Origin: Arenibacter antarcticus
GTDB taxonomy: Bacteria > Bacteroidota > Bacteroidia > Flavobacteriales > Flavobacteriaceae
NCBI RefSeq assembly: GCF_041320605.1
Contig: NZ_CP166679.1
Location: 3,086,001 to 3,150,000, forward strand
DNA length: 64,000 nt
Direction: 5' to 3'
The notes below the pieces were generated by a model. It searched no databases. It was not told where the DNA came from and saw nothing but the letters and a program-made list of their open reading frames with translations. Both the position numbers and the translations under genes were made by a program. This document shows, piece by piece, positions 1 through 64,000 of this stretch. Position 1 is the stretch's first letter. Each line of letters begins with the position of its first letter.

Positions 1-637
1 AGCTGGCCATTTGGGTTTGAGAATCGGTTATTTGCTGTTTTAACGACTCCTTTTCTGTTTTATCACTCACACTCTTCTGGCGTTCTTTTAGTGCTTCTGC
101 CTTATTCGATAAAATCTGAAATTGAGCATCTCTTTGATTTTCAATATCGTTCAAAACAACTTCCCAGGATTTGTTCTCGAAAAAGGCTTTGAAGTTCAAA
201 AAGACTTTTTTGAGGATCTCATCTTCGGTCAACATGCTTTCTGCCTTGTCAAAATAGTCACTAAAGCGTTCTTGTATTTGAGGTTTTCCTTTTTCCGAAT
301 TTGCCTCATATTTAACCCCACCTTGTATGTGTTCCTTTTTAAATGCAACGCAGATAGGAGAACAAGATTGGATTGCTTTCATGGGTAAATCAAAACATTT
401 GTTGGTGTTCACACACCACGCATTTTCTTGAAGTCGTTTGCACTTTTCAAGAACGTCACTCAATTCATCCTTTAACTTTTTCGAGTAAAAGCCGAATTGA
501 ATATTATCGGATTTTGTATTCAAATTTCCTTTATCATCGACTTGTAAAAGAATATGAAGTCCTTCTTTTGGGATCGCTCCGAGACTTTTAAAGTTGTCGG
601 GCAGGCTGTTGGTAAAATTTATTAAATCTTTAAGCAT
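1..637 (-). CDS. Cas8b-like CRISPR protein (TM1802/Csh1 type), N-terminal part, cut by window edge
   Basis: I translated the minus strand from the ATG at 637-635 and found an uninterrupted frame of 212 codons that runs off the left edge. The protein begins MLKDLINFTNSLPDNF and continues through GLHILLQVDDKGN, a start style I associate with the large subunit of type I-B effector complexes (Cas8b, TM1802/Csh1 family). This subunit recognises the PAM and helps recruit Cas3. The call rests on this style and on the adjacent cas6 gene, not on a diagnostic motif. It contains a Cys-rich patch (WCVNTNKC, QSCSPIC) and a charged coiled-coil-like stretch near the cut end. cas7, cas5 and cas3 would be expected further left. 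Confidence 0.55.
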   Translation of the reverse strand, partial: MLKDLINFTNSLPDNFKSLGAIPKEGLHILLQVDDKGNLNTKSDNIQFGFYSKKLKDELSDVLEKCKRLQENAWCVNTNKCFDLPMKAIQSCSPICVAFKKEHIQGGVKYEANSEKGKPQIQERFSDYFDKAESMLTEDEILKKVFLNFKAFFENKSWEVVLNDIENQRDAQFQILSNKAEALKERQKSVSDKTEKESLKQQITDSQTQMAS

Positions 638-797
638 GTAAAAATCTATTTTTCATTTCCATAATTTCCTTACTCATTTTCTCATTTCTTGGGCGAGAAT
701 TGAAAGAGGTGCGCACTATGCCAACCAAAAAACCCTTGTATCACCCAAAGCAAATCCAAAAACGACGATGATTAGTTCATCTTTAATTTTTACCATA

Positions 798-813
798 TCT
801 GCGGTTTCGCAGA
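798..813. other. Short GC hairpin in the 212-bp cas6-cas8b gap
   Basis: TCTGCGGTTTCGCAGA is a perfect hairpin (6-bp arms, 4-nt loop). It lies in the unusually long gap between cas6 and the Cas8b-like gene, next to an A/T palindrome at about 823-840. Read on the minus strand it could attenuate or process the cas transcript. A 26-codon minus-strand ORF with a hydrophobic middle also fits in this gap, but I cannot support it as a gene. Confidence 0.35.
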
Positions 814-849
814 ACCCTCGAGTTTTATTTTAAAAATAAATGCCATAGT

Positions 850-1698
850 TTAAAGAGCGTCAGTTTTATGTTCTGTACTTTTTTCTTTTTCTACAACTTC
901 CAAGAAGCCGCACCCTAGGCTGTTGTACACCCCACAACCTGCATTGTGGAGTAGTTGCAATGCCATTTCGCTCCCCGTTGCACCTATTTCAAAGCCATAA
1001 TAACCTTTAATCCTTGTCTGCGCTTTGGTGTTCGCCTTGACAACGATTAAACGGCTCTTTGGTTTTTCTGTTTTAAAAATGGGGGTGATACTCATACTAT
1101 CTTGCTCTTTTTGGGTTTGCTGTAGCTTGGCCGCTTTGCATTTTTCTTTCCAGTTATGTAACATTAGGGCATCCCAATCGCGGTGCTCGGGCGAAAGAAA
1201 TTCGTAATTTCCCTTAGTATCTTTTTTTCCGCAGATCAGCATCGAGCTAAGTCCAAAACAGACTGCTGAAATTGCTCCCTCGGGCAAATTAAAAGGTGGT
1301 AATGCGGTAATTTGTTCCACCAAAAAGGTAGCTTTGCTTTTTTTGTCGGCTAAGGTTATCTGCCTGTCCTTAAAAAGTCCTTTTACAAAATTTTGGGCCG
1401 TTTCAGGCAAATGGAATGACACTAGCACTTCTGCCGGAGAGGACAGTTTCATACGATCGCCGGCCAACTTGAATTTTGCCCTGAGGTCAGAAAAGGTAAA
1501 TAGCTTGAAGTTTTTAAGTCCATTATCCACTTTATGGCCTTCTTCGTGCAAAAACGTGGCATATTCAGCATCAGCTTCCGCCAATACCTTATAAATTGCT
1601 GCACTTAAGGGGTATTGGTAATTGATCGGAATAACCGCATCATTGGAGGTTGGTATCAGGATAATGGAAAAGCGCATTTGATTCTCGTCAGTGTTCAA
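850..1698 (-). CDS. cas6: CRISPR-associated endoribonuclease Cas6
   Basis: Cas6 cuts the CRISPR precursor RNA within each repeat to make crRNAs. The 282-aa length fits the family. The diagnostic feature is the glycine-rich loop near the C-terminus (about residues 253-264, GCGVYNSLGCGF), which in known structures binds the repeat RNA. The N-terminus MRFSIILIPTS is the usual first strand of the RAMP/ferredoxin fold. The methionine of MRF (codon start 1677) is therefore a more natural start than the ATG at 1698, which adds seven residues. A candidate catalytic His lies in FLHEEGH. The gene is the first of a minus-strand operon with the Cas8b-like gene, which fits type I-B. No CRISPR repeats are visible upstream. 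Confidence 0.88.
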   Translation of the reverse strand: MNTDENQMRFSIILIPTSNDAVIPINYQYPLSAAIYKVLAEADAEYATFLHEEGHKVDNGLKNFKLFTFSDLRAKFKLAGDRMKLSSPAEVLVSFHLPETAQNFVKGLFKDRQITLADKKSKATFLVEQITALPPFNLPEGAISAVCFGLSSMLICGKKDTKGNYEFLSPEHRDWDALMLHNWKEKCKAAKLQQTQKEQDSMSITPIFKTEKPKSRLIVVKANTKAQTRIKGYYGFEIGATGSEMALQLLHNAGCGVYNSLGCGFLEVVEKEKSTEHKTDAL

Positions 1699-1899
1699 GT
1701 TGAAAAATACGACTTCTTTTAATACTAAAACAGGCTAAAAGGGGGATTTTGTTATTTATTGCTTTGTAAGCATACTGATTAATAAAACTTACAACTTTTG
1801 CAATTTGTACCGGAAGTAATTCTTAAACGGTATATAGGTTCGTTGAAAGTGCCTTTTAAGAAATTGAAGGAGCCTAAATATACTTAAAGAAGGTAACCC

Positions 1900-2060
1900 C
1901 AAGCCCCTGCGGAAGTTGGGCAAACCTACACTTCAACCCTCCCCATGTGGACACGCTCCGCCGGTCCGTTGGGAAGTCTTTGCATTCCGGTTTTCCCGAC
2001 CTCCTCGGAACAGCGCGAAAGCACAAGCGGCGAAGGGCCGCATGACCTTTCTTCCCCCTA
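1900..2060. ncRNA. Conserved stem-loop element, copy A (structured RNA or DNA transfer site)
   Basis: A GC-rich block in an AT-rich gap. The arm at about 1907-1920 (CTGCGGAAGTTGGG) can pair imperfectly with 1995-2008 (CCCGACCTCCTCGG). A related element with the same arms lies at 37231-37347 in the other mobilisable region. Both copies also share GGGC-N-A-N-CCTAC after the 5' arm and GCGC-rAAAGC after the 3' arm. A second small hairpin (GCGGC/GCCGC) follows at about 2027-2041. The short ORFs predicted here on both strands are best read as artefacts of this structure. Function unknown; strand not established. Confidence 0.45.
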
Positions 2061-2165
2061 TCCACAAAAATATGGCATACTTCCATCCAATTTATAATTC
2101 ATAACATCGAAATTGTAAAGGGGTCTAGTTTCTTTTAACTATCTTGAAATCAGCTTTTAGGAGAA

Positions 2166-2837
2166 TTGAAAAAGATAATCGATAATATCGCCAATTGGTT
2201 GGTCGCCCTAAAACAGAGGAGAGACCATTTCGAACGAAGCATTACCGCTTTTATAAAAAGAGGCAATAATGCCCAGATTGTTGGATTTAGTTTTTTCGGG
2301 ATATTTATAGCGTATTTTTCGTTTGACCTATATGAAGCGTACGAGATCCTTTGGTTGGCATTGCTTCCGATAGGCTTCTTTGCCATTGTCATATTTGTAG
2401 TTTTAGTATCTGACTCTTACAGAGACAAATTAAAACAGCGTAGTCGAAGTCATCGCATGAAACTGGTAGGTTTCAATATGGATTTCAATGAACGTATCCT
2501 TAGAAGGATCTATAGTTCATTGACCCAGTATGAATATCTGGACGAAAACCTGACCGGTTTCTCCAATTTCTATGAAGTTATGGTTCTGGATTTTCATGAC
2601 CATGAATCAGTTTTGTACTTTAACTGTACCCAACCCCAATTAAAATATATTCTGGATAAGTTCAAACAACTTAAGAAAGGGATAAGCTTAAAATCCTTTG
2701 AGCGATCCCAAAAAATTTATCACAAAGGAAATTTGATATCCGCCGAAATACTCTCAAAAAAGTACAATGAGTTTCCTCCAGACCACGAATTTGAATACCG
2801 GATAGACACTTTCTTCGATTTCTTGGGGGATATTTAA
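2166..2837 (+). CDS. Hypothetical membrane protein, 223 aa
   Basis: I do not recognise this protein. It starts at a TTG close behind AGGAGA. Two hydrophobic segments lie around residues 38-53 (IVGFSFFGIFIAYFSF) and 62-82 (LWLALLPIGFFAIVIFVVLV), so the N-terminus is membrane-anchored. They are followed by a soluble C-terminal domain of about 130 residues rich in aromatic and charged residues. It stands alone on the plus strand between the CRISPR operon and the mobilisation genes. It could be cargo of the mobilisable region, but nothing in the sequence links it to transfer. Confidence 0.6.
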   Translation: MKKIIDNIANWLVALKQRRDHFERSITAFIKRGNNAQIVGFSFFGIFIAYFSFDLYEAYEILWLALLPIGFFAIVIFVVLVSDSYRDKLKQRSRSHRMKLVGFNMDFNERILRRIYSSLTQYEYLDENLTGFSNFYEVMVLDFHDHESVLYFNCTQPQLKYILDKFKQLKKGISLKSFERSQKIYHKGNLISAEILSKKYNEFPPDHEFEYRIDTFFDFLGDI

Positions 2838-2958
2838 ATATTTTAAGGGGTAGGTTTCCCCCTTTTCCTCTTTTCAACCGCTTGCATCTCTTTTCTTTGC
2901 TTCGAACATTTGTAACACAGGTAGTCCGATTTTTGACTATCCTCTAAAGCATATAATT

Positions 2959-3249
2959 ATGGAAGTGGAAAACAATATGGTAGAACTCCTAAAGGATATC
3001 AAGGGGCTTCTTTCCTATCAAAAGAAAGTGATGAACGTAGACGATTTGGTTGCCTATACGGGACTCTCAAAAAGCAAAATCTACAAGCTGACCCAATTGA
3101 GATTGATTCCCATGGGCGGTAACAAACATATCCGCCAGAAATTCTTTGACAAGGATATTATCGATGCCTGGCTGTTGGGGGAACCGAATCTTTCGGACGA
3201 CTATTTGGATAGGGAATTCGACCAACAGCTTTCCCGAAATAAGGAGTAA
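2959..3249 (+). CDS. Excisionase-like helix-turn-helix DNA-binding protein
   Basis: A 96-aa protein with a winged HTH of the excisionase/MerR-like type: VDDLVAYTGLSKSKIYKLTQ forms the HTH (about residues 26-45), followed by a wing and FDKDIIDAWL. Small proteins of this form commonly precede the mobilisation genes of Bacteroidetes mobile elements, where they act as excision or transcription factors. A short charged helix (about residues 1-22) precedes the HTH. It lies about 260 bp before mobC. No integrase is visible in this region, so if it was an excisionase its partner is missing. Confidence 0.75.
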   Translation: MEVENNMVELLKDIKGLLSYQKKVMNVDDLVAYTGLSKSKIYKLTQLRLIPMGGNKHIRQKFFDKDIIDAWLLGEPNLSDDYLDREFDQQLSRNKE

Positions 3250-3362
3250 TATTTCAATACTGGATCTGAATTTTTATTCGAAAAGATGATTAAGAAAAGT
3301 ATATGGATATAGAAAATGAAAAACAAAATCAATACCCAATAAATTAAGTCTGAGTGAGAATT

Positions 3363-3418
3363 CGAGATGTGTCATTGTCATGACAAATCTCGCTTTTGCT
3401 CCCGATGGGTCGCAAAAG
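3363..3418 (+). other. Candidate oriT hairpins upstream of mobC
   Basis: Two adjacent inverted repeats. CGAGATGTGTCAT (3363-3375) and ATGACAAATCTCG (3380-3392) pair with one mismatch around a 4-nt loop. CTTTTGC (3393-3399) and GCAAAAG (3412-3418) enclose an inner CCC-gat-GGG stem. They are followed by GGTAGGCC and lie about 90 bp before the mobC start. Paired hairpins directly upstream of a MobC/relaxase pair are typical of origins of transfer. The nick site cannot be assigned. Confidence 0.45.
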
Positions 3419-3509
3419 GGTAGGCCTTGTTAATCGAATTATCGATATGGAATTTAGAAATTACTTGCACTCATAGTAGTATAATGTCTTATTACATGAA
3501 TCAATTAAA

Positions 3510-3806
3510 GTGAAAAAGGAGTTCGTACAGTTTCGATGTTCAATTTATGAAAAGAAATTGCTTAGGGTCAAGGCCAATAAGAGCGGACTTTCCATCAGCG
3601 AATATTGTCGCCGTGCAGCTTTTGATGATCGAATAATCGAGCGATTGACCCAAGAGCAAATAGAAATGTACAAGATGCTGGTAAAGTACCAGATCAACTT
3701 TAAGCGCATCGGAAATATGTACCGGAAACGGAACCCCAAATTGGCCGATGAAGTGGTACAATTGGCAAACGAAATACGCAAACATCTATTAAATTTCAGA
3801 AAATGA
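3510..3806 (+). CDS. MobC-like relaxosome accessory protein
   Basis: A 98-aa protein starting at GTG. The N-terminus KKEFVQFRCSIYEKKLL followed by SGLSISEYCRRAAF is the ribbon-helix-helix form of plasmid MobC proteins, which bind oriT and help the relaxase open the strands. The C-terminal half is helical (LTQEQIEMYKMLVKYQINFKRIGNMY). Its stop codon overlaps the relaxase start (ATGA), indicating translational coupling. Upstream lie the paired hairpins that may be its binding site. Confidence 0.8.
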   Translation: MKKEFVQFRCSIYEKKLLRVKANKSGLSISEYCRRAAFDDRIIERLTQEQIEMYKMLVKYQINFKRIGNMYRKRNPKLADEVVQLANEIRKHLLNFRK

Positions 3807-4672
3807 TAGGTTTGGGAAAATCCATATCGCATACCGGAGCTTCCATGGGATATGGATGGGATCAGGAGAAAGATGCCAAGGTCGTATATCGAGAACATTT
3901 ATCCGGAGACAATCCCATGGAGATTACCCAGGAATTCAAGGTCATACAATCTCAAAACCACAAATGCAAAAAGAACACTTTGAGTTTTGTGCTTAGCCCG
4001 ACCATAGAAGATGGTCGGAAATTAAAAGATAAAGAACTAAAAGAAATTACGGAAAGGTTTGTCAAAGAAATGAAATTGCAAGAACGACAGGCCATTGCTT
4101 TCGTGCATCGAGATAAAAATCATCTGCATATCCATTTATATGTGAACCGTATCGGTTTTGATGGAAAAGCATATAAAGATAATTATGTTGGAAAACGAAG
4201 CCAACAAGCTGCGGAAAAAGTAGCCCAGAAAATGGGCCTGACTACCGTTAGGGAAGTTCAACAACAAAAGTTGGATAGGGTCAAGGATGTAAGAGCGAAA
4301 ATAAAGCAAATCCATGAAAAGGTGATCACGGAATTAAGGGCGAAGGATTTTGACCAGTATATCAAATACATGAAACAAAGAGATGTAGCGGTTATTCCGA
4401 GCATTGACAAATCTAATCGGTTACAGGGTTTCCGTTTTGAATTCAAAGGCCACAATCTGAAAGGAAGTGACGTACATCGTTCCATGTCGATGGGTAGGAT
4501 AGCCGAACGAATCGGATTTGATAAATCGGTTGCCCAAAAAATCACAAAGGAAAATACATTGGGTCTACTTGGAAAAACAGTAGCAATATCGCCGAACTTA
4601 GCGGTCACCATTGCAAGGAAGGCTATCCAATTAGCCGTTAAAAAATCAATTGGCCTCGGAATGGAAATATAA
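3803..4672 (+). CDS. Relaxase / mobilisation nuclease
   Basis: A 289-aa protein with the relaxase HUH metal-binding motif at about residues 102-111 (VHRDKNHLHIHL; His102, 107, 109 and 111). Such enzymes nick one strand at oriT and remain bound to the 5' end during transfer. The usual N-terminal catalytic tyrosine is probably among Tyr17 and Tyr29. At 289 aa it is a short relaxase without helicase or primase domains, as in small mobilisable elements that rely on another element for the mating pore. The start overlaps mobC by 4 bp. The tail (AISPNLAVTIARKAIQLAV) is hydrophobic and amphipathic. Confidence 0.88.
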   Translation: MIGLGKSISHTGASMGYGWDQEKDAKVVYREHLSGDNPMEITQEFKVIQSQNHKCKKNTLSFVLSPTIEDGRKLKDKELKEITERFVKEMKLQERQAIAFVHRDKNHLHIHLYVNRIGFDGKAYKDNYVGKRSQQAAEKVAQKMGLTTVREVQQQKLDRVKDVRAKIKQIHEKVITELRAKDFDQYIKYMKQRDVAVIPSIDKSNRLQGFRFEFKGHNLKGSDVHRSMSMGRIAERIGFDKSVAQKITKENTLGLLGKTVAISPNLAVTIARKAIQLAVKKSIGLGMEI

Positions 4673-4676
4673 CATC

Positions 4677-5144
4677 ATGGCAAAACTGGACGAAATTATG
4701 GAAGTGCTTACCCAAGAAATAACCGGGTTCAACCATTCCATAGACAAACTGGAAGAACTTTCCGACAAGTTCGACAACCTAAAAATAAAAACGGACACCT
4801 CAAGTTTAGAATTTCTTCTAAAGGATTTTTTAATGACACAAAAAGAAACTGTAGATTCCTATGAGCATCGGATGGATGACGTTCTTAAAAAAATAGACAA
4901 ATCCAGATGGACCCCAAAATGGGAGATGGTTGTGCTATATATCGTCATGTGCCTAAACACGATTGCGTTCAGTTATCTGGGCTATTATTTTATCCAATAT
5001 GAACAGAAAAAGGAAGCGGCAGTTTTGAAAGGCAAAAAAGAAGGCTTGGGTAAAGCAGGGGATTATTTTGATGACCATCCAATAATCTATAAAGATTTTG
5101 AGAAATGGACCAAAAAACAGGATACCGTCTCAGATCGGAAGTAG
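4677..5144 (+). CDS. Coiled-coil membrane protein next to the relaxase
   Basis: A 155-aa protein starting at the ATG at 4677 (MAKLDEIMEVLTQE); the frame opens earlier at 4650, but that overlaps the relaxase. Residues 1-80 form a coiled-coil-like helix (FNHSIDKLEELSDKFDNLK). One membrane segment (VVLYIVMCLNTIAFSYLGYY) lies at about residues 88-108, followed by a charged tail. Proteins of this shape often sit just downstream of the relaxase in Bacteroidetes mobilisable elements. I infer a role in docking the relaxosome at the membrane, without direct evidence. Confidence 0.65.
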   Translation: MAKLDEIMEVLTQEITGFNHSIDKLEELSDKFDNLKIKTDTSSLEFLLKDFLMTQKETVDSYEHRMDDVLKKIDKSRWTPKWEMVVLYIVMCLNTIAFSYLGYYFIQYEQKKEAAVLKGKKEGLGKAGDYFDDHPIIYKDFEKWTKKQDTVSDRK

Positions 5145-5151
5145 GGTGCGC

Positions 5152-5207
5152 CCTGTTGGATTTCTTCCTTACGCTTATCCGCCCGAACGCTAAAGAATTC
5201 CAACAGG
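5152..5207. repeat. Inverted repeat, 15-bp arms
   Basis: CCTGTTGGATTTCTT (5152-5166) and AAGAATTCCAACAGG (5193-5207) pair with one mismatch around a 26-nt loop, just after the last mobilisation gene. It has no T-run and so is not a standard terminator. It may mark a regulatory site or an end of the mobilisation module. Confidence 0.5.
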
Positions 5208-5524
5208 TTCCACGCGCAAAGTTTTTGGGTAAGATTTGGGACGTGCATCATATCATTGTAAGGGTAGTAGTCATTCGCAGTTAACTTTAACAATAATTTT
5301 GATTGGCAGGTATTAGTGCTTTAAAGGACATTTTTTGTAGGTAGGGGAAGGAAGAAAAATGTGACAATCGGTTATTCATATATAGCCTTTGACACTGCCG
5401 TTATATTAGGACAGTATTGAGGAATTCTTGAGCTTCAGGGAACGTTCGATTTAGGTACAATTTATACTATTTTACATGCAGCCATAATTTTGGTACAGCA
5501 CACTAACATAATTATGGCACGACA

Positions 5525-5611
5525 TTTACCCTTACTTTGTTACAAATAATATGAAAATTTACCCTTACTTTGTTACAATAAAATGAAAAATTCACCCTTA
5601 CTTTGTTACAA
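5525..5611 (+). repeat. Three direct repeats at 33-bp period upstream of the ATPase gene
   Basis: TTTACCCTTACTTTGTTACA occurs at 5525 and 5558, and a copy with one change (TTCACCC...) at 5591. Starts are exactly 33 bp apart and the intervening 12 bp are A/T-rich. The last copy ends 13 bp before the ATG of the DUF4143 ATPase at 5625. The fixed period of about three helical turns suggests protein binding on one face of the DNA. Confidence 0.75.
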
Positions 5612-5624
5612 AATAGATTAAGAT

Positions 5625-6983
5625 ATGAATTTCAATAGACATGCGCTTAAGAATCTTGAGAGCTGGAAGTCCAGTAACAATAGGAAACCGCTCATATTAA
5701 GAGGGGCAAGGCAGGTAGGAAAAACAACTTTGGTAAAGGAATTTGCCAAAAGCTACAAACATCATATTTTCCTGAATTTAGAAAAATCAGCGGACGCAGC
5801 AATTTTTGAGACCTATGATGATGTCGGAACACTTGTGGAGGCCTTATTTCTATCCAATAACATTAGTCCGAAAGAACAGGGGAATACCTTACTCTTTATT
5901 GACGAAATACAGGAATTGCCCAAAGCCATTCAATCCTTACGCTATTTTTTTGAGGAGATTCCCGATTTGAATGTCATAGCAGCAGGGTCCTTATTGGAAT
6001 TTGCCATGAAAAATGTGGAAAGTTTCCCCGTGGGTCGCATCGAATATTTATATCTCTATCCTTTAAATTTTCAAGAGTATTTGAAAGCCATTCAACATAC
6101 GGCAGCTTTGGAGCAGTTGAATACTATCCCTGCCAAACCAGTAGCCCATAAAACTTTGTTGGATCTGTTCCATAGATATGCCATTGTGGGAGGTATGCCG
6201 GAAATCGTGAAAAGGGATATTGAAAACAATAATTTGGCAGAACTGCCCAAGGTTTACGAAGGTATTTGGGGTGCCTATAAAAATGACGTTGAAAAGTATG
6301 CTTCGGGTGCAAGTGAAAGACGGGTTATCAAACATATTATGGAAACTGCCCATCTCTACATAGACCAGCGAATCAAATTCCAAAACTTCGGAAATTCCAA
6401 TTATAGGTCTAGGGAAGTAGGGGAGGCCATGCGCAATTTAGATGCGGCCAAAATCATACAGCTCATTTATCCTACAACGGATATCGAACCACCTATTAAA
6501 CCCGATATCAAAAAATCGCCAAGGTTACAGTTTTTGGATACCGGCTTGGTAAACTATACCCTAGGAATACAGGCGCAACTTTTAGGAATGGAAGATTTGA
6601 GCAATGCGTTCAAAGGAGCCATAATACCACACTTGATTGCCCAAGAGGTCATATCATTGAATACTATAACCAATACCAAACCTAATTTCTGGATCCGCGA
6701 AAAAAAACAGTCTTCATCTGAAGTAGATTTGGTGTATCCGTATACCGATAAGATCATTCCCATTGAAATAAAGTCCGGTGCGACAGGAACCTTAAAATCC
6801 CTGCATCAGTTCATGGATAAAGCAGCCCATCCGTATGCGATTAGAATTTATGCGGGAGAATTTAAAATTGAAAATTCAACTACCATAGAAGGAACTCCTT
6901 TTTTGTTAATGAACTTGCCCTATTATTTAGGAACTCAACTGCCTAAATACATCGAGTTTTTTGTAAGCAATTATTCTTTATAA
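5625..6983 (+). CDS. AAA+ ATPase with C-terminal DUF4143 nuclease-like domain
   Basis: A 452-aa protein. The Walker A motif is GARQVGKTT (about residues 26-34), Walker B is LLFIDEIQELP (about 88-99), and the sensor is IAAGSLLEFA. The C-terminal DUF4143 part includes FLDTGLVNYTLG and the nuclease-like SSEVDLVYPYTDKIIPIEIKSG, which resembles the D...ExK core of restriction-like folds. Proteins of this widespread family have poorly known roles; some neighbour mobile elements or toxin-antitoxin loci. The gene stands alone behind three direct repeats. Length is normal for the family. Confidence 0.85.
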   Translation: MNFNRHALKNLESWKSSNNRKPLILRGARQVGKTTLVKEFAKSYKHHIFLNLEKSADAAIFETYDDVGTLVEALFLSNNISPKEQGNTLLFIDEIQELPKAIQSLRYFFEEIPDLNVIAAGSLLEFAMKNVESFPVGRIEYLYLYPLNFQEYLKAIQHTAALEQLNTIPAKPVAHKTLLDLFHRYAIVGGMPEIVKRDIENNNLAELPKVYEGIWGAYKNDVEKYASGASERRVIKHIMETAHLYIDQRIKFQNFGNSNYRSREVGEAMRNLDAAKIIQLIYPTTDIEPPIKPDIKKSPRLQFLDTGLVNYTLGIQAQLLGMEDLSNAFKGAIIPHLIAQEVISLNTITNTKPNFWIREKKQSSSEVDLVYPYTDKIIPIEIKSGATGTLKSLHQFMDKAAHPYAIRIYAGEFKIENSTTIEGTPFLLMNLPYYLGTQLPKYIEFFVSNYSL

Positions 6984-6988
6984 TAGAA

Positions 6989-7222
6989 ATTGGTAATGCC
7001 TTTTTTAAAGAGAATCAATTTATTACCGGAGCGAATGACAATGAATTCAGTGCTTTTGAAAAAGCAACTGGCAAGCTTGTTTGGGAAACGGTACTACCAG
7101 CAATGGCCAATGCCACACCAAATACGTATTGGGCGAACGGCAAACAATATGTTACGGCTTCCGTAGAGGGTAAGCCGGGAAACCTATCAGGCTCAATTAT
7201 GGCTTTTACGTTGCCGAATTAG
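6989..7222 (+). pseudogene. C-terminal remnant of a PQQ-dependent (quinoprotein) dehydrogenase
   Basis: An open stretch of 78 codons without a usable start encodes TGANDNEFSAFEKATGKLVW, then NATPNTYWANGKQYV, GNLSGSIMAFTLPN and a stop. This is the final blade of a membrane or periplasmic PQQ-dependent glucose/alcohol dehydrogenase propeller. The rest of the gene, about 600 codons, is absent, because the DUF4143 ATPase ends directly upstream. The insertion or deletion that brought the ATPase here probably removed it. Confidence 0.7.
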
Positions 7223-7294
7223 GATTCTTTAATTAGTTTAAACTAAATAGGCTATGTTCAAATTAGCATATTGTTCAGTGATTTACCATACTAA

Positions 7295-7666
7295 ACTATA
7301 TATTTTGAAACCGTTGTGGATTTTTACGGACCATCGGAATTGACCTCGTTGAAAAGCAGCGAAGACCCTAAAGCACCTGAGGCGATCTTATTGGGGGCAT
7401 CGCCGATAGCTCGAGCGGATTTAGCCAAGATTGCTAGCCCTGTGACCTATATTGATAAAAATGACCCACCTTTTTTGATTATACATCGTGAAAAAGATGA
7501 CCTTGTCCGGAACAGGCAATCAAAACTTCTAAGCGGATGGTTTACCTCTACAGGGGTGGTAAATGAATTGATTATTGTCCCCAATTCGCCCAACTTCGGT
7601 GACATGTTCGATGTGGATACTATTCGAACAAAAGTGATTGCGTTCCTGAAGAAATATTTGAAGTGA
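7295..7666 (+). pseudogene. C-terminal remnant of an alpha/beta hydrolase (esterase, BD-FAE type)
   Basis: About 124 codons encode VVDFYGPSELTSL, then SPVTYIDKNDPPFLIIHREKDD and KVIAFLKKYLK, matching the C-terminal half of exported BD-FAE-type esterases. The half with the Ser nucleophile is missing. The catalytic His region, normally GxGHG in the family, reads PNSPNFGDMF, so even this part looks degraded. A GTG at 7316 could serve as a start, but the product would not be catalytic. Confidence 0.65.
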
Positions 7667-8210
7667 ACTGTAAAACTTCTTTGATGTTATTCTTCCTAAA
7701 TTCATTATGATAATAGATATTGAATAAAATATGAGAAGAGGGGAAATTCATAAAAGCTTAAATAAATGTGGCAAACCAATACTTTTTCGATTGGAAACGG
7801 ATTTGGTAAAAAGAGATCCATCTTTGCTTTAAATGTTTTTCATCAAGTCTAAAAAGGATAGACTAATTATTGTCGAGAATAAATCATTAACAAAGTTTAA
7901 CTTGGGGATAATCTTGATTTGCATTGGAGTCCTGTAAAATGAACATTTTAAAGGACGATGATTTGAACATTTCTTCTTTTAATTTGTTGAAAATGACAAT
8001 GGCAGAGGCATCATAGGATAAGATTTGAAGTACATTGCATCGTATTGATTTTCTTTGTAATTTTATCTTGTAAATCACACGAAAAAACTACGTTCTTTAG
8101 CCACTTTTGAAGCCTAGTGTCCATAAAGGGCATAAACACGAGGTAAGTGTATTTAAAATATTGATAATCAATTATTTGTAGCGATACGTGGCATGCTGCC
8201 ACCCCGACCA
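7667..8210. other. Intergenic region without recognisable genes
   Basis: About 540 bp of A/T-rich sequence after the esterase remnant. Short minus-strand ORFs of 63 and 66 codons overlap here in different frames. Neither has a recognisable motif or a convincing start. It is probably decayed sequence. Confidence 0.4.
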
Positions 8211-8244
8211 AAAAAATCCGATCACATTTGTGATCGGATTTTTT
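8211..8244. terminator. Bidirectional rho-independent terminator
   Basis: AAAAAATCCGATCAC (8211-8225) and GTGATCGGATTTTTT (8230-8244) form a perfect 15-bp stem with a 4-nt loop, with A-runs and T-runs on both sides. It ends the minus-strand exported-protein operon at 8281, and may also stop plus-strand transcription. Confidence 0.85.
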
Positions 8245-8280
8245 GTTTTTATACTAAATGGATCTTTAGTGGAAGAAGAA

Positions 8281-9063
8281 TTAATCGTCCAACAAATCTA
8301 TAATATCTTTAATCTTTTCCTTCAATTGTGTCGCTATGGCATTGTTGCCATCTTGATCCTCTGGGCTTATTTCAATAATTCCGTCCTCATTTCCATCAGC
8401 GGCTTGGGAAAGGTCTACTCCGCCAACACCGTTTAGAAGTTGGGTAAGGTCAAATTGTATGGTTAAATTCGTTTGATTTTCCACAATCACAATATCCATT
8501 TTGGGATCTTCAAAATCTATTTCAATTTCATCATCAAAATCGTGCCAAAAAATAAATGGAACATTTTCAATTGTACCTTTTATCAAAATAGATTTTCCAA
8601 ACAGGTCGCTCGTTACATCCTTGCTTTTATCAATTTTGAACTCTATTTCCTCATAGTTACCCATGGGAATATTAGCATTTATAAAAGAGATTTCTCCTTT
8701 TATAAGATCTAATTCAAACGGACCTTCCAATTCAATTTCATCCTCGTAGTCAAAGAATCCATCGTCATCCCATTGCTCATTCTCATCATCGTCATAATCA
8801 AGGTCAAATTCCAGTTCAAATTCCTTCAGGTTGATCAAAAAATCGCTGATCACAAGGTTGGGGCCGACTTCCTTTGCCGGTTTAGAGGATTTAGCACTAT
8901 CATCCATGAACTTTGCTTTGGCATTGATTGCTAATTTACCTTGCTTGTTAGAAGTGTTGTCTTTATCGCAACTTACTACAGTTAGCATCCCAAGAATTCC
9001 GATACCCAAACATAATAGGGTTGTTTTTACCTTCGTTAAAACACTCCGATTTTCTGTATTCAT
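8281..9063 (-). CDS. Acidic lipoprotein, DUF4382-like, 260 aa
   Basis: It has a type II signal peptide with lipobox LTVVSC (Cys about residue 32). The mature part is very acidic (DLDYDDDENEQWDDDG and similar runs) and contains alternating beta-type segments such as ISFINANIPMGNYEEIEFKID, which resembles the DUF4382 style of Bacteroidetes lipoproteins. It ends with a helix (IATQLKEKIKDIIDLLDD). It is the last gene of the minus-strand run, separated from the next by 216 bp, and has its own terminator. Many acidic side chains suggest calcium binding; this is inference. Confidence 0.7.
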   Translation of the reverse strand: MNTENRSVLTKVKTTLLCLGIGILGMLTVVSCDKDNTSNKQGKLAINAKAKFMDDSAKSSKPAKEVGPNLVISDFLINLKEFELEFDLDYDDDENEQWDDDGFFDYEDEIELEGPFELDLIKGEISFINANIPMGNYEEIEFKIDKSKDVTSDLFGKSILIKGTIENVPFIFWHDFDDEIEIDFEDPKMDIVIVENQTNLTIQFDLTQLLNGVGGVDLSQAADGNEDGIIEISPEDQDGNNAIATQLKEKIKDIIDLLDD

Positions 9064-9279
9064 AATAAATATATTTAAGTGGTTTAATAGTGTAACAATT
9101 TAAATGGAAAATACCCTACCGTAAAATCAAAATACTTTGAGGTAAAATATTAAACTCCATATACTGATCGTGTTATATGTTATAATATTGTTCCGATTTG
9201 GTCTGCTACAGATTATTTAGGTTTTTCCAGTATTATATTTGAGAGTTTAATCACTGTTTTATATCGTGAATTTTAAATT

Positions 9280-10218
9280 TTAGTATTGTACCGCTGACCT
9301 GAAGTAATAGGTCGCATCTGTGGGTATGGAACTAACTACAGTATGTTCATGTTTTTTATATCGTGACCTATCTCCTTCAGGTGCATTTGGAAATTGGTAT
9401 TCCCCTATAACATCGGTCTTCACCAAATTCCAGCCTGGTTTAAAACTCAGGTCATAAACAACATTGGTTTCAACCAATAAAGGAGTTCCGGTATTGCTTA
9501 AATCCCCACTCCAATTTTCATTTGCCTTTAAAGCACACGCTTCCTCTACATAAACCCATGACAACATATATCCTTCATCTCCAAAATAAAGATCTCCTGG
9601 GGTCAATAGGTTATGGGTTACCTTTACGGAATTTCCAAGTGTTAAAATTCCAATCTGCTGCTCATTTTGGTACACTGATAAATATGAGTTGAGCTTAAAA
9701 CCTGTATTTTCGTTAGTGTATTGATAAGAATCTGGATTATGGATATCAAAAAAAGTGTTAGCGTTTTTGTAGTTGGTCAAGGGTTTTAAAACAGGGATTT
9801 TGTTTGATGGATTCAATTCGATTGTACCATCTGCTTTAATCAAACCAACTTTAACATATGCTACTTTATCTTTTCTTGGATCATAGTTATAGTTAAAAAC
9901 TAGATCGGCCGCTCCCTTCTTCCAATTTATCAATTTATTATTCTTATCGCTGGCAAGGGTGTTTTTCCAATATTTATCCTCATAATTTGTGGCTTTGAGG
10001 ATAGGGATCGGTTTGGTGTTTTTTTTCTTGTCTGTTTCGAGTTCTTTCTGCTGTTGATCTGCCTTCTGCATCACGTCTTCAAGGCCCATGCACTCCATAA
10101 TGCTATCGCGCATTTTTAGTGCTTTGTCAATCATTTTTTGCTGCTCCGGTGTTTGGGGGAAAACTGCACATCCCATAAAAAATATAAGTATTGGAAAAAA
10201 TCGATGTATTGTTTTCAT
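9280..10218 (-). CDS. Exported protein of unknown function, 312 aa
   Basis: The signal peptide is MKTIHRFFPILIFFMGCAVFPQ; the Cys in FMGC could make it a lipoprotein. A helical stretch (about residues 23-65, TPEQQKMIDKALKMRDSIM) is followed by a beta-rich domain. The C-terminal 80 residues (VVYDLSFKPGWNLVKTDV ... SSIPTDATYYF) match the end of the 240-aa neighbour, so the two are probably paralogues. It sits 12 bp after that gene in the same operon. No function is recognised. Confidence 0.7.
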   Translation of the reverse strand: MKTIHRFFPILIFFMGCAVFPQTPEQQKMIDKALKMRDSIMECMGLEDVMQKADQQQKELETDKKKNTKPIPILKATNYEDKYWKNTLASDKNNKLINWKKGAADLVFNYNYDPRKDKVAYVKVGLIKADGTIELNPSNKIPVLKPLTNYKNANTFFDIHNPDSYQYTNENTGFKLNSYLSVYQNEQQIGILTLGNSVKVTHNLLTPGDLYFGDEGYMLSWVYVEEACALKANENWSGDLSNTGTPLLVETNVVYDLSFKPGWNLVKTDVIGEYQFPNAPEGDRSRYKKHEHTVVSSIPTDATYYFRSAVQY

Positions 10219-10230
10219 GTTTTCTTTATT

Positions 10231-10953
10231 TTAAAAATATTTTCCAATCCACATCGTTGTTGGTGGCGTTGATTGTGATGAGGTAACGGTTATTTTACTT
10301 GGTTTCATTATTTTGTCAAATACATTTTCATCATACATGCTTGGCACTTCATGCTCAGCTACACTTTCAATTTTATATTCAATAAAATTAAATCCGGCTT
10401 TTAGTTGCAAATCGTAGTTGTAGGTGGTTTCAATGGTGTCATTCTCTGTGTTGGAGACTGTTGAGGTACATTGTCCCTGGTAGTTAAAGTCGGAAATCAC
10501 ATAGACCAGTTCAAAGTAGGATCCTGCTACGGCATTATTGGAATAAGTATCTTCTAACCATGGCAGTAAAATCTCATCGGTAACCATATAAAGCATGCCT
10601 GAATACGGATTATTTTTTGAGCTTAATGATATGTAACCAGCATTGACTGCTTTGCCATTTTCAGCCTCTGAAAGTATGTCATAACTATTATCGCATTTAG
10701 AAAACAAGGTAAAAGCCGTGTCCGACATAAAATTTGCTTTTACTTCATCACTTATAAAATTTAAATCATTAGGAAAATTTAAATGTATTTCTCCCAGATC
10801 AGAGGTAGATCCTATTGTTATTGGTTGCTCCATGCCAAAGGAAAATAGCACTAAATCCATAGCCTTTAATGGATAGTCCTTTATTTGCGGTTGCGTTTGT
10901 GATATCCCAATTTGAAGGACAATAAGCATCAAAAATAGTATTGACTTTTTCAT
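10231..10953 (-). CDS. Exported protein of unknown function, 240 aa
   Basis: A cleavable signal peptide ends near IGISQ. The mature part is beta-rich and acidic. Its C-terminal part (YDLQLKAGFNFIEYKIES ... SSQSTPPTTMWIGKYF) aligns by eye with the end of the 312-aa protein encoded next, including the K-x-G-[FW]-N core and the S-x-P-T motif before the final aromatic residues. The gene lies 12 bp after the DUF3592-like gene. Confidence 0.68.
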   Translation of the reverse strand: MKKSILFLMLIVLQIGISQTQPQIKDYPLKAMDLVLFSFGMEQPITIGSTSDLGEIHLNFPNDLNFISDEVKANFMSDTAFTLFSKCDNSYDILSEAENGKAVNAGYISLSSKNNPYSGMLYMVTDEILLPWLEDTYSNNAVAGSYFELVYVISDFNYQGQCTSTVSNTENDTIETTYNYDLQLKAGFNFIEYKIESVAEHEVPSMYDENVFDKIMKPSKITVTSSQSTPPTTMWIGKYF

Positions 10954-10965
10954 GTTTAAGGTGTT

Positions 10966-11451
10966 TTACAGGTTAGAAAAGTAATCTATGATTTCCACTA
11001 TTAGGGAAGGGCGATAAAGGGATATGGCTCCTAATATAAAAAGTAAGGCCAATAGGGCCAAAGCGCCTAATACTCCATCTTTTCTGCCTGGTTCCAAGGT
11101 GGAAATGTTTGGGTTTGATGGATTATAGAAAACCTTTAATTGCCTTCCTATGGTATAGGTGTCCATTAAATTCGAAGCTTTCCTTTTAGGACAGTTTTTA
11201 AATGAATTGGCAAAAAAAGGTTTGTCACCTTGATAAGTGGTGCCATTAATTTTATAAGTGTATAAAAATGCGATTACACGTGAAAGGGGAAAATCGAGGC
11301 CTTTTACTACTATTCCGTTAACTTTGGGCCAATGATGGGATTGTTTTGCCCACCATAAACGCCGCAGTGTCATAAATATAAAGGGTAATATTACCAATTG
11401 TAGAATTATTCCCGCTAGTTGAAACTGACTAAGTGACTCAAAAAACTCCAT
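10966..11451 (-). CDS. DUF3592-like membrane protein, 161 aa
   Basis: Two membrane segments, about residues 12-32 (AGIILQLVILPFIFMTLRRLW) and 130-152 (LGALALLALLFILGAISLY), flank a periplasmic beta domain. The segment FLYTYKINGTTYQGDKPFF followed by YTIGRQLKVFYNPSNPNIS is the DUF3592 pattern (xVxVxYNPxxPxxS). The family function is unknown. The gene is embedded in the exported-protein operon (11-12 bp gaps) and would be its inner-membrane member. Confidence 0.75.
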   Translation of the reverse strand: MEFFESLSQFQLAGIILQLVILPFIFMTLRRLWWAKQSHHWPKVNGIVVKGLDFPLSRVIAFLYTYKINGTTYQGDKPFFANSFKNCPKRKASNLMDTYTIGRQLKVFYNPSNPNISTLEPGRKDGVLGALALLALLFILGAISLYRPSLIVEIIDYFSNL

Positions 11452-11462
11452 AATTAGATAGA

Positions 11463-12098
11463 TTATTTATTAAAATCTTTAAAACGACTCAAATTTTCAA
11501 TTCCCATGGCTTTCCACAGAGCGTCGACATCCATCCCTTTGCCTTCCAGTGTAACATAAAATCTATTGTCGTAGAGGAACCTAAGTTCGGATTGAAAATC
11601 GGCTTTCGTATTTTTATCTCGATCAGTGCCAAAGGTTAATATTCCATTGCGCTCTTTTTTTGAATATCTAATGGTATTATTATTTTCTGAAGTGACCTTG
11701 TTTAGATGTAGCATTTTCAGTGGTAAAATGGCACCAACAGCTTTTTGGCCGGCGGCATCCAATATTTCCATTCTCACAGTATCATCGCCAAAACGTCCGG
11801 AAACAAGTTGACCGCCTGAAATTTTAGGTTCAATAATATTTTGCTCCGATGGGTCCAGACTTAAATTGCTCAATTTTTTTGGGAATGCGTCCATTAATTG
11901 GTCATTGGTCAATGGCGATTTAGTGCCCAATTCTACCAGTAATAGGGCATATTCTTCGTTTACGTCAACATTTTTACCAGTTACTTCATCCATTACGCCT
12001 TCTAAAATCTTGGATGATGCAGGGTCTGATGATTTTCGAGATTCTTTACAGGAAACCAAAAGCAATACAACCAGGGTAAGTTTTAGCAATTTTTTCAT
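11463..12098 (-). CDS. Lipoprotein of unknown function, 211 aa (paralogue of 13747-14352)
   Basis: The lipobox is LLLVSC (Cys17). The mature protein has TKSPLTNDQLMDAFPKKL and ends with LRFLYDNRFYVTLEGKGMD then LWKAMGIENLSRF. The gene at 13747-14352 carries the same scheme (KKTPLTGEQLLPIIPEHI; ISFIYNNRFRISLEGSDSQD; LWSYIDFENLKKL), so this is a duplicated family within one operon. Function is not known. The repeated C-terminal strand-helix module suggests a shared binding partner. Confidence 0.72.
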   Translation of the reverse strand: MKKLLKLTLVVLLLVSCKESRKSSDPASSKILEGVMDEVTGKNVDVNEEYALLLVELGTKSPLTNDQLMDAFPKKLSNLSLDPSEQNIIEPKISGGQLVSGRFGDDTVRMEILDAAGQKAVGAILPLKMLHLNKVTSENNNTIRYSKKERNGILTFGTDRDKNTKADFQSELRFLYDNRFYVTLEGKGMDVDALWKAMGIENLSRFKDFNK

Positions 12099-12163
12099 TT
12101 TAGTTCGATTTTAAGGTTTATTTGGTTTGATTTTTTAAGGTTTTTAAAGTCGATATATTTCTA

Positions 12164-12853
12164 TTATGCATTTGCAAAAGGATCCCATTCCCCATCGGCC
12201 CAAGCTTTAAGTGCTTCTATATGCAGTATCAGTTGTTGCTCTGTTTTTGCTGGAAATTCGATATTTCTCCAATTGCAATACTTGACTATAACCGGGTCGG
12301 GGTCAAGTATCCATTCGGTATAATTAAGTTTGGTTGCTATGTCATAGTTATGTGCCTTTTTTGACTTTGGTGGTAATTTACTCATGGCGGATTTAGCCAT
12401 TTGTTGTATTAATTTCATATAGTTTTGTTCGGCATCCAGATACGGTTGTACCTCTTGAGTGCTTAAATAACTATCTACAGTGGAATTGGTTCCGTATTCA
12501 CCAGCTGAATTGGGATGAGGTGTAAGTTCTGTGAAAGATACTTCACCGTCAGCCATCCGTAATCTACCTAATGGATACAATCTGCAAACTAGTGGTCGAT
12601 CTTCATGAACCGTGCAACCATTTTCGCCCAAAAAAATACAAGCATTCGAATTTTGTTTATGTTTCAACAATTGTCCATTCAGGTATTTGAGTCTGAATTC
12701 CGTAGTTATTATTCCCAGATTGCTTGATAGACGCATGGTTTCATAAGGGTTTACTTGAATTCCTTTTCCGTGACAGCACTTATTACAAGCATGGCATTGG
12801 TAAGCGAATACAGAATCACGGGTTTTTGTGGTGTCCTTTAAAGTTAATCTCAT
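12164..12853 (-). CDS. YkgJ-family cysteine cluster protein
   Basis: A 229-aa protein with the cysteine cluster of the YkgJ family (Fe-S or zinc). Motifs are CHACNKCCHG (about residues 20-29), CIFLGENGCTVHEDRPLVCRLYP (about 72-94) and a late YCNWRN. Members include cofactor or Fe-S proteins of uncertain function, some linked to protein modification. It has no signal peptide and so is the cytoplasmic member of an otherwise exported gene set. Only 2 bp separate it from the Tat-signal gene upstream, so the two are probably translated together. Confidence 0.85.
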   Translation of the reverse strand: MRLTLKDTTKTRDSVFAYQCHACNKCCHGKGIQVNPYETMRLSSNLGIITTEFRLKYLNGQLLKHKQNSNACIFLGENGCTVHEDRPLVCRLYPLGRLRMADGEVSFTELTPHPNSAGEYGTNSTVDSYLSTQEVQPYLDAEQNYMKLIQQMAKSAMSKLPPKSKKAHNYDIATKLNYTEWILDPDPVIVKYCNWRNIEFPAKTEQQLILHIEALKAWADGEWDPFANA

Positions 12854-12855
12854 AG

Positions 12856-13215
12856 CTAGGCTTTTTTGGCAATTTCCGTAAGCTGTTTCATGAAATTACG
12901 GTCTGTAATGCTTGTTTCCAATGTTTTCCATGTGCGTTGGTCATTACTAATGTCCAATTTTATGGTTAGCGATTCCATTTTACCACTTTTCAATTTTTCC
13001 AAATCGTCACCCGAAAATTGATGAATACCATTTCTGCCTTCGGAAATACCATGGGCTATATCAATTTTAATAAATAATTTACCTTTACCCTGCTCAGTTT
13101 CCAGAGGAAATCCAAAAGCACTGTTAAGGGTCAAGGCAGCTGCAGCCATTGTCAGGTTTGCTAAAAAGTCTCTTCTTTTGGGGTTCTCTTTACCTATGTT
13201 ATTTTTTTCTTTCAT
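12856..13215 (-). CDS. Tat-signal exported small protein, 119 aa
   Basis: The N-terminus KENPKRRDFLANLTMAAAAL is a twin-arginine signal (RRDFL) followed by a hydrophobic stretch, so the protein probably folds or binds a cofactor before export. The mature 80 residues form a small beta domain (KLFIKIDIAH ... LTIKLDISND) ending in a helix. The gene lies between the 166-aa exported protein (5 bp) and YkgJ (2 bp). A Tat substrate next to a cysteine cluster protein suggests maturation by YkgJ; this is inference. Confidence 0.7.
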   Translation of the reverse strand: MKEKNNIGKENPKRRDFLANLTMAAAALTLNSAFGFPLETEQGKGKLFIKIDIAHGISEGRNGIHQFSGDDLEKLKSGKMESLTIKLDISNDQRTWKTLETSITDRNFMKQLTEIAKKA

Positions 13216-13220
13216 GTGGA

Positions 13221-13721
13221 TTATTTGTTAATGGTGAATTGCATGGTCGCAGGGCTTATACCCCCTTTTATTTTTTGCCCTTCTGACGGTATAATTTGGA
13301 ATATGATTTCATAATTACCTGATTTTATATCGCCAGGTATGCTTATTGGAAGTCCTTTTTCAGCAAGTTTTTGTATTGCTGGAATAGCATCAAAAGCCTC
13401 TATGGGCACAAACATATCACCTGGTATCCAAGGCCACCCTCCACGAGAAGTTTCTGAAATAGTTTTTCCATTGTGTTTTACCGTAGTTTTCATATCAAAA
13501 AGAATAATTTGATCTGATTTTACATTGGTGGTTTTGAAATTGAAATTTATGGTATAAATACCCTCCTTAAATGCTTTAAATAAATCTACCGGTGTTTTCT
13601 GTTTAATGGTGTTGCTTCTTGATAATCCTTTTAATGCCAGTTTGCCCTCGACCGATTGTGCATTGGAATTGGTAGAGCATAAAATAAAGGCTACTATAAG
13701 TAGTTTAAAATGTGTTTTCAT
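13221..13721 (-). CDS. Exported protein of unknown function, 166 aa
   Basis: A standard signal peptide ends at STNSNAQ. The mature domain is all-beta with segments such as GIYTINFNFKTTNVKSDQI and SGNYEIIFQIIPSEG, like a small immunoglobulin-like sandwich. A conserved-looking GGWPWIPGDMFVP stretch stands out. The gene is tightly packed in the operon. Confidence 0.66.
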   Translation of the reverse strand: MKTHFKLLIVAFILCSTNSNAQSVEGKLALKGLSRSNTIKQKTPVDLFKAFKEGIYTINFNFKTTNVKSDQIILFDMKTTVKHNGKTISETSRGGWPWIPGDMFVPIEAFDAIPAIQKLAEKGLPISIPGDIKSGNYEIIFQIIPSEGQKIKGGISPATMQFTINK

Positions 13722-13746
13722 AATTTTTGGTTTAGTTTATATTTAA

Positions 13747-14352
13747 TTATTTGAATTGATCTAGTTTTTTTAAATTTTCAAAGTCGATGTATGACCATAA
13801 GGCATCTTGGGAGTCGGATCCTTCTAAAGAAATTCGGAATCTATTATTGTAGATAAAAGAAATTTGGTTTCTTTTAATCTTTGGCTGTAAAAAAGCAATG
13901 GTTTTGTAACCATCTTGTTCTTGGTACACGTATTCTGTACCTTCAGGACCCTGATTCTTGAACTTTAAGCTGTCAAAAAAGTTTCGAACTATAGCCCTTG
14001 AACCCGACCCGTCTTCGATCCAGAAATTATATGGACTATCATAAGAACCATACATTCCATTTGCAACCTGATTACTGGCCTCGAACCTATGTTCGCCTAT
14101 TTTAGTATTCCCGTTAATATGTTCGGGTATTATGGGTAATAATTGTTCACCCGTTAAAGGTGTTTTCTTTTTTAAAGCTTTATAAAGCGCCTTTTGACTT
14201 TCTGAATCCTGGTATTGATTCTTAGATGGACTTTCTTTTTCGGTAGCAGAAGTGACCATTATGTCCGCATCTTCTTTTTTATCTGTTTTAGGGCTATCTT
14301 GACAGGCAGCTGCAAATAGAATGATCAGTACATAAAATACATTAGTTTTCAT
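13747..14352 (-). CDS. Lipoprotein of unknown function, 201 aa
   Basis: The lipobox is FAAAC (Cys17). The protein shares the layout of the 211-aa lipoprotein at 11463-12098: a TPLTGEQLL motif after the linker, a beta domain, then ISFIYNNRFRISLEGSD and a terminal helix. The linker (residues about 18-55) is charged and Ser-rich. It is spaced 12 bp from the 132-aa gene upstream. Confidence 0.72.
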   Translation of the reverse strand: MKTNVFYVLIILFAAACQDSPKTDKKEDADIMVTSATEKESPSKNQYQDSESQKALYKALKKKTPLTGEQLLPIIPEHINGNTKIGEHRFEASNQVANGMYGSYDSPYNFWIEDGSGSRAIVRNFFDSLKFKNQGPEGTEYVYQEQDGYKTIAFLQPKIKRNQISFIYNNRFRISLEGSDSQDALWSYIDFENLKKLDQFK

Positions 14353-14364
14353 ACGTATAAATGA

Positions 14365-14763
14365 TTATTGTATTAATTTAAAATGTTCTTCCAATATCTT
14401 ATTGGGTCTTTTGTCCCTGTATATATAGGTAGCCTTAATGTAGGCCGTGGGATCGGTATTGGATTGACCATAGGATATGGTGTATAATATTTCAAAAGTT
14501 CTGTTGGCTATGCCATCGTTGTTGAATACGGTCATTTTAAATTTGGAACGCCCATTACCGGTTTCAATGTTTTTGGGCACTTCGTTCCAATGTAACCAAG
14601 GCTTACTATTTTCGCCTATTTTGGCGAATAGGGTAGTGCTCGTATTGTTGATCTCGATTTTGGGAAAACTCCCTTCGGGGTCATTGTTTGTAAAATTCAT
14701 TTGCCCATTAATGTTCAAGGAAAACAGTAGGACAGCTAGTAGAAGTACAACTTGCTTTTTCAT
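14365..14763 (-). CDS. Exported protein of unknown function, 132 aa
   Basis: The signal peptide ends at SLNINGQ. The mature 110 residues are beta-rich (KFKMTVFNNDGIANRTFEILY, TAYIKATYIYRDKRP). It is the first gene after a 264-bp gap below the caspase-like gene, so it may open a second transcription unit. Confidence 0.65.
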   Translation of the reverse strand: MKKQVVLLLAVLLFSLNINGQMNFTNNDPEGSFPKIEINNTSTTLFAKIGENSKPWLHWNEVPKNIETGNGRSKFKMTVFNNDGIANRTFEILYTISYGQSNTDPTAYIKATYIYRDKRPNKILEEHFKLIQ

Positions 14764-15027
14764 ACGTTTAGATCTTTTTAATTACTTGGAAATAAATTAA
14801 TTAAAAATTGAGAACGTATGTAACCGCTACGCTCTCGCATCAAAAATTTTAAAATCCACCTTTTGTGAAGTTGTTCTTAAAATTTCTTACTGCTCGTTTC
14901 ATCAGTTTTTATTTATTGGTTCTCAATAGAATTAATGAATCTTATATTTCAGTTTAATCCACTTTATAATTGGGGCGAACGCAAATTATATCACAGTGTA
15001 GCAGCCCATTTCAAATCCTTTCTTTAT
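14764..15027 (-). promoter_or_regulatory. 264-bp gap inside the exported-protein cluster, possible internal promoter
   Basis: This is the largest break between the OmpA-like gene and the terminal genes. I see A/T-rich sequence without a strong terminator and without an ORF I can support. It may hold a promoter for the ten downstream genes. Confidence 0.35.
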
Positions 15028-17094
15028 CTATTTAAATGAAGGCATTGAGAAAATTTGTGCCGACGGCATTGTTATCTGCTGTTCTTCGTAATAATAATGT
15101 ATACTGGATGGTCCTTCCACCATGGATTCCAATCTTTTTTTTCCGTCAAATGTTATTGTAACACGCCCATCAACATTAAAAACTGTCTTTTCCGTTCCAA
15201 TACCGCCACTAATTTTTTTAGCCCTAGGTTCGTTTTCCAATTTGGCAATGGTGATATCTCCAGCGAAAGCGGCAATTTTGTGCATTACAGAACCTTTGTT
15301 CATCTCTAAGGCCATAAAATCCATATCTATAGGAGCAAATTGTGCCACCGCGCCAAACATTTGAATCAATTTGGTTTTCATCCAACCTTTGCCTGGAGCG
15401 TTTATATATATGTAACCTTCTTCGTCTGAATATAAGGTCTTGTTTTCGACGGGGTGGGTCATTTTAAGACCGTAGTTGTCCGCATCAAAAAACATATTGA
15501 TCGTCCCGTCCGGTGCGTTCATGACAATCCGCATATCCGAACTCCCAGTGGATACATGGATCATTTGGTACCCATAATTTTCCTCGCTAAAATGAAAAAA
15601 GGCCTCCAATTTTACCGAGCTGTTTTTTTTCAGGTCTTTTTTTAGTTTAACCCCTTTAAAGGTGACTAGGGTGGTTTTTTCATTTTCGCCTACTTTTACT
15701 TCTATGTTATCATAGGGGTCGGTATCGGGAACAAAGGAAATATGATCCAGTACCGCATTGCCATCTACTTTTAATGAAAGGCTCATGCCTTTGTCTTCCA
15801 TTTCTTGTACGGTGTATCCCAAAAATTCCAAAGTAAAACTAGCCTCTTCCGGTTGGTCATCTTCTAGGATGCCTTCAAATGGATACACTACGCCTTCTTG
15901 TAATTCTTTCTTTGTTTTTTCATCTATAAAACTTATGGGTTCTATAAGATGCATGGCATTGCCTTTGTTGGCCATTTTTAAATAGGTATAAACTTCAACG
16001 GAATTACCCCTTTTTTCTTCGCTTGCGAAAGTTTTTAAATTTTCTTTAAGTTCGTATGGGGTATTTTTAAAAGCTAAAGGTGCTGTTTCTCCATATTGTA
16101 ACATTCTGTCATACATGTACGAAAATGCTTTTGACGCATCCTCTGGAAAAACACTATTATGCCAATAAAAAAGCTGTCCGTTTTGTAAAATACTGTTGAA
16201 AGTGGTCTCTACATCTCCTCGTTGACCCAATTGACAGGCACTGAAAATAAAAAGCTTGTTATTTATTTCTGGATACGTATAAGCAAAGAATTCTGGCAAA
16301 AAATAAAGTTCATCATAAGCCAATGCCACACCTTTAACATTTTTACTTTTAAGCAAATTAAGCAATGCTTGAAGATTGTTTTTAGTGAATTTTATTCCTG
16401 AAGAAATATGAGAGCGGCAATTGCTTGTTGTTTCTATTACGTCTTCCCACCACCATTTACATATTTGGGAACCATGAGAACTTAAATATACCATGTCATA
16501 ATCATTAAATGATAAGTAATCATCTATGGTTATAGTTTGGGAATCTTCAGTTTTATTTGATTTGTAATTAACATTGCCTTTATAATTTCTATGATTTTTA
16601 AGTTTTGAATAAGGAACTTTTGCATCATCATCATTTTTAAAATACCAAAGATAAGGGGCTAACACAAATGCTTTTTTGTTTTGCCTATTTTCGCCTCGTT
16701 GTGCGCCTACCACATTGGCGGAGTTTTCGTCGGCATTGGTAATGTTCAGAGCCATGATCGGCGTTGTTGCCATACTTGCAGTACCTCCTTTTGTTTGGGG
16801 TGAAAATTCCTTGAGCTTAAGCAACATTATAGGGCCATTTTTTAGCCTAAAGCTCAACAATTCGTCGCCTACACCAATTTCTTGCAGTTCTGGGATTTGC
16901 CTAAGTTCCTTTACCATTTGCACTACCGGTTTTAGTTGGATGGTATCTAGAATGGCAAAGCCTTTTAGGATTACAGAATCCGGCATTTTGGAGAAATCTT
17001 CCAAAACTTCATTAGTTGCGCTGGCCTTATCTTTTTTGCTTTCATTGCATGAAAACAAAACCAACAATAAAGAAAATAGGTGTAGGAGGCGCAT
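15028..17094 (-). CDS. Caspase/CHAT-like (clan CD) lipoprotein, 688 aa
   Basis: The lipobox is VLFSC (Cys16), so the protein is membrane-anchored outside the cytoplasm. Around residues 140-340 lies a caspase-like fold: YDMVYLSSHGS gives the catalytic-type His207 and LFIFSACQLGQ gives Cys287. The spacing and hydrophobic strands are those of clan CD peptidases and CHAT domains. KAFSYMYDRMLQYGETAPLAF (about 320-340) matches the helix that follows in CHAT proteins. The C-terminal 330 residues are beta-rich with no recognised domain and may be substrate or partner binding. Known CHAT and caspase-like proteases act on partner proteins, so the neighbouring exported proteins are candidate substrates. 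Activity is inferred only. Confidence 0.72.
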   Translation of the reverse strand: MRLLHLFSLLLVLFSCNESKKDKASATNEVLEDFSKMPDSVILKGFAILDTIQLKPVVQMVKELRQIPELQEIGVGDELLSFRLKNGPIMLLKLKEFSPQTKGGTASMATTPIMALNITNADENSANVVGAQRGENRQNKKAFVLAPYLWYFKNDDDAKVPYSKLKNHRNYKGNVNYKSNKTEDSQTITIDDYLSFNDYDMVYLSSHGSQICKWWWEDVIETTSNCRSHISSGIKFTKNNLQALLNLLKSKNVKGVALAYDELYFLPEFFAYTYPEINNKLFIFSACQLGQRGDVETTFNSILQNGQLFYWHNSVFPEDASKAFSYMYDRMLQYGETAPLAFKNTPYELKENLKTFASEEKRGNSVEVYTYLKMANKGNAMHLIEPISFIDEKTKKELQEGVVYPFEGILEDDQPEEASFTLEFLGYTVQEMEDKGMSLSLKVDGNAVLDHISFVPDTDPYDNIEVKVGENEKTTLVTFKGVKLKKDLKKNSSVKLEAFFHFSEENYGYQMIHVSTGSSDMRIVMNAPDGTINMFFDADNYGLKMTHPVENKTLYSDEEGYIYINAPGKGWMKTKLIQMFGAVAQFAPIDMDFMALEMNKGSVMHKIAAFAGDITIAKLENEPRAKKISGGIGTEKTVFNVDGRVTITFDGKKRLESMVEGPSSIHYYYEEQQITMPSAQIFSMPSFK

Positions 17095-17107
17095 AGTTTC
17101 TGGATTT

Positions 17108-17971
17108 TCAGTTATAGTTAACCATATTGGGTTCTAATGAGGATACTCTATGACCTTTTATGGATACTACTTTTTTGGTTAAAGGAATATTCATTTTTTT
17201 CTGTTCAGGGGTAAAATCATAGATTAATACACCTGTGAAATCATAACCTGGAGTTGCCCTAATTAAATTGGAATATGAAATTTTAATTAGACCCGATTTG
17301 CCTTCACTATCCTTAAAATGGCCTTCAAATTTATTGCGATTATTTTCTATTACTTTTCCTGTGATGTCTCCATTCGTAAATTTGTTGTTTACCTGAAAGC
17401 GGTATTTTCCTAGGACATTGGCAATATTTTTTTCATGAATCTTTAATTTGCCCATTACATCTGTTTCCCAAGTGCCGGTCCATTGTTTAATCGGTGCAGG
17501 CTTATCCTTGTTAGCATACTCTTTTAGGACTTGATCTCTTTGGGTAATTTCTTTTTTTGCTACTTGTTCTTCGAGTAGGTTTCCATATTTTGAAACTGGC
17601 CTTGTACCGTTCCAATTATCAGCTTGCCAATCTTTACCTTCAGGCTTATATTCGCCTTCAAATGATTTTTTATCGGCATGCATAATGAAGGTGAATTCCC
17701 CCATGTTTCCCATTCCCGTTCTGTCGAAACTATTTACAGTCCTTGTATAGGTGCCAGTTAAATTGCCGTTCTGATACTTGCCAACTAGTTTCCCACTTGG
17801 AAAGGTGCCAGTATAACTAGTTCCCGACTTTGTAATGTTTAAAGCCCATGAATTGTTTCCTAGAAACGTTGTATTCCATTTTCCGGTCCAATCATTGCTT
17901 TGTGCTTGTATGGAAAATGACATTAGGAATAGAATCCCCACTGCGGTTAATGATGTTGTAGATTTTTTCAT
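17108..17971 (-). CDS. Exported protein with duplicated WTGxW domains, 287 aa
   Basis: A signal peptide ends at SIQAQ. Two related beta domains follow: DWTGKWNTTFLGN (about residue 27) and QWTGTWETDVMGK (about 162). Each is followed by strands such as SYTGTFPSGKLVGKYQNGNLTGTY. This repeated W-T-G-x-W opening resembles lipocalin-like or extracellular-binding modules. It is 3 bp after the OmpA-like gene and 13 bp before the caspase-like gene. Confidence 0.68.
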   Translation of the reverse strand: MKKSTTSLTAVGILFLMSFSIQAQSNDWTGKWNTTFLGNNSWALNITKSGTSYTGTFPSGKLVGKYQNGNLTGTYTRTVNSFDRTGMGNMGEFTFIMHADKKSFEGEYKPEGKDWQADNWNGTRPVSKYGNLLEEQVAKKEITQRDQVLKEYANKDKPAPIKQWTGTWETDVMGKLKIHEKNIANVLGKYRFQVNNKFTNGDITGKVIENNRNKFEGHFKDSEGKSGLIKISYSNLIRATPGYDFTGVLIYDFTPEQKKMNIPLTKKVVSIKGHRVSSLEPNMVNYN

Positions 17972-17974
17972 ATT

Positions 17975-19306
17975 TTAAAGTTTTATAAATTCTACCCTTC
18001 TATTATTTGCCCTGCCTTTCTCGGTGGAATTATCATCTACAGCATCTGTTTCACCTTTGCCCATAAATTGTAATCGGCTTTCACCTATCCCAAATTCTTC
18101 AATAAGAATTTGCTTTACAGCTGCAGCTCTACTTTCAGATAATGTTTGGTTGTAGCCTTCTTCGCCTTTATTATCGGTATGACCAATTATTTGTAAGTTG
18201 ATATGATCATTATCGCGCAGCATATTGGCGATGTCCAATAGTATTCCATAGGATTCCTTTTTAACGGTGGATGCAGCGGTATCAAAATAGATCCCTGTAG
18301 TGCTGAATTTTCCATTTTTAAGTAGGAGGGAACGCAAATCTTCGGTAGACGCTGCGATTTTGAAATTGGTGATACCTACAAAATGCCCTTTATCAGGCAA
18401 TACATCCATCGCTTCTATGATAAAATACTTGCCAATATTGGCCTGAATTAAATTTGGGGAATCCACCATTTTTTCTTCGTTTACCCACATTCTTAGCCTT
18501 TTTTTGTTAACAGCAATAGAAATATGAACGCTATTATTGAGGTACTCGGGCATTTCCCTATCAATTCGATTGCCAATTTTCACTTCAACTTCTCCACCAA
18601 AATTTTCTACAGTCCGTACATCAAAACTATTGGTAGAGAGTAAAATTTCTACATCTGCCAATGTGCCGCCGCTCCCCATGGCATATGACTTTTTAGATAA
18701 GAATGCAAAGAATATCTTACTAGTTGGTTTTCCTGACCCGTATCCGTTATTGACCAAATCAAATTCTATGGTATAATTTTCGGGGAGTGTGTTCTTCATG
18801 GTAGGCATATATCCAGAACGTCTAACAATGGAAAGCCATTTGCTTTCGGAACTAGAAGTTGTTACTACTTCCCCAGAGCCTCCAGTTTCCCAATTGGCAG
18901 GGAAATCGCCTAAGGCATCCGCTGCAAAGTCGTCATAAAACAACAACTTGTTTCCTGGTATAAAGGTGAAATTGCTATACACGCCAAAATCACTTTGTTC
19001 GTGTTCTTCATTTGGAATGTCATTGTTTTTATTTATTTCATCACTCTGATGGTTTCCTTGTCTCGAAGATTTATTTTTTTTGTTTTTCTTCTTCTTATTG
19101 CCCTTATTACCATCTAAGATGGTATCCATGGCTTTTTCGGTTTCTCTATTTACCTTCTCTTCTGTTTTTCTAATTACAGCTTCCTGTGCAGCATCTTCTA
19201 CACGTTGTCCCAACTTTTTAAGGAATTGGGCATGGCATATTCCAGTGCCAAAACAAAAAAGGAATAGAAAAATGGCTAACCGTGTACCTAGCATTATTGT
19301 TTTCAT
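17975..19306 (-). CDS. OmpA-family outer-membrane/peptidoglycan-binding protein, 443 aa
   Basis: After a signal peptide (GICHAQ) there is a charged, Lys-rich linker (KGNKKKKNKKNKSS) and a concanavalin/LamG-like domain around residues 115-320 (LLFYDDFAADALGDFPANW). The C-terminal 120 residues form a typical OmpA-C domain: IYFDTAASTVKKES, LQIIGHTDNKGEEGYN, SESRAAAVKQILIE and KGRANNRRVEFIKL, which binds peptidoglycan. It is the first gene of the cluster, directly after the two-component regulator, and probably anchors the system in the envelope. Confidence 0.8.
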   Translation of the reverse strand: MKTIMLGTRLAIFLFLFCFGTGICHAQFLKKLGQRVEDAAQEAVIRKTEEKVNRETEKAMDTILDGNKGNKKKKNKKNKSSRQGNHQSDEINKNNDIPNEEHEQSDFGVYSNFTFIPGNKLLFYDDFAADALGDFPANWETGGSGEVVTTSSSESKWLSIVRRSGYMPTMKNTLPENYTIEFDLVNNGYGSGKPTSKIFFAFLSKKSYAMGSGGTLADVEILLSTNSFDVRTVENFGGEVEVKIGNRIDREMPEYLNNSVHISIAVNKKRLRMWVNEEKMVDSPNLIQANIGKYFIIEAMDVLPDKGHFVGITNFKIAASTEDLRSLLLKNGKFSTTGIYFDTAASTVKKESYGILLDIANMLRDNDHINLQIIGHTDNKGEEGYNQTLSESRAAAVKQILIEEFGIGESRLQFMGKGETDAVDDNSTEKGRANNRRVEFIKL

Positions 19307-19319
19307 TTCATACTCTTTT

Positions 19320-19453
19320 TAGAAGATTAATATTTGATCGATTATTTGTTGAATCAAATTTCTAGTATGTGTATGAGAAACAGTTGGTTGTATGTAACAG
19401 AAGATGGTACTGATGTAACTTTTTTTGGTGTTACAACGCTATGAATTTAGTAT
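19320..19453 (-). promoter_or_regulatory. Probable promoter region of the exported-protein operon
   Basis: The 147-bp gap between the regulator gene and the OmpA-like gene holds repeated TGTAAC elements (about 19394-19435): ATGTAACAG, GATGTAACTTT and its inverse GTTACAACG. These may be binding sites for the AraC-type output domain of the regulator encoded just upstream. Confidence 0.35.
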
Positions 19454-22400
19454 TTAGGACATCGGCGTTTTTCCGAATGTTTTTTTATAGCATTTTATAA
19501 AATATGAAGGTGTATTAAATCCGGTCGTGTAGGCCACCTCCGCAACAGTTATTCCTGGTTTTTTAAGAAGTTTTTGCGCTTGTTTTAACCTTTCTAGGCG
19601 AATGAATGCTGTAGTGTTGTATCCTGTTAGGGCAATTAGTTTTCTATGTAGCTGCATTCGGCTCATTCCTAGAAGTTGGCTAAATTTTTCCGCGGAAAAA
19701 TCTGAATCCTGTAAGTAATTATTTAAGATGTCTTCAACTTTTAATAGAAATTTTTCGTCGGTGGAGGTAAAGGCAATGTCCTTTGGCTTAAAAATATTTT
19801 CCTTATTGTAATGGGCCCTGAGTTTTTTTCTAGTGGTTAAGATGTTTTCTATTCTTATCTGAAAGGTCTTTGGATTAAATGGTTTTATCATGTATTCTTC
19901 CACACCACTTTTCAAGCCTGCAATTTCGTTTTCCGGACCTGTTTTTCCGGTGAGCATAATAATTGGGATATGGGATGTTTTTTCATCGTTCTTTAGCTGA
20001 TTACATAATTCTATTCCATTTAATTTTGGCATCATAAGATCTGTGATAATTAGATCCGGAATCTTTTTTAGTGCCATATTAATGCCTTCCTCGCCATCTT
20101 TTGACGTTATGATCTTGTATTTATCCTCCAAAAGCGAAATCATAAAATTTAAAAGAGATATATTGTCTTCAACCAGCAATAGCAACGGTAGGACCTGATT
20201 CGTTTTTTTAGTTGTTGCTCGATGTCCATTTATTTTAGTGACTATCCCTTCATTAATTTCATGGTCATCTATCAAATGTATGGGGATTTCTATAGTAAAG
20301 GATATTTTCTTTTGGTCAAGGGAGTACGATGCATTGACTGTTCCTTGAAGATGTTCCACCAATTCCTTTACTAAGGAAAGACCGATTCCTGCCCCTTCAT
20401 TGGTGGGGTTTGATTGATAAAATCTTTCAAAAAATTTATGGGTATCCTTTTCTACAATTTCATCGATATCATTGGCGATACAAATGGTTAATATATTGGT
20501 GTCTTTTACTTCGGCTTGGAAGTCAATACACCCAGCTGTTGGGGTATATTTTATGGCATTTCCCAATAGGTTACCAATTATTTTTTCCATAATATCGGTA
20601 TCAAATAACGTCATTGGAACAGGACCCAGCTTATGAGAGAAGACCAGATTTCTGTTTTTAGCAAGATATTCAAAGGGCTCCAATAGGGACTGTATGAAAC
20701 CTCCCAAATGAACTTTTTCTGGGTTTACCTTTAGGGAACCCGTATCCAATTTGTTTAATTCTAGCATTTGATTGACTAGATCTAAAAGTCTTTTGGTATT
20801 TTTATCTACCAAGTTGAGGTCCTTTTTTAAACTGGCATTTGGATTGTTGCCCAACTGTTTTTTAATAGGTCCATTTATTAAGGTCAATGGGGTTCTGAAC
20901 TCGTGGGAAATATTGGAATATAGTTTTGCTTTAAAATCGTTTAGTTCCTTAAATCTTTCCGTTTCTTGTCTTTCAAATTTTAATTGCATTTTCATATTCC
21001 ACCTCCATTTAAAATATCTATAAATTAAATAGAGAGTAATAATTACCAAAAGAAGATACATTAGAATAGCGCTATTGGTCAGGTACCAGGGATTATCAAT
21101 AATAAAGCTATAGGAGGCCTTCTCCGCGTTCCAAACGCCGTCATAATTGCTAGATTTGACTTTAAAAGTGTAGTTACCTGGAGGTAGATTGGTATATCGT
21201 GCACTATTCTCATTGCCGGATTGAATCCAATCGGTATCGTGTCCAACTAGTTGAAATTGATATTGATTTTTAACGGGTAGGGAGAACTGTAGACTTGCAA
21301 ATGAAAAAGCAACGGTATTTTGTTTATAGTTGAGTTTTAAGTCGGGTATTAGGGGTTTGGTTGTGTTATATATTTCAAACTTAGTAATTACCGTTTTAGG
21401 AAGCACTTTACTGATTTCTATGTCCGATGGGTTAAACCAATAATAACCTTCCAATCCCCCAAAATACAAGTTCCCATTTCTTGCCTTATAATAGGCGCCT
21501 GTATTGAATTCCGTAGCAAGGCCATCATAATTGGTATAATTGACAATTTTGGGTTTTGAACTGAGATTGTCGGGAACATAAAACTTGGTTATCCCCCTGT
21601 TGGAACTTAACCATAAGTTATTTTGTTCATCGGGTAATATGGCATATACCACATCATTGGCCAAGCCATCTTTTGTCGTGTAATTGTAAAACTGGTTATT
21701 TACAATATCAAGAGCACATAGACCACTGCCATTGGTGCCGATCCACAGGATGCCTTTATTGTCATAGTGCAAAGATTTTATCTGGTTGCTTGTTAGGGAG
21801 TTTTTGTTGCCAGGTTCATGAGCATAAGATCTGATAGTATTGGTTTTCAAATCTATTTTACTAATTCCATTGTCTTGGGTGCCTACCCAGAGAAATTGAC
21901 CGGCTTCTTGAGCAATTGCCCTAATGTTGTTGGAGGGAAGTCCATTAGTACTATCGCTTTTTATAAATTTTTTTAGAATCCCTTTATGTTTATTTACCTT
22001 AAGGAGTCCACCCTCTCTTGTACCTATCCATTTATCTTCATCAGTATCATTTAGCATGCACCAAACGGTCAAATTTTCGAGACTTTTTAGGTTGGGATAT
22101 TCAATTATTTGTTCCTCCATATCCATGATATGTAGCCCTCCCTCCTGTGTTCCAATCCATAAATCTCCATCATTAGCACTGAGTAAGCTCATGATTCTAT
22201 TGGACCTAAGTCCTTTTTTATTATCCGTCTGATAGGTGGTCCATTCATTTTTTTTCGGTGAAAACCTCGATAAGCCTTTACCACTAGTACCTATCCATAC
22301 ATTATTTTGTGCATCCAATGTGATAGATCTTACCACATCTATATTGATATTCTCAGGAGTTTGAAAATTAATTACGGAATTGAATTTTTCCAATAGGGCA

Positions 22401-23404
22401 TCGTAATAATTTAGCCCTGCACCATCGGTTCCAAACCAAAGGGTTCCAGTATAGTCTTCATAAATACTGAGAATATCCTTATACTGAATGGCTTTTGGAT
22501 TGTGTTTTTCAGGCAGGTATTGGTTTAATTGACTTTGTGCTAGGTCAATTTTAAAAAGTCCATCCCCATATGTGCCTATCCACAACTGATTTTTAGAATC
22601 GAGTAACATGGTGATGACATAAATTGAATTAAGGCTATTTTCTAGATCTTCAATAAAAATATCCGGTCTTTTGAAATTGGACTCCTTAGACTCTTTGTAC
22701 CAAACTCCATCACCAAAAGTCCCAATCCATTGATTGTTTTCTTGGTCGAAAAGAATAAAACTATAATTGGAATTGGAATTTTTATTTCCATCGGGATAAT
22801 AATAAAATATATTTTCTGGCTGTGTGGGGTCTATTTTTATAATATATTTTTCACAACTGAGCCATAGATTACCCAATTGGTCCTGAGTAATGGCATTTAT
22901 AGTATTAACTTTATCAGGGCCAATGATATGCTTAATTTTTTTGGTTTCGTACGAGAGTCTATAGAGCCCTGTAGAATAACTTCCGAACCAAAGGTTCTTT
23001 TGGTGGTCTTCAAAGATTGCGCTAGCATCCACTATATCTAAAAGTGGTTCAAAACTGTTGGTGCTCTTATTTAATTTATGTGGGATTTGTGTTATGGGTA
23101 GGATCCATAATTCGTCTTGGCTATCCACAAACACCTTTCCTAATTTACTATAGGTTGGGTTGGTTATATCCTTGAAGTACTGTTGGTGTTTCTCGAAACT
23201 TCTTCCATCGTATTTATTCAATCCATCTTGGGTGGCAATCCATAAAAATCCTGCATGGTCTTGAGTAATTGAAATTGCTGAATTTTGGGATAAGCCATCC
23301 TTGACAGATAATTGTCGAAATGAAACTTGTTTTTGGGAATGGACGGAAAGGCAGGAAATAAGAAGTACGTAGTATGCAAAAACTCTGAAGTATTTTGTAA
23401 TCAT
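19454..23404 (-). CDS. Hybrid two-component system regulator (HTCS), 1316 aa
   Basis: A one-protein signalling chain. The signal peptide is followed by 14 or so Reg_prop beta-propeller repeats (residues about 25-730; motif LWIGTxxxGL), a Y_Y_Y domain (about 740-800, PPGNYTFKVKSSN) and a membrane helix (about 810-830). Next come HisKA (SHEFRTPLTLINGP, His about 833), HATPase (N box GNLLGNAIKYTP; G2 GAGIGLSLVKEL), a receiver (LLVEDN, LIITDLMMPKLNG, LTGK) and AraC HTH (SRMQLHRKLIALTGYN; TGFNTPSYFIKCYKK). The G1 region reads IANDIDEIVEKDTHK rather than DxGxG. HTCS proteins normally sense glycans; here no SusCD or glycosidase is adjacent, so its target is probably the exported-protein cluster downstream. 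Confidence 0.93.
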   Translation of the reverse strand: MITKYFRVFAYYVLLISCLSVHSQKQVSFRQLSVKDGLSQNSAISITQDHAGFLWIATQDGLNKYDGRSFEKHQQYFKDITNPTYSKLGKVFVDSQDELWILPITQIPHKLNKSTNSFEPLLDIVDASAIFEDHQKNLWFGSYSTGLYRLSYETKKIKHIIGPDKVNTINAITQDQLGNLWLSCEKYIIKIDPTQPENIFYYYPDGNKNSNSNYSFILFDQENNQWIGTFGDGVWYKESKESNFKRPDIFIEDLENSLNSIYVITMLLDSKNQLWIGTYGDGLFKIDLAQSQLNQYLPEKHNPKAIQYKDILSIYEDYTGTLWFGTDGAGLNYYDALLEKFNSVINFQTPENINIDVVRSITLDAQNNVWIGTSGKGLSRFSPKKNEWTTYQTDNKKGLRSNRIMSLLSANDGDLWIGTQEGGLHIMDMEEQIIEYPNLKSLENLTVWCMLNDTDEDKWIGTREGGLLKVNKHKGILKKFIKSDSTNGLPSNNIRAIAQEAGQFLWVGTQDNGISKIDLKTNTIRSYAHEPGNKNSLTSNQIKSLHYDNKGILWIGTNGSGLCALDIVNNQFYNYTTKDGLANDVVYAILPDEQNNLWLSSNRGITKFYVPDNLSSKPKIVNYTNYDGLATEFNTGAYYKARNGNLYFGGLEGYYWFNPSDIEISKVLPKTVITKFEIYNTTKPLIPDLKLNYKQNTVAFSFASLQFSLPVKNQYQFQLVGHDTDWIQSGNENSARYTNLPPGNYTFKVKSSNYDGVWNAEKASYSFIIDNPWYLTNSAILMYLLLVIITLYLIYRYFKWRWNMKMQLKFERQETERFKELNDFKAKLYSNISHEFRTPLTLINGPIKKQLGNNPNASLKKDLNLVDKNTKRLLDLVNQMLELNKLDTGSLKVNPEKVHLGGFIQSLLEPFEYLAKNRNLVFSHKLGPVPMTLFDTDIMEKIIGNLLGNAIKYTPTAGCIDFQAEVKDTNILTICIANDIDEIVEKDTHKFFERFYQSNPTNEGAGIGLSLVKELVEHLQGTVNASYSLDQKKISFTIEIPIHLIDDHEINEGIVTKINGHRATTKKTNQVLPLLLLVEDNISLLNFMISLLEDKYKIITSKDGEEGINMALKKIPDLIITDLMMPKLNGIELCNQLKNDEKTSHIPIIMLTGKTGPENEIAGLKSGVEEYMIKPFNPKTFQIRIENILTTRKKLRAHYNKENIFKPKDIAFTSTDEKFLLKVEDILNNYLQDSDFSAEKFSQLLGMSRMQLHRKLIALTGYNTTAFIRLERLKQAQKLLKKPGITVAEVAYTTGFNTPSYFIKCYKKTFGKTPMS

Positions 23405-23633
23405 GAGATGACTGCTTTATTACCGGATATTTTTCACTTTCATTGTTCATTAGCAAAGAAAATGTTAATTTATAAAGAAAAAACCATTAAAATATAAATA
23501 TGGAAATAAATTATGTAATTGAATAATATGAGTTTGGTGGTGAAAGAGAAGGGCGAAGTCGTGTATCGGTCACTATTTACAGCAAAGGATTCAGTTTATT
23601 TTTATGTAGTAAATAGTGGCTAAATACCGGTCA

Positions 23634-23676
23634 GAATTAATTCATAAAAAATAGACTTTATTTTTTATGAATTAAT
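23634..23676. repeat. 19-bp perfect inverted repeat upstream of tRNA-Arg
   Basis: AATTAATTCATAAAAAATA (23634-23652) and its exact reverse complement (23658-23676) are separated by 5 nt. It is purely A/T except one C/G pair. It lies about 70 bp before the tRNA and about 230 bp upstream of the HTCS start codon. It may be a terminator or a protein site. Confidence 0.6.
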
Positions 23677-23743
23677 TTGCTCAGTAATTAATGATAGTTG
23701 TATATTTGCAGCCGCTAAAGATGACTAGTTATCAAATGCGAAT

Positions 23744-23820
<77 letters not shown>

Positions 23821-23865
23821 GTAAAATAAAGGCTTCAGAGATTTTTAATCTTTGAAGCTTTTTCA

Positions 23866-23890
23866 TTTGCACTCAATTTGCACTCAAAAA
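23866..23890 (+). repeat. Integrase arm-type site candidate, left end
   Basis: A tandem motif (TTTGCACTCAA, then TTTGCACTCAAAAA) lies 46 bp inside attL. It is repeated exactly at 42588-42612 beside the integrase and with changes at 43034-43058. The position near both ends fits arm-type integrase binding sites. Confidence 0.6.
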
Positions 23891-24150
23891 CTGTCTTTAT
23901 ATGGCTAATTGTGGTTTGATTTGATGAGGATCAAGCCTAAATTCTGGGTATTTGAATATTTATGGAATTAATTGAGTTAACCTAAACAGGTAGAATTTGG
24001 ATCAAATACAATTTCTGGAGTTTTAAATACTATGCAAAAAGTAGGGCTATTCAATGCATTAGGAAAAAGCTGTAATTTTTTTCCAAAAAAATACAAGTAT
24101 TGATCAGCATATGAGAAGGGCCCGGTCTGTATCCTGAAAGAATCGTATTC

Positions 24151-25014
24151 TTATTTAAACCTTTTGTATTCGTTTTTAAATTCTAAAAAAAGAGGGTGGA
24201 TTCTTCCAGCGATACTTTTTATTTCTAAGTATTTGAAAATCTCTTTTTCGGATTTAGTAGGAAACTTTCCATCACTTACCATTTCCCTTGCTAAATCTCC
24301 AATTGGTGTATCCAATTTACAACGGTCATTAATAAACTTGAAAACCTTTTTGTTGTGAGTTTTACAAAAGGCACCATCAACTGGTTGCTTTTGGTCCCAT
24401 AGGATACTTCTGCAGATGGCACAATTCCTTCGGCCTCTATATGCTAAATATTTATATAGGGTCCGTTTGGAGCGCACTTCAATTAATTTCATGATATCCT
24501 CAACCGATAAATCGTATTTCCGGTAATAATTTTCAGCAAGTATAGCCTTGTTTATTGCTTCATCGCCAAGTCCCGGTTTTCTTCCTAGTCTAATACCCTT
24601 CCGTCTTGAACTTTCAAGCCCTGCCCTAGTTCTCTCAATGATAAGATCCCGTTCAAATTGTGCAAAGGCAGCAAATATGGCAAATATAAATTTCCCATGA
24701 GGGGACTTTGTATCAATAAAAGGCTCCTGAATACTTTTAAAATTGATGCCCTTATCATTAAAGTCTTCCATTAACTTTATTAGATGGGTAAGACTTCTGG
24801 CCACGCGATCCATTTTCCAGACAATTAAAGTATCTCCCTCTCTTAATCTTGGTAGTAATTCATCAAGACCTTTTCTCTCGGCCTTTACTCCTGAAACTAT
24901 ATCTGAGAAAATATTCTTACGGAGAACCTTCGCTTTTAATAGAGCATCAACTTGTAAATCCAATTTTTGTGTTTTGGAACTAACTCTTACATATCCAAAA
25001 TCCATCTTGGGCAT
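24151..25014 (-). CDS. Serine recombinase (resolvase/invertase) with Cys-rich C-terminal extension
   Basis: The resolvase catalytic domain covers residues 1-140: FGYVRVSSKTQKLDLQ (catalytic Ser13 or Ser12), VWKMDRVARS, and the E-helix (FAQFERDLIIERTRAG). An HTH linker follows (SSRRKGIRLGRKPGL). The usual short HTH tail is replaced by a longer C-terminus holding a zinc-knuckle-like CAICRSILWDQ...GAFCKTHNKK (about 195-220) and a further helical part. The protein has 287 aa against about 190 for ordinary resolvases. It is the first gene inside attL and may act on the element itself or on internal inversions. Confidence 0.85.
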   Translation of the reverse strand: MPKMDFGYVRVSSKTQKLDLQVDALLKAKVLRKNIFSDIVSGVKAERKGLDELLPRLREGDTLIVWKMDRVARSLTHLIKLMEDFNDKGINFKSIQEPFIDTKSPHGKFIFAIFAAFAQFERDLIIERTRAGLESSRRKGIRLGRKPGLGDEAINKAILAENYYRKYDLSVEDIMKLIEVRSKRTLYKYLAYRGRRNCAICRSILWDQKQPVDGAFCKTHNKKVFKFINDRCKLDTPIGDLAREMVSDGKFPTKSEKEIFKYLEIKSIAGRIHPLFLEFKNEYKRFK

Positions 25015-25269
25015 TTAAAGGTTAAAAGTGTAAACTAATTAAAGATACGGGAAAAATAAACTATGTTTATTCTGAGCATCAGAAAAGTACTTGACTTTTA
25101 TTACTGTAGATCATATGGTCGTTTAAATATACTTTCCTAATTACGTAAAAGGGGAATTAATAGAAACTACTAAAAAGAATAACAAATGGAAGAGGGAACA
25201 GAATTTCTCATATGACATCTGAACAGTACTCCAAAACGGACTTTTAGGGGACTAAGATATTCCTCCCTT

Positions 25270-25304
25270 TGCAATACAGTTGCACTCATTAATCCGTAAA
25301 TTTG
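25270..25304 (+). promoter_or_regulatory. Probable promoter and operator of the metal-resistance operon
   Basis: TAAATTTG at 25297-25304 matches the flavobacterial TAnnTTTG -7 box. It is overlapped upstream by TGCAATACAGTTGCACTCA (25270-25288), which resembles the motif at 32351-32369 beside the Fur-family gene. The ATG of the first gene is only 9 bp after the -7 box, so the transcript would be nearly leaderless. Confidence 0.45.
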
Positions 25305-25313
25305 TAAAACTTT

Positions 25314-25709
25314 ATGAAAACACTGGTTTCAATATCAATGTCTATTTTATTCCTTTTTCAAGGAATTAGCCTAGATATGGACTTTTGTGGGCCAATTAAA
25401 GAAATTTCAAGCATTATTAACCATTATCAAGACCATAAAGTTTATGGCGACTCTTTCCTTGAATATGTTGTTGAAGATTACATTGACCACGATGCAAAAA
25501 ATGAAGGGCATCATAATAATCCGGATAGGGAGAATACACCAGTCCATTCCCATAATCAATGTTGTCACCCTTTAGTATTAATTATTGCTAACAACAATTC
25601 GGCTTTAACCAATCAATTAAAGTTTGAAGAGAAAAAACAGTTTAACTTACATAAAGTAAACTTCACTTCCAGATATCTGGAATCGCTTTTCCAACCCCCT
25701 AAAGTATAA
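25314..25709 (+). CDS. Small His-rich exported protein upstream of the metal pump
   Basis: A 131-aa protein with an N-terminal hydrophobic signal (TLVSISMSILFLFQGISL) and a metal-ligand-rich middle: HDAKNEGHHNN...VHSHNQCCHP (about residues 68-94). Such small proteins with a CCHP-type motif precede CusA/CzcA-type pumps in flavobacteria. I infer a periplasmic metal-binding or sensing role. It opens the plus-strand metal operon, 116 bp before the RND gene. Confidence 0.65.
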   Translation: MKTLVSISMSILFLFQGISLDMDFCGPIKEISSIINHYQDHKVYGDSFLEYVVEDYIDHDAKNEGHHNNPDRENTPVHSHNQCCHPLVLIIANNNSALTNQLKFEEKKQFNLHKVNFTSRYLESLFQPPKV

Positions 25710-25825
25710 TTCAGTTTTTTAAGGATAGCTATATCCTAACGTGATGCTTTTCAATATAGGCATCGCTTTATAAATACGAGGCATCTGTTCGCATCGTAAG
25801 TTTTCAATTGAATTAATACTTATTT

Positions 25826-28800
25826 ATGATTAACAAGATCATTTCTTTTTCCATTAATAATAAATTTATTATTGGGCTCTTTATAGTAGTGCTTGTCGGT
25901 ACGGGCATTTGGTCTATGGCCACTATAAACTTGGGTTCTGTACCCGATATTACCAACAACCAAGTACAGGTTATTACCGTTGCACCAAATTTAGGTACTG
26001 AGGACATTGAGCAATTTGTAACCTTTCCCGTAGAATTGGCAATGGCAAACCTTCCTGATGTTATCGAGCTGCGTTCGATCTCTCGGTTTGGTCTGTCCGT
26101 AGTAACCATTGTCTTTAAAGATCAAGCGGGGACCTACCTTCCCCGGCAATTGGTACAAGAAAAATTAGCCGAAGTGAAGGGAGAAATTCCTGAAGGTTTT
26201 GGTACGCCATTTATGGCACCCATAACCACAGGTCTGGGCGAAATCTACCAATACACCCTAAAAGTAAAAGAAGGCTATGAAGATAAATACGATGCAACAG
26301 AGCTTCGTACCATCCAGGATTGGATCGTTAAACGTCAAATGGCATTAGTCCCAGGAGTTGTGGAAGTAAACGCTTTTGGTGGATATGTAAAACAATATGA
26401 GGTTGCTCTAAACCCCGATAAACTTAAAAGCTTTGGCCTTACTATGAGCCAGGTCTTTGAAGCATTAAGCGAAAATAACGCAAACACGGGAGGGGCGTAT
26501 ATTGAAAAAAACCATCAGGCCAATTTTATACGTGGCGAAGGCTTGGCACGTAGCATTTCAGATTTGGAAAATACAGTGGTCACTACACAAAATGGTAACC
26601 CTATTCTAATCCGTGATGTGGCCGAAAAGGTTGGCTATGGGAGCCAGGTGCGTTATGGTGCTTTTACACAGGATGGCCACGAAACTGTAGGGGGACAAAT
26701 ATTGATGTTAAAAGGACAAAGCCCGAGCACCGTTATAGACAATGTTGAAAAGCGTATAACCGAAATTCAAAAATCCTTGCCGGAAGGGGTTTATATAGAT
26801 ACATTTTTAAGCCAAAGCGAGCTTATTGAAAGAACCACAAGTACCGTAAAAACCAACCTAATGGAAGGGGCGCTTATCGTCATATTCGTTTTGGTACTTC
26901 TTTTGGGAAGCTTTCGTGGCGGTTTGATAGCTGCTTCAATCATTCCCTTATGCCTATTATTTGCATTTATTTTAATGAAACAATTTGGCATTTGGGCAAA
27001 CCTGATGTCGTTGGGGGCAATTGATTTTGGGATTATTGTTGACGGGGCGGTAATTATAGTGGAGGGTACGGTTTTCCACATTCATCAACGGATGAAAAAA
27101 TCCAATGCCATTATAGGACAAACCGAGATGGATGAAATAGCTTACGATTCTTCAAGTAAAATGATGAATTCCGCTTTTTTTGGACAGCTAATTGTGCTTA
27201 TTGTTTTTACACCGATTCTGTTTTTGACAGGTATAGAAGGAAAAATGTTCCGGCCAATGGCATTCACTTTTGGTTTTGCTGTTTTAGGAGCGATTATCCT
27301 TTGTCTTACCTACGTGCCGATGATGTCGTCCTTATTTTTAAAACCAGCTAAAAATCAAAATAGTTGGTTTGCCAAATTTGAAAACAAGATTGATAGGATA
27401 AGTGATAAAATTATGGGTGCTTTGAATCGTGCCTATCTGCCCCTGTTGAATTTTGCACTTCGGTTTAAAGCAGGAGTCATTATCGGCGCAGTTGCACTAT
27501 TCTTGATTGCCGGATTTGTTTTCAGTAATATGGGAGCAGAATTTGTCCCTAAATTTGATGAAGGAGATATTGCCTTTCAGGCCTTGATAAAACCAGGGAG
27601 CAGTCTGACAGAATCCATTGAGGCTTCAGAAAAACTTCAGAATTTAATTAATGAATTTCCTGAAGTAAAAACGGTGGTTTCAAGGATTGGTGTGGCCGAA
27701 ATCCCAACAGACCCAATGCCTATGGATATTGCCGATAGCTATATCATTCTTGAAAAAGATAAGAGCAAGTGGACTTCCGCAGATAGCAAAGAAGAACTCA
27801 TAGAAAAAATACAAGAAAAAATTTCAGTTGTGCCCGGAGTAAACTTCGTGTTTACACAACCTGTGGAACTTCGTTTTAATGAATTGTTGACCGGTGTTCG
27901 TGAGGACGTGGCCATCAAATTATATGGAGAAGACCTAAACGTGTTGGCAGACAAGGTTCAGGAAATTGCAGCGGTAATACGGAAAGTTCCGGGTGCAGCA
28001 GACCTCAACGTGGAGGCTACAAGCGGTCTGCCACAAATGACCGTGGTGTATAACCGTGCTAAAATGGCGCAATACGGTGTTACCATCAATAAATTGAATG
28101 ATTATGTAAGTGCTGCATTTGCTGGAGAAAAAGCAGGGGTCATATTTGAAGGCGAAAAGCGTTTTGATGTGGTCATACGTTTGGCAGAAGGTTTTAGACA
28201 GGATATCAATAGCTTAAAAAATCTTTATATAGACCTACCAAACGGTGCACAAGTTCCACTAAAGGAAGTAGCAGATATTAGCTACAAACCCGGACCAATG
28301 CAAATTTCAAGGGACAATACCTCGCGGCGTATTTCGGTAGGGGTCAATGTTCGTGGGCGCGATGTAAAATCGATGGTTGAGGAGATTCAGCAAAAACTGG
28401 AAACAGAAGTGAAACTGCCACCGGGATATTATGTTACTTACGGAGGGTCATTTGAAAACCTGCAACGTGCGTCAGACCGATTGATGATTGTAGTCCCAAT
28501 CGTTTTAATAACAATATTTGTTCTGCTTTACTTTGCTTTGAATTCATTTTCACAGGCCATGATGATCTATATAGCGGTTCCTTTGGCGGCCATTGGTGGC
28601 GTTTTCGTTTTGTTGATCCGTGGAATGCCTTTCAGTATTTCGGCGGGAGTGGGGTTTATCGTACTCTTCGGAGTTGCCGTATTAAACGGCTTGATACTTA
28701 TAAACAAATTCAATGAACTAAAAGACAGTGGAATGACAGATATAAAAAAACGTATATACGAAGCTACGCACGAACGATTACGTCCAATTTTATTGACAGC

Positions 28801-30241
28801 CATTACAACAATTATGGGTTTTATCCCGATGGCGGTTTCCACCTCTGGTGGTGCAGAAGTACAACGACCATTGGCAACAGTAGTGATTGGAGGAATGCTT
28901 ACGGCAACATTCTTGACCTTGGTGGTTCTACCTATTCTTTATTATTGGCTGGAATCAAGAAAGGACCGTAATAACACTGATGGAGGTGTAAGCTATGTCA
29001 ACAAATCAACGAACATTGTAACCGTATTGCTGATGGTTGGCGGTTTGATGGTTTCTGGAACTGCTTTTGCCCAAGATACCGATCAAGATGGCACAACTCC
29101 AACAACCTTGACGGTAGATGAGGCCATTGCTATTGCAAAACAGAATTATCCATCGCTTAAGGAAAGTCAGGCGTTCATTGAACGGGAAAAGGCCCTAAAG
29201 GGAACAAGTTTTGACCTTGGTAGCACCCAAGTTTTCACGGGCAAAGAAGAATACGGCAATAATCTTCCCGGAATAAAAACAACCATTGGCGTGCAACAAG
29301 GTGAAATCGATTTGCTTTCCGGATTTTCAAAATCTAAATTTTACAAAGAGCGTATCGCTTTGGGAGAAAAATTTTATGTGGCCAATGAACAACAATTGGT
29401 GCGCAATGTGATGCAGGCGTATGACCAGATTAATTATTTCAAGGCCCAGTTGCGCTTTGCAGACCAATTGGACAGTGTTTATGCCAATTTTCAGGCCACC
29501 GCCCAACTTCGGTACGAGACGGGTGAAACAGGTAAGTTGGAGTTTATTGCGGCCTCTTCCGAATTTCAACAGATTCAGGTCTTAAGGCAACAGGTTATTG
29601 ATGATATTGAAATTGCCAAACGTGCCCTAATACAATATTTGGGAACGGTTGAAAGCATCGAAACGGTAGATGGACCGTACGGGGCATTGGATTTTATGGC
29701 CACATTGGATGCATCTTCGGTGGCCAATAACCCAATGTTGCAATATGCGTTGCAAAACGCCGAAGTAAGTAAAGCAAATGTGGGTGTAGAGAAATCCCAG
29801 TTCCTGCCGAAATTCAGTTTGTCGTACGGCAGACAGGATGTGGAGGATGTCCCTGGATTTAACACCTATCAGGCAGGTATTAGTATCCCGTTATGGTTTT
29901 TTCCGCAGAAGTCGAGGATCAAGGCAGCCAAGGCCGATGCAATGGTAGCAGAGAACCAATATCTGGAGCAAAAGGCAACAACTGAAAGCAGGGTGTCGCA
30001 ATTGCTAAAATCACTTGAGAAAACTCGAAAGGTATTGCAATATTATCAAGAAGGCGCATTGCTTTTGGCAGAGGAACAAATAGCCACCGCACAATTGGCA
30101 TCAGAAGAAGGTGAAATAGACTATATCACTTACATAACGATTCTCAACAGCGCCATCCGTATTAAACAAAATCATTTACAATATATCAATCAGTATAACC
30201 AGCAGACCATCGATATGCAATATCAATTGGGCAACCTATAA
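25826..30241 (+). CDS. CusA/CzcA-type heavy-metal RND pump fused to a TolC-like domain
   Basis: 1471 aa. Residues 1-1045 form a full HME-RND pump: 12 membrane helices, periplasmic porter domains, and the proton-relay helix DFGIIVDGAVIIVEG (about 399-413) with two acidic residues. Residues about 1060-1471 are a separate outer-membrane factor (OEP/TolC repeats: TLTVDEAIAIAKQNYPSLKE, YETGETGKLEFIAASSEFQ, NAEVSKANVGVEKSQFLP). The junction contains a hydrophobic stretch ending in SGTAFAQ, shaped like an internal signal peptide. The fusion links the inner-membrane pump and outer-membrane exit in one polypeptide. The adaptor follows 6 bp later. Confidence 0.93.
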   Translation: MINKIISFSINNKFIIGLFIVVLVGTGIWSMATINLGSVPDITNNQVQVITVAPNLGTEDIEQFVTFPVELAMANLPDVIELRSISRFGLSVVTIVFKDQAGTYLPRQLVQEKLAEVKGEIPEGFGTPFMAPITTGLGEIYQYTLKVKEGYEDKYDATELRTIQDWIVKRQMALVPGVVEVNAFGGYVKQYEVALNPDKLKSFGLTMSQVFEALSENNANTGGAYIEKNHQANFIRGEGLARSISDLENTVVTTQNGNPILIRDVAEKVGYGSQVRYGAFTQDGHETVGGQILMLKGQSPSTVIDNVEKRITEIQKSLPEGVYIDTFLSQSELIERTTSTVKTNLMEGALIVIFVLVLLLGSFRGGLIAASIIPLCLLFAFILMKQFGIWANLMSLGAIDFGIIVDGAVIIVEGTVFHIHQRMKKSNAIIGQTEMDEIAYDSSSKMMNSAFFGQLIVLIVFTPILFLTGIEGKMFRPMAFTFGFAVLGAIILCLTYVPMMSSLFLKPAKNQNSWFAKFENKIDRISDKIMGALNRAYLPLLNFALRFKAGVIIGAVALFLIAGFVFSNMGAEFVPKFDEGDIAFQALIKPGSSLTESIEASEKLQNLINEFPEVKTVVSRIGVAEIPTDPMPMDIADSYIILEKDKSKWTSADSKEELIEKIQEKISVVPGVNFVFTQPVELRFNELLTGVREDVAIKLYGEDLNVLADKVQEIAAVIRKVPGAADLNVEATSGLPQMTVVYNRAKMAQYGVTINKLNDYVSAAFAGEKAGVIFEGEKRFDVVIRLAEGFRQDINSLKNLYIDLPNGAQVPLKEVADISYKPGPMQISRDNTSRRISVGVNVRGRDVKSMVEEIQQKLETEVKLPPGYYVTYGGSFENLQRASDRLMIVVPIVLITIFVLLYFALNSFSQAMMIYIAVPLAAIGGVFVLLIRGMPFSISAGVGFIVLFGVAVLNGLILINKFNELKDSGMTDIKKRIYEATHERLRPILLTAITTIMGFIPMAVSTSGGAEVQRPLATVVIGGMLTATFLTLVVLPILYYWLESRKDRNNTDGGVSYVNKSTNIVTVLLMVGGLMVSGTAFAQDTDQDGTTPTTLTVDEAIAIAKQNYPSLKESQAFIEREKALKGTSFDLGSTQVFTGKEEYGNNLPGIKTTIGVQQGEIDLLSGFSKSKFYKERIALGEKFYVANEQQLVRNVMQAYDQINYFKAQLRFADQLDSVYANFQATAQLRYETGETGKLEFIAASSEFQQIQVLRQQVIDDIEIAKRALIQYLGTVESIETVDGPYGALDFMATLDASSVANNPMLQYALQNAEVSKANVGVEKSQFLPKFSLSYGRQDVEDVPGFNTYQAGISIPLWFFPQKSRIKAAKADAMVAENQYLEQKATTESRVSQLLKSLEKTRKVLQYYQEGALLLAEEQIATAQLASEEGEIDYITYITILNSAIRIKQNHLQYINQYNQQTIDMQYQLGNL

Positions 30242-30247
30242 TTCAAA

Positions 30248-31474
30248 ATGAAACAAATAATGAAATATATATCTATAATTAGTTTAGTGTTTGTAACCTC
30301 TTTATTGATAGGTTGTAATAATAAAGTAGGTTCAGGGTCCGATAATAAGGAGAAAGGCACCGCTACGGAACTGGCGAAGGCCGAAGAAGGACAGGATAAG
30401 AAAGAAGGCGTTGTCGAACTTACGACGCAACAGGCCGAAACCATCGGATTGGAAATGAATCCTTTAGAGGAACGGAATTTAGGGAACAACATTAAAGTAA
30501 CAGGAACGCTGGAGCTTTTTCCACAGGACAAGGCGAACATCAGTCCGTTTGTTGGCGGAAATGTGAGTTCCATAAAAGTAATACCCGGGGATAACGTAAA
30601 TAAAGGTCAGGTATTGGCATTTATAGAACACCCGGATATCATTGCAATGCAACAGGAGTATCAGGAGAAAATAGACGAACTGGTCTTTTTGAAACAGGAT
30701 TTTGAGCGCAAGCAGACCCTTTATGATAAAGGCGTGTCTTCAGGGAAGGAATTTCAGATGGCGCAGTCAAAATATCGTTCCACATCATCCAGTGTCAATG
30801 GTTTGCGGTCCCAGTTAAAACTGTTGGGCATTAATCCCAACAAAGTGGCTGAAGGCCAAATATATTCCGCGGCTCCCATTACCACACCTATAAGTGGCTA
30901 CGTGGATGAAGTACTGATTAGCCTTGGCGATTATGTGGCACCACAATCCAGAATGTTCTCAATAAGCGATAACTCGAAGATTTATGTCAATCTGAAGGTA
31001 TATGAGAAGGACATAAGGCAAATCGAAAAAGGGCAACAGATACATTTTTCAACCGCTTCCCGTCCAGATGAATTGTTTAAGGCATCCGTTCGCTCTATTG
31101 GACAGACCTTTAACACCGAGCCAAAAGCTTTAGAAGTTCTGGCAGATATCCAAAACAAGGATAAAAATCTATTGCCGGGTATGTACGTGCAAGGGCGCAT
31201 AGTCCAGGGCGAGAAAAAAGGTTTTGCCATACCCGAAGCTGCCATTATAAAAGAAGGCGAGCATTCCTTTATTTTTATTCTCGATGAAGATGAAAAAATG
31301 GAAGCAAACAAAATGAGATTCAAAATGATACCCGTAACGGTTGGTATTACTGATTTAGGCTTTGTTGGAGTGAATCTTCCTACCGAAGTTTCAAAAGATG
31401 CTAAAGTAGTTATCAAAGGAGCTTATAACCTATCTTCAGAAATGATTAAAGAGGAATTGGAACACGACCATTAA
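30248..31474 (+). CDS. RND efflux periplasmic adaptor (CusB/CzcB type)
   Basis: A 408-aa protein with lipobox SLLIGC (Cys23). Typical adaptor blocks follow: NNIKVTGTLELFPQDKANISP (barrel-sandwich), SIKVIPGDNVNKGQVLAFIEHPD (lipoyl half), a coiled-coil hairpin (about residues 135-190), ITTPISGYVDEVLISLGDYV (second lipoyl half), and a beta-barrel (NLLPGMYVQGRIV). The ending LEHDH is His-rich. It would bridge the pump and TolC parts encoded by the fused upstream gene and deliver Cu, Zn, Co or Cd ions. Confidence 0.93.
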   Translation: MKQIMKYISIISLVFVTSLLIGCNNKVGSGSDNKEKGTATELAKAEEGQDKKEGVVELTTQQAETIGLEMNPLEERNLGNNIKVTGTLELFPQDKANISPFVGGNVSSIKVIPGDNVNKGQVLAFIEHPDIIAMQQEYQEKIDELVFLKQDFERKQTLYDKGVSSGKEFQMAQSKYRSTSSSVNGLRSQLKLLGINPNKVAEGQIYSAAPITTPISGYVDEVLISLGDYVAPQSRMFSISDNSKIYVNLKVYEKDIRQIEKGQQIHFSTASRPDELFKASVRSIGQTFNTEPKALEVLADIQNKDKNLLPGMYVQGRIVQGEKKGFAIPEAAIIKEGEHSFIFILDEDEKMEANKMRFKMIPVTVGITDLGFVGVNLPTEVSKDAKVVIKGAYNLSSEMIKEELEHDH

Positions 31475-31589
31475 TTCAATAATTAGCAAAGATTTTGATT
31501 CCAAGTTTGTTTATCGTCTTAATTAGTTAGTTAAAAATTAAAGAACAGGCTCGGTTCAAAATCGATTAACATTTTAAAGATTCATAATT

Positions 31590-31928
31590 ATGAAAGAAAT
31601 AAAAGCATTTGTAAAACCAAACAGGATACAAAAAATTATTGAGGCCCTTACAGATAATGGGTTTAAAAGTATGACCCTTTCACAAGCAGAAGGCACTGGG
31701 GCTTTTAAGGCTAAAGGAGCAAGACCATCCTTAGATTTTTATATTACCAATAGTCCAGTAATAAAAATTGAGTTGGTATGTCAAAATGAAGAAGCCCAAT
31801 CGGCAATTGATATAATTGTAACAAATGGCAAAACCGAAGAACCTGCTGACGGCATTATTTATTTGTCGGATATTGAAGACGCCTTTCAGATTAAAACGGG
31901 AGATTCTTTAAAACGCTTTGATTTATAA
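31590..31928 (+). CDS. PII-like protein linked to metal efflux
   Basis: A 112-aa protein with the PII fold: MKEIKAFVKPNRIQKIIEALTD, a GTGAFKAKGARPSLDFY stretch where PII has the T-loop, and NGKTEEPADGIIYLSDIEDAFQIKTG, the PII B-loop/C-loop region (compare GKIGDGKIFV). The T-loop lacks the uridylylated Tyr of GlnB. I recall that a PII subgroup (PII-NG) clusters with heavy-metal RND genes, and this fits. The binding ligand is unknown. Confidence 0.8.
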   Translation: MKEIKAFVKPNRIQKIIEALTDNGFKSMTLSQAEGTGAFKAKGARPSLDFYITNSPVIKIELVCQNEEAQSAIDIIVTNGKTEEPADGIIYLSDIEDAFQIKTGDSLKRFDL

Positions 31929-31932
31929 CAAA

Positions 31933-32349
31933 ATGTCTGATTTAGAGCAAATACTGGAGAATAATAACGTAAGACCCACTGCAATGCGTTTGTTGGTCCT
32001 ACAATATCTCCTAAGCAAAAAAGTAACGGTCAGTTTGATCGATATTGAAGCGCACTTTCATAATTCGGATAGGTCAACATTGTACCGCACCCTAAAATCC
32101 TTTGTTGAAAATGGTGTCGCCCATCAAATAGATGATGGTACCGGTAGTACCAAATATGCTATTTGTGAAGAGAATTGCAATTGTGAAGTGGATACTGATC
32201 TACACCTGCATTTTCATTGTGCAAATTGTAATGAAACAGTTTGTTTAACAGAGCATAAAATCCCACACATCAATTTGCCCGAAGGTTTTAAGGCAGAGAA
32301 TGTGAATTTGGTGGTAAAGGGCATTTGCGATAAATGCAATGGACGATAA
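31933..32349 (+). CDS. Fur-family metalloregulator
   Basis: 138 aa from the ATG at 31933 (MSDLEQILENNNVRPTAMR); the frame is open 15 bp further up but that overlaps the PII-like gene. The winged HTH includes DIEAHFHNSDRSTLYRTLKSF. The metal-binding half is LHLHFHCANCNETVCLTEHKI and GICDKCNGR with two CxxC pairs. A second Cys patch (CEENCNCEV) is unusual and may bind zinc. It probably represses the metal block; motif copies at 25270 and 32351 are candidate operators. Confidence 0.88.
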   Translation: MSDLEQILENNNVRPTAMRLLVLQYLLSKKVTVSLIDIEAHFHNSDRSTLYRTLKSFVENGVAHQIDDGTGSTKYAICEENCNCEVDTDLHLHFHCANCNETVCLTEHKIPHINLPEGFKAENVNLVVKGICDKCNGR

Positions 32350-32350
32350 A

Positions 32351-32369
32351 TGCACTTCCATTGCACTAA
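32351..32369 (+). promoter_or_regulatory. Candidate Fur-family operator, second copy
   Basis: TGCACTTCCATTGCACTAA shares 14 of 19 positions with TGCAATACAGTTGCACTCA at 25270-25288. It begins directly after the stop of the Fur-family gene and lies 27 bp before the DUF3703 start chosen here. Confidence 0.35.
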
Positions 32370-32395
32370 CTATTAAACTATTTTCTCCAAAATTA

Positions 32396-32758
32396 ATGGA
32401 TATGAAGTTTTATATAAAAACACCTAAACATCTTAAACAGGCATATAGTAAAGAATTGGGGCACTACCGCTATTATTTAAGTAAAAAGCAGTATAGCGAT
32501 GCTTGGTATCATTTAGAAAGAAGCCATATTATAGGTCAATCTTACCCAATCAAGCACACCTGTTCGCATTGGTTAATGCTAAAGTTTGGTTTAATGCAAA
32601 AAGACAACAAAGAGGTATTTGGACTAATAATAAGGTTAGTTGATGGTGGTTGGAAATCTTTTATAAATCACGTCCCACTTGGCAATACTGGAGGTGCAAA
32701 TGTACCACCATTAAAAGCGATGCCTATTCCAATTGATATTAAAAATTTATTCAAGTAA
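32396..32758 (+). CDS. DUF3703 protein
   Basis: 120 aa from the ATG at 32396 (MDMKFYIKTPKHLKQ). The frame also opens at 32339, overlapping the Fur gene. The core HLERSHIIGQ...HWLMLKFGL followed by GNTGGANVPPLKAMPIP is the DUF3703 signature, rich in His and found with metal or mercury resistance genes. Function is unknown; its gene partners here suggest a metal-linked role. It overlaps by a few bases the P-type ATPase frame. Confidence 0.8.
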   Translation: MDMKFYIKTPKHLKQAYSKELGHYRYYLSKKQYSDAWYHLERSHIIGQSYPIKHTCSHWLMLKFGLMQKDNKEVFGLIIRLVDGGWKSFINHVPLGNTGGANVPPLKAMPIPIDIKNLFK

Positions 32759-32759
32759 A

Positions 32760-34718
32760 ATGAAAAAAAAGAAAGTCAATTTAAGGGATCTAAAACCAAA
32801 TTCAAAAGAGCCACAGAGTCAGGATGGTGCTCAAGATCATAGTGGCAATTCAAGTCAAATCAAAGCCTATATTCCAGCAATCATAAGTTTTACAATGCTA
32901 ATTATTGGTATTGGGTTAGACTATTTTGATGTTACCTTTTTCAAGGATTGGATTCGCATTACTTGGTATGGAATTGCTTATTTGCCAGTTGGTCTTCCAG
33001 TAGTAAAAGCAGGATGGGAAAGCATCAAAAAAGGAGATGTGTTTACTGAGTTTTTATTGATGTCCATTGCCACCATAGGTGCATTCGCCATTGGCGAATA
33101 TCCTGAAGGTGTGGCAGTAATGCTTTTTTATGCGGTTGGCGAGCTCTTCCAAAATGCCGCGGTCAATCGTGCCAAAGGCAATATAAAAGCATTGCTCGAT
33201 GTACGACCCAATGAAGCTCGGGTATATCGGAATAACGACTATATTTCAGTAAGTCCGGAGACCGTTGCTATTGGCGAAAAAGTACAGGTACGCGTTGGCG
33301 AAAAAATCCCTTTGGACGGTATTTTACTATCTGAAAAAGGTTCATTTAATACTGCAGCATTAACAGGGGAAAGCAAACCCGATACGATTGTGAAGGGCGA
33401 AAAAGTATTTTCAGGAAGCATCAACCTGGATGGCGTAATTGAAATCGAGACCACCAAAGAATTTAAGGATAGTTCGATTGCCCGAATTCTGGATATGGTC
33501 CAAAACGCCACCGCACGTAAATCAAAAACCGAATTGTTTATCAGAAAGTTTGCAAGGATCTATACCCCCATCGTAGTATTCTTGGCAATTGCATTGACTA
33601 TTTTGCCCTACTTTTTTGTATCCGATTATGTTTTTCGCGAATGGTTGTACAGAGCATTGATCTTCTTGGTCATTTCCTGTCCCTGTGCTCTAGTAATCTC
33701 AATCCCGTTGGGCTATTTTGGCGGTTTGGGGGCAGCTTCAAAAAATGGGATCCTTTTTAAAGGGGCGTCCTTTTTAGATGAAATGACAAGGGTAACCACC
33801 GTAGTGATGGACAAGACCGGCACCGTGACCAAAGGTGTTTTTAAAATTAAAGATGTCGTTATAAGCAGTGGGTCATTGAGCGAACCCGAAATGATGAAAT
33901 ACTTAATGGCTATGGAAGAACAATCCACCCATCCCATTGCCAGGGCCATTATGGAATATAAAGCCGATGGCGACAGTTTTCAAGCTTCCGAAGTAAGTGA
34001 AATAGCAGGAAAAGGATTGAAAGGAACAGTAAACGGCAAAACGGTTTTGGTCGGGAATAAGGCATTGATGACCTCAAACAATTTGGAAGTGCCAGTTGAG
34101 ACCGACAACATCGTAGAGTCGATCGTAATGATTTCCATTGAAGGGAAATTGGCCGGATATGTAACCATTGCGGACGAGTTGAAGGACGATGCGCACCAGG
34201 CCATTAAGCAAATTAGAGAGTCGGGAATTTCAAAAATCATAATGCTTTCAGGGGACAAGGATTCCATTACCCAACAAGTTGCCAAAGAATTGGGAATGGA
34301 TTGGGCGAAAGGTGGTCTGCTTCCGGAAGATAAATTGAACGAAGTCGAAAAATTGATGTCTGCAAAAAACAATAAGTTGGCCTTTATGGGTGATGGTATA
34401 AATGATGCGCCGGTGTTAGCTGTAAGTGATGTAGGTGTTGCAATGGGCGGATTGGGCAGCGATGTAGCTATTGAAACAGCAGACGTTATTATTCAAACGG
34501 ACCAACCCAGTAAATTTGCAAAAGCTGTTAAAATTGGCCGTTCCACACGGCGCATAGTTTGGCAAAACATTGGTTTGGCATTTGGGGTGAAAGCAGTGGT
34601 TCTGATTTTGGGCGCTGGTGGCGTTGCTACGATGTGGGAGGCAGTTTTTGCTGACGTTGGAGTGGCTTTATTGGCAATTCTGAATGCTGTTAGGTTGCAG
34701 AATATGAAGTGGAAATAA
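32760..34718 (+). CDS. Heavy-metal-translocating P1B-type ATPase (CadA/ZntA type)
   Basis: 652 aa from the ATG at 32760. Motifs are TGESKP (actuator), SCPCALVIS (CPC in helix 6, metal path), VMDKTGTVTKG (phosphorylation Asp), STHPIARAI (P1B HP motif) and MGDGINDAPVLAVSDVGVAMG. No N-terminal HMA domain is present; the start is a Lys/Ser/Gln-rich tail. CPC plus the late DVGVALLAILNAVRL helix fits Zn/Cd/Pb/Co export. It would pump ions into the periplasm, from which the RND system removes them. Confidence 0.93.
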   Translation: MKKKKVNLRDLKPNSKEPQSQDGAQDHSGNSSQIKAYIPAIISFTMLIIGIGLDYFDVTFFKDWIRITWYGIAYLPVGLPVVKAGWESIKKGDVFTEFLLMSIATIGAFAIGEYPEGVAVMLFYAVGELFQNAAVNRAKGNIKALLDVRPNEARVYRNNDYISVSPETVAIGEKVQVRVGEKIPLDGILLSEKGSFNTAALTGESKPDTIVKGEKVFSGSINLDGVIEIETTKEFKDSSIARILDMVQNATARKSKTELFIRKFARIYTPIVVFLAIALTILPYFFVSDYVFREWLYRALIFLVISCPCALVISIPLGYFGGLGAASKNGILFKGASFLDEMTRVTTVVMDKTGTVTKGVFKIKDVVISSGSLSEPEMMKYLMAMEEQSTHPIARAIMEYKADGDSFQASEVSEIAGKGLKGTVNGKTVLVGNKALMTSNNLEVPVETDNIVESIVMISIEGKLAGYVTIADELKDDAHQAIKQIRESGISKIIMLSGDKDSITQQVAKELGMDWAKGGLLPEDKLNEVEKLMSAKNNKLAFMGDGINDAPVLAVSDVGVAMGGLGSDVAIETADVIIQTDQPSKFAKAVKIGRSTRRIVWQNIGLAFGVKAVVLILGAGGVATMWEAVFADVGVALLAILNAVRLQNMKWK

Positions 34719-34720
34719 GG

Positions 34721-34903
34721 ATGATGTCGCAAAATCGTAGAAATAGAAGAGTAAAGAATAAAAAAGGAAAAACTACCGTAAATATCAACTACAAAAAAGA
34801 TAAAACATTAGGTATTATAACTATGGTAACCGTCTTCATCGCTGTTCTTGCCATATTCTTTTATGAGGTTGTTTTTTACTTTTTTTACCTTCTTTTCAAC
34901 TAA
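34721..34903 (+). CDS. Small single-span membrane protein, 60 aa
   Basis: It starts at 34721, 3 bp after the ATPase. A basic N-terminal tail (NRRNRRVKNKKGK) is followed by one membrane helix (TLGIITMVTVFIAVLAIFFY). It may be a small accessory of the P-type ATPase, but could also be an orphan reading frame. Confidence 0.45.
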   Translation: MMSQNRRNRRVKNKKGKTTVNINYKKDKTLGIITMVTVFIAVLAIFFYEVVFYFFYLLFN

Positions 34904-34964
34904 TAAAACATTGAATTGTAAAGATTATTACTGATCACATAAAATAAATGGTTACAGTTTACTA

Positions 34965-34987
34965 AACCCCACTTCTATTTAGACTTT
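34965..34987 (+). repeat. Interspersed 23-bp repeat, copy 1
   Basis: Form AACCCCA-N6-ATTTAGACTTT. It lies between the metal block and the ParE gene. The same element recurs at 35678 and 37177, always in the same orientation and at a boundary between gene modules. Confidence 0.65.
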
Positions 34988-35006
34988 CCAAACGGTAAAT
35001 TAAAGT

Positions 35007-35297
35007 TTAAAGGTGTTTCTTAAAGTCCTGCCGCTGTCCTAAAATGCGAACGACGAATATGCCGTTTTTGGTCGGTTCATAAAATATTGTATGCGCTTTG
35101 AAATTATATTTTTTTAGTAATGGTGCATATTCAGATGCACTAAGCCCTATTTCGGAACTGTCGGCAAGAGTCTGTAAGAACTGTAATAATTCGGTAACAT
35201 AAACATGTGTCTGTGATTCGCCCCAAGTCTCTAGAGTATAATCTACTATATCGTCGATATCGCTATCAGCCTTCGACGATAAATTATAGCTAGACAT
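35007..35297 (-). CDS. ParE/RelE-family toxin
   Basis: 96 aa from the internal ATG at 35297 (MSSYNLSSKADSDIDDIV). The upstream extension overlaps the antitoxin and is unlikely. The ParE pattern includes ADSDIDDIVDYTLETWG and the C-terminal FYEPTKNGIFVVRILGQRQDF. It probably poisons gyrase or cleaves mRNA, and its partner overlaps by 8 bp upstream. Such pairs stabilise mobile elements. Confidence 0.85.
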   Translation of the reverse strand: MSSYNLSSKADSDIDDIVDYTLETWGESQTHVYVTELLQFLQTLADSSEIGLSASEYAPLLKKYNFKAHTIFYEPTKNGIFVVRILGQRQDFKKHL

Positions 35298-35565
35298 TCT
35301 TCGTGCTTTGAATTCTGTTGTTTTTGCGATTTTTGGCCGCCTCAACAATTTCTTCAACAGACCTATTTTTAGAGCTCACACCGCTATCATAGCCTTCTTG
35401 TATTGCTGCTTTGGTCATTAAAAACTCCCTGTTGCGTTCCTCATCTAAACGTATTAGATGTCGCATATATTCGCTGTCATTGGCGAAACCACCATTTTCA
35501 ATTTGCAGCTTTATCCATATCTCTTGAGAAGTGGTAATAGTCAATGACTTTCTAATTGTTGCCAT
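35290..35565 (-). CDS. ParD-like antitoxin
   Basis: 91 aa from the ATG at 35565 (MATIRKSLTITTSQEIW). The N-terminal ribbon-helix-helix binds its own promoter; NDSEYMRHLIRLDEERNRE is the second helix. The acidic tail ENRSVEEIVEAAKNRKN-type segment contacts the toxin. It overlaps the toxin gene, as usual for TA operons. Confidence 0.82.
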   Translation of the reverse strand: MATIRKSLTITTSQEIWIKLQIENGGFANDSEYMRHLIRLDEERNREFLMTKAAIQEGYDSGVSSKNRSVEEIVEAAKNRKNNRIQSTKNV

Positions 35566-35677
35566 AATTTTAAGCATTATTTACATACAATATACGCAAA
35601 ATAACATATTATTGACTTGCGATTTAATAAATCATTGTTAAAAAATAGGTTTGAAGGGGCTGTAAGTAGCTGCAATT

Positions 35678-35700
35678 AACCCCACATTCAATTAGACTTT
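35678..35700 (+). repeat. Interspersed 23-bp repeat, copy 2
   Basis: Form AACCCCA-N6-AATTAGACTTT, between the toxin-antitoxin pair and the EamA gene. It is followed at 35735-35748 by TTTAAATATACTTT, which also occurs at 25122-25135 near the element's left end. Confidence 0.65.
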
Positions 35701-35973
35701 GAAAAAACCTCCATGGCGTTTATTTCAAAGGTTTTTTAAATATACTTTGTTTGTTCCCTAAAAGGTGGATTACCGGAATTATTTAAAGGAATGTTAAAGG
35801 GAATTGAAAACGATGATTGAGAAAAGCTTTTGCTAGAGGTTAATCGGATAAACTAGGTATACTATACTAACTACCGGACTATTTATAGCTGTGCCGTTGG
35901 ATACATTCAATTAAATGACTTTATCTGAATCAAAAGATTAAATTTGCCGACCTAACAGGAATATAACCAATTT
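35701..35973. other. Non-coding stretch before the EamA gene
   Basis: 273 bp without a supportable gene. An inverted pair (AAAAAACCT at about 35702 and AGGTTTTTT at about 35729) could act as a weak terminator. The rest is A/T-rich. Confidence 0.4.
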
Positions 35974-36873
35974 ATGAGGCAATACATTCAAAATAAATAT
36001 TTTTTACTGATCATTATTGCAATAACTTGGGGCTCTTCTTTTATTCTTATTAAAAAAACTTTACCCGTTTTTGACCCATATCAAATCGGAGCTTTTAGGG
36101 CTGGATTATCAGGACTTCTTTTATCATTTATCGGATTCCCTGCCTTGAAAAAAATGTCTAAAAAGGATGTCTTTTGGATTGCCCTATCCGGTTTATTTGG
36201 CAACTTTTTGGTAGTCTTTATTTTTCCAATTGCACAACAAGGTGTCAGCAGCTCTTTGGCAGGTATCATAAATGCATTAGACCCTATTTTCACACTTATC
36301 CTAGGCGCTGTTTTGTTTGGTATTAAAAATAAGATTATACAATATACGGGAGCGGTAATTGGATTTGTAGGTGCTATTATTTTAGTTTACTCGTCTAATT
36401 CAGGAAATGGTGAAAGTCATCTTTATTATACGATTCTATTAATTATAGGTTCAGCTTTATATGCGGTTGCAGCTCTCATTATTGAAAAAAAATTGTATCA
36501 TATAAAATCGACCGATATATCAACGGGTATTTATTCAATTTGGATGGTACCGTCTCTTTTGATTTTAGGATTTTCAGGTTTTTTTACAGACATTGATTAC
36601 AGCCAAAACGAAACCTTAACTGCATTAGGCTATCTAGTCTTTTTAACCGTCATTAGCACCACTTTGGTAATGTTTTTATTCTTCAAACTTGTTCAAGATA
36701 CCTCTGCTGTTTTTGCCAGTACGATTTCACTTTTAATACCAGTCGTTTCAGTAGTTTGGGGCATATTGGACAACGAAAAATTTACAGTTTGGTATGCAAT
36801 CGGTGGAATGTTTATTTTAATTAGCGTGTATTTAATTCGAGAAAGGAAAAATAAAATACAGGAAAATGAATAG
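35974..36873 (+). CDS. EamA/DMT-family transporter
   Basis: 299 aa with ten predicted membrane helices in two EamA repeats: ITWGSSFILIKKTLPVFDPYQIGAFRAGLSG (repeat 1) and IIGSALYAVAALIIEKK...LIPVVSVVWGILDNEKFTVWYAIGGMFILISVYLI (repeat 2). Family members export amino acids, nucleosides or small metabolites. It is a stand-alone cargo gene between two copies of the 23-bp repeat. Confidence 0.9.
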   Translation: MRQYIQNKYFLLIIIAITWGSSFILIKKTLPVFDPYQIGAFRAGLSGLLLSFIGFPALKKMSKKDVFWIALSGLFGNFLVVFIFPIAQQGVSSSLAGIINALDPIFTLILGAVLFGIKNKIIQYTGAVIGFVGAIILVYSSNSGNGESHLYYTILLIIGSALYAVAALIIEKKLYHIKSTDISTGIYSIWMVPSLLILGFSGFFTDIDYSQNETLTALGYLVFLTVISTTLVMFLFFKLVQDTSAVFASTISLLIPVVSVVWGILDNEKFTVWYAIGGMFILISVYLIRERKNKIQENE

Positions 36874-37176
36874 ATATTTTTTTATAATTAATGGGACGTT
36901 AAGTATTTAATACATAATCTTTTACAGGTTTTAAAAGTCCGTCAGATCTTTTAATTTGGCCAATCGGAGTAAAAAATTATTATTAGCAAAACGCTATTGC
37001 TAGTTTGTAGTCGAAAACAAAACGTTTCCTTTCTAGCATACTTATCATAGCGTAGACATTTGTGTGGTTCATGTTTTATGCACAATATCCCAGCTGAGGA
37101 AAATATAGTTTTTAAGAAAATTAACCGTAGAAGGTTCAAATAAACCCATTTTTATTTAATTATACAGAGGTTACAA
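36874..37176. other. 303-bp intergenic stretch
   Basis: A minus-strand ORF of 62 codons (36951-37139) is Cys-containing but has no motif I recognise. I see no RNA structure or promoter with confidence. Confidence 0.35.
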
Positions 37177-37199
37177 AACCCCAGGTATAATTAGACTTT
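37177..37199 (+). repeat. Interspersed 23-bp repeat, copy 3
   Basis: Form AACCCCA-N6-AATTAGACTTT. It lies just before the structured element and the mobilisation genes, so the three copies bracket the TA module and the EamA module. Confidence 0.65.
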
Positions 37200-37230
37200 C
37201 TGAAGAATCTTTTTTAATTGGTTGTCCTGA

Positions 37231-37346
37231 GTCCCCGCGGAAGTCGGGCCATCCTACCGATAATATTTTTATCCCTACCCACACTGATTCCTATCCCCAG
37301 GGGAGGTTTTTAATTGCGGTCTTTCCCGACCGCCTCGGAGCCGCGC
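37231..37346. ncRNA. Conserved stem-loop element, copy B
   Basis: CCGCGGAAGTCGGG (37235-37248) pairs with CCCGACCGCCTCGG (37325-37338). Compared with copy A at 1900-2060, both strands of the helix changed together at one pair (T-A or T.G against C-G), which supports a paired stem. Shared loop and tail segments are listed there. It runs directly into a terminator, consistent with a plus-strand RNA of about 150 nt. Confidence 0.5.
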
Positions 37347-37385
37347 AAAAGCTCTAACGACGAAAAAGTCGTTAGAGCTTTTTTT
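37347..37385 (+). terminator. Strong rho-independent terminator
   Basis: AGCTCTAACGAC and GTCGTTAGAGCT form a perfect 12-bp stem with a 6-nt loop, followed by seven T. Its position at the end of copy B suggests that it terminates that RNA. Confidence 0.88.
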
Positions 37386-37570
37386 GCCCTAGCTACAAAA
37401 CTTGTTCATTTTCCAAGAGTTTTCTCATCATTTCAAATAAATTATTAGACCAGTTAAAATGATTTGCTGTACCCATATGATCCCATATGAATTAATGTGG
37501 TTTTGACGTATAAAATATTGTAAACTAGGCTTTTATCATGTATTTGGATTCTTTATATTTAACTATAATT

Positions 37571-37653
37571 ATCCGTTTTGACGGATAGCAAGTTATGTTT
37601 TGCGCAACGCAAAACACCTACTTCTAGCGAAGTGAAAAGCCTGCCTTCGGCAG
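37571..37653 (+). other. Candidate oriT hairpins of the integrative element
   Basis: Four stems in a row: ATCCG/CGGAT (37571-37586), TGTTTTGCG/CGCAAAACA (37596-37616, 9-bp arms, 3-nt loop), ACTTC/GAAGT (37620-37633) and CTGCC/GGCAG (37641-37653). They end 20 bp before the MobC start chosen below. Such clustered hairpins before mobC/mobA are typical of oriT in Bacteroidetes elements. Confidence 0.5.
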
Positions 37654-37673
37654 TTAAAATAAAAAGAAGATCA

Positions 37674-38063
37674 ATGACTATCAGTAAAGTCGGTAGAAAA
37701 CGTCTGGGAGAGAGGAAACGGGAATATTCCATTACACTTCGTTTCAATAGCATGGAACTGGAAAAGGTAAAGATGCTTTTAGAATCCTATGATCTTGATT
37801 TTCGGAAAAGAGGAACAGTTGGCCCTTTCCTAAGGAAGCTTGTTCTTAACAGGGAAACGATCAATGATAAGCGGGTTCCAAGTAGTATATCGAACCTCAG
37901 TTACCAATTGAACAAAATAGGCACCAACATCAACCAACTGGTCAAGATGGTAAACTATAAGAACATGCGAAGCCCAAATTCAAACCTAGACCTGGAGATG
38001 CAAAAGGCCAACCTGCTGATAATCGAGCTGATAGAAAGCATTAATGCCAAGGATTTAAGATGA
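37674..38063 (+). CDS. MobC-like mobilisation protein
   Basis: 129 aa from the ATG at 37674 (MTISKVGRKRLGERK). The frame is open back to 37578, but that part covers the hairpins. The RHH-type region YSITLRFNSMELEKVKMLL precedes a long helix (SYQLNKIGTNINQLVKMVN), the standard MobC/BmgB signature NxxGxNxNQxxK. It overlaps the relaxase start by 4 bp. Confidence 0.85.
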   Translation: MTISKVGRKRLGERKREYSITLRFNSMELEKVKMLLESYDLDFRKRGTVGPFLRKLVLNRETINDKRVPSSISNLSYQLNKIGTNINQLVKMVNYKNMRSPNSNLDLEMQKANLLIIELIESINAKDLR

Positions 38064-40345
38064 TAGCAAGGATACTATATCGAAACAATGTACAAGGGGT
38101 GCTGAACTATGTCTTGGGCAAGACCGCTAACACCATACTGGGCTTCCAGAACACCTATTCTGATACCGATACCAATACCAAGTTTTTTGGAAGGGTTCTT
38201 CATTATTTGGGCAACCGGCATGATTCCGAAAAACGGTACGTACATGCCACCCTCAATCTTCCCCGAGGCGAACAATTGGACAACGCTGATTTTTTCGAAC
38301 TGTCCAAAGCATATATGAATCACATGGGGTATGGAGAGCAGCCTTATATGGTGGTCCGCCATCACGATACCAAGCACGAACATGTCCATATCATCTCGAC
38401 TACCATTAAAGAGGATTGTCTGCAAATAAACCTTTCCCACGATTTTAGAAGGAGCATGGCCACCCAAAAATACCTGGAGAAACAGTTTGGGCTTTCTCCC
38501 TCTCCAGAAAAAAGAGCAGAGAGGAAACCTCCCTTAAGCGCAAACCCCCAGTTTAGGCATGAGGACATCCACGGTGTCCGCTATTATATGCAGGATATCA
38601 TACACAACACTTTGCAGAAGTATATGGTGAGGGGTTTTGATGAACTTGCCAATCTATTGGGGAAACACCATATCCAAGTAAAAACCGTACACCATGCTGG
38701 CAGGGTAGGGGTATCCTATGGCATTGCCATTATGGAAGGGTACAGGTCAAGGTTCATCAATGGATATACCGTACATCCACAGCTGTCAGGACCAAAATTG
38801 CAACAGGTTTTTGATCGCAATCAAAGTTCAAAACTGTTGCCCATGGTAAAGAAACGGCTGGAAAAGCAGTTGCGAACCACCTACAAACTTTTCAGGACCA
38901 TCAACCCCGAGCATCTCCCGAATATTCTACGTTCCCATCAAAATCTGGATTGCAGGCTAGCGTACGATGCACAGGGACAGGTGGTCGATTTCAGAATTTA
39001 TGATAAAACGGGCTACGTGCTCAAGAGCGTGGAAATAGCGAGCGGTATTGGAATAAGGAATAATCCCGATTTGTTCGGGACTGAATATACCCAGATGTAC
39101 GCGGAGAATGAACAGTTACTCGTAGAACTTCAGCGTTGCATCCAAGAAGCCTATAGGAGTAGCTATGCGAGTTCATCGAAAAAAAGCCTGTTTTCGGAAC
39201 ATATCCTACTTGCCTCCATGAATACCTTGGTAGCCGAGATGATTAAATCGGAGCGTTTTCTATTTCTAAAAAAATACTTGCATACCGATACCGAAACCTT
39301 GGGCAAACTAATACAGTCGCGGTTCCATTCTTCAAGGGATAAATTGTTTAATTCCACCTTTAACAAAGAAGAACGGCAGTTGATAAAGAAAGTCAGTCTT
39401 ATTCAACGGGCCAAACATCAACTGTTTAATAATCTCCCTGAACAAAGGGAAGTCCTTTGTGAGCTAATTCAAAGCCTAGGTGTTAAGTACGACAGCGGCG
39501 TACTGACCTATGCGAATTCTAATCTGCATAAACTAAAAGTAGATTTAGGATATAGGCTGTTATTAACCCCCAGGAATAGTTATATACCTCCTAGTTTTGT
39601 AAGGGAAAATGAAAAGCTCTTGGAAGGGCTGTTGAACAGTACAACGGCCAAGGAGATCAGGTCTGGCCCGATCGCCATATTCCTTCCCATGGTATTCCCG
39701 CAGCTCTATAATGCAATGGACCGGCCCTTTAGGGAGCGGTTCGATACCTTGTCCCTGAAAGCCTACCATCGATACGCCGAACGCATGCAGGGCTCATTTG
39801 AGAAATCGCCCAAGGACTATATCGCGTTTTTCAATACCCAAGGCTTTTATTTTGAAAGAAGGGAAGAAAAGCTATTGGTTGGATCTATGTATTCCAAGTA
39901 TCCGGTAACTGCTGCGCTTCCACCGAAAATTCAAGCTTATTTGATATCGTCCAGTGATCTGAACAAAGCTTTGGATAATCAAGTGAAAATCTTGGATGAT
40001 ATCAGAATGGATGGCCGGGACAATTTGAAAAGTCTCTGGTCGGCATATTTAATGGAGAAGGGACAGTATAAGAAGGCCGCTTATATGTATGTATTGGACA
40101 GGGTGAGGCCCAATCTACCATTAGAAATAGTAGAACACCACATGGAAAACGGATTTAAGGAAGCGCTGGTGGCTGTTTCCAAAGAACAGGTCAATGGCAA
40201 TCAAGCACGCCTATTGCGAGGTGGAATGTACGTCTTAGATGCGTTATTGGGGAGTACCACTCCCAAAGAGGAAGAAGCCTATAATGGATTTAAGAATGAG
40301 TTTACGGATTACTCCAAGTATAAATGTAATTGGCTGTCGATGTAG
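38060..40345 (+). CDS. Relaxase / mobilisation nuclease, 761 aa
   Basis: The N-terminal 150 residues are a relaxase: MIARILYRNNVQGVLNYVLG has the catalytic Tyr (Tyr17 or Tyr7), and HHDTKHEHVHII (101-112) is the three-His metal site. The remaining 600 residues are helical and not recognised; they may bind DNA or a coupling protein. It is about 2.5 times longer than the relaxase at 3803. No mating-pore genes are present, so transfer needs a helper. Confidence 0.9.
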   Translation: MIARILYRNNVQGVLNYVLGKTANTILGFQNTYSDTDTNTKFFGRVLHYLGNRHDSEKRYVHATLNLPRGEQLDNADFFELSKAYMNHMGYGEQPYMVVRHHDTKHEHVHIISTTIKEDCLQINLSHDFRRSMATQKYLEKQFGLSPSPEKRAERKPPLSANPQFRHEDIHGVRYYMQDIIHNTLQKYMVRGFDELANLLGKHHIQVKTVHHAGRVGVSYGIAIMEGYRSRFINGYTVHPQLSGPKLQQVFDRNQSSKLLPMVKKRLEKQLRTTYKLFRTINPEHLPNILRSHQNLDCRLAYDAQGQVVDFRIYDKTGYVLKSVEIASGIGIRNNPDLFGTEYTQMYAENEQLLVELQRCIQEAYRSSYASSSKKSLFSEHILLASMNTLVAEMIKSERFLFLKKYLHTDTETLGKLIQSRFHSSRDKLFNSTFNKEERQLIKKVSLIQRAKHQLFNNLPEQREVLCELIQSLGVKYDSGVLTYANSNLHKLKVDLGYRLLLTPRNSYIPPSFVRENEKLLEGLLNSTTAKEIRSGPIAIFLPMVFPQLYNAMDRPFRERFDTLSLKAYHRYAERMQGSFEKSPKDYIAFFNTQGFYFERREEKLLVGSMYSKYPVTAALPPKIQAYLISSSDLNKALDNQVKILDDIRMDGRDNLKSLWSAYLMEKGQYKKAAYMYVLDRVRPNLPLEIVEHHMENGFKEALVAVSKEQVNGNQARLLRGGMYVLDALLGSTTPKEEEAYNGFKNEFTDYSKYKCNWLSM

Positions 40346-40456
40346 GTTTCTATAGCATCTATTCAATAATGGATTTTACCTTCATTGAAGTTATGAAATT
40401 TTATGAGTGAAGTCATTATAGTCGAAAATCTGTCGGGGATCATTTTGTGTGGTAAC

Positions 40457-40750
40457 TTATTCTATCGGCTCTTGTCTTGTCCCTCTAAAGTTGACAATTT
40501 CAATAAGTCCCTTTTGAGGTCGTATTCTGTAGATAATGTAGTTATTCTTATCGACCAGTCCTTTATGGAGATTTTTATATTTTCCTGTTTCCGGGTAGAT
40601 TTTCGGATATTTACTTATACGGATTAAAAGGTCTTGCAGGTTCTGTTCAAGATTGTGGATTTCCTTTACCGTCCATTCTTCTTCAAGATATTCAATGACA
40701 TTATCAAGGCCTCTTTCGGCCTGTGGTGTCCAAACAATTTTTAATGCCAT
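40457..40750 (-). CDS. RelE/ParE-family toxin (second TA pair)
   Basis: 97 aa: VWTPQAERGLDNVIEYLEEEW, then LLIRISKYPKIYPETGKY and GLVDKNNYIIYRIRPQKG. This matches the ParE/RelE fold with the usual central Arg and Tyr residues. Its start overlaps the antitoxin stop by 10 bp. It lies convergent to the relaxase gene. Confidence 0.87.
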   Translation of the reverse strand: MALKIVWTPQAERGLDNVIEYLEEEWTVKEIHNLEQNLQDLLIRISKYPKIYPETGKYKNLHKGLVDKNNYIIYRIRPQKGLIEIVNFRGTRQEPIE

Positions 40751-40968
40751 TTATCAAAACGCTTCATGACGGTTTCACTGGCAACATACTCGCCTTTATC
40801 CGCCTGTTTTAAGCCTGTATTAATTTCTTCCTGTTCTTCTTTAGTCATTTCATTCCACCAGTCTACCTGCTCTTCGTCAAAAACCTTTTTAAGCTTCGCC
40901 AATAAGCTTTCTTTCTGCGTTTGCAGTAAAAGATGCATCAGCTCTAATTTTTTGGCTTCTATATTCAT
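40741..40968 (-). CDS. Antitoxin of the second TA pair
   Basis: 75 aa, helical, with NEMTKEEQEEINTGLKQADKGE and ASETVMKRFDKWH, the tail form of antitoxins that pair with ParE/RelE toxins in Bacteroidetes. It lacks an obvious DNA-binding domain; the N-terminal helix may dimerise. Confidence 0.78.
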   Translation of the reverse strand: MNIEAKKLELMHLLLQTQKESLLAKLKKVFDEEQVDWWNEMTKEEQEEINTGLKQADKGEYVASETVMKRFDKWH

Positions 40969-41353
40969 GATCGTAACTTTTATACTAACAAAGATACCTT
41001 TTTATCTGCTAATTCTGATTCTAACTTAACAGACGGAAGTTCCCCTCTGTATATCCTACGGACGGTGATATCTTCTGGTAATGTCATTTTGTTTCTTTTA
41101 TTTTTGCTTTTAGACCATTTGGCGCATGTCCCAAATTGTGCATTCATGTTGCCATCTTCTGTGTATTCTTAATTAACAAAAACTGTGCAGATTTAATTTC
41201 AGATTACATCTGTATTTATTCTGAGAGTTTTATGGGTTACAATTGGTTGATTCATTTCTTTAAATATAATCCTTAACTGTCCGGTTCTAACGTGGCTAGT
41301 TAATATTAAAATACGGTAGCCTCTTTAGTCCTATATAAGTTCGGAGTCATATC
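40969..41353. other. Intergenic region between TA pair and integrase
   Basis: 385 bp. A 35-codon minus-strand frame (41087-40980, MTLPEDITVRRIYRGELP) has an acceptable ATG but no recognised family. The rest is A/T-rich, with no strong hairpin. It may hold the TA promoter. Confidence 0.35.
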
Positions 41354-42568
41354 TTATATTTCCAATCTTTCCTGATATTCGTCCATTATGTGGGTGGGGA
41401 GGTTTTTGATATATATTTCCGTGGTGCTAATATCACTGTGCCCAAGCATCTTGCTCAGTGCGTTTATGGGAACATCATTGAGAATAAGATTGGTTGCCAT
41501 AGAATGACGACTTACATAGCTTGTTAATCGCTCCTCAATACCACAAAGATGGGCAATCTCTTTTAGACGTTTGTTATATCGTCTTCTTTCCCATTGGATG
41601 TCCTTAAATTGATCATGGATTCCCTTGCGCTTTACAATTGGAAAAATATGGGCGGTTTTGTCCTTGCCTTTTAAATAGTGATCCATAATAGAGGATAACT
41701 GTGGAGTTACCTTAATATCGTAATGTCTGGCGGTTTTTTGTCTGCGGTACTGGATGCGCCCATCAAGGATATTCTCCACTTTTAAAAAGGCCATATCAAT
41801 AAATGAAATACCGTTCATAAGGTAAGAGCACAAAAAATAGTTCCTAGCGTTGAATAATGGGTTATCAGGTTCTAATTCCAAATTAAGGATCCGTCTTATT
41901 TTTTCTATGCTAATGGCCCGTTTTGCCGTTGGTTCGGATTTAATCTTATATTTCTTAAAGGGATAGGAATCCGCTGGCACAATCCCTTGATTGATGGCTT
42001 TGTTATAAATGGCCCTAAATGTTCTCATATACATGGATAACCCATTGATACTATTTCCTTTTTTTAAATGTGCAGTTTCAAACCGTTTAAGATAGGTGTA
42101 GGTCATCTCTTCAAAACGTAGAAACTCCTTTTTGTTGAATTTCTTTAAAGCACCAAGGGAAGATCTATAGGCTTTTGCGTTACCGAATCGATTTGCTTCT
42201 TCCATTTCACCTATCAATTGTTGGGTGAAATCAAATACGGAAATCGTGGATATTGGTCTGGTTAAGGAGTATTTAAGATCGGTTATGCTCAGGCTTTCTA
42301 ATCGACCACTTTCCTCCAACGCATTAATGCCATCCCTTAATTCTGTTTTTTTCTTTGAAAGAAGATTATTTAATCTCGAAACTGAAGACACCCCCTTATA
42401 AGTTTTTTTCACCTCACGATTTTTTTCATTCCAGTATTCGAAGGGAATGACAAACCCAGTTGAGATGGTAATCGTTTTTCGATGATGGCTCAATCTAAAA
42501 ATAATCGGACAGGTGCCATCCTTTCTTTTGCGCCTAGCGTCTATGGAAAGAGTAATGTTTGTCCTCAT
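41354..42568 (-). CDS. int: Tyrosine integrase of the integrative element
   Basis: 404 aa. An N-terminal arm-binding domain (LSIDARRKRKDGTCPIIFRL), a SAM-like core-binding domain (about 105-205) and the catalytic domain with the KTARHYD lysine, YVSRHSMATNLI (Arg), LGHSDISTTEIYIKN (His and Tyr nucleophile). The usual first Arg appears as Asn in YLMNGISFIDM, and the HxxR His as Tyr. IntDOT also lacks the first Arg, so the enzyme may still be active. It lies 146 bp from attR, as expected. Confidence 0.93.
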   Translation of the reverse strand: MRTNITLSIDARRKRKDGTCPIIFRLSHHRKTITISTGFVIPFEYWNEKNREVKKTYKGVSSVSRLNNLLSKKKTELRDGINALEESGRLESLSITDLKYSLTRPISTISVFDFTQQLIGEMEEANRFGNAKAYRSSLGALKKFNKKEFLRFEEMTYTYLKRFETAHLKKGNSINGLSMYMRTFRAIYNKAINQGIVPADSYPFKKYKIKSEPTAKRAISIEKIRRILNLELEPDNPLFNARNYFLCSYLMNGISFIDMAFLKVENILDGRIQYRRQKTARHYDIKVTPQLSSIMDHYLKGKDKTAHIFPIVKRKGIHDQFKDIQWERRRYNKRLKEIAHLCGIEERLTSYVSRHSMATNLILNDVPINALSKMLGHSDISTTEIYIKNLPTHIMDEYQERLEI

Positions 42569-42587
42569 ATTTTAAAGATATGAAAAA

Positions 42588-42612
42588 TTTGCACTCAATT
42601 TGCACTCAAAAA
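42588..42612 (+). repeat. Integrase arm-type site candidate, right end
   Basis: An exact copy of the tandem motif at 23866-23890, located 20 bp upstream of the integrase start codon and 102 bp inside attR. It may also overlap the integrase promoter. Confidence 0.6.
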
Positions 42613-42713
42613 GAGGTTTTATATGGTTTTATATGAATTAATGCAAAATGTATATATCTGTAAAACAGCATTTTATGTGTTTTTAAAGGCAGGTGGATTC
42701 AATAAAACATCTT

Positions 42714-42758
42714 CTTCTAAGCAGGCGGTCGAAGGTTCGAATCCTTCTGCCATCACCA
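42714..42758 (+). repeat. attR: 45-bp direct repeat of tRNA-Arg 3' part
   Basis: Identical to 23776-23820 from the anticodon loop to CCA. The 5' half of a tRNA is absent, so this is an attachment site, not a gene. The DNA after it (from 42759) should be the original tRNA downstream flank. Confidence 0.93.
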
Positions 42759-42766
42759 CACTCTGG

Positions 42767-42793
42767 AAACCACGCCCAACGGCGTGGTTTTTT
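42767..42793 (+). terminator. Rho-independent terminator, probably the original tRNA-Arg terminator
   Basis: AAACCACGCC-CAAC-GGCGTGGTTT followed by TTT makes a perfect 10-bp stem. It lies 8 bp after attR. Without the inserted element it would directly follow tRNA-Arg. Confidence 0.87.
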
Positions 42794-42850
42794 AATTTAT
42801 GGAAAAGCCAAACCTTGTTTGTGTTTTGGAATAAATTAAAAGAAACGGCG

Positions 42851-43090
42851 GCGATAGCTGCATGGTTTCCAATTTGCAGTATTAATTTTATAAGGAACAC
42901 CGAAGGTAATCCTTCCGCTATCACCACCCGAAACCCCCAGTAAACACTAGGGATTTTTCTTTTTTAAGCAGATTCAAAAACAGCTAAATTCCCAAAATGT
43001 GCATACTTTGTGCGATAGCTGCATGGTTTCCAATTTGCACTTACTTTGCACTCAAAAACTACCTTTATTTAGCTTATTGTGGGATCATGA
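42851..43090. mobile_element. Scar of an earlier related integration
   Basis: Three pieces. A 28-bp sequence starting GCGATAGCTGCATGGTTTCC occurs at 42851-42878 and again at 43012-43039. A degraded att-like segment (CGAAGGTAATCCTTCCGC, then TATCACCAC) lies at about 42900-42927. The stretch 43034-43090 matches the element's left end at 23866-23920 over about 55 bp, including TTTGCACTCAAAAAC. So a left-end fragment of a sister element was left here. Confidence 0.55.
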
Positions 43091-43221
43091 CCAATTGTTA
43101 TTAATCGTACTCTGAAGGGTTTTGCCAATCATTATGGGACTTTGGGTCTTGAAGTGGATTCTAAATTCACCCTTAATAATAGGGAGAAGGACTCCTAGGA
43201 TAGCTATATATCAAATGTTGA

Positions 43222-43509
43222 AAACTAGATAGTAGTGGTAAGTGTACTTCTACAACAAAATTTACCAGCGGGGCCTATGACTATTTAAAAAGCGCTATAA
43301 AGTCCATGATTACTTGGTCTGGAAAATATATTAATATTCCGGCAGAATTGCCAGAAGTAGCATTAAGGGCTACCTCCCCATACCAGAACAGGTTTTTCTT
43401 AGGTGAAAGTGCATTTGGTTATTCTACACCTTACTGTAATTGGGAAAGGTGGGAAGATAAAATTGATTGGTTAGCGGTAGACATAATATATGGGTCATTT
43501 ATCATATGA
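43222..43509 (+). pseudogene. Remnant of alpha-N-acetylglucosaminidase (NAGLU, GH89)
   Basis: An open run of about 95 codons reads SGAYDYLKSAIKSMITWSGK, then LPEVALRATSPYQNRF and YSTPYCNWERWEDKIDWLAV. In GH89 enzymes this region is GxxWYLKYY...WSG...P and YCTxxYTTxxWDWxRWExEIDWMAL. Only the N-terminal catalytic part survives, no signal peptide is present, and the frame runs into a stop directly after IDWLAV. It is a decayed chromosomal gene. Confidence 0.65.
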
Positions 43510-43592
43510 TTTACAGCTGAACTTTGATAGGATTCATGTATACTATTGTATTAAAAACTCGACTGATGTAATATGAAATTTAGGGGAACTCC

Positions 43593-43730
43593 TCAAATCA
43601 GTTTTATGAGGATAATGCCAAAGTTGTGAAGCACTAAGCTGGTGTTAACACGTATCGCTTTGGCTACTTTGACAAGTGAGGTGTTTCCGAGGACTTCCTT
43701 TTTTTTCCATACAAAAGAGATATAACCAAT
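43593..43730 (-). pseudogene. Decayed TetR/BetI-like HTH gene, divergent from susC
   Basis: On the minus strand the frame reads KKKEVLGNTSLVKVAKAI, then RVNTSLVLHNFG and a stop 8 codons later. The intact TetR regulator at 53666 has REGLIHASMAKVAREM, then GINSSLVSHYFGSKNALI. Positions of the HTH match through to HxFG, after which this copy is broken. It lies directly upstream of the operator and susC, mirroring a repressor gene divergent from its target. Confidence 0.65.
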
Positions 43731-43763
43731 GGATTTAAACGAAATTAAAATATAATATATAGA

Positions 43764-43783
43764 TTGATTGACTGTTCAATCAA
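43764..43783. promoter_or_regulatory. BetI-type operator upstream of susC
   Basis: TTGATTGA-CTGT-TCAATCAA is a perfect palindrome with 8-bp arms. It has the form of the proteobacterial BetI site as I recall it (TTGATTGnACGTTCAATCAA). A near-copy lies at 53594-53613 before the TetR gene. A likely -7 box, TATATTTTC (43792-43800), follows, so repressor binding would cover the promoter of susC at 43875. Confidence 0.75.
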
Positions 43784-43874
43784 AATATTTTTATATTTTC
43801 GTAAAAATTTAAGAAATCGTTAACAATACAGTGTTTATCTCCAATCTCGTATCACAATAAAATAATTTATATTT

Positions 43875-46800
43875 ATGAAAAAAGAAGCTAAAAACCGAAC
43901 CCCTTCTCAAGGACGAAACAAGATACTCCTAAGGGGGCTTGTTCTCCTCCTGTTCGTTGGCCATTTAGGATGGGCACAGGAAAAAAATATTACTGGGACC
44001 ATAGTAGACGCAATAAACAAGCTACCCTTGCCTGGAGCAAGTGTTGTTGTGAAAGGGACCACCACAGGTGTGGTTGCTGATTTTGATGGGAATTTTAGTA
44101 TTACCGCCCCATCTCCCCAATCTATATTGGTATTCTCTTATGTAGGTTTTAAGACTTTTGAAATTCAAGTGGGTAGTAAAACTACTTTACGCATTCCAAT
44201 GGAGGAAGAGGCCAGTGCCTTATCCGAAGTAATTGTTACTGCTTTGGGAATCAAAAAGGAAACCAAAGCTCTTGGTTATGCCGTACAAGAGGTAAAGGGA
44301 GAATCCTTAGTAAAGGCCAGAGAGCCAAACGTTGTAAACTCGTTGACAGGAAAAGTAGCTGGACTAACGATAAAGAACAGTTCGGATCTGTTCCAAGACC
44401 CTGGTATCACTCTAAGAGGGCGTTCCCCTCTAGTAGTTATTGATGGAATACCTAGTACTGATAGTGATTTTTGGAAATTGAATGCTGATGACATAGAGGG
44501 AATTAGTGTCCTGAAAGGAGCTACAGCCGCTGCTCTCTACGGTTCCATAGGTAGGGGAGGTGCATTAATGATTACGACTAAAAGAGGTGCCGAAGGTAAG
44601 GTGGCTGTGGATTATAACGTGAGTGTAATGTTTCAGCCTAATTTTATCCGAATCCCAAAGGTCCAAACCACCTATGGTAACGGAAACCGTGGAACCTATG
44701 AATATGTAAACGGTTCGGGTTCTGGAACCGAAGGCGCAGGATGGATATGGGGACCCAAGTTGGACCAACCAGACTCAAGTACCCCAAGTGGTTTATGGGA
44801 AACCCCACAATACAATAGCCCAATTGACCCCATAACAGGAGAAAGGATTCCTATACCTTTTACCTCAAGGGGAAGGGATAATGTGAAAAATTTCTTTGAT
44901 ACGGGAATGATTGTCACGAATAACATTGCCGTAAGTGGAGGCAACGATAAGGGAAATTTTCGGGTGTCCGCATCCCACGTGTATCAAAAGGGTGTCGTTC
45001 CAAATACGGATCTGAAAAATGCTTCCTTTGGAGTGTCAGGTGGTTATAACATTACTGATAATTTAAAAGTGGATGCTTCACTTACCTACAACCGACAGTA
45101 TACCAGAAATTTTCCGGAAGTAGGATACGGCCCATATAATTATCTCTATAATTTGGTGCTTTGGACAGGAACAGATATTGATGTAAGGGATCTTAGGAAT
45201 TATTGGGAAGAAGGTAAGGAAGGCATTCAGCAGCGCCATTTCAATACATCCTGGTACAACAATCCCTATTTTATTGCCCATGAAGCACTCCAAAGTTATT
45301 ATAAGGATAATACTTATGGACAGATAAGCCTTAATTATGATGCCCTTGATGATCTGACCTTTAGCTTAAGATCTGGATTCAATTCCTCTAATCTAAACCG
45401 GGATTGGAAAAGACCCAAAAGTTTTATTGGATATGGCGATGTTTCCAAAGGGGATTTTTTCTTGAGTAATTCCAATACATTTAGTATCAATACCGATATT
45501 TTAGCAACTTATTCTAAGGAAATTGGTAAGGATTTTGGGATTAGTGCTACGGCAGGAGCTTCAAACAGGTATTGGACCAATAGATCCTTGTCTACTAATA
45601 GTGATGGGCTTACGCTACCAGGATTTTACAATTTAAGTAATTCCATAAACCCATTGAGCGGCTCCAACTGGAACGGGGAGGAACAGGTAAACAGTGTTTA
45701 TGCTACTTTGGATTTGGAAATGTTGAATTCCATATACCTAACCATTACAGGTAGAAATGACTGGGTATCTACCTTACCCTTGGAGAATAATTCTTTTTTC
45801 TATCCTTCATTATCTATGTCCGTCATCCTCTCCGATCTTTTGGAGTTCGATAGATCGGCCCCTTTTGTAAAATTGAGGAGTTCATGGGCAAATGTTGGGG
45901 ATGGAAGGTTTCCTGGGAGCGGAGTAACTACCTATAATCATCTGCCCGCCTATAGTTCTGGCACTAGCTGGAACAATCAAGGTTCACTATCCTATCCTGG
46001 GATTTTACCCAATACAGGTTTGCAACCAGCAAATTCCGACACTTTTGAATATGGATTGGACATGCGTTTTTTTGGAAATCGATTGGGTCTTGATGTCGCT
46101 TATTACACCATTACGGATACGAATAATATTGTAAATGTCCCAGTTTCTATTAGTTCGGGCTATAACGCTAAACTGATTAATGGAAATGAATTTGTTAGGG
46201 AGGGTGTAGAAATTGTACTGACTGCAAAACCAATTAAAACCGATAATTTTTCGTGGGATCTGATAACCAACTGGAGTAACAGCCACAGAAGGTTGCAAAG
46301 TACTTTTGATGGGTCAGACCGAATTGGAAATATTAGAGTCGGAACAAGACTCGATCAAATATACCAAACACCGTACCTTAAAACGCCCAATGGACAGTTG
46401 ATCTACGGTCAAAATGGCCTTCCTTTAAATGATACCTTTTCTAGAAAACGGGGTCATTCTGAATCCGATTGGAACTTTGGATTTCAAAATAATTTTAAGT
46501 ATCACAATATTAGTTTAAGTGCTTCTTTGGATGGTAGATTGGGAGGACTTATCTATTCCTCTACCAATCAGAAAATGTGGTGGGGTGGCATGCATCCCGG
46601 TACGGTTAACGAACACAGGGATGCGGCTAACAATGGAGAAGCTACCTATATAGGACCTGGGGTGGTCATTGTGGAAGGTGAGGTTAAATATGACGATCAA
46701 GGAACCATAGTGAACGACACTAGGGTTTATGCCCCTAATACCACCAAGGTCAACTACATTTCCTGGAACCAGGATACTAGTAATGCGTTGTTGGACCATT

Positions 46801-47024
46801 ATTACGATCAGACCTTTGTTAAACTGAGGGAAGTAGTTTTAACCTATGACTTTCCTAATACTATTACTGAGAAATTAGGATGTCAGAGTGCTTCTTTCTC
46901 CTTGGTTGGTAGAAATTTGGCATTGTGGTCCAATTTGCCAAACGTAGATCCCGATTCAGGGTTCGACAATTTACAGACCCCCTCTACAAGAAATATTGGG
47001 TTTAATGTAAATCTGACGTTCTAA
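43875..47024 (+). CDS. SusC/RagA-type TonB-dependent outer-membrane transporter
   Basis: 1049 aa. After a signal peptide (GHLGWAQ) comes a carboxypeptidase-D-like regulatory domain (GTIVDAINKLPLPGASVVVKGT), the SusC box (LSEVIVTALGIKKETKALGYA), a plug (GLTIKNSSDLFQDPGITLRG; PLVVIDGIPSTDSDFWKLNA) and a 22-strand barrel ending NLTF. No STN domain is present, so it is not wired to an anti-sigma factor. It forms the import channel with the SusD protein encoded 38 bp later. The substrate is inferred from neighbours: a choline-containing lipid head group or phosphodiester. Confidence 0.95.
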   Translation: MKKEAKNRTPSQGRNKILLRGLVLLLFVGHLGWAQEKNITGTIVDAINKLPLPGASVVVKGTTTGVVADFDGNFSITAPSPQSILVFSYVGFKTFEIQVGSKTTLRIPMEEEASALSEVIVTALGIKKETKALGYAVQEVKGESLVKAREPNVVNSLTGKVAGLTIKNSSDLFQDPGITLRGRSPLVVIDGIPSTDSDFWKLNADDIEGISVLKGATAAALYGSIGRGGALMITTKRGAEGKVAVDYNVSVMFQPNFIRIPKVQTTYGNGNRGTYEYVNGSGSGTEGAGWIWGPKLDQPDSSTPSGLWETPQYNSPIDPITGERIPIPFTSRGRDNVKNFFDTGMIVTNNIAVSGGNDKGNFRVSASHVYQKGVVPNTDLKNASFGVSGGYNITDNLKVDASLTYNRQYTRNFPEVGYGPYNYLYNLVLWTGTDIDVRDLRNYWEEGKEGIQQRHFNTSWYNNPYFIAHEALQSYYKDNTYGQISLNYDALDDLTFSLRSGFNSSNLNRDWKRPKSFIGYGDVSKGDFFLSNSNTFSINTDILATYSKEIGKDFGISATAGASNRYWTNRSLSTNSDGLTLPGFYNLSNSINPLSGSNWNGEEQVNSVYATLDLEMLNSIYLTITGRNDWVSTLPLENNSFFYPSLSMSVILSDLLEFDRSAPFVKLRSSWANVGDGRFPGSGVTTYNHLPAYSSGTSWNNQGSLSYPGILPNTGLQPANSDTFEYGLDMRFFGNRLGLDVAYYTITDTNNIVNVPVSISSGYNAKLINGNEFVREGVEIVLTAKPIKTDNFSWDLITNWSNSHRRLQSTFDGSDRIGNIRVGTRLDQIYQTPYLKTPNGQLIYGQNGLPLNDTFSRKRGHSESDWNFGFQNNFKYHNISLSASLDGRLGGLIYSSTNQKMWWGGMHPGTVNEHRDAANNGEATYIGPGVVIVEGEVKYDDQGTIVNDTRVYAPNTTKVNYISWNQDTSNALLDHYYDQTFVKLREVVLTYDFPNTITEKLGCQSASFSLVGRNLALWSNLPNVDPDSGFDNLQTPSTRNIGFNVNLTF

Positions 47025-47062
47025 ATTAAAATTGCATAAAGAGAAAAACTAAAAAAAAATCG

Positions 47063-48523
47063 ATGAAAACATTAAAAATAATTTTGAGTATTCTCCTAAT
47101 ATCCTCTTTAGGCGGCTGTAAGAAGTATGATGATTATCAATCGGATCCCAATAGAACCACAGAAGGGGATCCCGGGTTGTTACTCACTAATATCCAGGTC
47201 AGTGTAAGTGGAATGGTAACCTTAAGTGCGGCAATGTCTTCTAGGCAAATGGTAAATACCGATGGCTCTGATAACAATCAATATTATGGATGGCAACGTG
47301 CAGGTTTTGGAAATTACAATATGCTTAGGCAGGTTCTTAAAATGGAGGAAGAGGCCAAGCTTATAGACAATACCAACTATTTGGCCTTGGGTAAATTTTT
47401 TAGGGCATGGCTCTTTTTATCCCTTACCAATACCTTTGGAGATGTCCCATACAGTAAGGCATTGCAGGGAGAATTGGATGCTTTTACGCCTGCTTATGAC
47501 CGACAGGAAGATATTTACTTGGCTATTTTGAACGACCTTAAAGAGGCCAATAATATGATAAGTGCCGACAATGGTATTGTAAATGGCGATGTGATCTACG
47601 GCGGTGATCTGGAAAAATGGAAAAAGGCGATCAACTCTTTAAGTTTAAGGACCCTAATCTCCCTATCAAGAAAAGAAGGAAACACAAAGATCGGGGTAAT
47701 AAATAGATTTCAAGAGATTGTTGGGAGTCCGGCGCAATATCCAATATTTACCTCAAATGCCGATAGTTTTGCCTTGCCGTACTATGAAATTGATGGTAAT
47801 GAATACCCCTATTTTAATAGTAATAGTATTAAAACGGCCTATTATTTTGAAGAGTCATTTGTAAATATGCTAAAAGGTTTGGAGGATCCGAGGTTATTTA
47901 CTTTTGCCGATCGCGAATTCAATGGCAAAGATCTTCCTGAAGATGATTTTAATGCCTATGGTGGTCTGGGTGGAAGTGATCTGTTGTCTGACAATACTGG
48001 TCGTCTTTCCAATGGAGAGGGGTCACCAATAGACAGTAGGTACTATGACGACCCTGAAAATGAACCGGCAATTGGTTTGGGTTATGCAGAAATCGAATTT
48101 ACTTTGGCTGAAGCAGCTGCACGTGGATGGATCGGTAATGATCCTGAAGACCATTACAAAAAAGGAATTGTGGCATCCATGTTATTTTATGATTTTAATC
48201 AGGCCACTATCGACGCATATCTGCAAAAAAACCAAGTGCAGTACCTTCCTCAACAAGGTGTGGAGATGATCATCACACAAAAATATATCTCATTTTTTAT
48301 GAATTCGGGTTGGGAGCTATTCTATAATCAGCGTAGAACAGGTTTCCCTGAATTTGCTACAGATGGGGGCGGAATTCTTAATGGAGGCCAAATCCCAAAG
48401 CGATGGATGTATCCTGAAAGTGAAATAATTTATAATAATGAGAGCCTACAGGCTGCAATATCCCAGCAATTTCCTGAAGGAGATAACGTTAACGGTGAAA
48501 TGTGGTTGCTAAAAACGGAGTGA
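47063..48523 (+). CDS. SusD/RagB-like surface lipoprotein (SusD-like_2 type)
   Basis: 486 aa with lipobox SLGGC (Cys19). It has the SusD-like TPR frame: YLALGKFFRAWLFLSLTNTFGDVPYSKAL, then DLEKWKKAINSLSLRTLISLSRKEG, and the C-terminal RRTGFPEFATDGGGILNGGQIPKRWMYP. SusD proteins cap the SusC barrel and bind substrate on the cell surface. The pairing and gene order with susC are standard. Confidence 0.93.
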   Translation: MKTLKIILSILLISSLGGCKKYDDYQSDPNRTTEGDPGLLLTNIQVSVSGMVTLSAAMSSRQMVNTDGSDNNQYYGWQRAGFGNYNMLRQVLKMEEEAKLIDNTNYLALGKFFRAWLFLSLTNTFGDVPYSKALQGELDAFTPAYDRQEDIYLAILNDLKEANNMISADNGIVNGDVIYGGDLEKWKKAINSLSLRTLISLSRKEGNTKIGVINRFQEIVGSPAQYPIFTSNADSFALPYYEIDGNEYPYFNSNSIKTAYYFEESFVNMLKGLEDPRLFTFADREFNGKDLPEDDFNAYGGLGGSDLLSDNTGRLSNGEGSPIDSRYYDDPENEPAIGLGYAEIEFTLAEAAARGWIGNDPEDHYKKGIVASMLFYDFNQATIDAYLQKNQVQYLPQQGVEMIITQKYISFFMNSGWELFYNQRRTGFPEFATDGGGILNGGQIPKRWMYPESEIIYNNESLQAAISQQFPEGDNVNGEMWLLKTE

Positions 48524-48628
48524 GCCTAAACCCTTAACCCCTAGTAGAACGATAATAGTTATCATAATGACTGTCAGATGGTTGATCGGGATTAGTATTG
48601 ACATTTAGAAATCAATAAAAATAAATAA

Positions 48629-49474
48629 ATGAAAAATTATAAATTTTTGATAGCTCTTGCGGTATCTATCTTGTGCTTGTCATGCAGCGATGATGATTCG
48701 GCCATCTCGGATCCTATATTTGAATTTGTTTCGTTTCAGAACGAAACAATGACAGTAAACGAAAATGGTGCCAGTATAAAGCCCGTGCCGGTGGTTCTTT
48801 CTCTCTTAAGTTATGAAACCTCCGAGGATGTTACAGTCACCTTAGGAGTTGTTGATACCAATGTGCAGGAAGGAACAGATTATAACCTATCTTCCAAATC
48901 GGTGGTATTTAAGAAAGGAAGCTTTGTTTCCGATACCGTGTATGTCAGTACCATAGACAATAGCATTGGGGCTGATGAAGAACGCAGTTTTGAAATTAAT
49001 ATCGAAAGTGTAAGTAACCCCGATATCAAAATTGGTTTGGGTATTGCAAATCCTAAAAAAGCATCCTTAAAAGTGATCATAGCGGACGATGAGTGTACAG
49101 AAACCACCGCTGTGTTTAATTCAGGGAACTTAACAAATATTACTGAGTTTGGTACTCACACCATAACAGGGACGGTAAGTGGTGATAAGATGACCTTAAA
49201 GGGTGACCTGATAACCTATGGTGCTTTCCCAAATGCAACTCTAGATATAGTTCTAACACCCATAAGTACTGGTGCTACGAAAGGTAGTGCCACATTTGAA
49301 GATTTCGGAGCAGGAACCGATAATGATGGGTATGAATACCAATTTAGACAAACGGGGGAAGGAGCTTATGACGTCTGTTCGGGCGAGATTACTATAAGTT
49401 TTAACGTATACTATGAAGATGGAGGTTCGTGGGTGTTTTGGTATGCTTCCAATAATATTATAACCATTCCATAA
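48629..49474 (+). CDS. Surface lipoprotein with Calx-beta-like domain
   Basis: 281 aa with lipobox SILCLSC (Cys19). Residues about 30-150 form a Calx-beta-like domain (VQEGTDYNLSSKSVVFKKGSF; IDNSIGADEERSFEINIESV). The C-terminal half is beta-rich with no name. Proteins at this place in a SusCD locus usually bind substrate on the surface. Confidence 0.75.
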   Translation: MKNYKFLIALAVSILCLSCSDDDSAISDPIFEFVSFQNETMTVNENGASIKPVPVVLSLLSYETSEDVTVTLGVVDTNVQEGTDYNLSSKSVVFKKGSFVSDTVYVSTIDNSIGADEERSFEINIESVSNPDIKIGLGIANPKKASLKVIIADDECTETTAVFNSGNLTNITEFGTHTITGTVSGDKMTLKGDLITYGAFPNATLDIVLTPISTGATKGSATFEDFGAGTDNDGYEYQFRQTGEGAYDVCSGEITISFNVYYEDGGSWVFWYASNNIITIP

Positions 49475-49504
49475 AAATTGTAGTTTGGTGTATTTTTTAT
49501 TATA

Positions 49505-49537
49505 GAAGGAAGGGGGAGGTTATCTTCCTTCCTTTTT
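49505..49537 (+). terminator. Rho-independent terminator
   Basis: GAAGGAAG (49505-49512) and CTTCCTTC (49524-49531) pair, followed by C and five T. It separates the SusCD/lipoprotein genes from the two phosphodiesterases, probably with partial read-through. Confidence 0.65.
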
Positions 49538-49561
49538 AATGTTCCATTAAATTGTATACGA

Positions 49562-50671
49562 ATGAAACGACTTCTATCCTTCTCGATAGTTCTTTCTGTT
49601 TTTCTAGTCTTTATAGGGTGCAATACTTTTAAAAAGGACAAGGAAATGGTTGTGAATTTAACGGAATCCGATCTGGGAGCGGAAATGCATTTTGATGGTT
49701 CGTTTACTGTGCTTCAATTTAATATCTGGCAAGAGGGAACTATTGTTCCTGGAGGGTTTAACGCCATTGTTGATGAGGTAATCCAGGCCAATGCTGATTT
49801 AGTAGCCTTGAGCGAGGTAAGGAATTATAACAATGAAAGCCTTGCAAAACGTTTGGTCGATGCACTTGCCAATAAAGGGCATACCTACTATTCCAAGCGA
49901 AGCGAGGATTCAGGAATTCTTTCAAAATTCCCGATTATTTCCCAAGAAGTCTTGTATCCATTGAAAAATGATCGTGGTACCATAACAAAAGCAATTATTA
50001 AAGTTGCTGGCATACAAATCGCATTCTACAGTACCCATCTAGACTATACCCATTATGCCTGTTATTTACCACGGGGCTATGACGGGATTACCTGGGAAAA
50101 ATTAGCTGCGCCCATGTTGGAGGTCGATAAAATATTGGAACAGAACTTGGCTTCGGAGCGGGATGAAACTATTGCCATTTTTGTTAATGATGCTTTAAAA
50201 GAAAAAGATAACGGTAATTTAGTGCTGTTAGGAGGGGATTTTAATGAACCTTCACATTTAGATTGGGGTGAGGAGTCCAAGGACCTGTTCGACCACAATG
50301 GAACTGTAGTACCATGGCATAACAGTATAGTTATGCAGAATAAGGGTTTTTTAGATGCCTATCGCCTAAAATATCCTGACCCCGTTTCCCATCCCGGATT
50401 AACATGGGCCGCCAACAACACCGATGTACCAATAGATAAATTGGCATGGACCCCAAAAGCAGACGATAGAGATCGGATAGATTTTATATACTTCTACCCA
50501 GATGAAAGACTGGAATTAATGGATGTAATTTTGGTGGGGCCTATAGGTGGTATAGCTTATGGGAAAAGGATAACCACCAATCCTGGTCAAGATAAATTTC
50601 TGGAGCCGAAAGGTGTTTGGCCCTCCGATCATAAAGGTGTTTTTGCTACTTTTAAGATAAAAACATTTTGA
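49562..50671 (+). CDS. Endonuclease/exonuclease/phosphatase-family phosphodiesterase, lipoprotein
   Basis: 369 aa with lipobox VFIGC (Cys20). The DNase-I fold (EEP) has LQFNIWQEG, the metal Glu in LVALSEVRN, the THLDYTHYACY loop, GGDFNEPSHLDW (Asp-Asn pair), RIDFIYFYP and the final WPSDHKGVF (Asp-His). EEP enzymes include neutral sphingomyelinases and phospholipase C-like enzymes as well as nucleases. Surface attachment, the SusCD neighbours and choline oxidation genes favour a lipid or phosphodiester substrate. The specificity cannot be read from the sequence. Confidence 0.88.
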   Translation: MKRLLSFSIVLSVFLVFIGCNTFKKDKEMVVNLTESDLGAEMHFDGSFTVLQFNIWQEGTIVPGGFNAIVDEVIQANADLVALSEVRNYNNESLAKRLVDALANKGHTYYSKRSEDSGILSKFPIISQEVLYPLKNDRGTITKAIIKVAGIQIAFYSTHLDYTHYACYLPRGYDGITWEKLAAPMLEVDKILEQNLASERDETIAIFVNDALKEKDNGNLVLLGGDFNEPSHLDWGEESKDLFDHNGTVVPWHNSIVMQNKGFLDAYRLKYPDPVSHPGLTWAANNTDVPIDKLAWTPKADDRDRIDFIYFYPDERLELMDVILVGPIGGIAYGKRITTNPGQDKFLEPKGVWPSDHKGVFATFKIKTF

Positions 50672-50708
50672 AATAAGTCGATCTAGAAACTAAAAACCAC
50701 CCATTAAA

Positions 50709-51635
50709 ATGAAACGTATTCCTATTATTGTTGGCCTCTTGTTAGTTGTTTTCTGTGGAAGATCACAAGAGCGCCCCGTAATATTTAAGGTAATGGCATG
50801 GAATATTCTTCATGGTGCCAACGATATTGAAAATGGGCCACAGAATGCAATTGAGATTATTAAGGAAATAAATCCAGATGTAATTTTAATGGTAGAAACC
50901 TATGGCTCTGGGAAAAGGATTGCCGATTCTCTTGGATATAATTTTCATCTAATAGCTGCTAAGGGTACTGCTTTAGATGATAAGGGAGTTAATTTATCCA
51001 TTTTTTCCAGATTTCCGTTCGGGGAACGAATCGATACGGAATATCCATTTTATTTAGGAGGTAGAGAAATTTTTGTGCGAGGTCATAAAATTAGATTTTT
51101 TTCCAATTGGTTCCATTACCTGCCTTGGAGCGATGAGCCAGAGGGAATGGGCAAGACTGCTGAGGAATTGTTGGTATGGGAAAAAACGGGAGCCAAATAT
51201 GAAATGATTCAAAAAGTGCTTCCATATATCAAAAAGTATTCAACTGAAACAGATTCCATACCCATGATCTTTGGTGGCGATTTAAATACACCCTCCCATT
51301 TGGATTGGGGAAGTGAGACTAAAGATATACATAACGGTTTAGAGGTTCCGTGGTACAGTACCAAGGTTTTGGAAGATGTAGGCCTTTTGGATTCCTATAG
51401 AATGTTAAACCCAGACCCGATTGCTTCTCCAGGCATTACATGGAATACGAAGGGAAAAACGGATAGCCACAGGATAGACTATATATTTTTCAAAGGTCCC
51501 AAATTAAGGGCCATTAAATCGGAGTCTCACCAGGCTTTTTTAAATGCCCCATTGGTCATTAACGGAAAGACAATTCCCTATCCTTCCGATCATGGATTTG
51601 TGGTCACTACATTTCAGCTTTTGGATTTAAGATAG
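50709..51635 (+). CDS. Endonuclease/exonuclease/phosphatase-family phosphodiesterase, secreted
   Basis: 308 aa with a signal peptide (VVFCGRSQ). It is a paralogue of the preceding gene with the same catalytic set: MAWNILHGAN, ILMVETYGSGKRI, WFHYLPW, GGDLNTPSHLDW, RIDYIFFKGP and PSDHGFVVT. The His in YPSDHG is intact. It starts 37 bp after the first enzyme. Two non-identical enzymes suggest sequential or different bonds, for example diacyl and lyso or glycero forms; that is inference. Confidence 0.88.
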   Translation: MKRIPIIVGLLLVVFCGRSQERPVIFKVMAWNILHGANDIENGPQNAIEIIKEINPDVILMVETYGSGKRIADSLGYNFHLIAAKGTALDDKGVNLSIFSRFPFGERIDTEYPFYLGGREIFVRGHKIRFFSNWFHYLPWSDEPEGMGKTAEELLVWEKTGAKYEMIQKVLPYIKKYSTETDSIPMIFGGDLNTPSHLDWGSETKDIHNGLEVPWYSTKVLEDVGLLDSYRMLNPDPIASPGITWNTKGKTDSHRIDYIFFKGPKLRAIKSESHQAFLNAPLVINGKTIPYPSDHGFVVTTFQLLDLR

Positions 51636-51983
51636 TAAACCTAGATAGGACGGTTTCTAGTTTTCTAACAAAAAATGTTACTGAAGTCTCCTAGATTATC
51701 TCCCATTAAAAACAGGCTTCGTAGTTTTCCATTACTTTATTCTTGATGCATCTGGTTATTCAACCTGTTTTTCAGGATTATAGGGCTGGAAGCACGGTAC
51801 TATATATTTCCTCGCTTGCTATTGCCGTGCCTCTGATCAGGCAGCCTCTTTTAATACTATAGGAGTATATTACTGTGTTTTTTAAATTCGTAGCCAAACC
51901 TAATATATACCTATATAAAAAGCGTCCAATGAACTTTGGTAGCTCTGGCAACTTCTAATAAGCTAATGTTTTATCAATTTGCA
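51636..51983. other. Intergenic region with a fragment of a TetR-like HTH
   Basis: A 348-bp convergent gap after the second phosphodiesterase and before the minus-strand NPP-type gene. Apart from the HTH fragment at 51911-51970 I see no ORF. A possible hairpin lies around 51794-51826 (GCACGG...CCGTGC). Confidence 0.4.
51911..51970 (-). pseudogene. Short fragment of a TetR/BetI-like HTH gene
   Basis: On the minus strand, NISLLEVARATKVHWTLFI is preceded and followed by stops. It aligns without gaps to NTSLVKVAKAIRVNTSLVL of the remnant at 43593-43730 (8 or more identical positions out of 19, most others conservative). It is a second decayed HTH copy at the other side of the SusCD/phosphodiesterase block. 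Confidence 0.45.
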
Positions 51984-53219
51984 TCATTTTTTAATCGCCC
52001 ATGTATTGGTGGCATTGTGTTTGCCTTTAAGGACAATCTTGTAAAAATCTGATGGAATTTTAGATACGTCGATGGTTATTTTTTCTTTACCTGACTTCAC
52101 TTTTTCCAAAAGATCATAGCTATCCACCTCGCCTTTTCCAAAATTGTTGGTGGTAGTGATCCAGATTTCGAGATTCTCACTTGGCCCCATAGCCTTCCAT
52201 GTGAGCTCTAGTTTATTTTCCCTTAAGGTTGCCTTGGCATGGGCTACGGAAATTTTTCCGATGAGCGGAACGCCATCTATTTCCCACAACTGTTCCTTTT
52301 TCGGTTGGATGTCTAGGGCTCGTAACATTGTGGGCACGATATCTACGATTCCAGGGTTGTCTTGTTTAAAATAGGGGTTCAGGTCTTTTGCATTGGTGAC
52401 GATCCAAGTGCTGCGTTCTCTGTCGCTCTGACCACCGTGACCTTTTCCGTCTTTTACGTTTCTCCCATGGTCTGTTGTGATCCACAGTTGCCAATCCTCA
52501 TCATAATTTTTGTTCCGGTATTCAATAGCATCCCATAGCCGACCTATTTGGTCGTCCATTGTTTTTATAGCATCGTAGAACTGTTCGCTGTCCCCGTACA
52601 TGTGGCCCATATCGTCAGTGAATTGAAGATATATCCAAGAAAGTTCTGGGCCTTCTGCCTGAATGTATTTGGCAGCTTCGTTGGTTACATGTTCGTCTAT
52701 CTTGTGGATATATTGGCGATCCTTGCCGTGGGGGAAAGCAATCGTATCTAGCTCAAATCCGTCAAAATGGTAGTCCAATTTTAAGTTTCCCGTGGCTGGC
52801 AGTTCTTCCCCTACTAATTTCGTCCTATTGTCTAACCAAGTAGAAAAGATGGCTGTTTTTAGTTCTGGACGGTTTTCCTTCGCAAAACGAAAGATGGACC
52901 AATAGTTATAATTAGGATTTTTTATCCCGTTGCCCCATACATTGTGTTTATTGGCCCAGGTAGCCGTAAGCAAACTATTGTATCCCACTGCTGAAATGGT
53001 TGGAGTTTCCGAGTAGCCGTCTTTTTCGCCCCCCATATATGAACGGGTATAGCCTCCTTTGTGCGCAATGGCGTCTAAGTTGGGAGTATGTATTTTCTCT
53101 AGTACATCGGCTGAAATACCATCAACGATAGCGAACAATACTTTTGTGCCTTTCTTTTGGGCAGATGTCAAATTGAACGCCAACAGACAGATAATCAGGT
53201 ATTTGATTGTGTTTTTCAT
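51984..53219 (-). CDS. Alkaline phosphatase-superfamily phosphodiesterase (NPP/ENPP type), exported
   Basis: 411 aa with a signal peptide (NLTSAQ). Metal ligands and nucleophile follow the NPP order: VDGISADV (Asp), ETPTISAVGYNSLLTA (Thr nucleophile), FTDDMGHMYG (Asp and His), ITTDHGRN (Asp-His) and KGHGGQ (His). ENPP6-type enzymes of this family cleave glycerophosphocholine and lysophosphatidylcholine to phosphocholine. That would fit the locus, but nucleotide or alkyl-phosphate substrates cannot be excluded. The C-terminal 80 residues are a beta domain. It is oriented against the phosphodiesterase genes. Confidence 0.87.
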   Translation of the reverse strand: MKNTIKYLIICLLAFNLTSAQKKGTKVLFAIVDGISADVLEKIHTPNLDAIAHKGGYTRSYMGGEKDGYSETPTISAVGYNSLLTATWANKHNVWGNGIKNPNYNYWSIFRFAKENRPELKTAIFSTWLDNRTKLVGEELPATGNLKLDYHFDGFELDTIAFPHGKDRQYIHKIDEHVTNEAAKYIQAEGPELSWIYLQFTDDMGHMYGDSEQFYDAIKTMDDQIGRLWDAIEYRNKNYDEDWQLWITTDHGRNVKDGKGHGGQSDRERSTWIVTNAKDLNPYFKQDNPGIVDIVPTMLRALDIQPKKEQLWEIDGVPLIGKISVAHAKATLRENKLELTWKAMGPSENLEIWITTTNNFGKGEVDSYDLLEKVKSGKEKITIDVSKIPSDFYKIVLKGKHNATNTWAIKK

Positions 53220-53252
53220 TTTTATTTCGAATTTAAACTAAACAATTTAACT

Positions 53253-53609
53253 TTATTTTTTTTTTGGTCGAAAAAAGATTCCGAAAATTTTGGACCTCTC
53301 TAATCTTTTCTTAATACTACTAGTGTTTAACCTTTGCCAGAGTTTATATAATTTGGTTTCAGTTCTTTTCGCTTCTTCGATCATTTTTATTTTGCTGCGA
53401 TATCCTACGTATGACGCGCTGACTAAAAACAACTTCAGGACTAAACCCAATATAACTTCGGAGTTCTTCTGCACATCGAGAAGTATTCCTTGAGTTTCCT
53501 CTGCAAAATAGTCCGTGAGTTTAAAAATCACAAGGTTATTTCCTGACGGTTGAAGGGATGTTAATCGACCGACGCCTAAATTAATAAAATATTTTGATTG
53601 AATGACCAA
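53253..53609 (-). CDS. Doubtful ORF, Lys-rich C-terminus
   Basis: 118 codons from a TTG inside the BetI-type operator, so the full length is unlikely to be translated. The part from MIEEAKRTETKLYKLWQ onward is a basic helix. One hydrophobic stretch (VILGLVLKLFLVSASYVGY) could be a membrane segment. I recognise no family. Confidence 0.25.
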   Translation of the reverse strand: MVIQSKYFINLGVGRLTSLQPSGNNLVIFKLTDYFAEETQGILLDVQKNSEVILGLVLKLFLVSASYVGYRSKIKMIEEAKRTETKLYKLWQRLNTSSIKKRLERSKIFGIFFRPKKK

Positions 53610-53613
53610 TCAA
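53594..53613. promoter_or_regulatory. BetI-type operator upstream of the TetR gene
   Basis: TTGATTG-AATGAC-CAATCAA shares its arms with the operator at 43764-43783 (TTGATTG...CAATCAA, 20-bp site). It lies 52 bp before the ATG of the TetR gene. Autoregulation by binding its own promoter is normal for BetI. A -7-like TAATATTG follows at 53631. Confidence 0.72.
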
Positions 53614-53665
53614 TTTAAATTCTATTTTATTAATATTGTAAAAGTATATTATTTATATCCATAGT

Positions 53666-54289
53666 ATGGGAAGAAAAAGTTTGAAGGATGTTCGGCAAAA
53701 GGAGATTGTCGAAGCTTTTTATAAGGTGGCACGTAGGGAGGGTCTAATACACGCTTCGATGGCTAAGGTGGCAAGGGAAATGGGGATTAATTCCAGTTTG
53801 GTATCCCATTATTTCGGATCCAAGAATGCCTTGATTTTTGGGCTTATAAAATTTATACTTGAATCCTATAAGAATTTTTACACTTTAGAGTATGTGGAGG
53901 CGGAGTATGGATCTCGGCTGAAAAATATTATTGACAACCTATTCTCTAGGGAATGGAACAATTTGATAGATGATGAGGTATTTTATGACTGCTTTACCTT
54001 GGTATTCCGCGATAAGAATATTAAGGCTGCATACAAAGAATTGCACGAACATTTGAGAGCATGGCTTACAGAGGCCATTGAGGAGGCTAAACAAAACGGG
54101 GAGGTGCAAGTAGACAACCCTGAGAGTGCGGCAGACCTTATTTTTATTTTGGTGGAAGGTTCGTATTACTATCTCTCCATGTACGATAAGGGGGAAGAGT
54201 ATTGCAAAAAACAGAACCGATATAAGCATGCCGCTATGGATATCCTAAAATTCGAGGATCTAGATAGTGTCGCACCTCAAATCGAATAA
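53666..54289 (+). CDS. betI: TetR-family regulator, BetI-like
   Basis: 207 aa. The N-terminal HTH (ASMAKVAREMGINSSLVSHYFGSKNALIFGLI) has the SLVSHYF...K recognition helix of BetI proteins, and the C-terminal domain has the length and the helix SAADLIFILVEGSYYYLSMYD expected of the ligand pocket. BetI represses choline-to-betaine genes until choline is present. Its operator-like palindrome precedes the gene, and betB, betA and the transporter follow on the same strand. The symbol rests on similarity, context and operator, not on a BLAST result. Confidence 0.82.
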   Translation: MGRKSLKDVRQKEIVEAFYKVARREGLIHASMAKVAREMGINSSLVSHYFGSKNALIFGLIKFILESYKNFYTLEYVEAEYGSRLKNIIDNLFSREWNNLIDDEVFYDCFTLVFRDKNIKAAYKELHEHLRAWLTEAIEEAKQNGEVQVDNPESAADLIFILVEGSYYYLSMYDKGEEYCKKQNRYKHAAMDILKFEDLDSVAPQIE

Positions 54290-54426
54290 AGGGATTTGTA
54301 AGGCGGATAAAATAGACACTATTGTAGTCAAGTGTTAGGTAATTAAACGGGATTGGAAAAAATTCTCGCGGGCACTTGGAAGTGATATAATTATTGAAAT
54401 AGTATATTAAAATTAAAGGAGAATCG

Positions 54427-55887
54427 ATGGTAGAGCAAAATTCATTTTTATATTATGATGGGGCGAAACGTGAGGCAACATCCGACCGGTATTTTGACAA
54501 TATTAATCCGGCTACAGGAAAGTTGACCCATACAATACGGTCTGCCTCTGCTGATGACGTAGAAGCGGCGGTGAGGTCCGCAGCATCCGGGTTTCAAGTT
54601 TGGTCTGCCATGTCGCCAACGGAACGTGGCCGCATTCTTCGAAAAGCAGCCGAGATATTACGCTCCAGAAACGAAGAAATCGCCAAAATTGAAGTAGAGG
54701 ATACAGGGAAGCCACTTTCAGAGGCTATTTCGGTGGATATCCATTCGGGAGCCGATGCCTTGGAATATTATGGAGGAATTGCCGCTTCCCTCCATGGGGA
54801 ACATTACGATTTAGGTGGAAGCTTTGCTTACACCCGAAGGGAGCCTTTGGGGATATGTGCAGGGATAGGGGCATGGAACTATCCGGTGCAGATTGCATGC
54901 TGGAAATCTGCTCCTGCCTTGGCCTGCGGTAATGCTATGATCTTTAAGCCTGCGGAACTCACCCCCCGCTCTGCGGTATTGCTAGCTGAAGTATTTACAG
55001 AGGCCGGTCTGCCAGACGGAGTGTTCAACGTGGTACAGGGCGAGGCCGAAGTTGGCCAGATGTTAACCCGCCATCCCAAAATACGTAAGGTCTCCCTGAC
55101 AGGAGAAGTGGGAACCGGTAAAAAAGTAATGGCCGATGCCGCTGCTACTCTGAAACATGTCACCTTGGAACTAGGAGGCAAGTCACCCTTGATCATATTT
55201 GACGATGCAGATTTGGATGAGGCCGTAAATGGTGCGATGTTGGCCAATTTTTATACTCAAGGAGAAATCTGCTCCAATGGGACCCGTGTTTATGTGGCTG
55301 AATCCGTGAAAGCGAGTTTTTTGGAAAAGTTGGTAGCCAAGACCAAGCAATTAAAACTGGGTGATCCCATCGAGATGGACACGCAGGTTGGTGCTTTGAT
55401 CAGTGAGGGGCATTTGAAAAAAGTCCTTAATTATATTGAACAGGGGAAAAAGGAGGCTAAACTAATTATAGGCGGAGATCGTCGTACTGATGTTGAGGGG
55501 TGTTATGGTGGTTATTTTGTAACTCCTGCTATTTTTGAAGCCAATGAGGAATCGGCCAGTATTGTTCAGGAGGAAATTTTTGGTCCGGTAATGACGGTTT
55601 TGACGTTTAAAGAGGAAAAGGAAGTTGTGCAACGTGCCAATGACACTATCTATGGTTTGGCAGCCGGAGTATTTACCCGTGACTTGGCAAGGGCACACCG
55701 AGTAGTACATCAATTAGAGGCTGGGATGTGCTGGATCAATAATTACAACATCACTCCGGTAGAAATACCTTTTGGACCTTATAAGCAATCCGGGATGGGC
55801 AAAGAGAATGGTCTTGCCACCTTGAATGCTTACAGCCAGTTAAAAACAATTTATGTGGAAATGGATAAGATCGATAGTCCTTATTAA
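54427..55887 (+). CDS. betB: Betaine aldehyde dehydrogenase
   Basis: 486 aa, NAD(P)-dependent aldehyde dehydrogenase. [24 protein letters not shown] is the BetB-type cofactor region; LELGGKSP has the general-base Glu (about 248), and [14 protein letters not shown] has the nucleophilic Cys (about 281). The end [16 protein letters not shown] is also typical. It oxidises betaine aldehyde to glycine betaine, the second step from choline. A good Shine-Dalgarno (AAAGGAGA) precedes the ATG. Confidence 0.93.
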
Positions 55888-56093
55888 ATCCCAAATTGAA
55901 CAAATAAATTTCAATAAACTAACCTAGCATAAATGAGCATTAACCAATTTTGGGAATCAATTCTTAAAAAGGGGATGTTCAAAAATTTTTATTCGAGAAC
56001 AAGATAGTTATACACGTTCTCAGCCTGCCCAACCAGCCCTTAAGGCAGGATTTTAATTAGTTTATCATCAAATAATGACAAAAATCTAAACGT

Positions 56094-57713
56094 ATGAATT
56101 ACGATTATATAATAATTGGCGGGGGTTCTGCAGGATCTGTACTTGCCAATAGGCTAAGTAAAGACCCAACCAACCTAGTTCTGGTCCTAGAAGCAGGTAG
56201 GCCTGATTATCGGTTCGACTTTCGAATCCACATGCCTGCCGCACTTAGTTATTTATTAACAGGGACGTTCTATAATTGGGGATATTCCTCCGATCCAGAG
56301 CCTTTTATGAACCAACGTAGAATCGCTCAGCCCAGGGGCAAGGTGTTGGGGGGCTCCAGTTCCATAAACGGAATGATCTGGATCCGAGGTAATAAGGGGG
56401 ATTACAATAAATGGGCAAAGGAAAAGGGATTAGGCCATTGGGACTATGCGCATGTGCTGCCTTATTTTAAAAAATTGGAGACACGGCTTGTAGGTCCAGA
56501 CAAATACCATGGGGATAAAGGCCCTTTAAAACTCACAACCCCAAAAAACGAAAATCCGTTGTTCAAGGCGTTTTTCGAATCGGTCCAAGAAGCCGGATAT
56601 CCTTTGACCGATGATGTTAACGGGGCTCAGCAAGAAGGCTTTGGTAAGTTCGACCAAACAATATACCAGGGAAGACGGCGTAGCGCCGCGCGTTCCTATC
56701 TACATCCCGTAAAAAACAGACCCAACCTAACGGTACATACCAAGGCAATGGTCCACAGGATTCTTTTTGATGGAAAAAAGGCCGTAGGCGTGGAATACAA
56801 AAAGGGCGGAAAAATGTTTAAGGCCGAGGCCTCAAGTGAGGTGATTTTATGTGGAGGGGCCATTAATTCGCCACAATTGCTTCAACTCTCGGGGATAGGA
56901 GATGCGGATGAATTAAAGCACCACGGCATTCCAGTTGTCCAAAATTTGCCAGGCGTTGGCGCAAACCTGCAAGACCATTTGGAGGTCTATATGCAATGGG
57001 CCTGCAAGGAACCTATAAGCGAGTACCCCAATCTTAGCCCCTGGCGAGCTCCAAAAATTGGGCTAGATTGGCTTTTTCGACGTAAAGGTCCGGGCGCCAC
57101 TAATCACTTTGAGGCAGGAGGGTTTATCAAAAGTAGAAAGGAAAAACCCTATCCAGACCTTCAATACCACTTTTTACCGTTAGCCATCCGGTACGATGGC
57201 TCCGCCCCGTCTGAAGGCCACGGCTTTCAGTTGCACGTGGGTCCGATGAATACAGATGTCAGTGGGCATGTAAAGATTAAGTCCTCTGATCCTTACGAAG
57301 CGCCATCCATCCTGTTCAATTACTTATCTACCCAACAGGAACGGGAGGATTGGGTTGCTGCCGTTAGAAAGACCAGAGAGTTGATAGAAACTTCCGCTAT
57401 GGAAAAATACAGAGGCAAGGAAATATCGCCTGGAAAATCGGTACAGACCGAAGAAGAGATCTTGGATTGGGTTGCACGGGAAGGGGAAAGTGCATACCAC
57501 CCCAGTTGTACCTGTAAGATGGGACTAGATGATATGGCAGTAGTAGATGACGAGCTTAGGGTTCACGGGGTGCAAAATCTTAGAGTGGTAGATGCGTCCG
57601 TTATGCCTTCTATTACCAATGGCAATATCTATGCTCCCGTTATGATGATCGCTGAAAAAGCGGCCGACCTCATTCTTGGGCATCCCACCTTGCCTCCCGA
57701 AACAGGAGTATGA
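56094..57713 (+). CDS. betA: Choline dehydrogenase
   Basis: 539 aa GMC flavoenzyme. YIIIGGGSAGSVLANRL is the FAD motif; QPRGKVLGGSSSINGMIWIRG and GAINSPQLLQLSGIG are the GMC signatures 1 and 2. The catalytic pair is His in YHPSCTCKMG (about 468) and the Asn/His region in NGNIYAPVMMIAEKAADLI. BetA oxidises choline to betaine aldehyde and further. The 206-bp gap upstream contains a GC hairpin (CCTGCC...GGCAGG, about 56023-56049). Confidence 0.94.
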   Translation: MNYDYIIIGGGSAGSVLANRLSKDPTNLVLVLEAGRPDYRFDFRIHMPAALSYLLTGTFYNWGYSSDPEPFMNQRRIAQPRGKVLGGSSSINGMIWIRGNKGDYNKWAKEKGLGHWDYAHVLPYFKKLETRLVGPDKYHGDKGPLKLTTPKNENPLFKAFFESVQEAGYPLTDDVNGAQQEGFGKFDQTIYQGRRRSAARSYLHPVKNRPNLTVHTKAMVHRILFDGKKAVGVEYKKGGKMFKAEASSEVILCGGAINSPQLLQLSGIGDADELKHHGIPVVQNLPGVGANLQDHLEVYMQWACKEPISEYPNLSPWRAPKIGLDWLFRRKGPGATNHFEAGGFIKSRKEKPYPDLQYHFLPLAIRYDGSAPSEGHGFQLHVGPMNTDVSGHVKIKSSDPYEAPSILFNYLSTQQEREDWVAAVRKTRELIETSAMEKYRGKEISPGKSVQTEEEILDWVAREGESAYHPSCTCKMGLDDMAVVDDELRVHGVQNLRVVDASVMPSITNGNIYAPVMMIAEKAADLILGHPTLPPETGV

Positions 57714-57756
57714 AAAACTATAAACTCCACAAAATAACTAATAAAGCCAATCCCCT

Positions 57757-59364
57757 ATGTTTGACCATAAAACGATAAAGACGTTACTACCTACACTATA
57801 CCTCATTCTGGCATTGACTTTGGCCGGTGCATATCTTTATCTATTTACGGATTCTCCCGTTTTTTGGCCCGGCTTTATAGCCATGATATTTTTTTACGGG
57901 CTAATTTTTTATATGGGGACGTATGCGGCCACTATGCGGCAATCTGGAAGTGGGGCAGACGATATCTTGTTGGCGGGGAGGAGTATTCCCCTATGGATAG
58001 GAATCTTTACGATGAGCGCCACATGGGTGGGCGGTGGTTACATCAACGGGGCCGCCGAATATACATACGACAGTAATTATGGCCTAATGTGGGTGCAGGC
58101 ACCATGGGGCTATGGACTAAGCCTCATAATTGGTGGCCTGTTCTTTGCTAGGAAAATGCGACGATTTCGTTTCAAGACCATACTCGATCCACTATCACAA
58201 CGGTATGGCAAAAAAATGACGGTACTTCTCTATTTTCCAGCTTTGTTGGGTGAAATATTCTGGACCGCTGCCATATTAACCGCTTTAGGAGCAACATTTG
58301 CCACTATTCTCGGTCTGGATATACGAACAGCCATTGTAATGTCTTCCCTGATAGCGATCGCTTATACGGCCATTGGAGGAATGTGGGCGGTGGCATTGAC
58401 GGATGTAGTGCAACTTTGTCTGCTAATTTTTGGATTGATAATGGTAATCCCGTTTGCACTCGATCAAGTAGGAGGATGGGATCTTGTCTGGAGTAAGTAC
58501 CAATCAAATATGGGTGATATGGCACATTTCCTGCCCACAAAGGAAGCGTTGGGTGATTATTATTATAATTGGTGGGATTTTGCCCTTCTCCTTGTTTTTG
58601 GAGGTATTCCGTGGCAGGTTTACTTTCAGCGGGTCTTATCTTCCAAAAATGAAAAGACTGCCATGCGGTTGTCCATTATTGCAGGCTTTGTCTGTATCCT
58701 TGCAGCTATACCGCCTGTAATGATCGGAATGATCGGCCAGTCGGTTGAGTCATGGGAGGCATTTGGAGCGCCAGGTCCTCCAGAAAACTCCGCATTGATA
58801 CTTCCATATGTAGTACGCTATCTAACGCCAAGTGTTGTAGCCACTATTGGTCTCGGTGCCATTGCCGCCGCTGTAATGTCCTCCGTGGATTCCTCTATAC
58901 TCTCAGCATCCTCTATGACCAGTTGGAACGTTTACCGACCAATTTTTAAACCAAAGGTGTCGAACGAAGGTCTAGCAAAGGTGATTAAACGGTGTATCTG
59001 GATCATTGGAATTGCAGCTACCTTATTGGCACTCAACATTACCAGTGTTTACGCATTGTGGTTCCTATGTAGTGATTTTGTCTATGTATTACTGTTCCCA
59101 CAACTGGTTACCGCATTGTTTTTTAAGAAGGCAAATTTCATCGGATCCTTGGCTGGATTTATAGTCAGCTTTATTTTGCGCTTTGGTGGCGGAGATGCTA
59201 CTTTGGGTATTCCCATACTTCTAGACTACCCCATGACGCAGGGTGGAGAAGTGCTATTTCCGTTTAGAACCTTTGCAATGGCCTCAGGGATGATTACTAT
59301 CTTTGTAGTTTCCTTGATTACGCAAAAATGGTACCCTCCAAAACCTTTAAAAATCGTAACGTAA
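57757..59364 (+). CDS. Sodium/choline symporter resembling animal CHT1 (SLC5A7)
   Basis: 535 aa with about 13 membrane helices, an SSS-family symporter. The segments LAGRSIPLWIGIFTMSATWV, GGGYINGAAEYTYD, PALLGEIFWTAAIL, GGIPWQVYFQRVLSS and AAVMSSVDSSILSASSM follow the neuronal high-affinity choline transporter CHT1 almost residue for residue as I recall it, far more than they follow proline or glucose members. It would import choline made outside the inner membrane. It is 44 bp after betA, in one operon. Confidence 0.85.
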   Translation: MFDHKTIKTLLPTLYLILALTLAGAYLYLFTDSPVFWPGFIAMIFFYGLIFYMGTYAATMRQSGSGADDILLAGRSIPLWIGIFTMSATWVGGGYINGAAEYTYDSNYGLMWVQAPWGYGLSLIIGGLFFARKMRRFRFKTILDPLSQRYGKKMTVLLYFPALLGEIFWTAAILTALGATFATILGLDIRTAIVMSSLIAIAYTAIGGMWAVALTDVVQLCLLIFGLIMVIPFALDQVGGWDLVWSKYQSNMGDMAHFLPTKEALGDYYYNWWDFALLLVFGGIPWQVYFQRVLSSKNEKTAMRLSIIAGFVCILAAIPPVMIGMIGQSVESWEAFGAPGPPENSALILPYVVRYLTPSVVATIGLGAIAAAVMSSVDSSILSASSMTSWNVYRPIFKPKVSNEGLAKVIKRCIWIIGIAATLLALNITSVYALWFLCSDFVYVLLFPQLVTALFFKKANFIGSLAGFIVSFILRFGGGDATLGIPILLDYPMTQGGEVLFPFRTFAMASGMITIFVVSLITQKWYPPKPLKIVT

Positions 59365-59518
59365 ATTACCCATGTGAAGGGTTTAAAGGTAATGCAGAGT
59401 AGGCCTTATTCTCCCATTCTCTTAAAAAAGAATCAACGCGTTGTGTTTTTTGGGTGATTAATCTACAGAATGGTGGTAGGTTTAAGTTCCTACGATCTTA
59501 CAATAGCGAATTGCAAGT

Positions 59519-59797
59519 TTGGTAAAAACCCATGACGATATTGAGAATTCTATAGAAATAAATAGTGCAAATTTGAGGCAACTAGGAGGGAGGATAAACT
59601 TTATTGACAATAAGATCACTAATTTGAGATCCTTGAACTTCACAGGTAATGGTACTAGAAATAACTACGAAACTCGGATCCGTATTTCGGACAGAAAAGC
59701 CATCAAGGAACTGGTCACTGAATTTGATGCACTATTCCATAATGAAGACTACTTGGAAAAGGAGCTGATCGAAGGGGAGGAGGGAACGGTATGTTGA
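59519..59797 (+). pseudogene. C-terminal remnant of a phospholipase D-like protein
   Basis: About 92 codons from a TTG. GGRINFIDNKITNLRSLNFT, GNGTRNNYETRIRISD and ELVTEFDALFHNEDYLEKEL match the last HKD-like region of PLD-family proteins (usually HxKxxxIDxxxxxxGSxNFT). The His-x-Lys is replaced by Asn in part of the motif and the first half of the gene is missing. Confidence 0.5.
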
Positions 59798-59891
59798 GCC
59801 GAGGGATAAGGGGATTTTGAATTATAATTAAATGAAAATTGTATGTCTATTACGGTGTTGTAAAATGGAAGAAGAAGAATTGGTAATGATC

Positions 59892-60488
59892 TCAATCTGA
59901 GGTCAATTTTTCTGAGGTCAACCCCATAAATGCGTATAATATCATCTTGTATTTCTCCCCTAATTTTAGCCTTAGAATCCCAAAAGCTTTAGTGACTTGA
60001 GCTTCCACTGCTTTTATTGTTATATTTAAATGCTCCGATATTTCTCGATTGGTGAGACCCTCTTTTTTGCTCAAAATAAAAATCTCTCTACATTTAGGGG
60101 GTAGGTTATCAATTTCGGTATTCATCACCTTAATCATTCGCTCTAAATCATTTTCATGTGATTCCTCAACCACCACCTTTAAGGCCTCCACATATCTATT
60201 TTGCAATACCATAGTAGCTTTCTGCTGTTGGTAATGATTCACAAAGGCATTGTACACAGATTTGAATAGGAAACTTTGGATCGATAAATTGGGGTTCAAT
60301 GTTTTTCTAAATCTCCAGGTATTTAAAAACACATTTTGAACAATATCCTTTGCAGCATCTGGATTGCCTGACAAAGTCAGTGCATAAGCATATAGCCTTC
60401 TGTGGTAGGTATCCAACAAGATCATATAAGCTTTTTCATTTCCATGTATAAGTTGCTCAGTTAATTCTTCATTGTTATAGACTTCCAT
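59892..60488 (-). CDS. ECF sigma factor (FecI-like)
   Basis: 198 aa. Sigma region 2: NEKAYMILLDTYHRRLYAYALTLSGNPDAAKDIVQNVFLNTW; region 4: IDNLPPKCREIFILSKKEGLTNREISEHLNITIKAVEAQVTKAF. This is the Bacteroidetes SusC-linked ECF type. It is divergent from FecR, which differs from the usual tandem order. Confidence 0.92.
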   Translation of the reverse strand: MEVYNNEELTEQLIHGNEKAYMILLDTYHRRLYAYALTLSGNPDAAKDIVQNVFLNTWRFRKTLNPNLSIQSFLFKSVYNAFVNHYQQQKATMVLQNRYVEALKVVVEESHENDLERMIKVMNTEIDNLPPKCREIFILSKKEGLTNREISEHLNITIKAVEAQVTKAFGILRLKLGEKYKMILYAFMGLTSEKLTSD

Positions 60489-60606
60489 ACAAGCTTTATT
60501 GAATTTGCATCTAAAACTATGTATAATTTAGAAATAAAAAAAATTTCAACTAAAAAGGTAGGGTATTCTAAATCTGCTCTGTATTACTATAAATGTACAG
60601 TATAAA

Positions 60607-61767
60607 ATGATTACCCAAGAAATTGAACATCTTATTACAAAGTATCTTTTTCAATCAGCAAATGCTGAAGAATTGGATAGATTAAATACATGGATTCAAT
60701 ATCCAGGGAATGAGGTTATTTTTAAGGATTATGTTAAAACCCATTTCGCCATTACATTAGCTATGAACGATCCAGATACAGAGCAAATTAGATTGAAGTT
60801 ACTGAAGGAGATAAGAAAAGGCACTAGTGAAAAGAAGATCAGGCTTAAATCGGTTTATAAATATGCCGCAATCGCTCTATTTTTCGTGGGATTTGGGTAT
60901 TACCTTCAACAAACACTATTAGATAATATCCAAATAGAAAGAATTTCACCTAAGGTTGATGCGGTAACCTTGGAGTTTGGCAATGGGGAAGTTGAGATTA
61001 TTGCCGATGATGCCACTTCAGAGTTAGTAAATACTGAAGGAAAGGTGGTTGGTGTGCAAAAGGGTAAGAAATTGGTGTATGATAAAAATACCTCAGAGAT
61101 AAAATTAAGTTATAACACACTAAGTGTACCTAAGGGAAAGCAATTTTCTATTGAATTGTACGATGGGACTAAAGTCTTTTTAAACGCGGAGAGTTCTTTA
61201 AGATATCCAACAACCTTTTTGCCAAATGAAGGACGAAAAGTCTTTTTAACAGGGGAGGCATATTTTGAAGTAGCTCATAATAACAAATCTCCTTTTATTG
61301 TAAATACGCAACAGTTGGATATCAAGGTGTACGGGACCACTTTTAATGTTTCTAATTATCCAGAGGAGGAGTCCACGGAGGTAGTACTTCTTGAAGGTTC
61401 AGTAAGTCTTATGCATAACTCAAATCTAGATATTTCAAATAATGAGTTTTTCCTAGACCCTGGATTTAAAGGAAGTTATAATAAGGAAGCTAGAACTATA
61501 GACAAAGAAAAGGTAAACACTTCTATTTACACCTCATGGAGAAACGGAAACTTGGTATTTAGAGACCTTTCATTTGAAAAAATTATTCAAAAGCTAGAAC
61601 GACATTATAATGTGATCATAATCAACAACAATAAAACCTTGGCTAATGAAACCTTTAATGCCACTATTGAAACGCAGCATGAGACCATGGAACAGGTCCT
61701 GAATTACTTTAATAAGGTATATCAAATAGAATATCAAATAGTTGAAAATAAAATAATAATAAATTAA
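60607..61767 (+). CDS. FecR-family anti-sigma factor
   Basis: 386 aa. The N-terminal 80 residues bind sigma, the helix YAAIALFFVGFGYYL (about 88-103) crosses the membrane, and the periplasmic FecR domain contains LSVPKGKQFSIELYDGTKVFLNAESSLRYPTTF, GEAYFEVAHNNKSPFIVNT and GTTFNVSNYP. The terminal STN-like part (DLSFEKIIQKLERHYNVII) contacts the N-terminal signalling domain of the following SusC. The two divergent promoters share 118 bp. Confidence 0.93.
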   Translation: MITQEIEHLITKYLFQSANAEELDRLNTWIQYPGNEVIFKDYVKTHFAITLAMNDPDTEQIRLKLLKEIRKGTSEKKIRLKSVYKYAAIALFFVGFGYYLQQTLLDNIQIERISPKVDAVTLEFGNGEVEIIADDATSELVNTEGKVVGVQKGKKLVYDKNTSEIKLSYNTLSVPKGKQFSIELYDGTKVFLNAESSLRYPTTFLPNEGRKVFLTGEAYFEVAHNNKSPFIVNTQQLDIKVYGTTFNVSNYPEEESTEVVLLEGSVSLMHNSNLDISNNEFFLDPGFKGSYNKEARTIDKEKVNTSIYTSWRNGNLVFRDLSFEKIIQKLERHYNVIIINNNKTLANETFNATIETQHETMEQVLNYFNKVYQIEYQIVENKIIIN

Positions 61768-61933
61768 ACATTTCCATCATGACTTAACTCCAATGAAGTA
61801 AAGTAAATCATGTTACCTATTTAATGAAGTTTCAAACTTTCAAAGAAGAAATCGGGAAATGCTGTAACATCCCCCGATTTGGTAATGTGATTAAACCTAA
61901 AGTAAGTATAACCACTAATAAACATTCAAACTT

Positions 61934-64000
61934 ATGAAAAAACCGCCAAACTCAGGGGAACTTTTCCCTTGGTGCTTAAAATTTAATTTAAAAATGAAGT
62001 TATCACTTCTGTTTTTGCTAACCGTGTCATTTGTAATGCAGGCAAATTCGACCTATTCACAGAAGACTAAAATTTCTTTGGATCTAGGAATTGCAACTGT
62101 TGAAACTGTTTTAGACGAAATTGAGACGAAGACCGAGTTCAAGTTTATTTTTAATACGAAAACAATAGATTTAAACAGGAAGGTATCCATAAAAGTTAAG
62201 AAGGCATCTGTAGAGAGAATATTGGAGTTGCTTTTTAAGGAAATGGATGTTTCTTATGAATTGGATGATAGGAAAATTTTACTTAAGGAAAAGGAGATTA
62301 AGAAAATTGGGAAATCAATCAAATCTCCTACAGTTTCGAGTAATGTACAGTTTCAAGTTTCTGGAACCATTTCAGACTCAGAAGGTATGCCATTGCCAGG
62401 TGCAAGCATAGTTGAAAAAGGAACAACTAATGGTGTTCAATCCGATTTTGATGGGAAATTCACTCTTGACTTAACGGATGCCAATGCTACATTGGTAGTT
62501 TCTTATATTGGTTTTTCCACCAAGGAAGTTCTTGTAGGCGGTCAGATTGTTCTCAATGTTATTTTGGAGGAAAGTGCTGCAGGTTTAGATGAGGTTGTTG
62601 TAGTGGGCTATGGAACACAGAAGAAAGCTGATATTTTAGGTTCTGTATCACAAATAACTTCCAAAGACCTAATAACTAGTCCTAACATGAATCTTTCGTC
62701 TATGTTGCAAGGAAAATTGTCAGGTGTAATAACCAAACAACAAAGTGGTCAGCCTGGTAAAGATGGAGCTTCATTTAAAGTAAGAGGATTAAGTACTTTA
62801 GGAAGCAATACTCCATTAGTAGTGGTAGATGGTATACCTAGACCTTTCCCCTCAGTTAATCCTGATGAAATTGAGTCCATAACCGTATTGAAAGATGCTG
62901 CTTCTGCAGCTGTCTATGGGGTTAGGGCTTCTAATGGTGTTATAGAAATTACCACTAAAAAAGGGATTGAGCAAAAACCTGAAGTGACTTTTAATTCGGC
63001 AGTATCAATTAGTTCAAACACGCGGTTTCCACGTTTTTTAAATGGCCCAGAATACGCTTATTGGTTTAATAAAGCACAAGAAATGGATGGGGTTCCAGAA
63101 CCAGGAAGGCGATTTACACCAGAACAGATGGACCGTATTCAGAATGGTGATCCACAAGGGGTCTTCGCGAATACAGACTGGTTTAATTTGTTATTTAATA
63201 ACTCTGCTCCGAGTTATACAAAAAACATTTCCCTTCGAGGTGGTACTGAATCTGTTAAATATTTTATTTCATTAGGCTCTTACAATCAAGAAGGAATTAT
63301 AAGTCGAACTTCTTATGACCGGTATAACCTACGCGCTAATATAGATGCCAAAGTTTCAAATAATTTTGAAATTGGATTTAAAATTGGAGCTGGTACTTCT
63401 GACACCAAGCAACCTGGTTTGACTGCTGGAATCGGAAATTCATATGCTTCAATTTTTTCTCAAGCTATAATGTCGTATCCTTATTTGGCTGCATATACTC
63501 CTGAAGGCAAGCCAGTAGGAAGTATGAATCCAGGTAATGGGAATCAAAATCCAATTACTGCTAGAGATCTATCCGGATCAAATACAACCCATGCGAACAA
63601 ATTTGAGGGGAGTATTTCATTAAAGTACAATCTACCCGCTATTCAAGGATTAAGTTTTAAAGTTAATGCAGCTCATGATAAGGGATATAGCGTGATAAAG
63701 GCTACCCTTTTACCTTACAAATTGATGATGTATAATCTTGGTACAGATTCCTATAATGAAGGTTATGCTCGACATAGCCTCAGTGGTGAAGCTGTGATTA
63801 ATCAATGGTTCGCTGATGCATGGACTTCAACAATTCAGTCTTCGGTAAACTATAATCGAGATTTTGATAAGCATAGTGTAGGCGGGTTGTTCCTATATGA
63901 ATATATTGAAAATGGTGGTACTGGTCTTTCTGGGGGAAGAAAAGGATTTCCTATCCAAGATATCATGGATCTAAGTTATGGAGAGGAGGTAATTGATAAT
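61934..64000 (+). CDS. SusC/RagA-type TonB-dependent transporter with STN domain, cut by window edge
   Basis: 689 codons are open to the right edge. The STN signalling domain lies at residues about 45-105 (ISLDLGIATVETVLDEIETK...FIFNTKTIDLNRKVSIKVK), then a carboxypeptidase-D-like domain (SGTISDSEGMPLPGASIVEKG), the SusC box (DEVVVVGYGTQKKADILGSV) and the plug (SVNPDEIESITVLKDAASAAVYG). The STN domain pairs with the FecR just upstream, so substrate binding would trigger the FecI-type sigma factor. The substrate is unknown; a SusD gene probably follows. Confidence 0.93.
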   Translation, partial: MKKPPNSGELFPWCLKFNLKMKLSLLFLLTVSFVMQANSTYSQKTKISLDLGIATVETVLDEIETKTEFKFIFNTKTIDLNRKVSIKVKKASVERILELLFKEMDVSYELDDRKILLKEKEIKKIGKSIKSPTVSSNVQFQVSGTISDSEGMPLPGASIVEKGTTNGVQSDFDGKFTLDLTDANATLVVSYIGFSTKEVLVGGQIVLNVILEESAAGLDEVVVVGYGTQKKADILGSVSQITSKDLITSPNMNLSSMLQGKLSGVITKQQSGQPGKDGASFKVRGLSTLGSNTPLVVVDGIPRPFPSVNPDEIESITVLKDAASAAVYGVRASNGVIEITTKKGIEQKPEVTFNSAVSISSNTRFPRFLNGPEYAYWFNKAQEMDGVPEPGRRFTPEQMDRIQNGDPQGVFANTDWFNLLFNNSAPSYTKNISLRGGTESVKYFISLGSYNQEGIISRTSYDRYNLRANIDAKVSNNFEIGFKIGAGTSDTKQPGLTAGIGNSYASIFSQAIMSYPYLAAYTPEGKPVGSMNPGNGNQNPITARDLSGSNTTHANKFEGSISLKYNLPAIQGLSFKVNAAHDKGYSVIKATLLPYKLMMYNLGTDSYNEGYARHSLSGEAVINQWFADAWTSTIQSSVNYNRDFDKHSVGGLFLYEYIENGGTGLSGGRKGFPIQDIMDLSYGEEVIDN

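Follow-up and report, generated by a model that had tools for sequence, protein, structure and literature searches.

Why should a SusCD pair and a group of phosphodiesterase genes stand beside genes for choline oxidation in Arenibacter antarcticus? We analyzed a window of 64,000 nt (NZ_CP166679.1 of assembly GCF_041320605.1, positions 3,086,001-3,150,000), and all positions given here are those of the window. Judging from sequence comparison, we think it rather probable that the locus serves to scavenge choline phosphodiesters, is induced by choline and has betaine as its product. It would most likely be a putatively choline-induced version of the organophosphorus SusCD (PusCD) systems known from Flavobacterium.

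When the open reading frames were compared with family profiles, all genes named in the sequence-only reading were found in the order and span (43,764-59,364) given there, except that the NPP gene had to be placed on the minus strand and a Calx-beta lipoprotein gene had gone unnamed. The first operator (43764-43783, plus strand; TTGATTGACTGTTCAATCAA) precedes the gene for a SusC-type TonB-dependent outer-membrane transporter of 1049 aa (43875-47024, plus; TIGR04056, 554 bits against a cut-off of 368). It is followed by a SusD-type lipoprotein (47063-48523, plus; PF12771, 284.7 bits, cut-off 27), the Calx-beta lipoprotein (48629-49474, plus; family scan) and two EEP-fold proteins (PF03372 scores of 52.0 and 54.8, cut-off 24.5). 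These are the predicted phosphodiesterase EEP1 (49562-50671, plus), with an N-terminus that looks lipoprotein-like by eye, and EEP2 (50709-51635, plus), where it looks signal-like by eye. An NPP-type phosphodiesterase (51984-53219, minus; PF01663, 57.8, cut-off 23), again signal-like at the N-terminus by eye, is separated from a TetR-family regulator gene (53666-54289, plus) by the second operator (53594-53613, plus; TTGATTGAATGACCAATCAA). The remaining genes encode the betaine-aldehyde dehydrogenase BetB (54427-55887, plus), the choline dehydrogenase BetA (56094-57713, plus) and a CHT-type (SLC5A7-like) Na+/choline symporter (57757-59364, plus; PF00474, 141.6, cut-off 22.8). BetA scores above the TIGR01810 equivalog cut-off (831 against 732.1), and BetB exceeds that of NF009725 (767.9 against 593) and falls narrowly below that of a second equivalog, TIGR01804 (654.8 against 668.6). 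The open reading frame at 53253-53609 had no family above its cut-off and is doubtful as a gene. Neither a glycoside hydrolase nor another carbohydrate-active enzyme was found among the ten locus proteins scanned for families. In this respect the locus differs from a polysaccharide utilisation locus, which has such enzymes beside SusCD, and agrees with the PusCD type, in which SusCD is accompanied by phosphodiesterases without carbohydrate enzymes.

The two operators match the pattern TTGATTGAnTGnyCAATCAA with zero mismatches and are its sole exact matches in the 4.69-Mb genome, which bears out the earlier claim of shared operators before susC and the regulator gene. With up to 3 mismatches allowed, both strands of the whole genome gave 16 matches, and a reversed control pattern gave 6. 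The window gave 5 (0.35 expected; 0 of 100 shuffles reached 5), every one an overlapping or both-strand reading of the two operator sites. The operator adjoins bet genes and contains a core, ATTGAnnnnTCAAT (exact before susC, one mismatch before the regulator gene), that resembles the betI box in the accessible part of a published study (PMC12442346). This shared betI-like operator supports a predicted regulon comprising both susCD and the bet genes. When the same operator was sought in other genomes, copies with 0-1 mismatch turned up in three that differ in gene order (G080, Cerina litoralis L020 and G520 L099), where they separate susC from the regulator gene, and in Arenibacter L021, ahead of the regulator. 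An exact symmetric site occurs in 3 of 149 family genomes, namely both CHT-locus genomes (our own counted) and G105 (Fisher 2.7e-4 for the association with a CHT locus). Within the 3-kb locus of G105, no bet or susC gene was seen. The checked regions of L043, L023, L026, L027, G314 and G263 contained no operator with <3 mismatches; among these, the regulator gene lies within the examined DNA only in L043.

The regulator had been taken for BetI. This name was not retained, as the protein scores below both curated BetI cut-offs (60.8 against 201.3 and 59.2 against 118) and combines a BetI-like N-terminal half with a TetR_C_37 C-terminus. Its relatives show 83 % (L020), 78 % (L021), 62 % (G080), 45 % (G520) and 43 % (L043) identity.

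The symporter is 58.5 % identical to sfCHT, a proven bacterial choline transporter (E-value 9.2e-191), followed by human CHT1 (4.3e-121) and then glucose symporters (4.9e-16). The proposed likeness to animal CHT1 is therefore genuine, with the proven CHTs far ahead of other SSS members. All 10 checked positions of the aromatic choline cage and the gate, as known from papers on CHT proteins (PMC13220886, PMC11589582), are the same as in sfCHT (Salimicrobium flavidum). The predicted function as a choline carrier is well supported by these comparisons.

Of the 9 CHT loci that adjoin betA (window counted), 7 have SusCD, against 0 of the 13 near a phosphatidylcholine-synthase-like gene. Chance co-location of SusCD with betA-CHT was rejected (Fisher 5e-4 with the window and 1.4e-3 without it, shared descent uncorrected). 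The tables compare 9 betA loci with 21 others, leaving out L022, L024 and L036 (short flanks); the SusC of L026 (6.5 kb) was scored absent and the window present, though 10.7 kb separate the end of its SusC from the symporter gene. Flanks are short on one side at some of the 21 other loci and some of the 13 synthase-type ones, and part of the neighbour-gene labels come from our own models or N-terminal likeness, not from family scans. On a tree of the loci, the bet-plus-SusCD label needs 4 changes. The pairing, whose lack elsewhere had been set as a refuting outcome, thus recurs in other lineages: SusCD is accompanied by both bet and CHT genes in G080, L020, L023, L027, L043 and G314, and by CHT but no bet genes in G263 and G478 (where the contig ends within SusC). 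L026 has BetBA-CHT, its sole Sus element being the distant SusC. Two SusD families are involved at the bet/CHT loci. SusC relatives beside the same regulator type are 56 % (G080) and 52 % (G520) identical. The Calx-beta lipoprotein is probably a surface binding protein resembling SusE; a 48 % identical relative occurs in the bet locus of C. litoralis (L020), despite SusC and SusD of another family there. SusC is abundant, with at least 33 to 37 matches per genome, so single neighbourhoods carry little meaning.

In the NPP-type enzyme, the predicted metal residues, Ser76 and Tyr80 are invariant in 9 of 9 aligned sequences. The predicted nucleophile Ser76 aligns with the Thr that serves as nucleophile in XaNPP and ENPP7. 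A Ser as predicted nucleophile with a Tyr four residues later is shared with ENPP6, Tyr80 corresponding to Tyr75 by spacing only. However, ENPP6 Tyr72 and Glu190 are replaced by Ala (A77) and Gln (by spacing). ENPP6 is a choline-specific phosphodiesterase in the accessible text of the paper from which these residues are taken (PMC4757880). In the comparison with known enzymes, ENPP6 was matched at E 0.0025, and ENPP7, XaNPP, ENPP5 and others ranked higher; as judged from these alignments, the NPP sequence does not single out ENPP6. An AlphaFold model (2 sequences) was rejected as too poor (mean pLDDT 50). NPP relatives occur in 22 of 395 genomes (our own counted), some without bet genes, and in 11 of 20 regions examined our own SusC models labelled nothing near the relative.

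The two EEPs are the weakest link of the choline reading, and it is possible, if doubtful, that they are nucleases for phosphate or nucleoside uptake outside choline release. When an EEP profile was compared with solved structures, the best matches were exonuclease III-type chains (E 3.5e-7), and no sphingomyelinase was among the best 60 of 79 matches at E up to 1, which speaks against the earlier assignment as choline-lipid enzymes. Nor are the EEPs conserved with bet genes as had been expected. Relatives of EEP1 lie by SusCD at L109 and by GH30 at L107, and none of their neighbours was labelled as a bet gene. However, both genes follow susCD and its operator in a single run, no gap in which exceeds 105 bp, and one other bet locus (L043) also has an EEP, though a distant one (27-30 % identity). 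Short core matches are uninformative on the substrate. The EEP1 core (N54, E85, D226, N228, D356 and H357) is invariant in the alignments, and EEP2 is without the His of the HL motif, which the other six aligned EEPs retain. Searching each EEP against PDB by phmmer gave nothing at 0.001, and an AlphaFold model of EEP1 (3 sequences) was rejected as too poor (mean pLDDT 42).

A wider doubt is whether choline matters to the SusCD-phosphodiesterase part at all, either in its control or as substrate; this part could be a phosphate-scavenging (PUS) system whose position next to a bet operon is incidental. Low-phosphate-induced PusCD clusters with phosphodiesterases are described for Flavobacterium in the accessible part of PMC8115612, NPP and SusCD adjoin aminoethylphosphonate genes at L086, and the same-genus genome G551 (L021/L059) has regulator-BetB-BetA-CHT with the operator and no SusCD, EEP or NPP within the 36 kb searched. 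We nevertheless regard this account as improbable, as the operator precedes susC in the window and occupies the shared intergenic region of three other genomes with differing gene orders, and as the pairing recurs with different SusD families. Even if choline is involved, the SusCD substrate may carry choline without being a lipid: glycerophosphocholine, or else a glycan or polymer decorated with phosphocholine. Oligomers are the usual cargo of SusCD systems, many phosphodiesters can be cleaved by NPP-type and EEP enzymes, and no lipase family matched among the ten proteins scanned. Against this stand the lack of a glycoside hydrolase in the same ten proteins and the aminoethylphosphonate neighbours of the NPP family, as this headgroup is known from lipids. 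We consider a non-lipid substrate rather unlikely.

The choline-scavenging reading is supported for one regulon, choline transport, BetBA and the occurrence of SusCD and NPP by bet or CHT genes elsewhere, and lacks support in its first form for the EEPs and for BetI membership. SusC and SusD, aided by the Calx-beta lipoprotein, would bind a phosphoester that carries choline and take it up; a phospholipid, lysolipid or glycerophosphodiester is the likeliest candidate. NPP, and perhaps the EEPs too, may cut it at the surface or in the periplasm to choline or phosphocholine, the latter route requiring a phosphatase from elsewhere. The symporter would bring choline into the cytoplasm with Na+, as strong homology suggests, and BetA and BetB, by family assignment, would convert it to glycine betaine. 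The TetR/BetI-like repressor would sit on both operators and silence susCD and the bet genes until choline appears. The end use is probably osmoprotection, which is made likelier by the absence from the genome of PF00848, the Rieske-type family that includes betaine demethylase.

Like the Flavobacterium PusCD systems in the accessible part of PMC8115612, the locus has SusCD with phosphodiesterases replacing glycosidases. A further likeness is that the SusD proteins are of several unrelated types and that some of the systems adjoin phosphonate genes. Those systems answer phosphate depletion, whereas here a betI-like operator lies in the susC promoter region and CHT, BetB and BetA are joined to the set. 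The main text of that paper does not contain the term choline. With the bet regulons covered in the accessible part of PMC12442346 (betI-betBA with BetT; the two-BetI Ruegeria system), the locus shares a TetR regulator by choline oxidation genes and the operator core. It differs in its CHT-type symporter in place of the BCCT BetT, a regulator outside the BetI cut-offs, and outer-membrane SusCD and phosphodiesterases apparently within the regulon. In the literature searched, with most subscription papers and all preprints outside its reach, no SusCD-choline system was found. If our reading is correct, the range of SusCD systems, sugars and phosphate, would widen to include a choline regulon. 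Testing this would cost little, as the operator is shared.

More tentatively, there may be a Bacteroidota class of headgroup-lipid loci in which SusCD and an NPP-type enzyme belong either to a choline regulon (BetI-like operator, CHT and BetBA) or to aminoethylphosphonate degradation (L086). SusCD import would then serve osmoprotection and the use of phospho- and phosphonolipid headgroups, not sugar use.

The phosphatidylcholine-synthase-like gene lies near CHT in 13 of 33 loci, where CHT stands apart from bet and SusCD genes, and this also points to choline. The roles of prokaryotic CHT homologues are termed unclear in the accessible part of the bacterial CHT paper (PMC13220886); the genome partners observed here suggest two testable ones: to supply choline for making phosphatidylcholine, and to supply choline scavenged from esters for making betaine. 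Within the genus, a CHT gene is found in only 2 of 18 genomes.

When gene calls, family profiles and an operator scan were applied to the window, the genes and both operators listed in the sequence-only reading were found where it had placed them. On the plus strand, a 20-bp operator (43764-43783) is followed by susC, susD, a Calx-beta lipoprotein gene and the genes of two EEP-fold phosphodiesterases (EEP1 and EEP2), and a second copy (53594-53613) is followed by a TetR regulator gene, betB, betA and an SLC5A7-like (CHT-like) symporter gene. The gene of the NPP-type phosphodiesterase lies on the minus strand between EEP2 and the second operator. Since the intergenic gaps do not exceed 105 bp from susC through EEP2 and the betA-symporter gap is 43 bp, the locus likely comprises the NPP gene and two transcription units that share an operator type. 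These sequence comparisons give good support for a coupling between a choline regulon and the genes for SusCD and the phosphodiesterases; we infer the ester substrate and the roles of the phosphodiesterases. SusCD and phosphodiesterases are shared with the PusCD systems of Flavobacterium (PMC8115612), whereas the window locus adds a bet-type choline regulon. The PusCD and bet kinds are both published, and what is new in the locus is their joining. To the left of the susC operator, separated from it by about 1.2 kb, are genes for a MobB-type relaxase and a tyrosine recombinase (38060-42568), and the locus may lie at the border of a mobile element.

The two operators are the only exact matches in the host genome (a single contig of 4.69 Mb). 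The core ATTGAnnnnTCAAT is intact in the susC-side copy and has one mismatch in the regulator-side copy; the footprinted site of Ruegeria BetI1, ATTGACGCGTCAAT, matches the betI box consensus (PMC12442346). No operator was found 5' of betB, betA or the symporter gene in the window. With 0 or 1 mismatch, the operator also occurs in the susC-regulator intergenic region of G080 (L018), Cerina litoralis (L020) and G520 (L099), and ahead of the regulator gene of Arenibacter F20364 (L021). In locus L043 (regulator 43 % identical), the best operator-like site has 3 mismatches and is located before betB. A blind scan detected the fully symmetric form in 3 of 149 family genomes, namely both CHT-locus genomes (the host's own being one) and G105 (Fisher 2.7e-4); no bet or susC gene was found within the 3-kb locus of the G105 site. 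Among 395 phylum genomes, the scan found it in the host and in G207, where the surrounding genes resemble respiratory chain subunits by eye. Of 9 gene starts checked, 6 have a putative -33 TTG element within the operator, a weak signal with degenerate -7 elements. Because the TetR regulator scores under the curated BetI cut-offs, it is described only as BetI-like, by probable DNA site and position, and not as a proven BetI.

The symporter very likely transports choline, judging by its 58.5 % identity over 509 aligned residues to sfCHT, the proven choline transporter of Salimicrobium flavidum. It keeps R84, W99, Y126, W176, A220, W298, Q303, R304, S307 and W445 of sfCHT, which PMC13220886 assigns to the pocket, tunnel and cytoplasmic site. 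CHT-like proteins are rare at E 1e-100 (2/149 family, 8/395 phylum and 2/18 genus genomes, each count including the host).

When 33 CHT-like loci were compared, window included, seven had betA and SusCD nearby, two betA without SusCD, two SusC without betA, and nine neither of these nor a phosphatidylcholine-synthase-type gene, several of the nine being on short contigs. The remaining 13 have a synthase-type gene within 3.5 kb, a type assigned by profile scan for the L030 protein (174 vs 300 bits, below curated cut-offs) and by a model built from L030 for the other 12. No SusC was labelled at any of these 13 within the locus DNA examined. A second bacterial CHT role, choline import for PC synthesis, is suggested. 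The synthase-adjacent symporter genes are mostly from Saprospiraceae (L028-L035, L037, L039, L051, L053, L055).

SusD is of the PF12771 type in the window, G080 and G520 and of the PF07980 type in L020, L027, L043 and G263; because these types differ between loci, the SusCD partners do not form one inherited block. NPP is found again alongside SusCD plus bet or CHT genes in G080 (72 %), G263, G314 and L027 (57 %), the last being a MAG contig that is filed under Thalassobius but was probably mis-binned. Comparable loci (L023, L043, G263, G314) carry metallophosphoesterases. The G520 locus contains NPP, regulator, SusC, SusD and metallophosphoesterase, with no CHT-like gene at the cut-off of the phylum survey. 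In the SusCD-CHT locus L056, an 811-aa protein without Pfam match (873-3308) stands between NPP and a metallophosphoesterase; L093 encodes a protein of equal length with a similar N-terminus.

All nine aligned NPP sequences have the predicted metal residues and Ser at the nucleophile position. ENPP6 is the only ENPP for which a Ser nucleophile is reported, and its Tyr75, four residues further on, helps to hold choline (PMC4757880). The window NPP has Tyr80 at the same distance, but Ala and Gln at the places of ENPP6 Tyr72 and Glu190, and NPP profile scores did not favour ENPP6. As 11 of 20 retrieved regions around NPP genes contain no labelled SusC, NPP is not tied to SusCD. In L086, an NPP relative adjoins an HpnW gene (TIGR03364, 439 vs cut-off 285 bits), a PhnX-like gene (TIGR03351, 192 vs 219 bits, below cut-off) and a Phn-HD gene (TIGR03276, 214.1 vs 214.6 bits, just under cut-off), and SusCD is nearby. 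L087 and L088 resemble L086 by N-termini, the profile scan covering L086. This neighbourhood of aminoethylphosphonate genes hints at amine-headgroup phosphorus compounds generally. A DUF5690 protein accompanies these genes in all three loci and may be an inner-membrane transporter.

In the case of betaine, the host genome has three BCCT transporters and, for the one demethylation route searched, no match to PF00848, the family to which the Rieske-type betaine demethylase belongs; betaine is therefore more likely kept as osmolyte than used as carbon.

EEP1 and EEP2 share 29 % identity. EEP2 (50709-51635) is the only one of seven aligned EEPs without the HL-motif His and so may be inactive or altered. 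Close EEP1 relatives occur in 3 of 395 genomes, host counted, adjoining SusCD in G493 (L109), whereas in G489 (L107) the neighbours are GH30 and another EEP; neither locus has a labelled bet gene nearby. In L107 (7223-10634), the GH30-family glycosidase is flanked on both sides by EEP proteins. The GH30 family includes glucosylceramidases, and this arrangement gives a hint of sphingolipid use.
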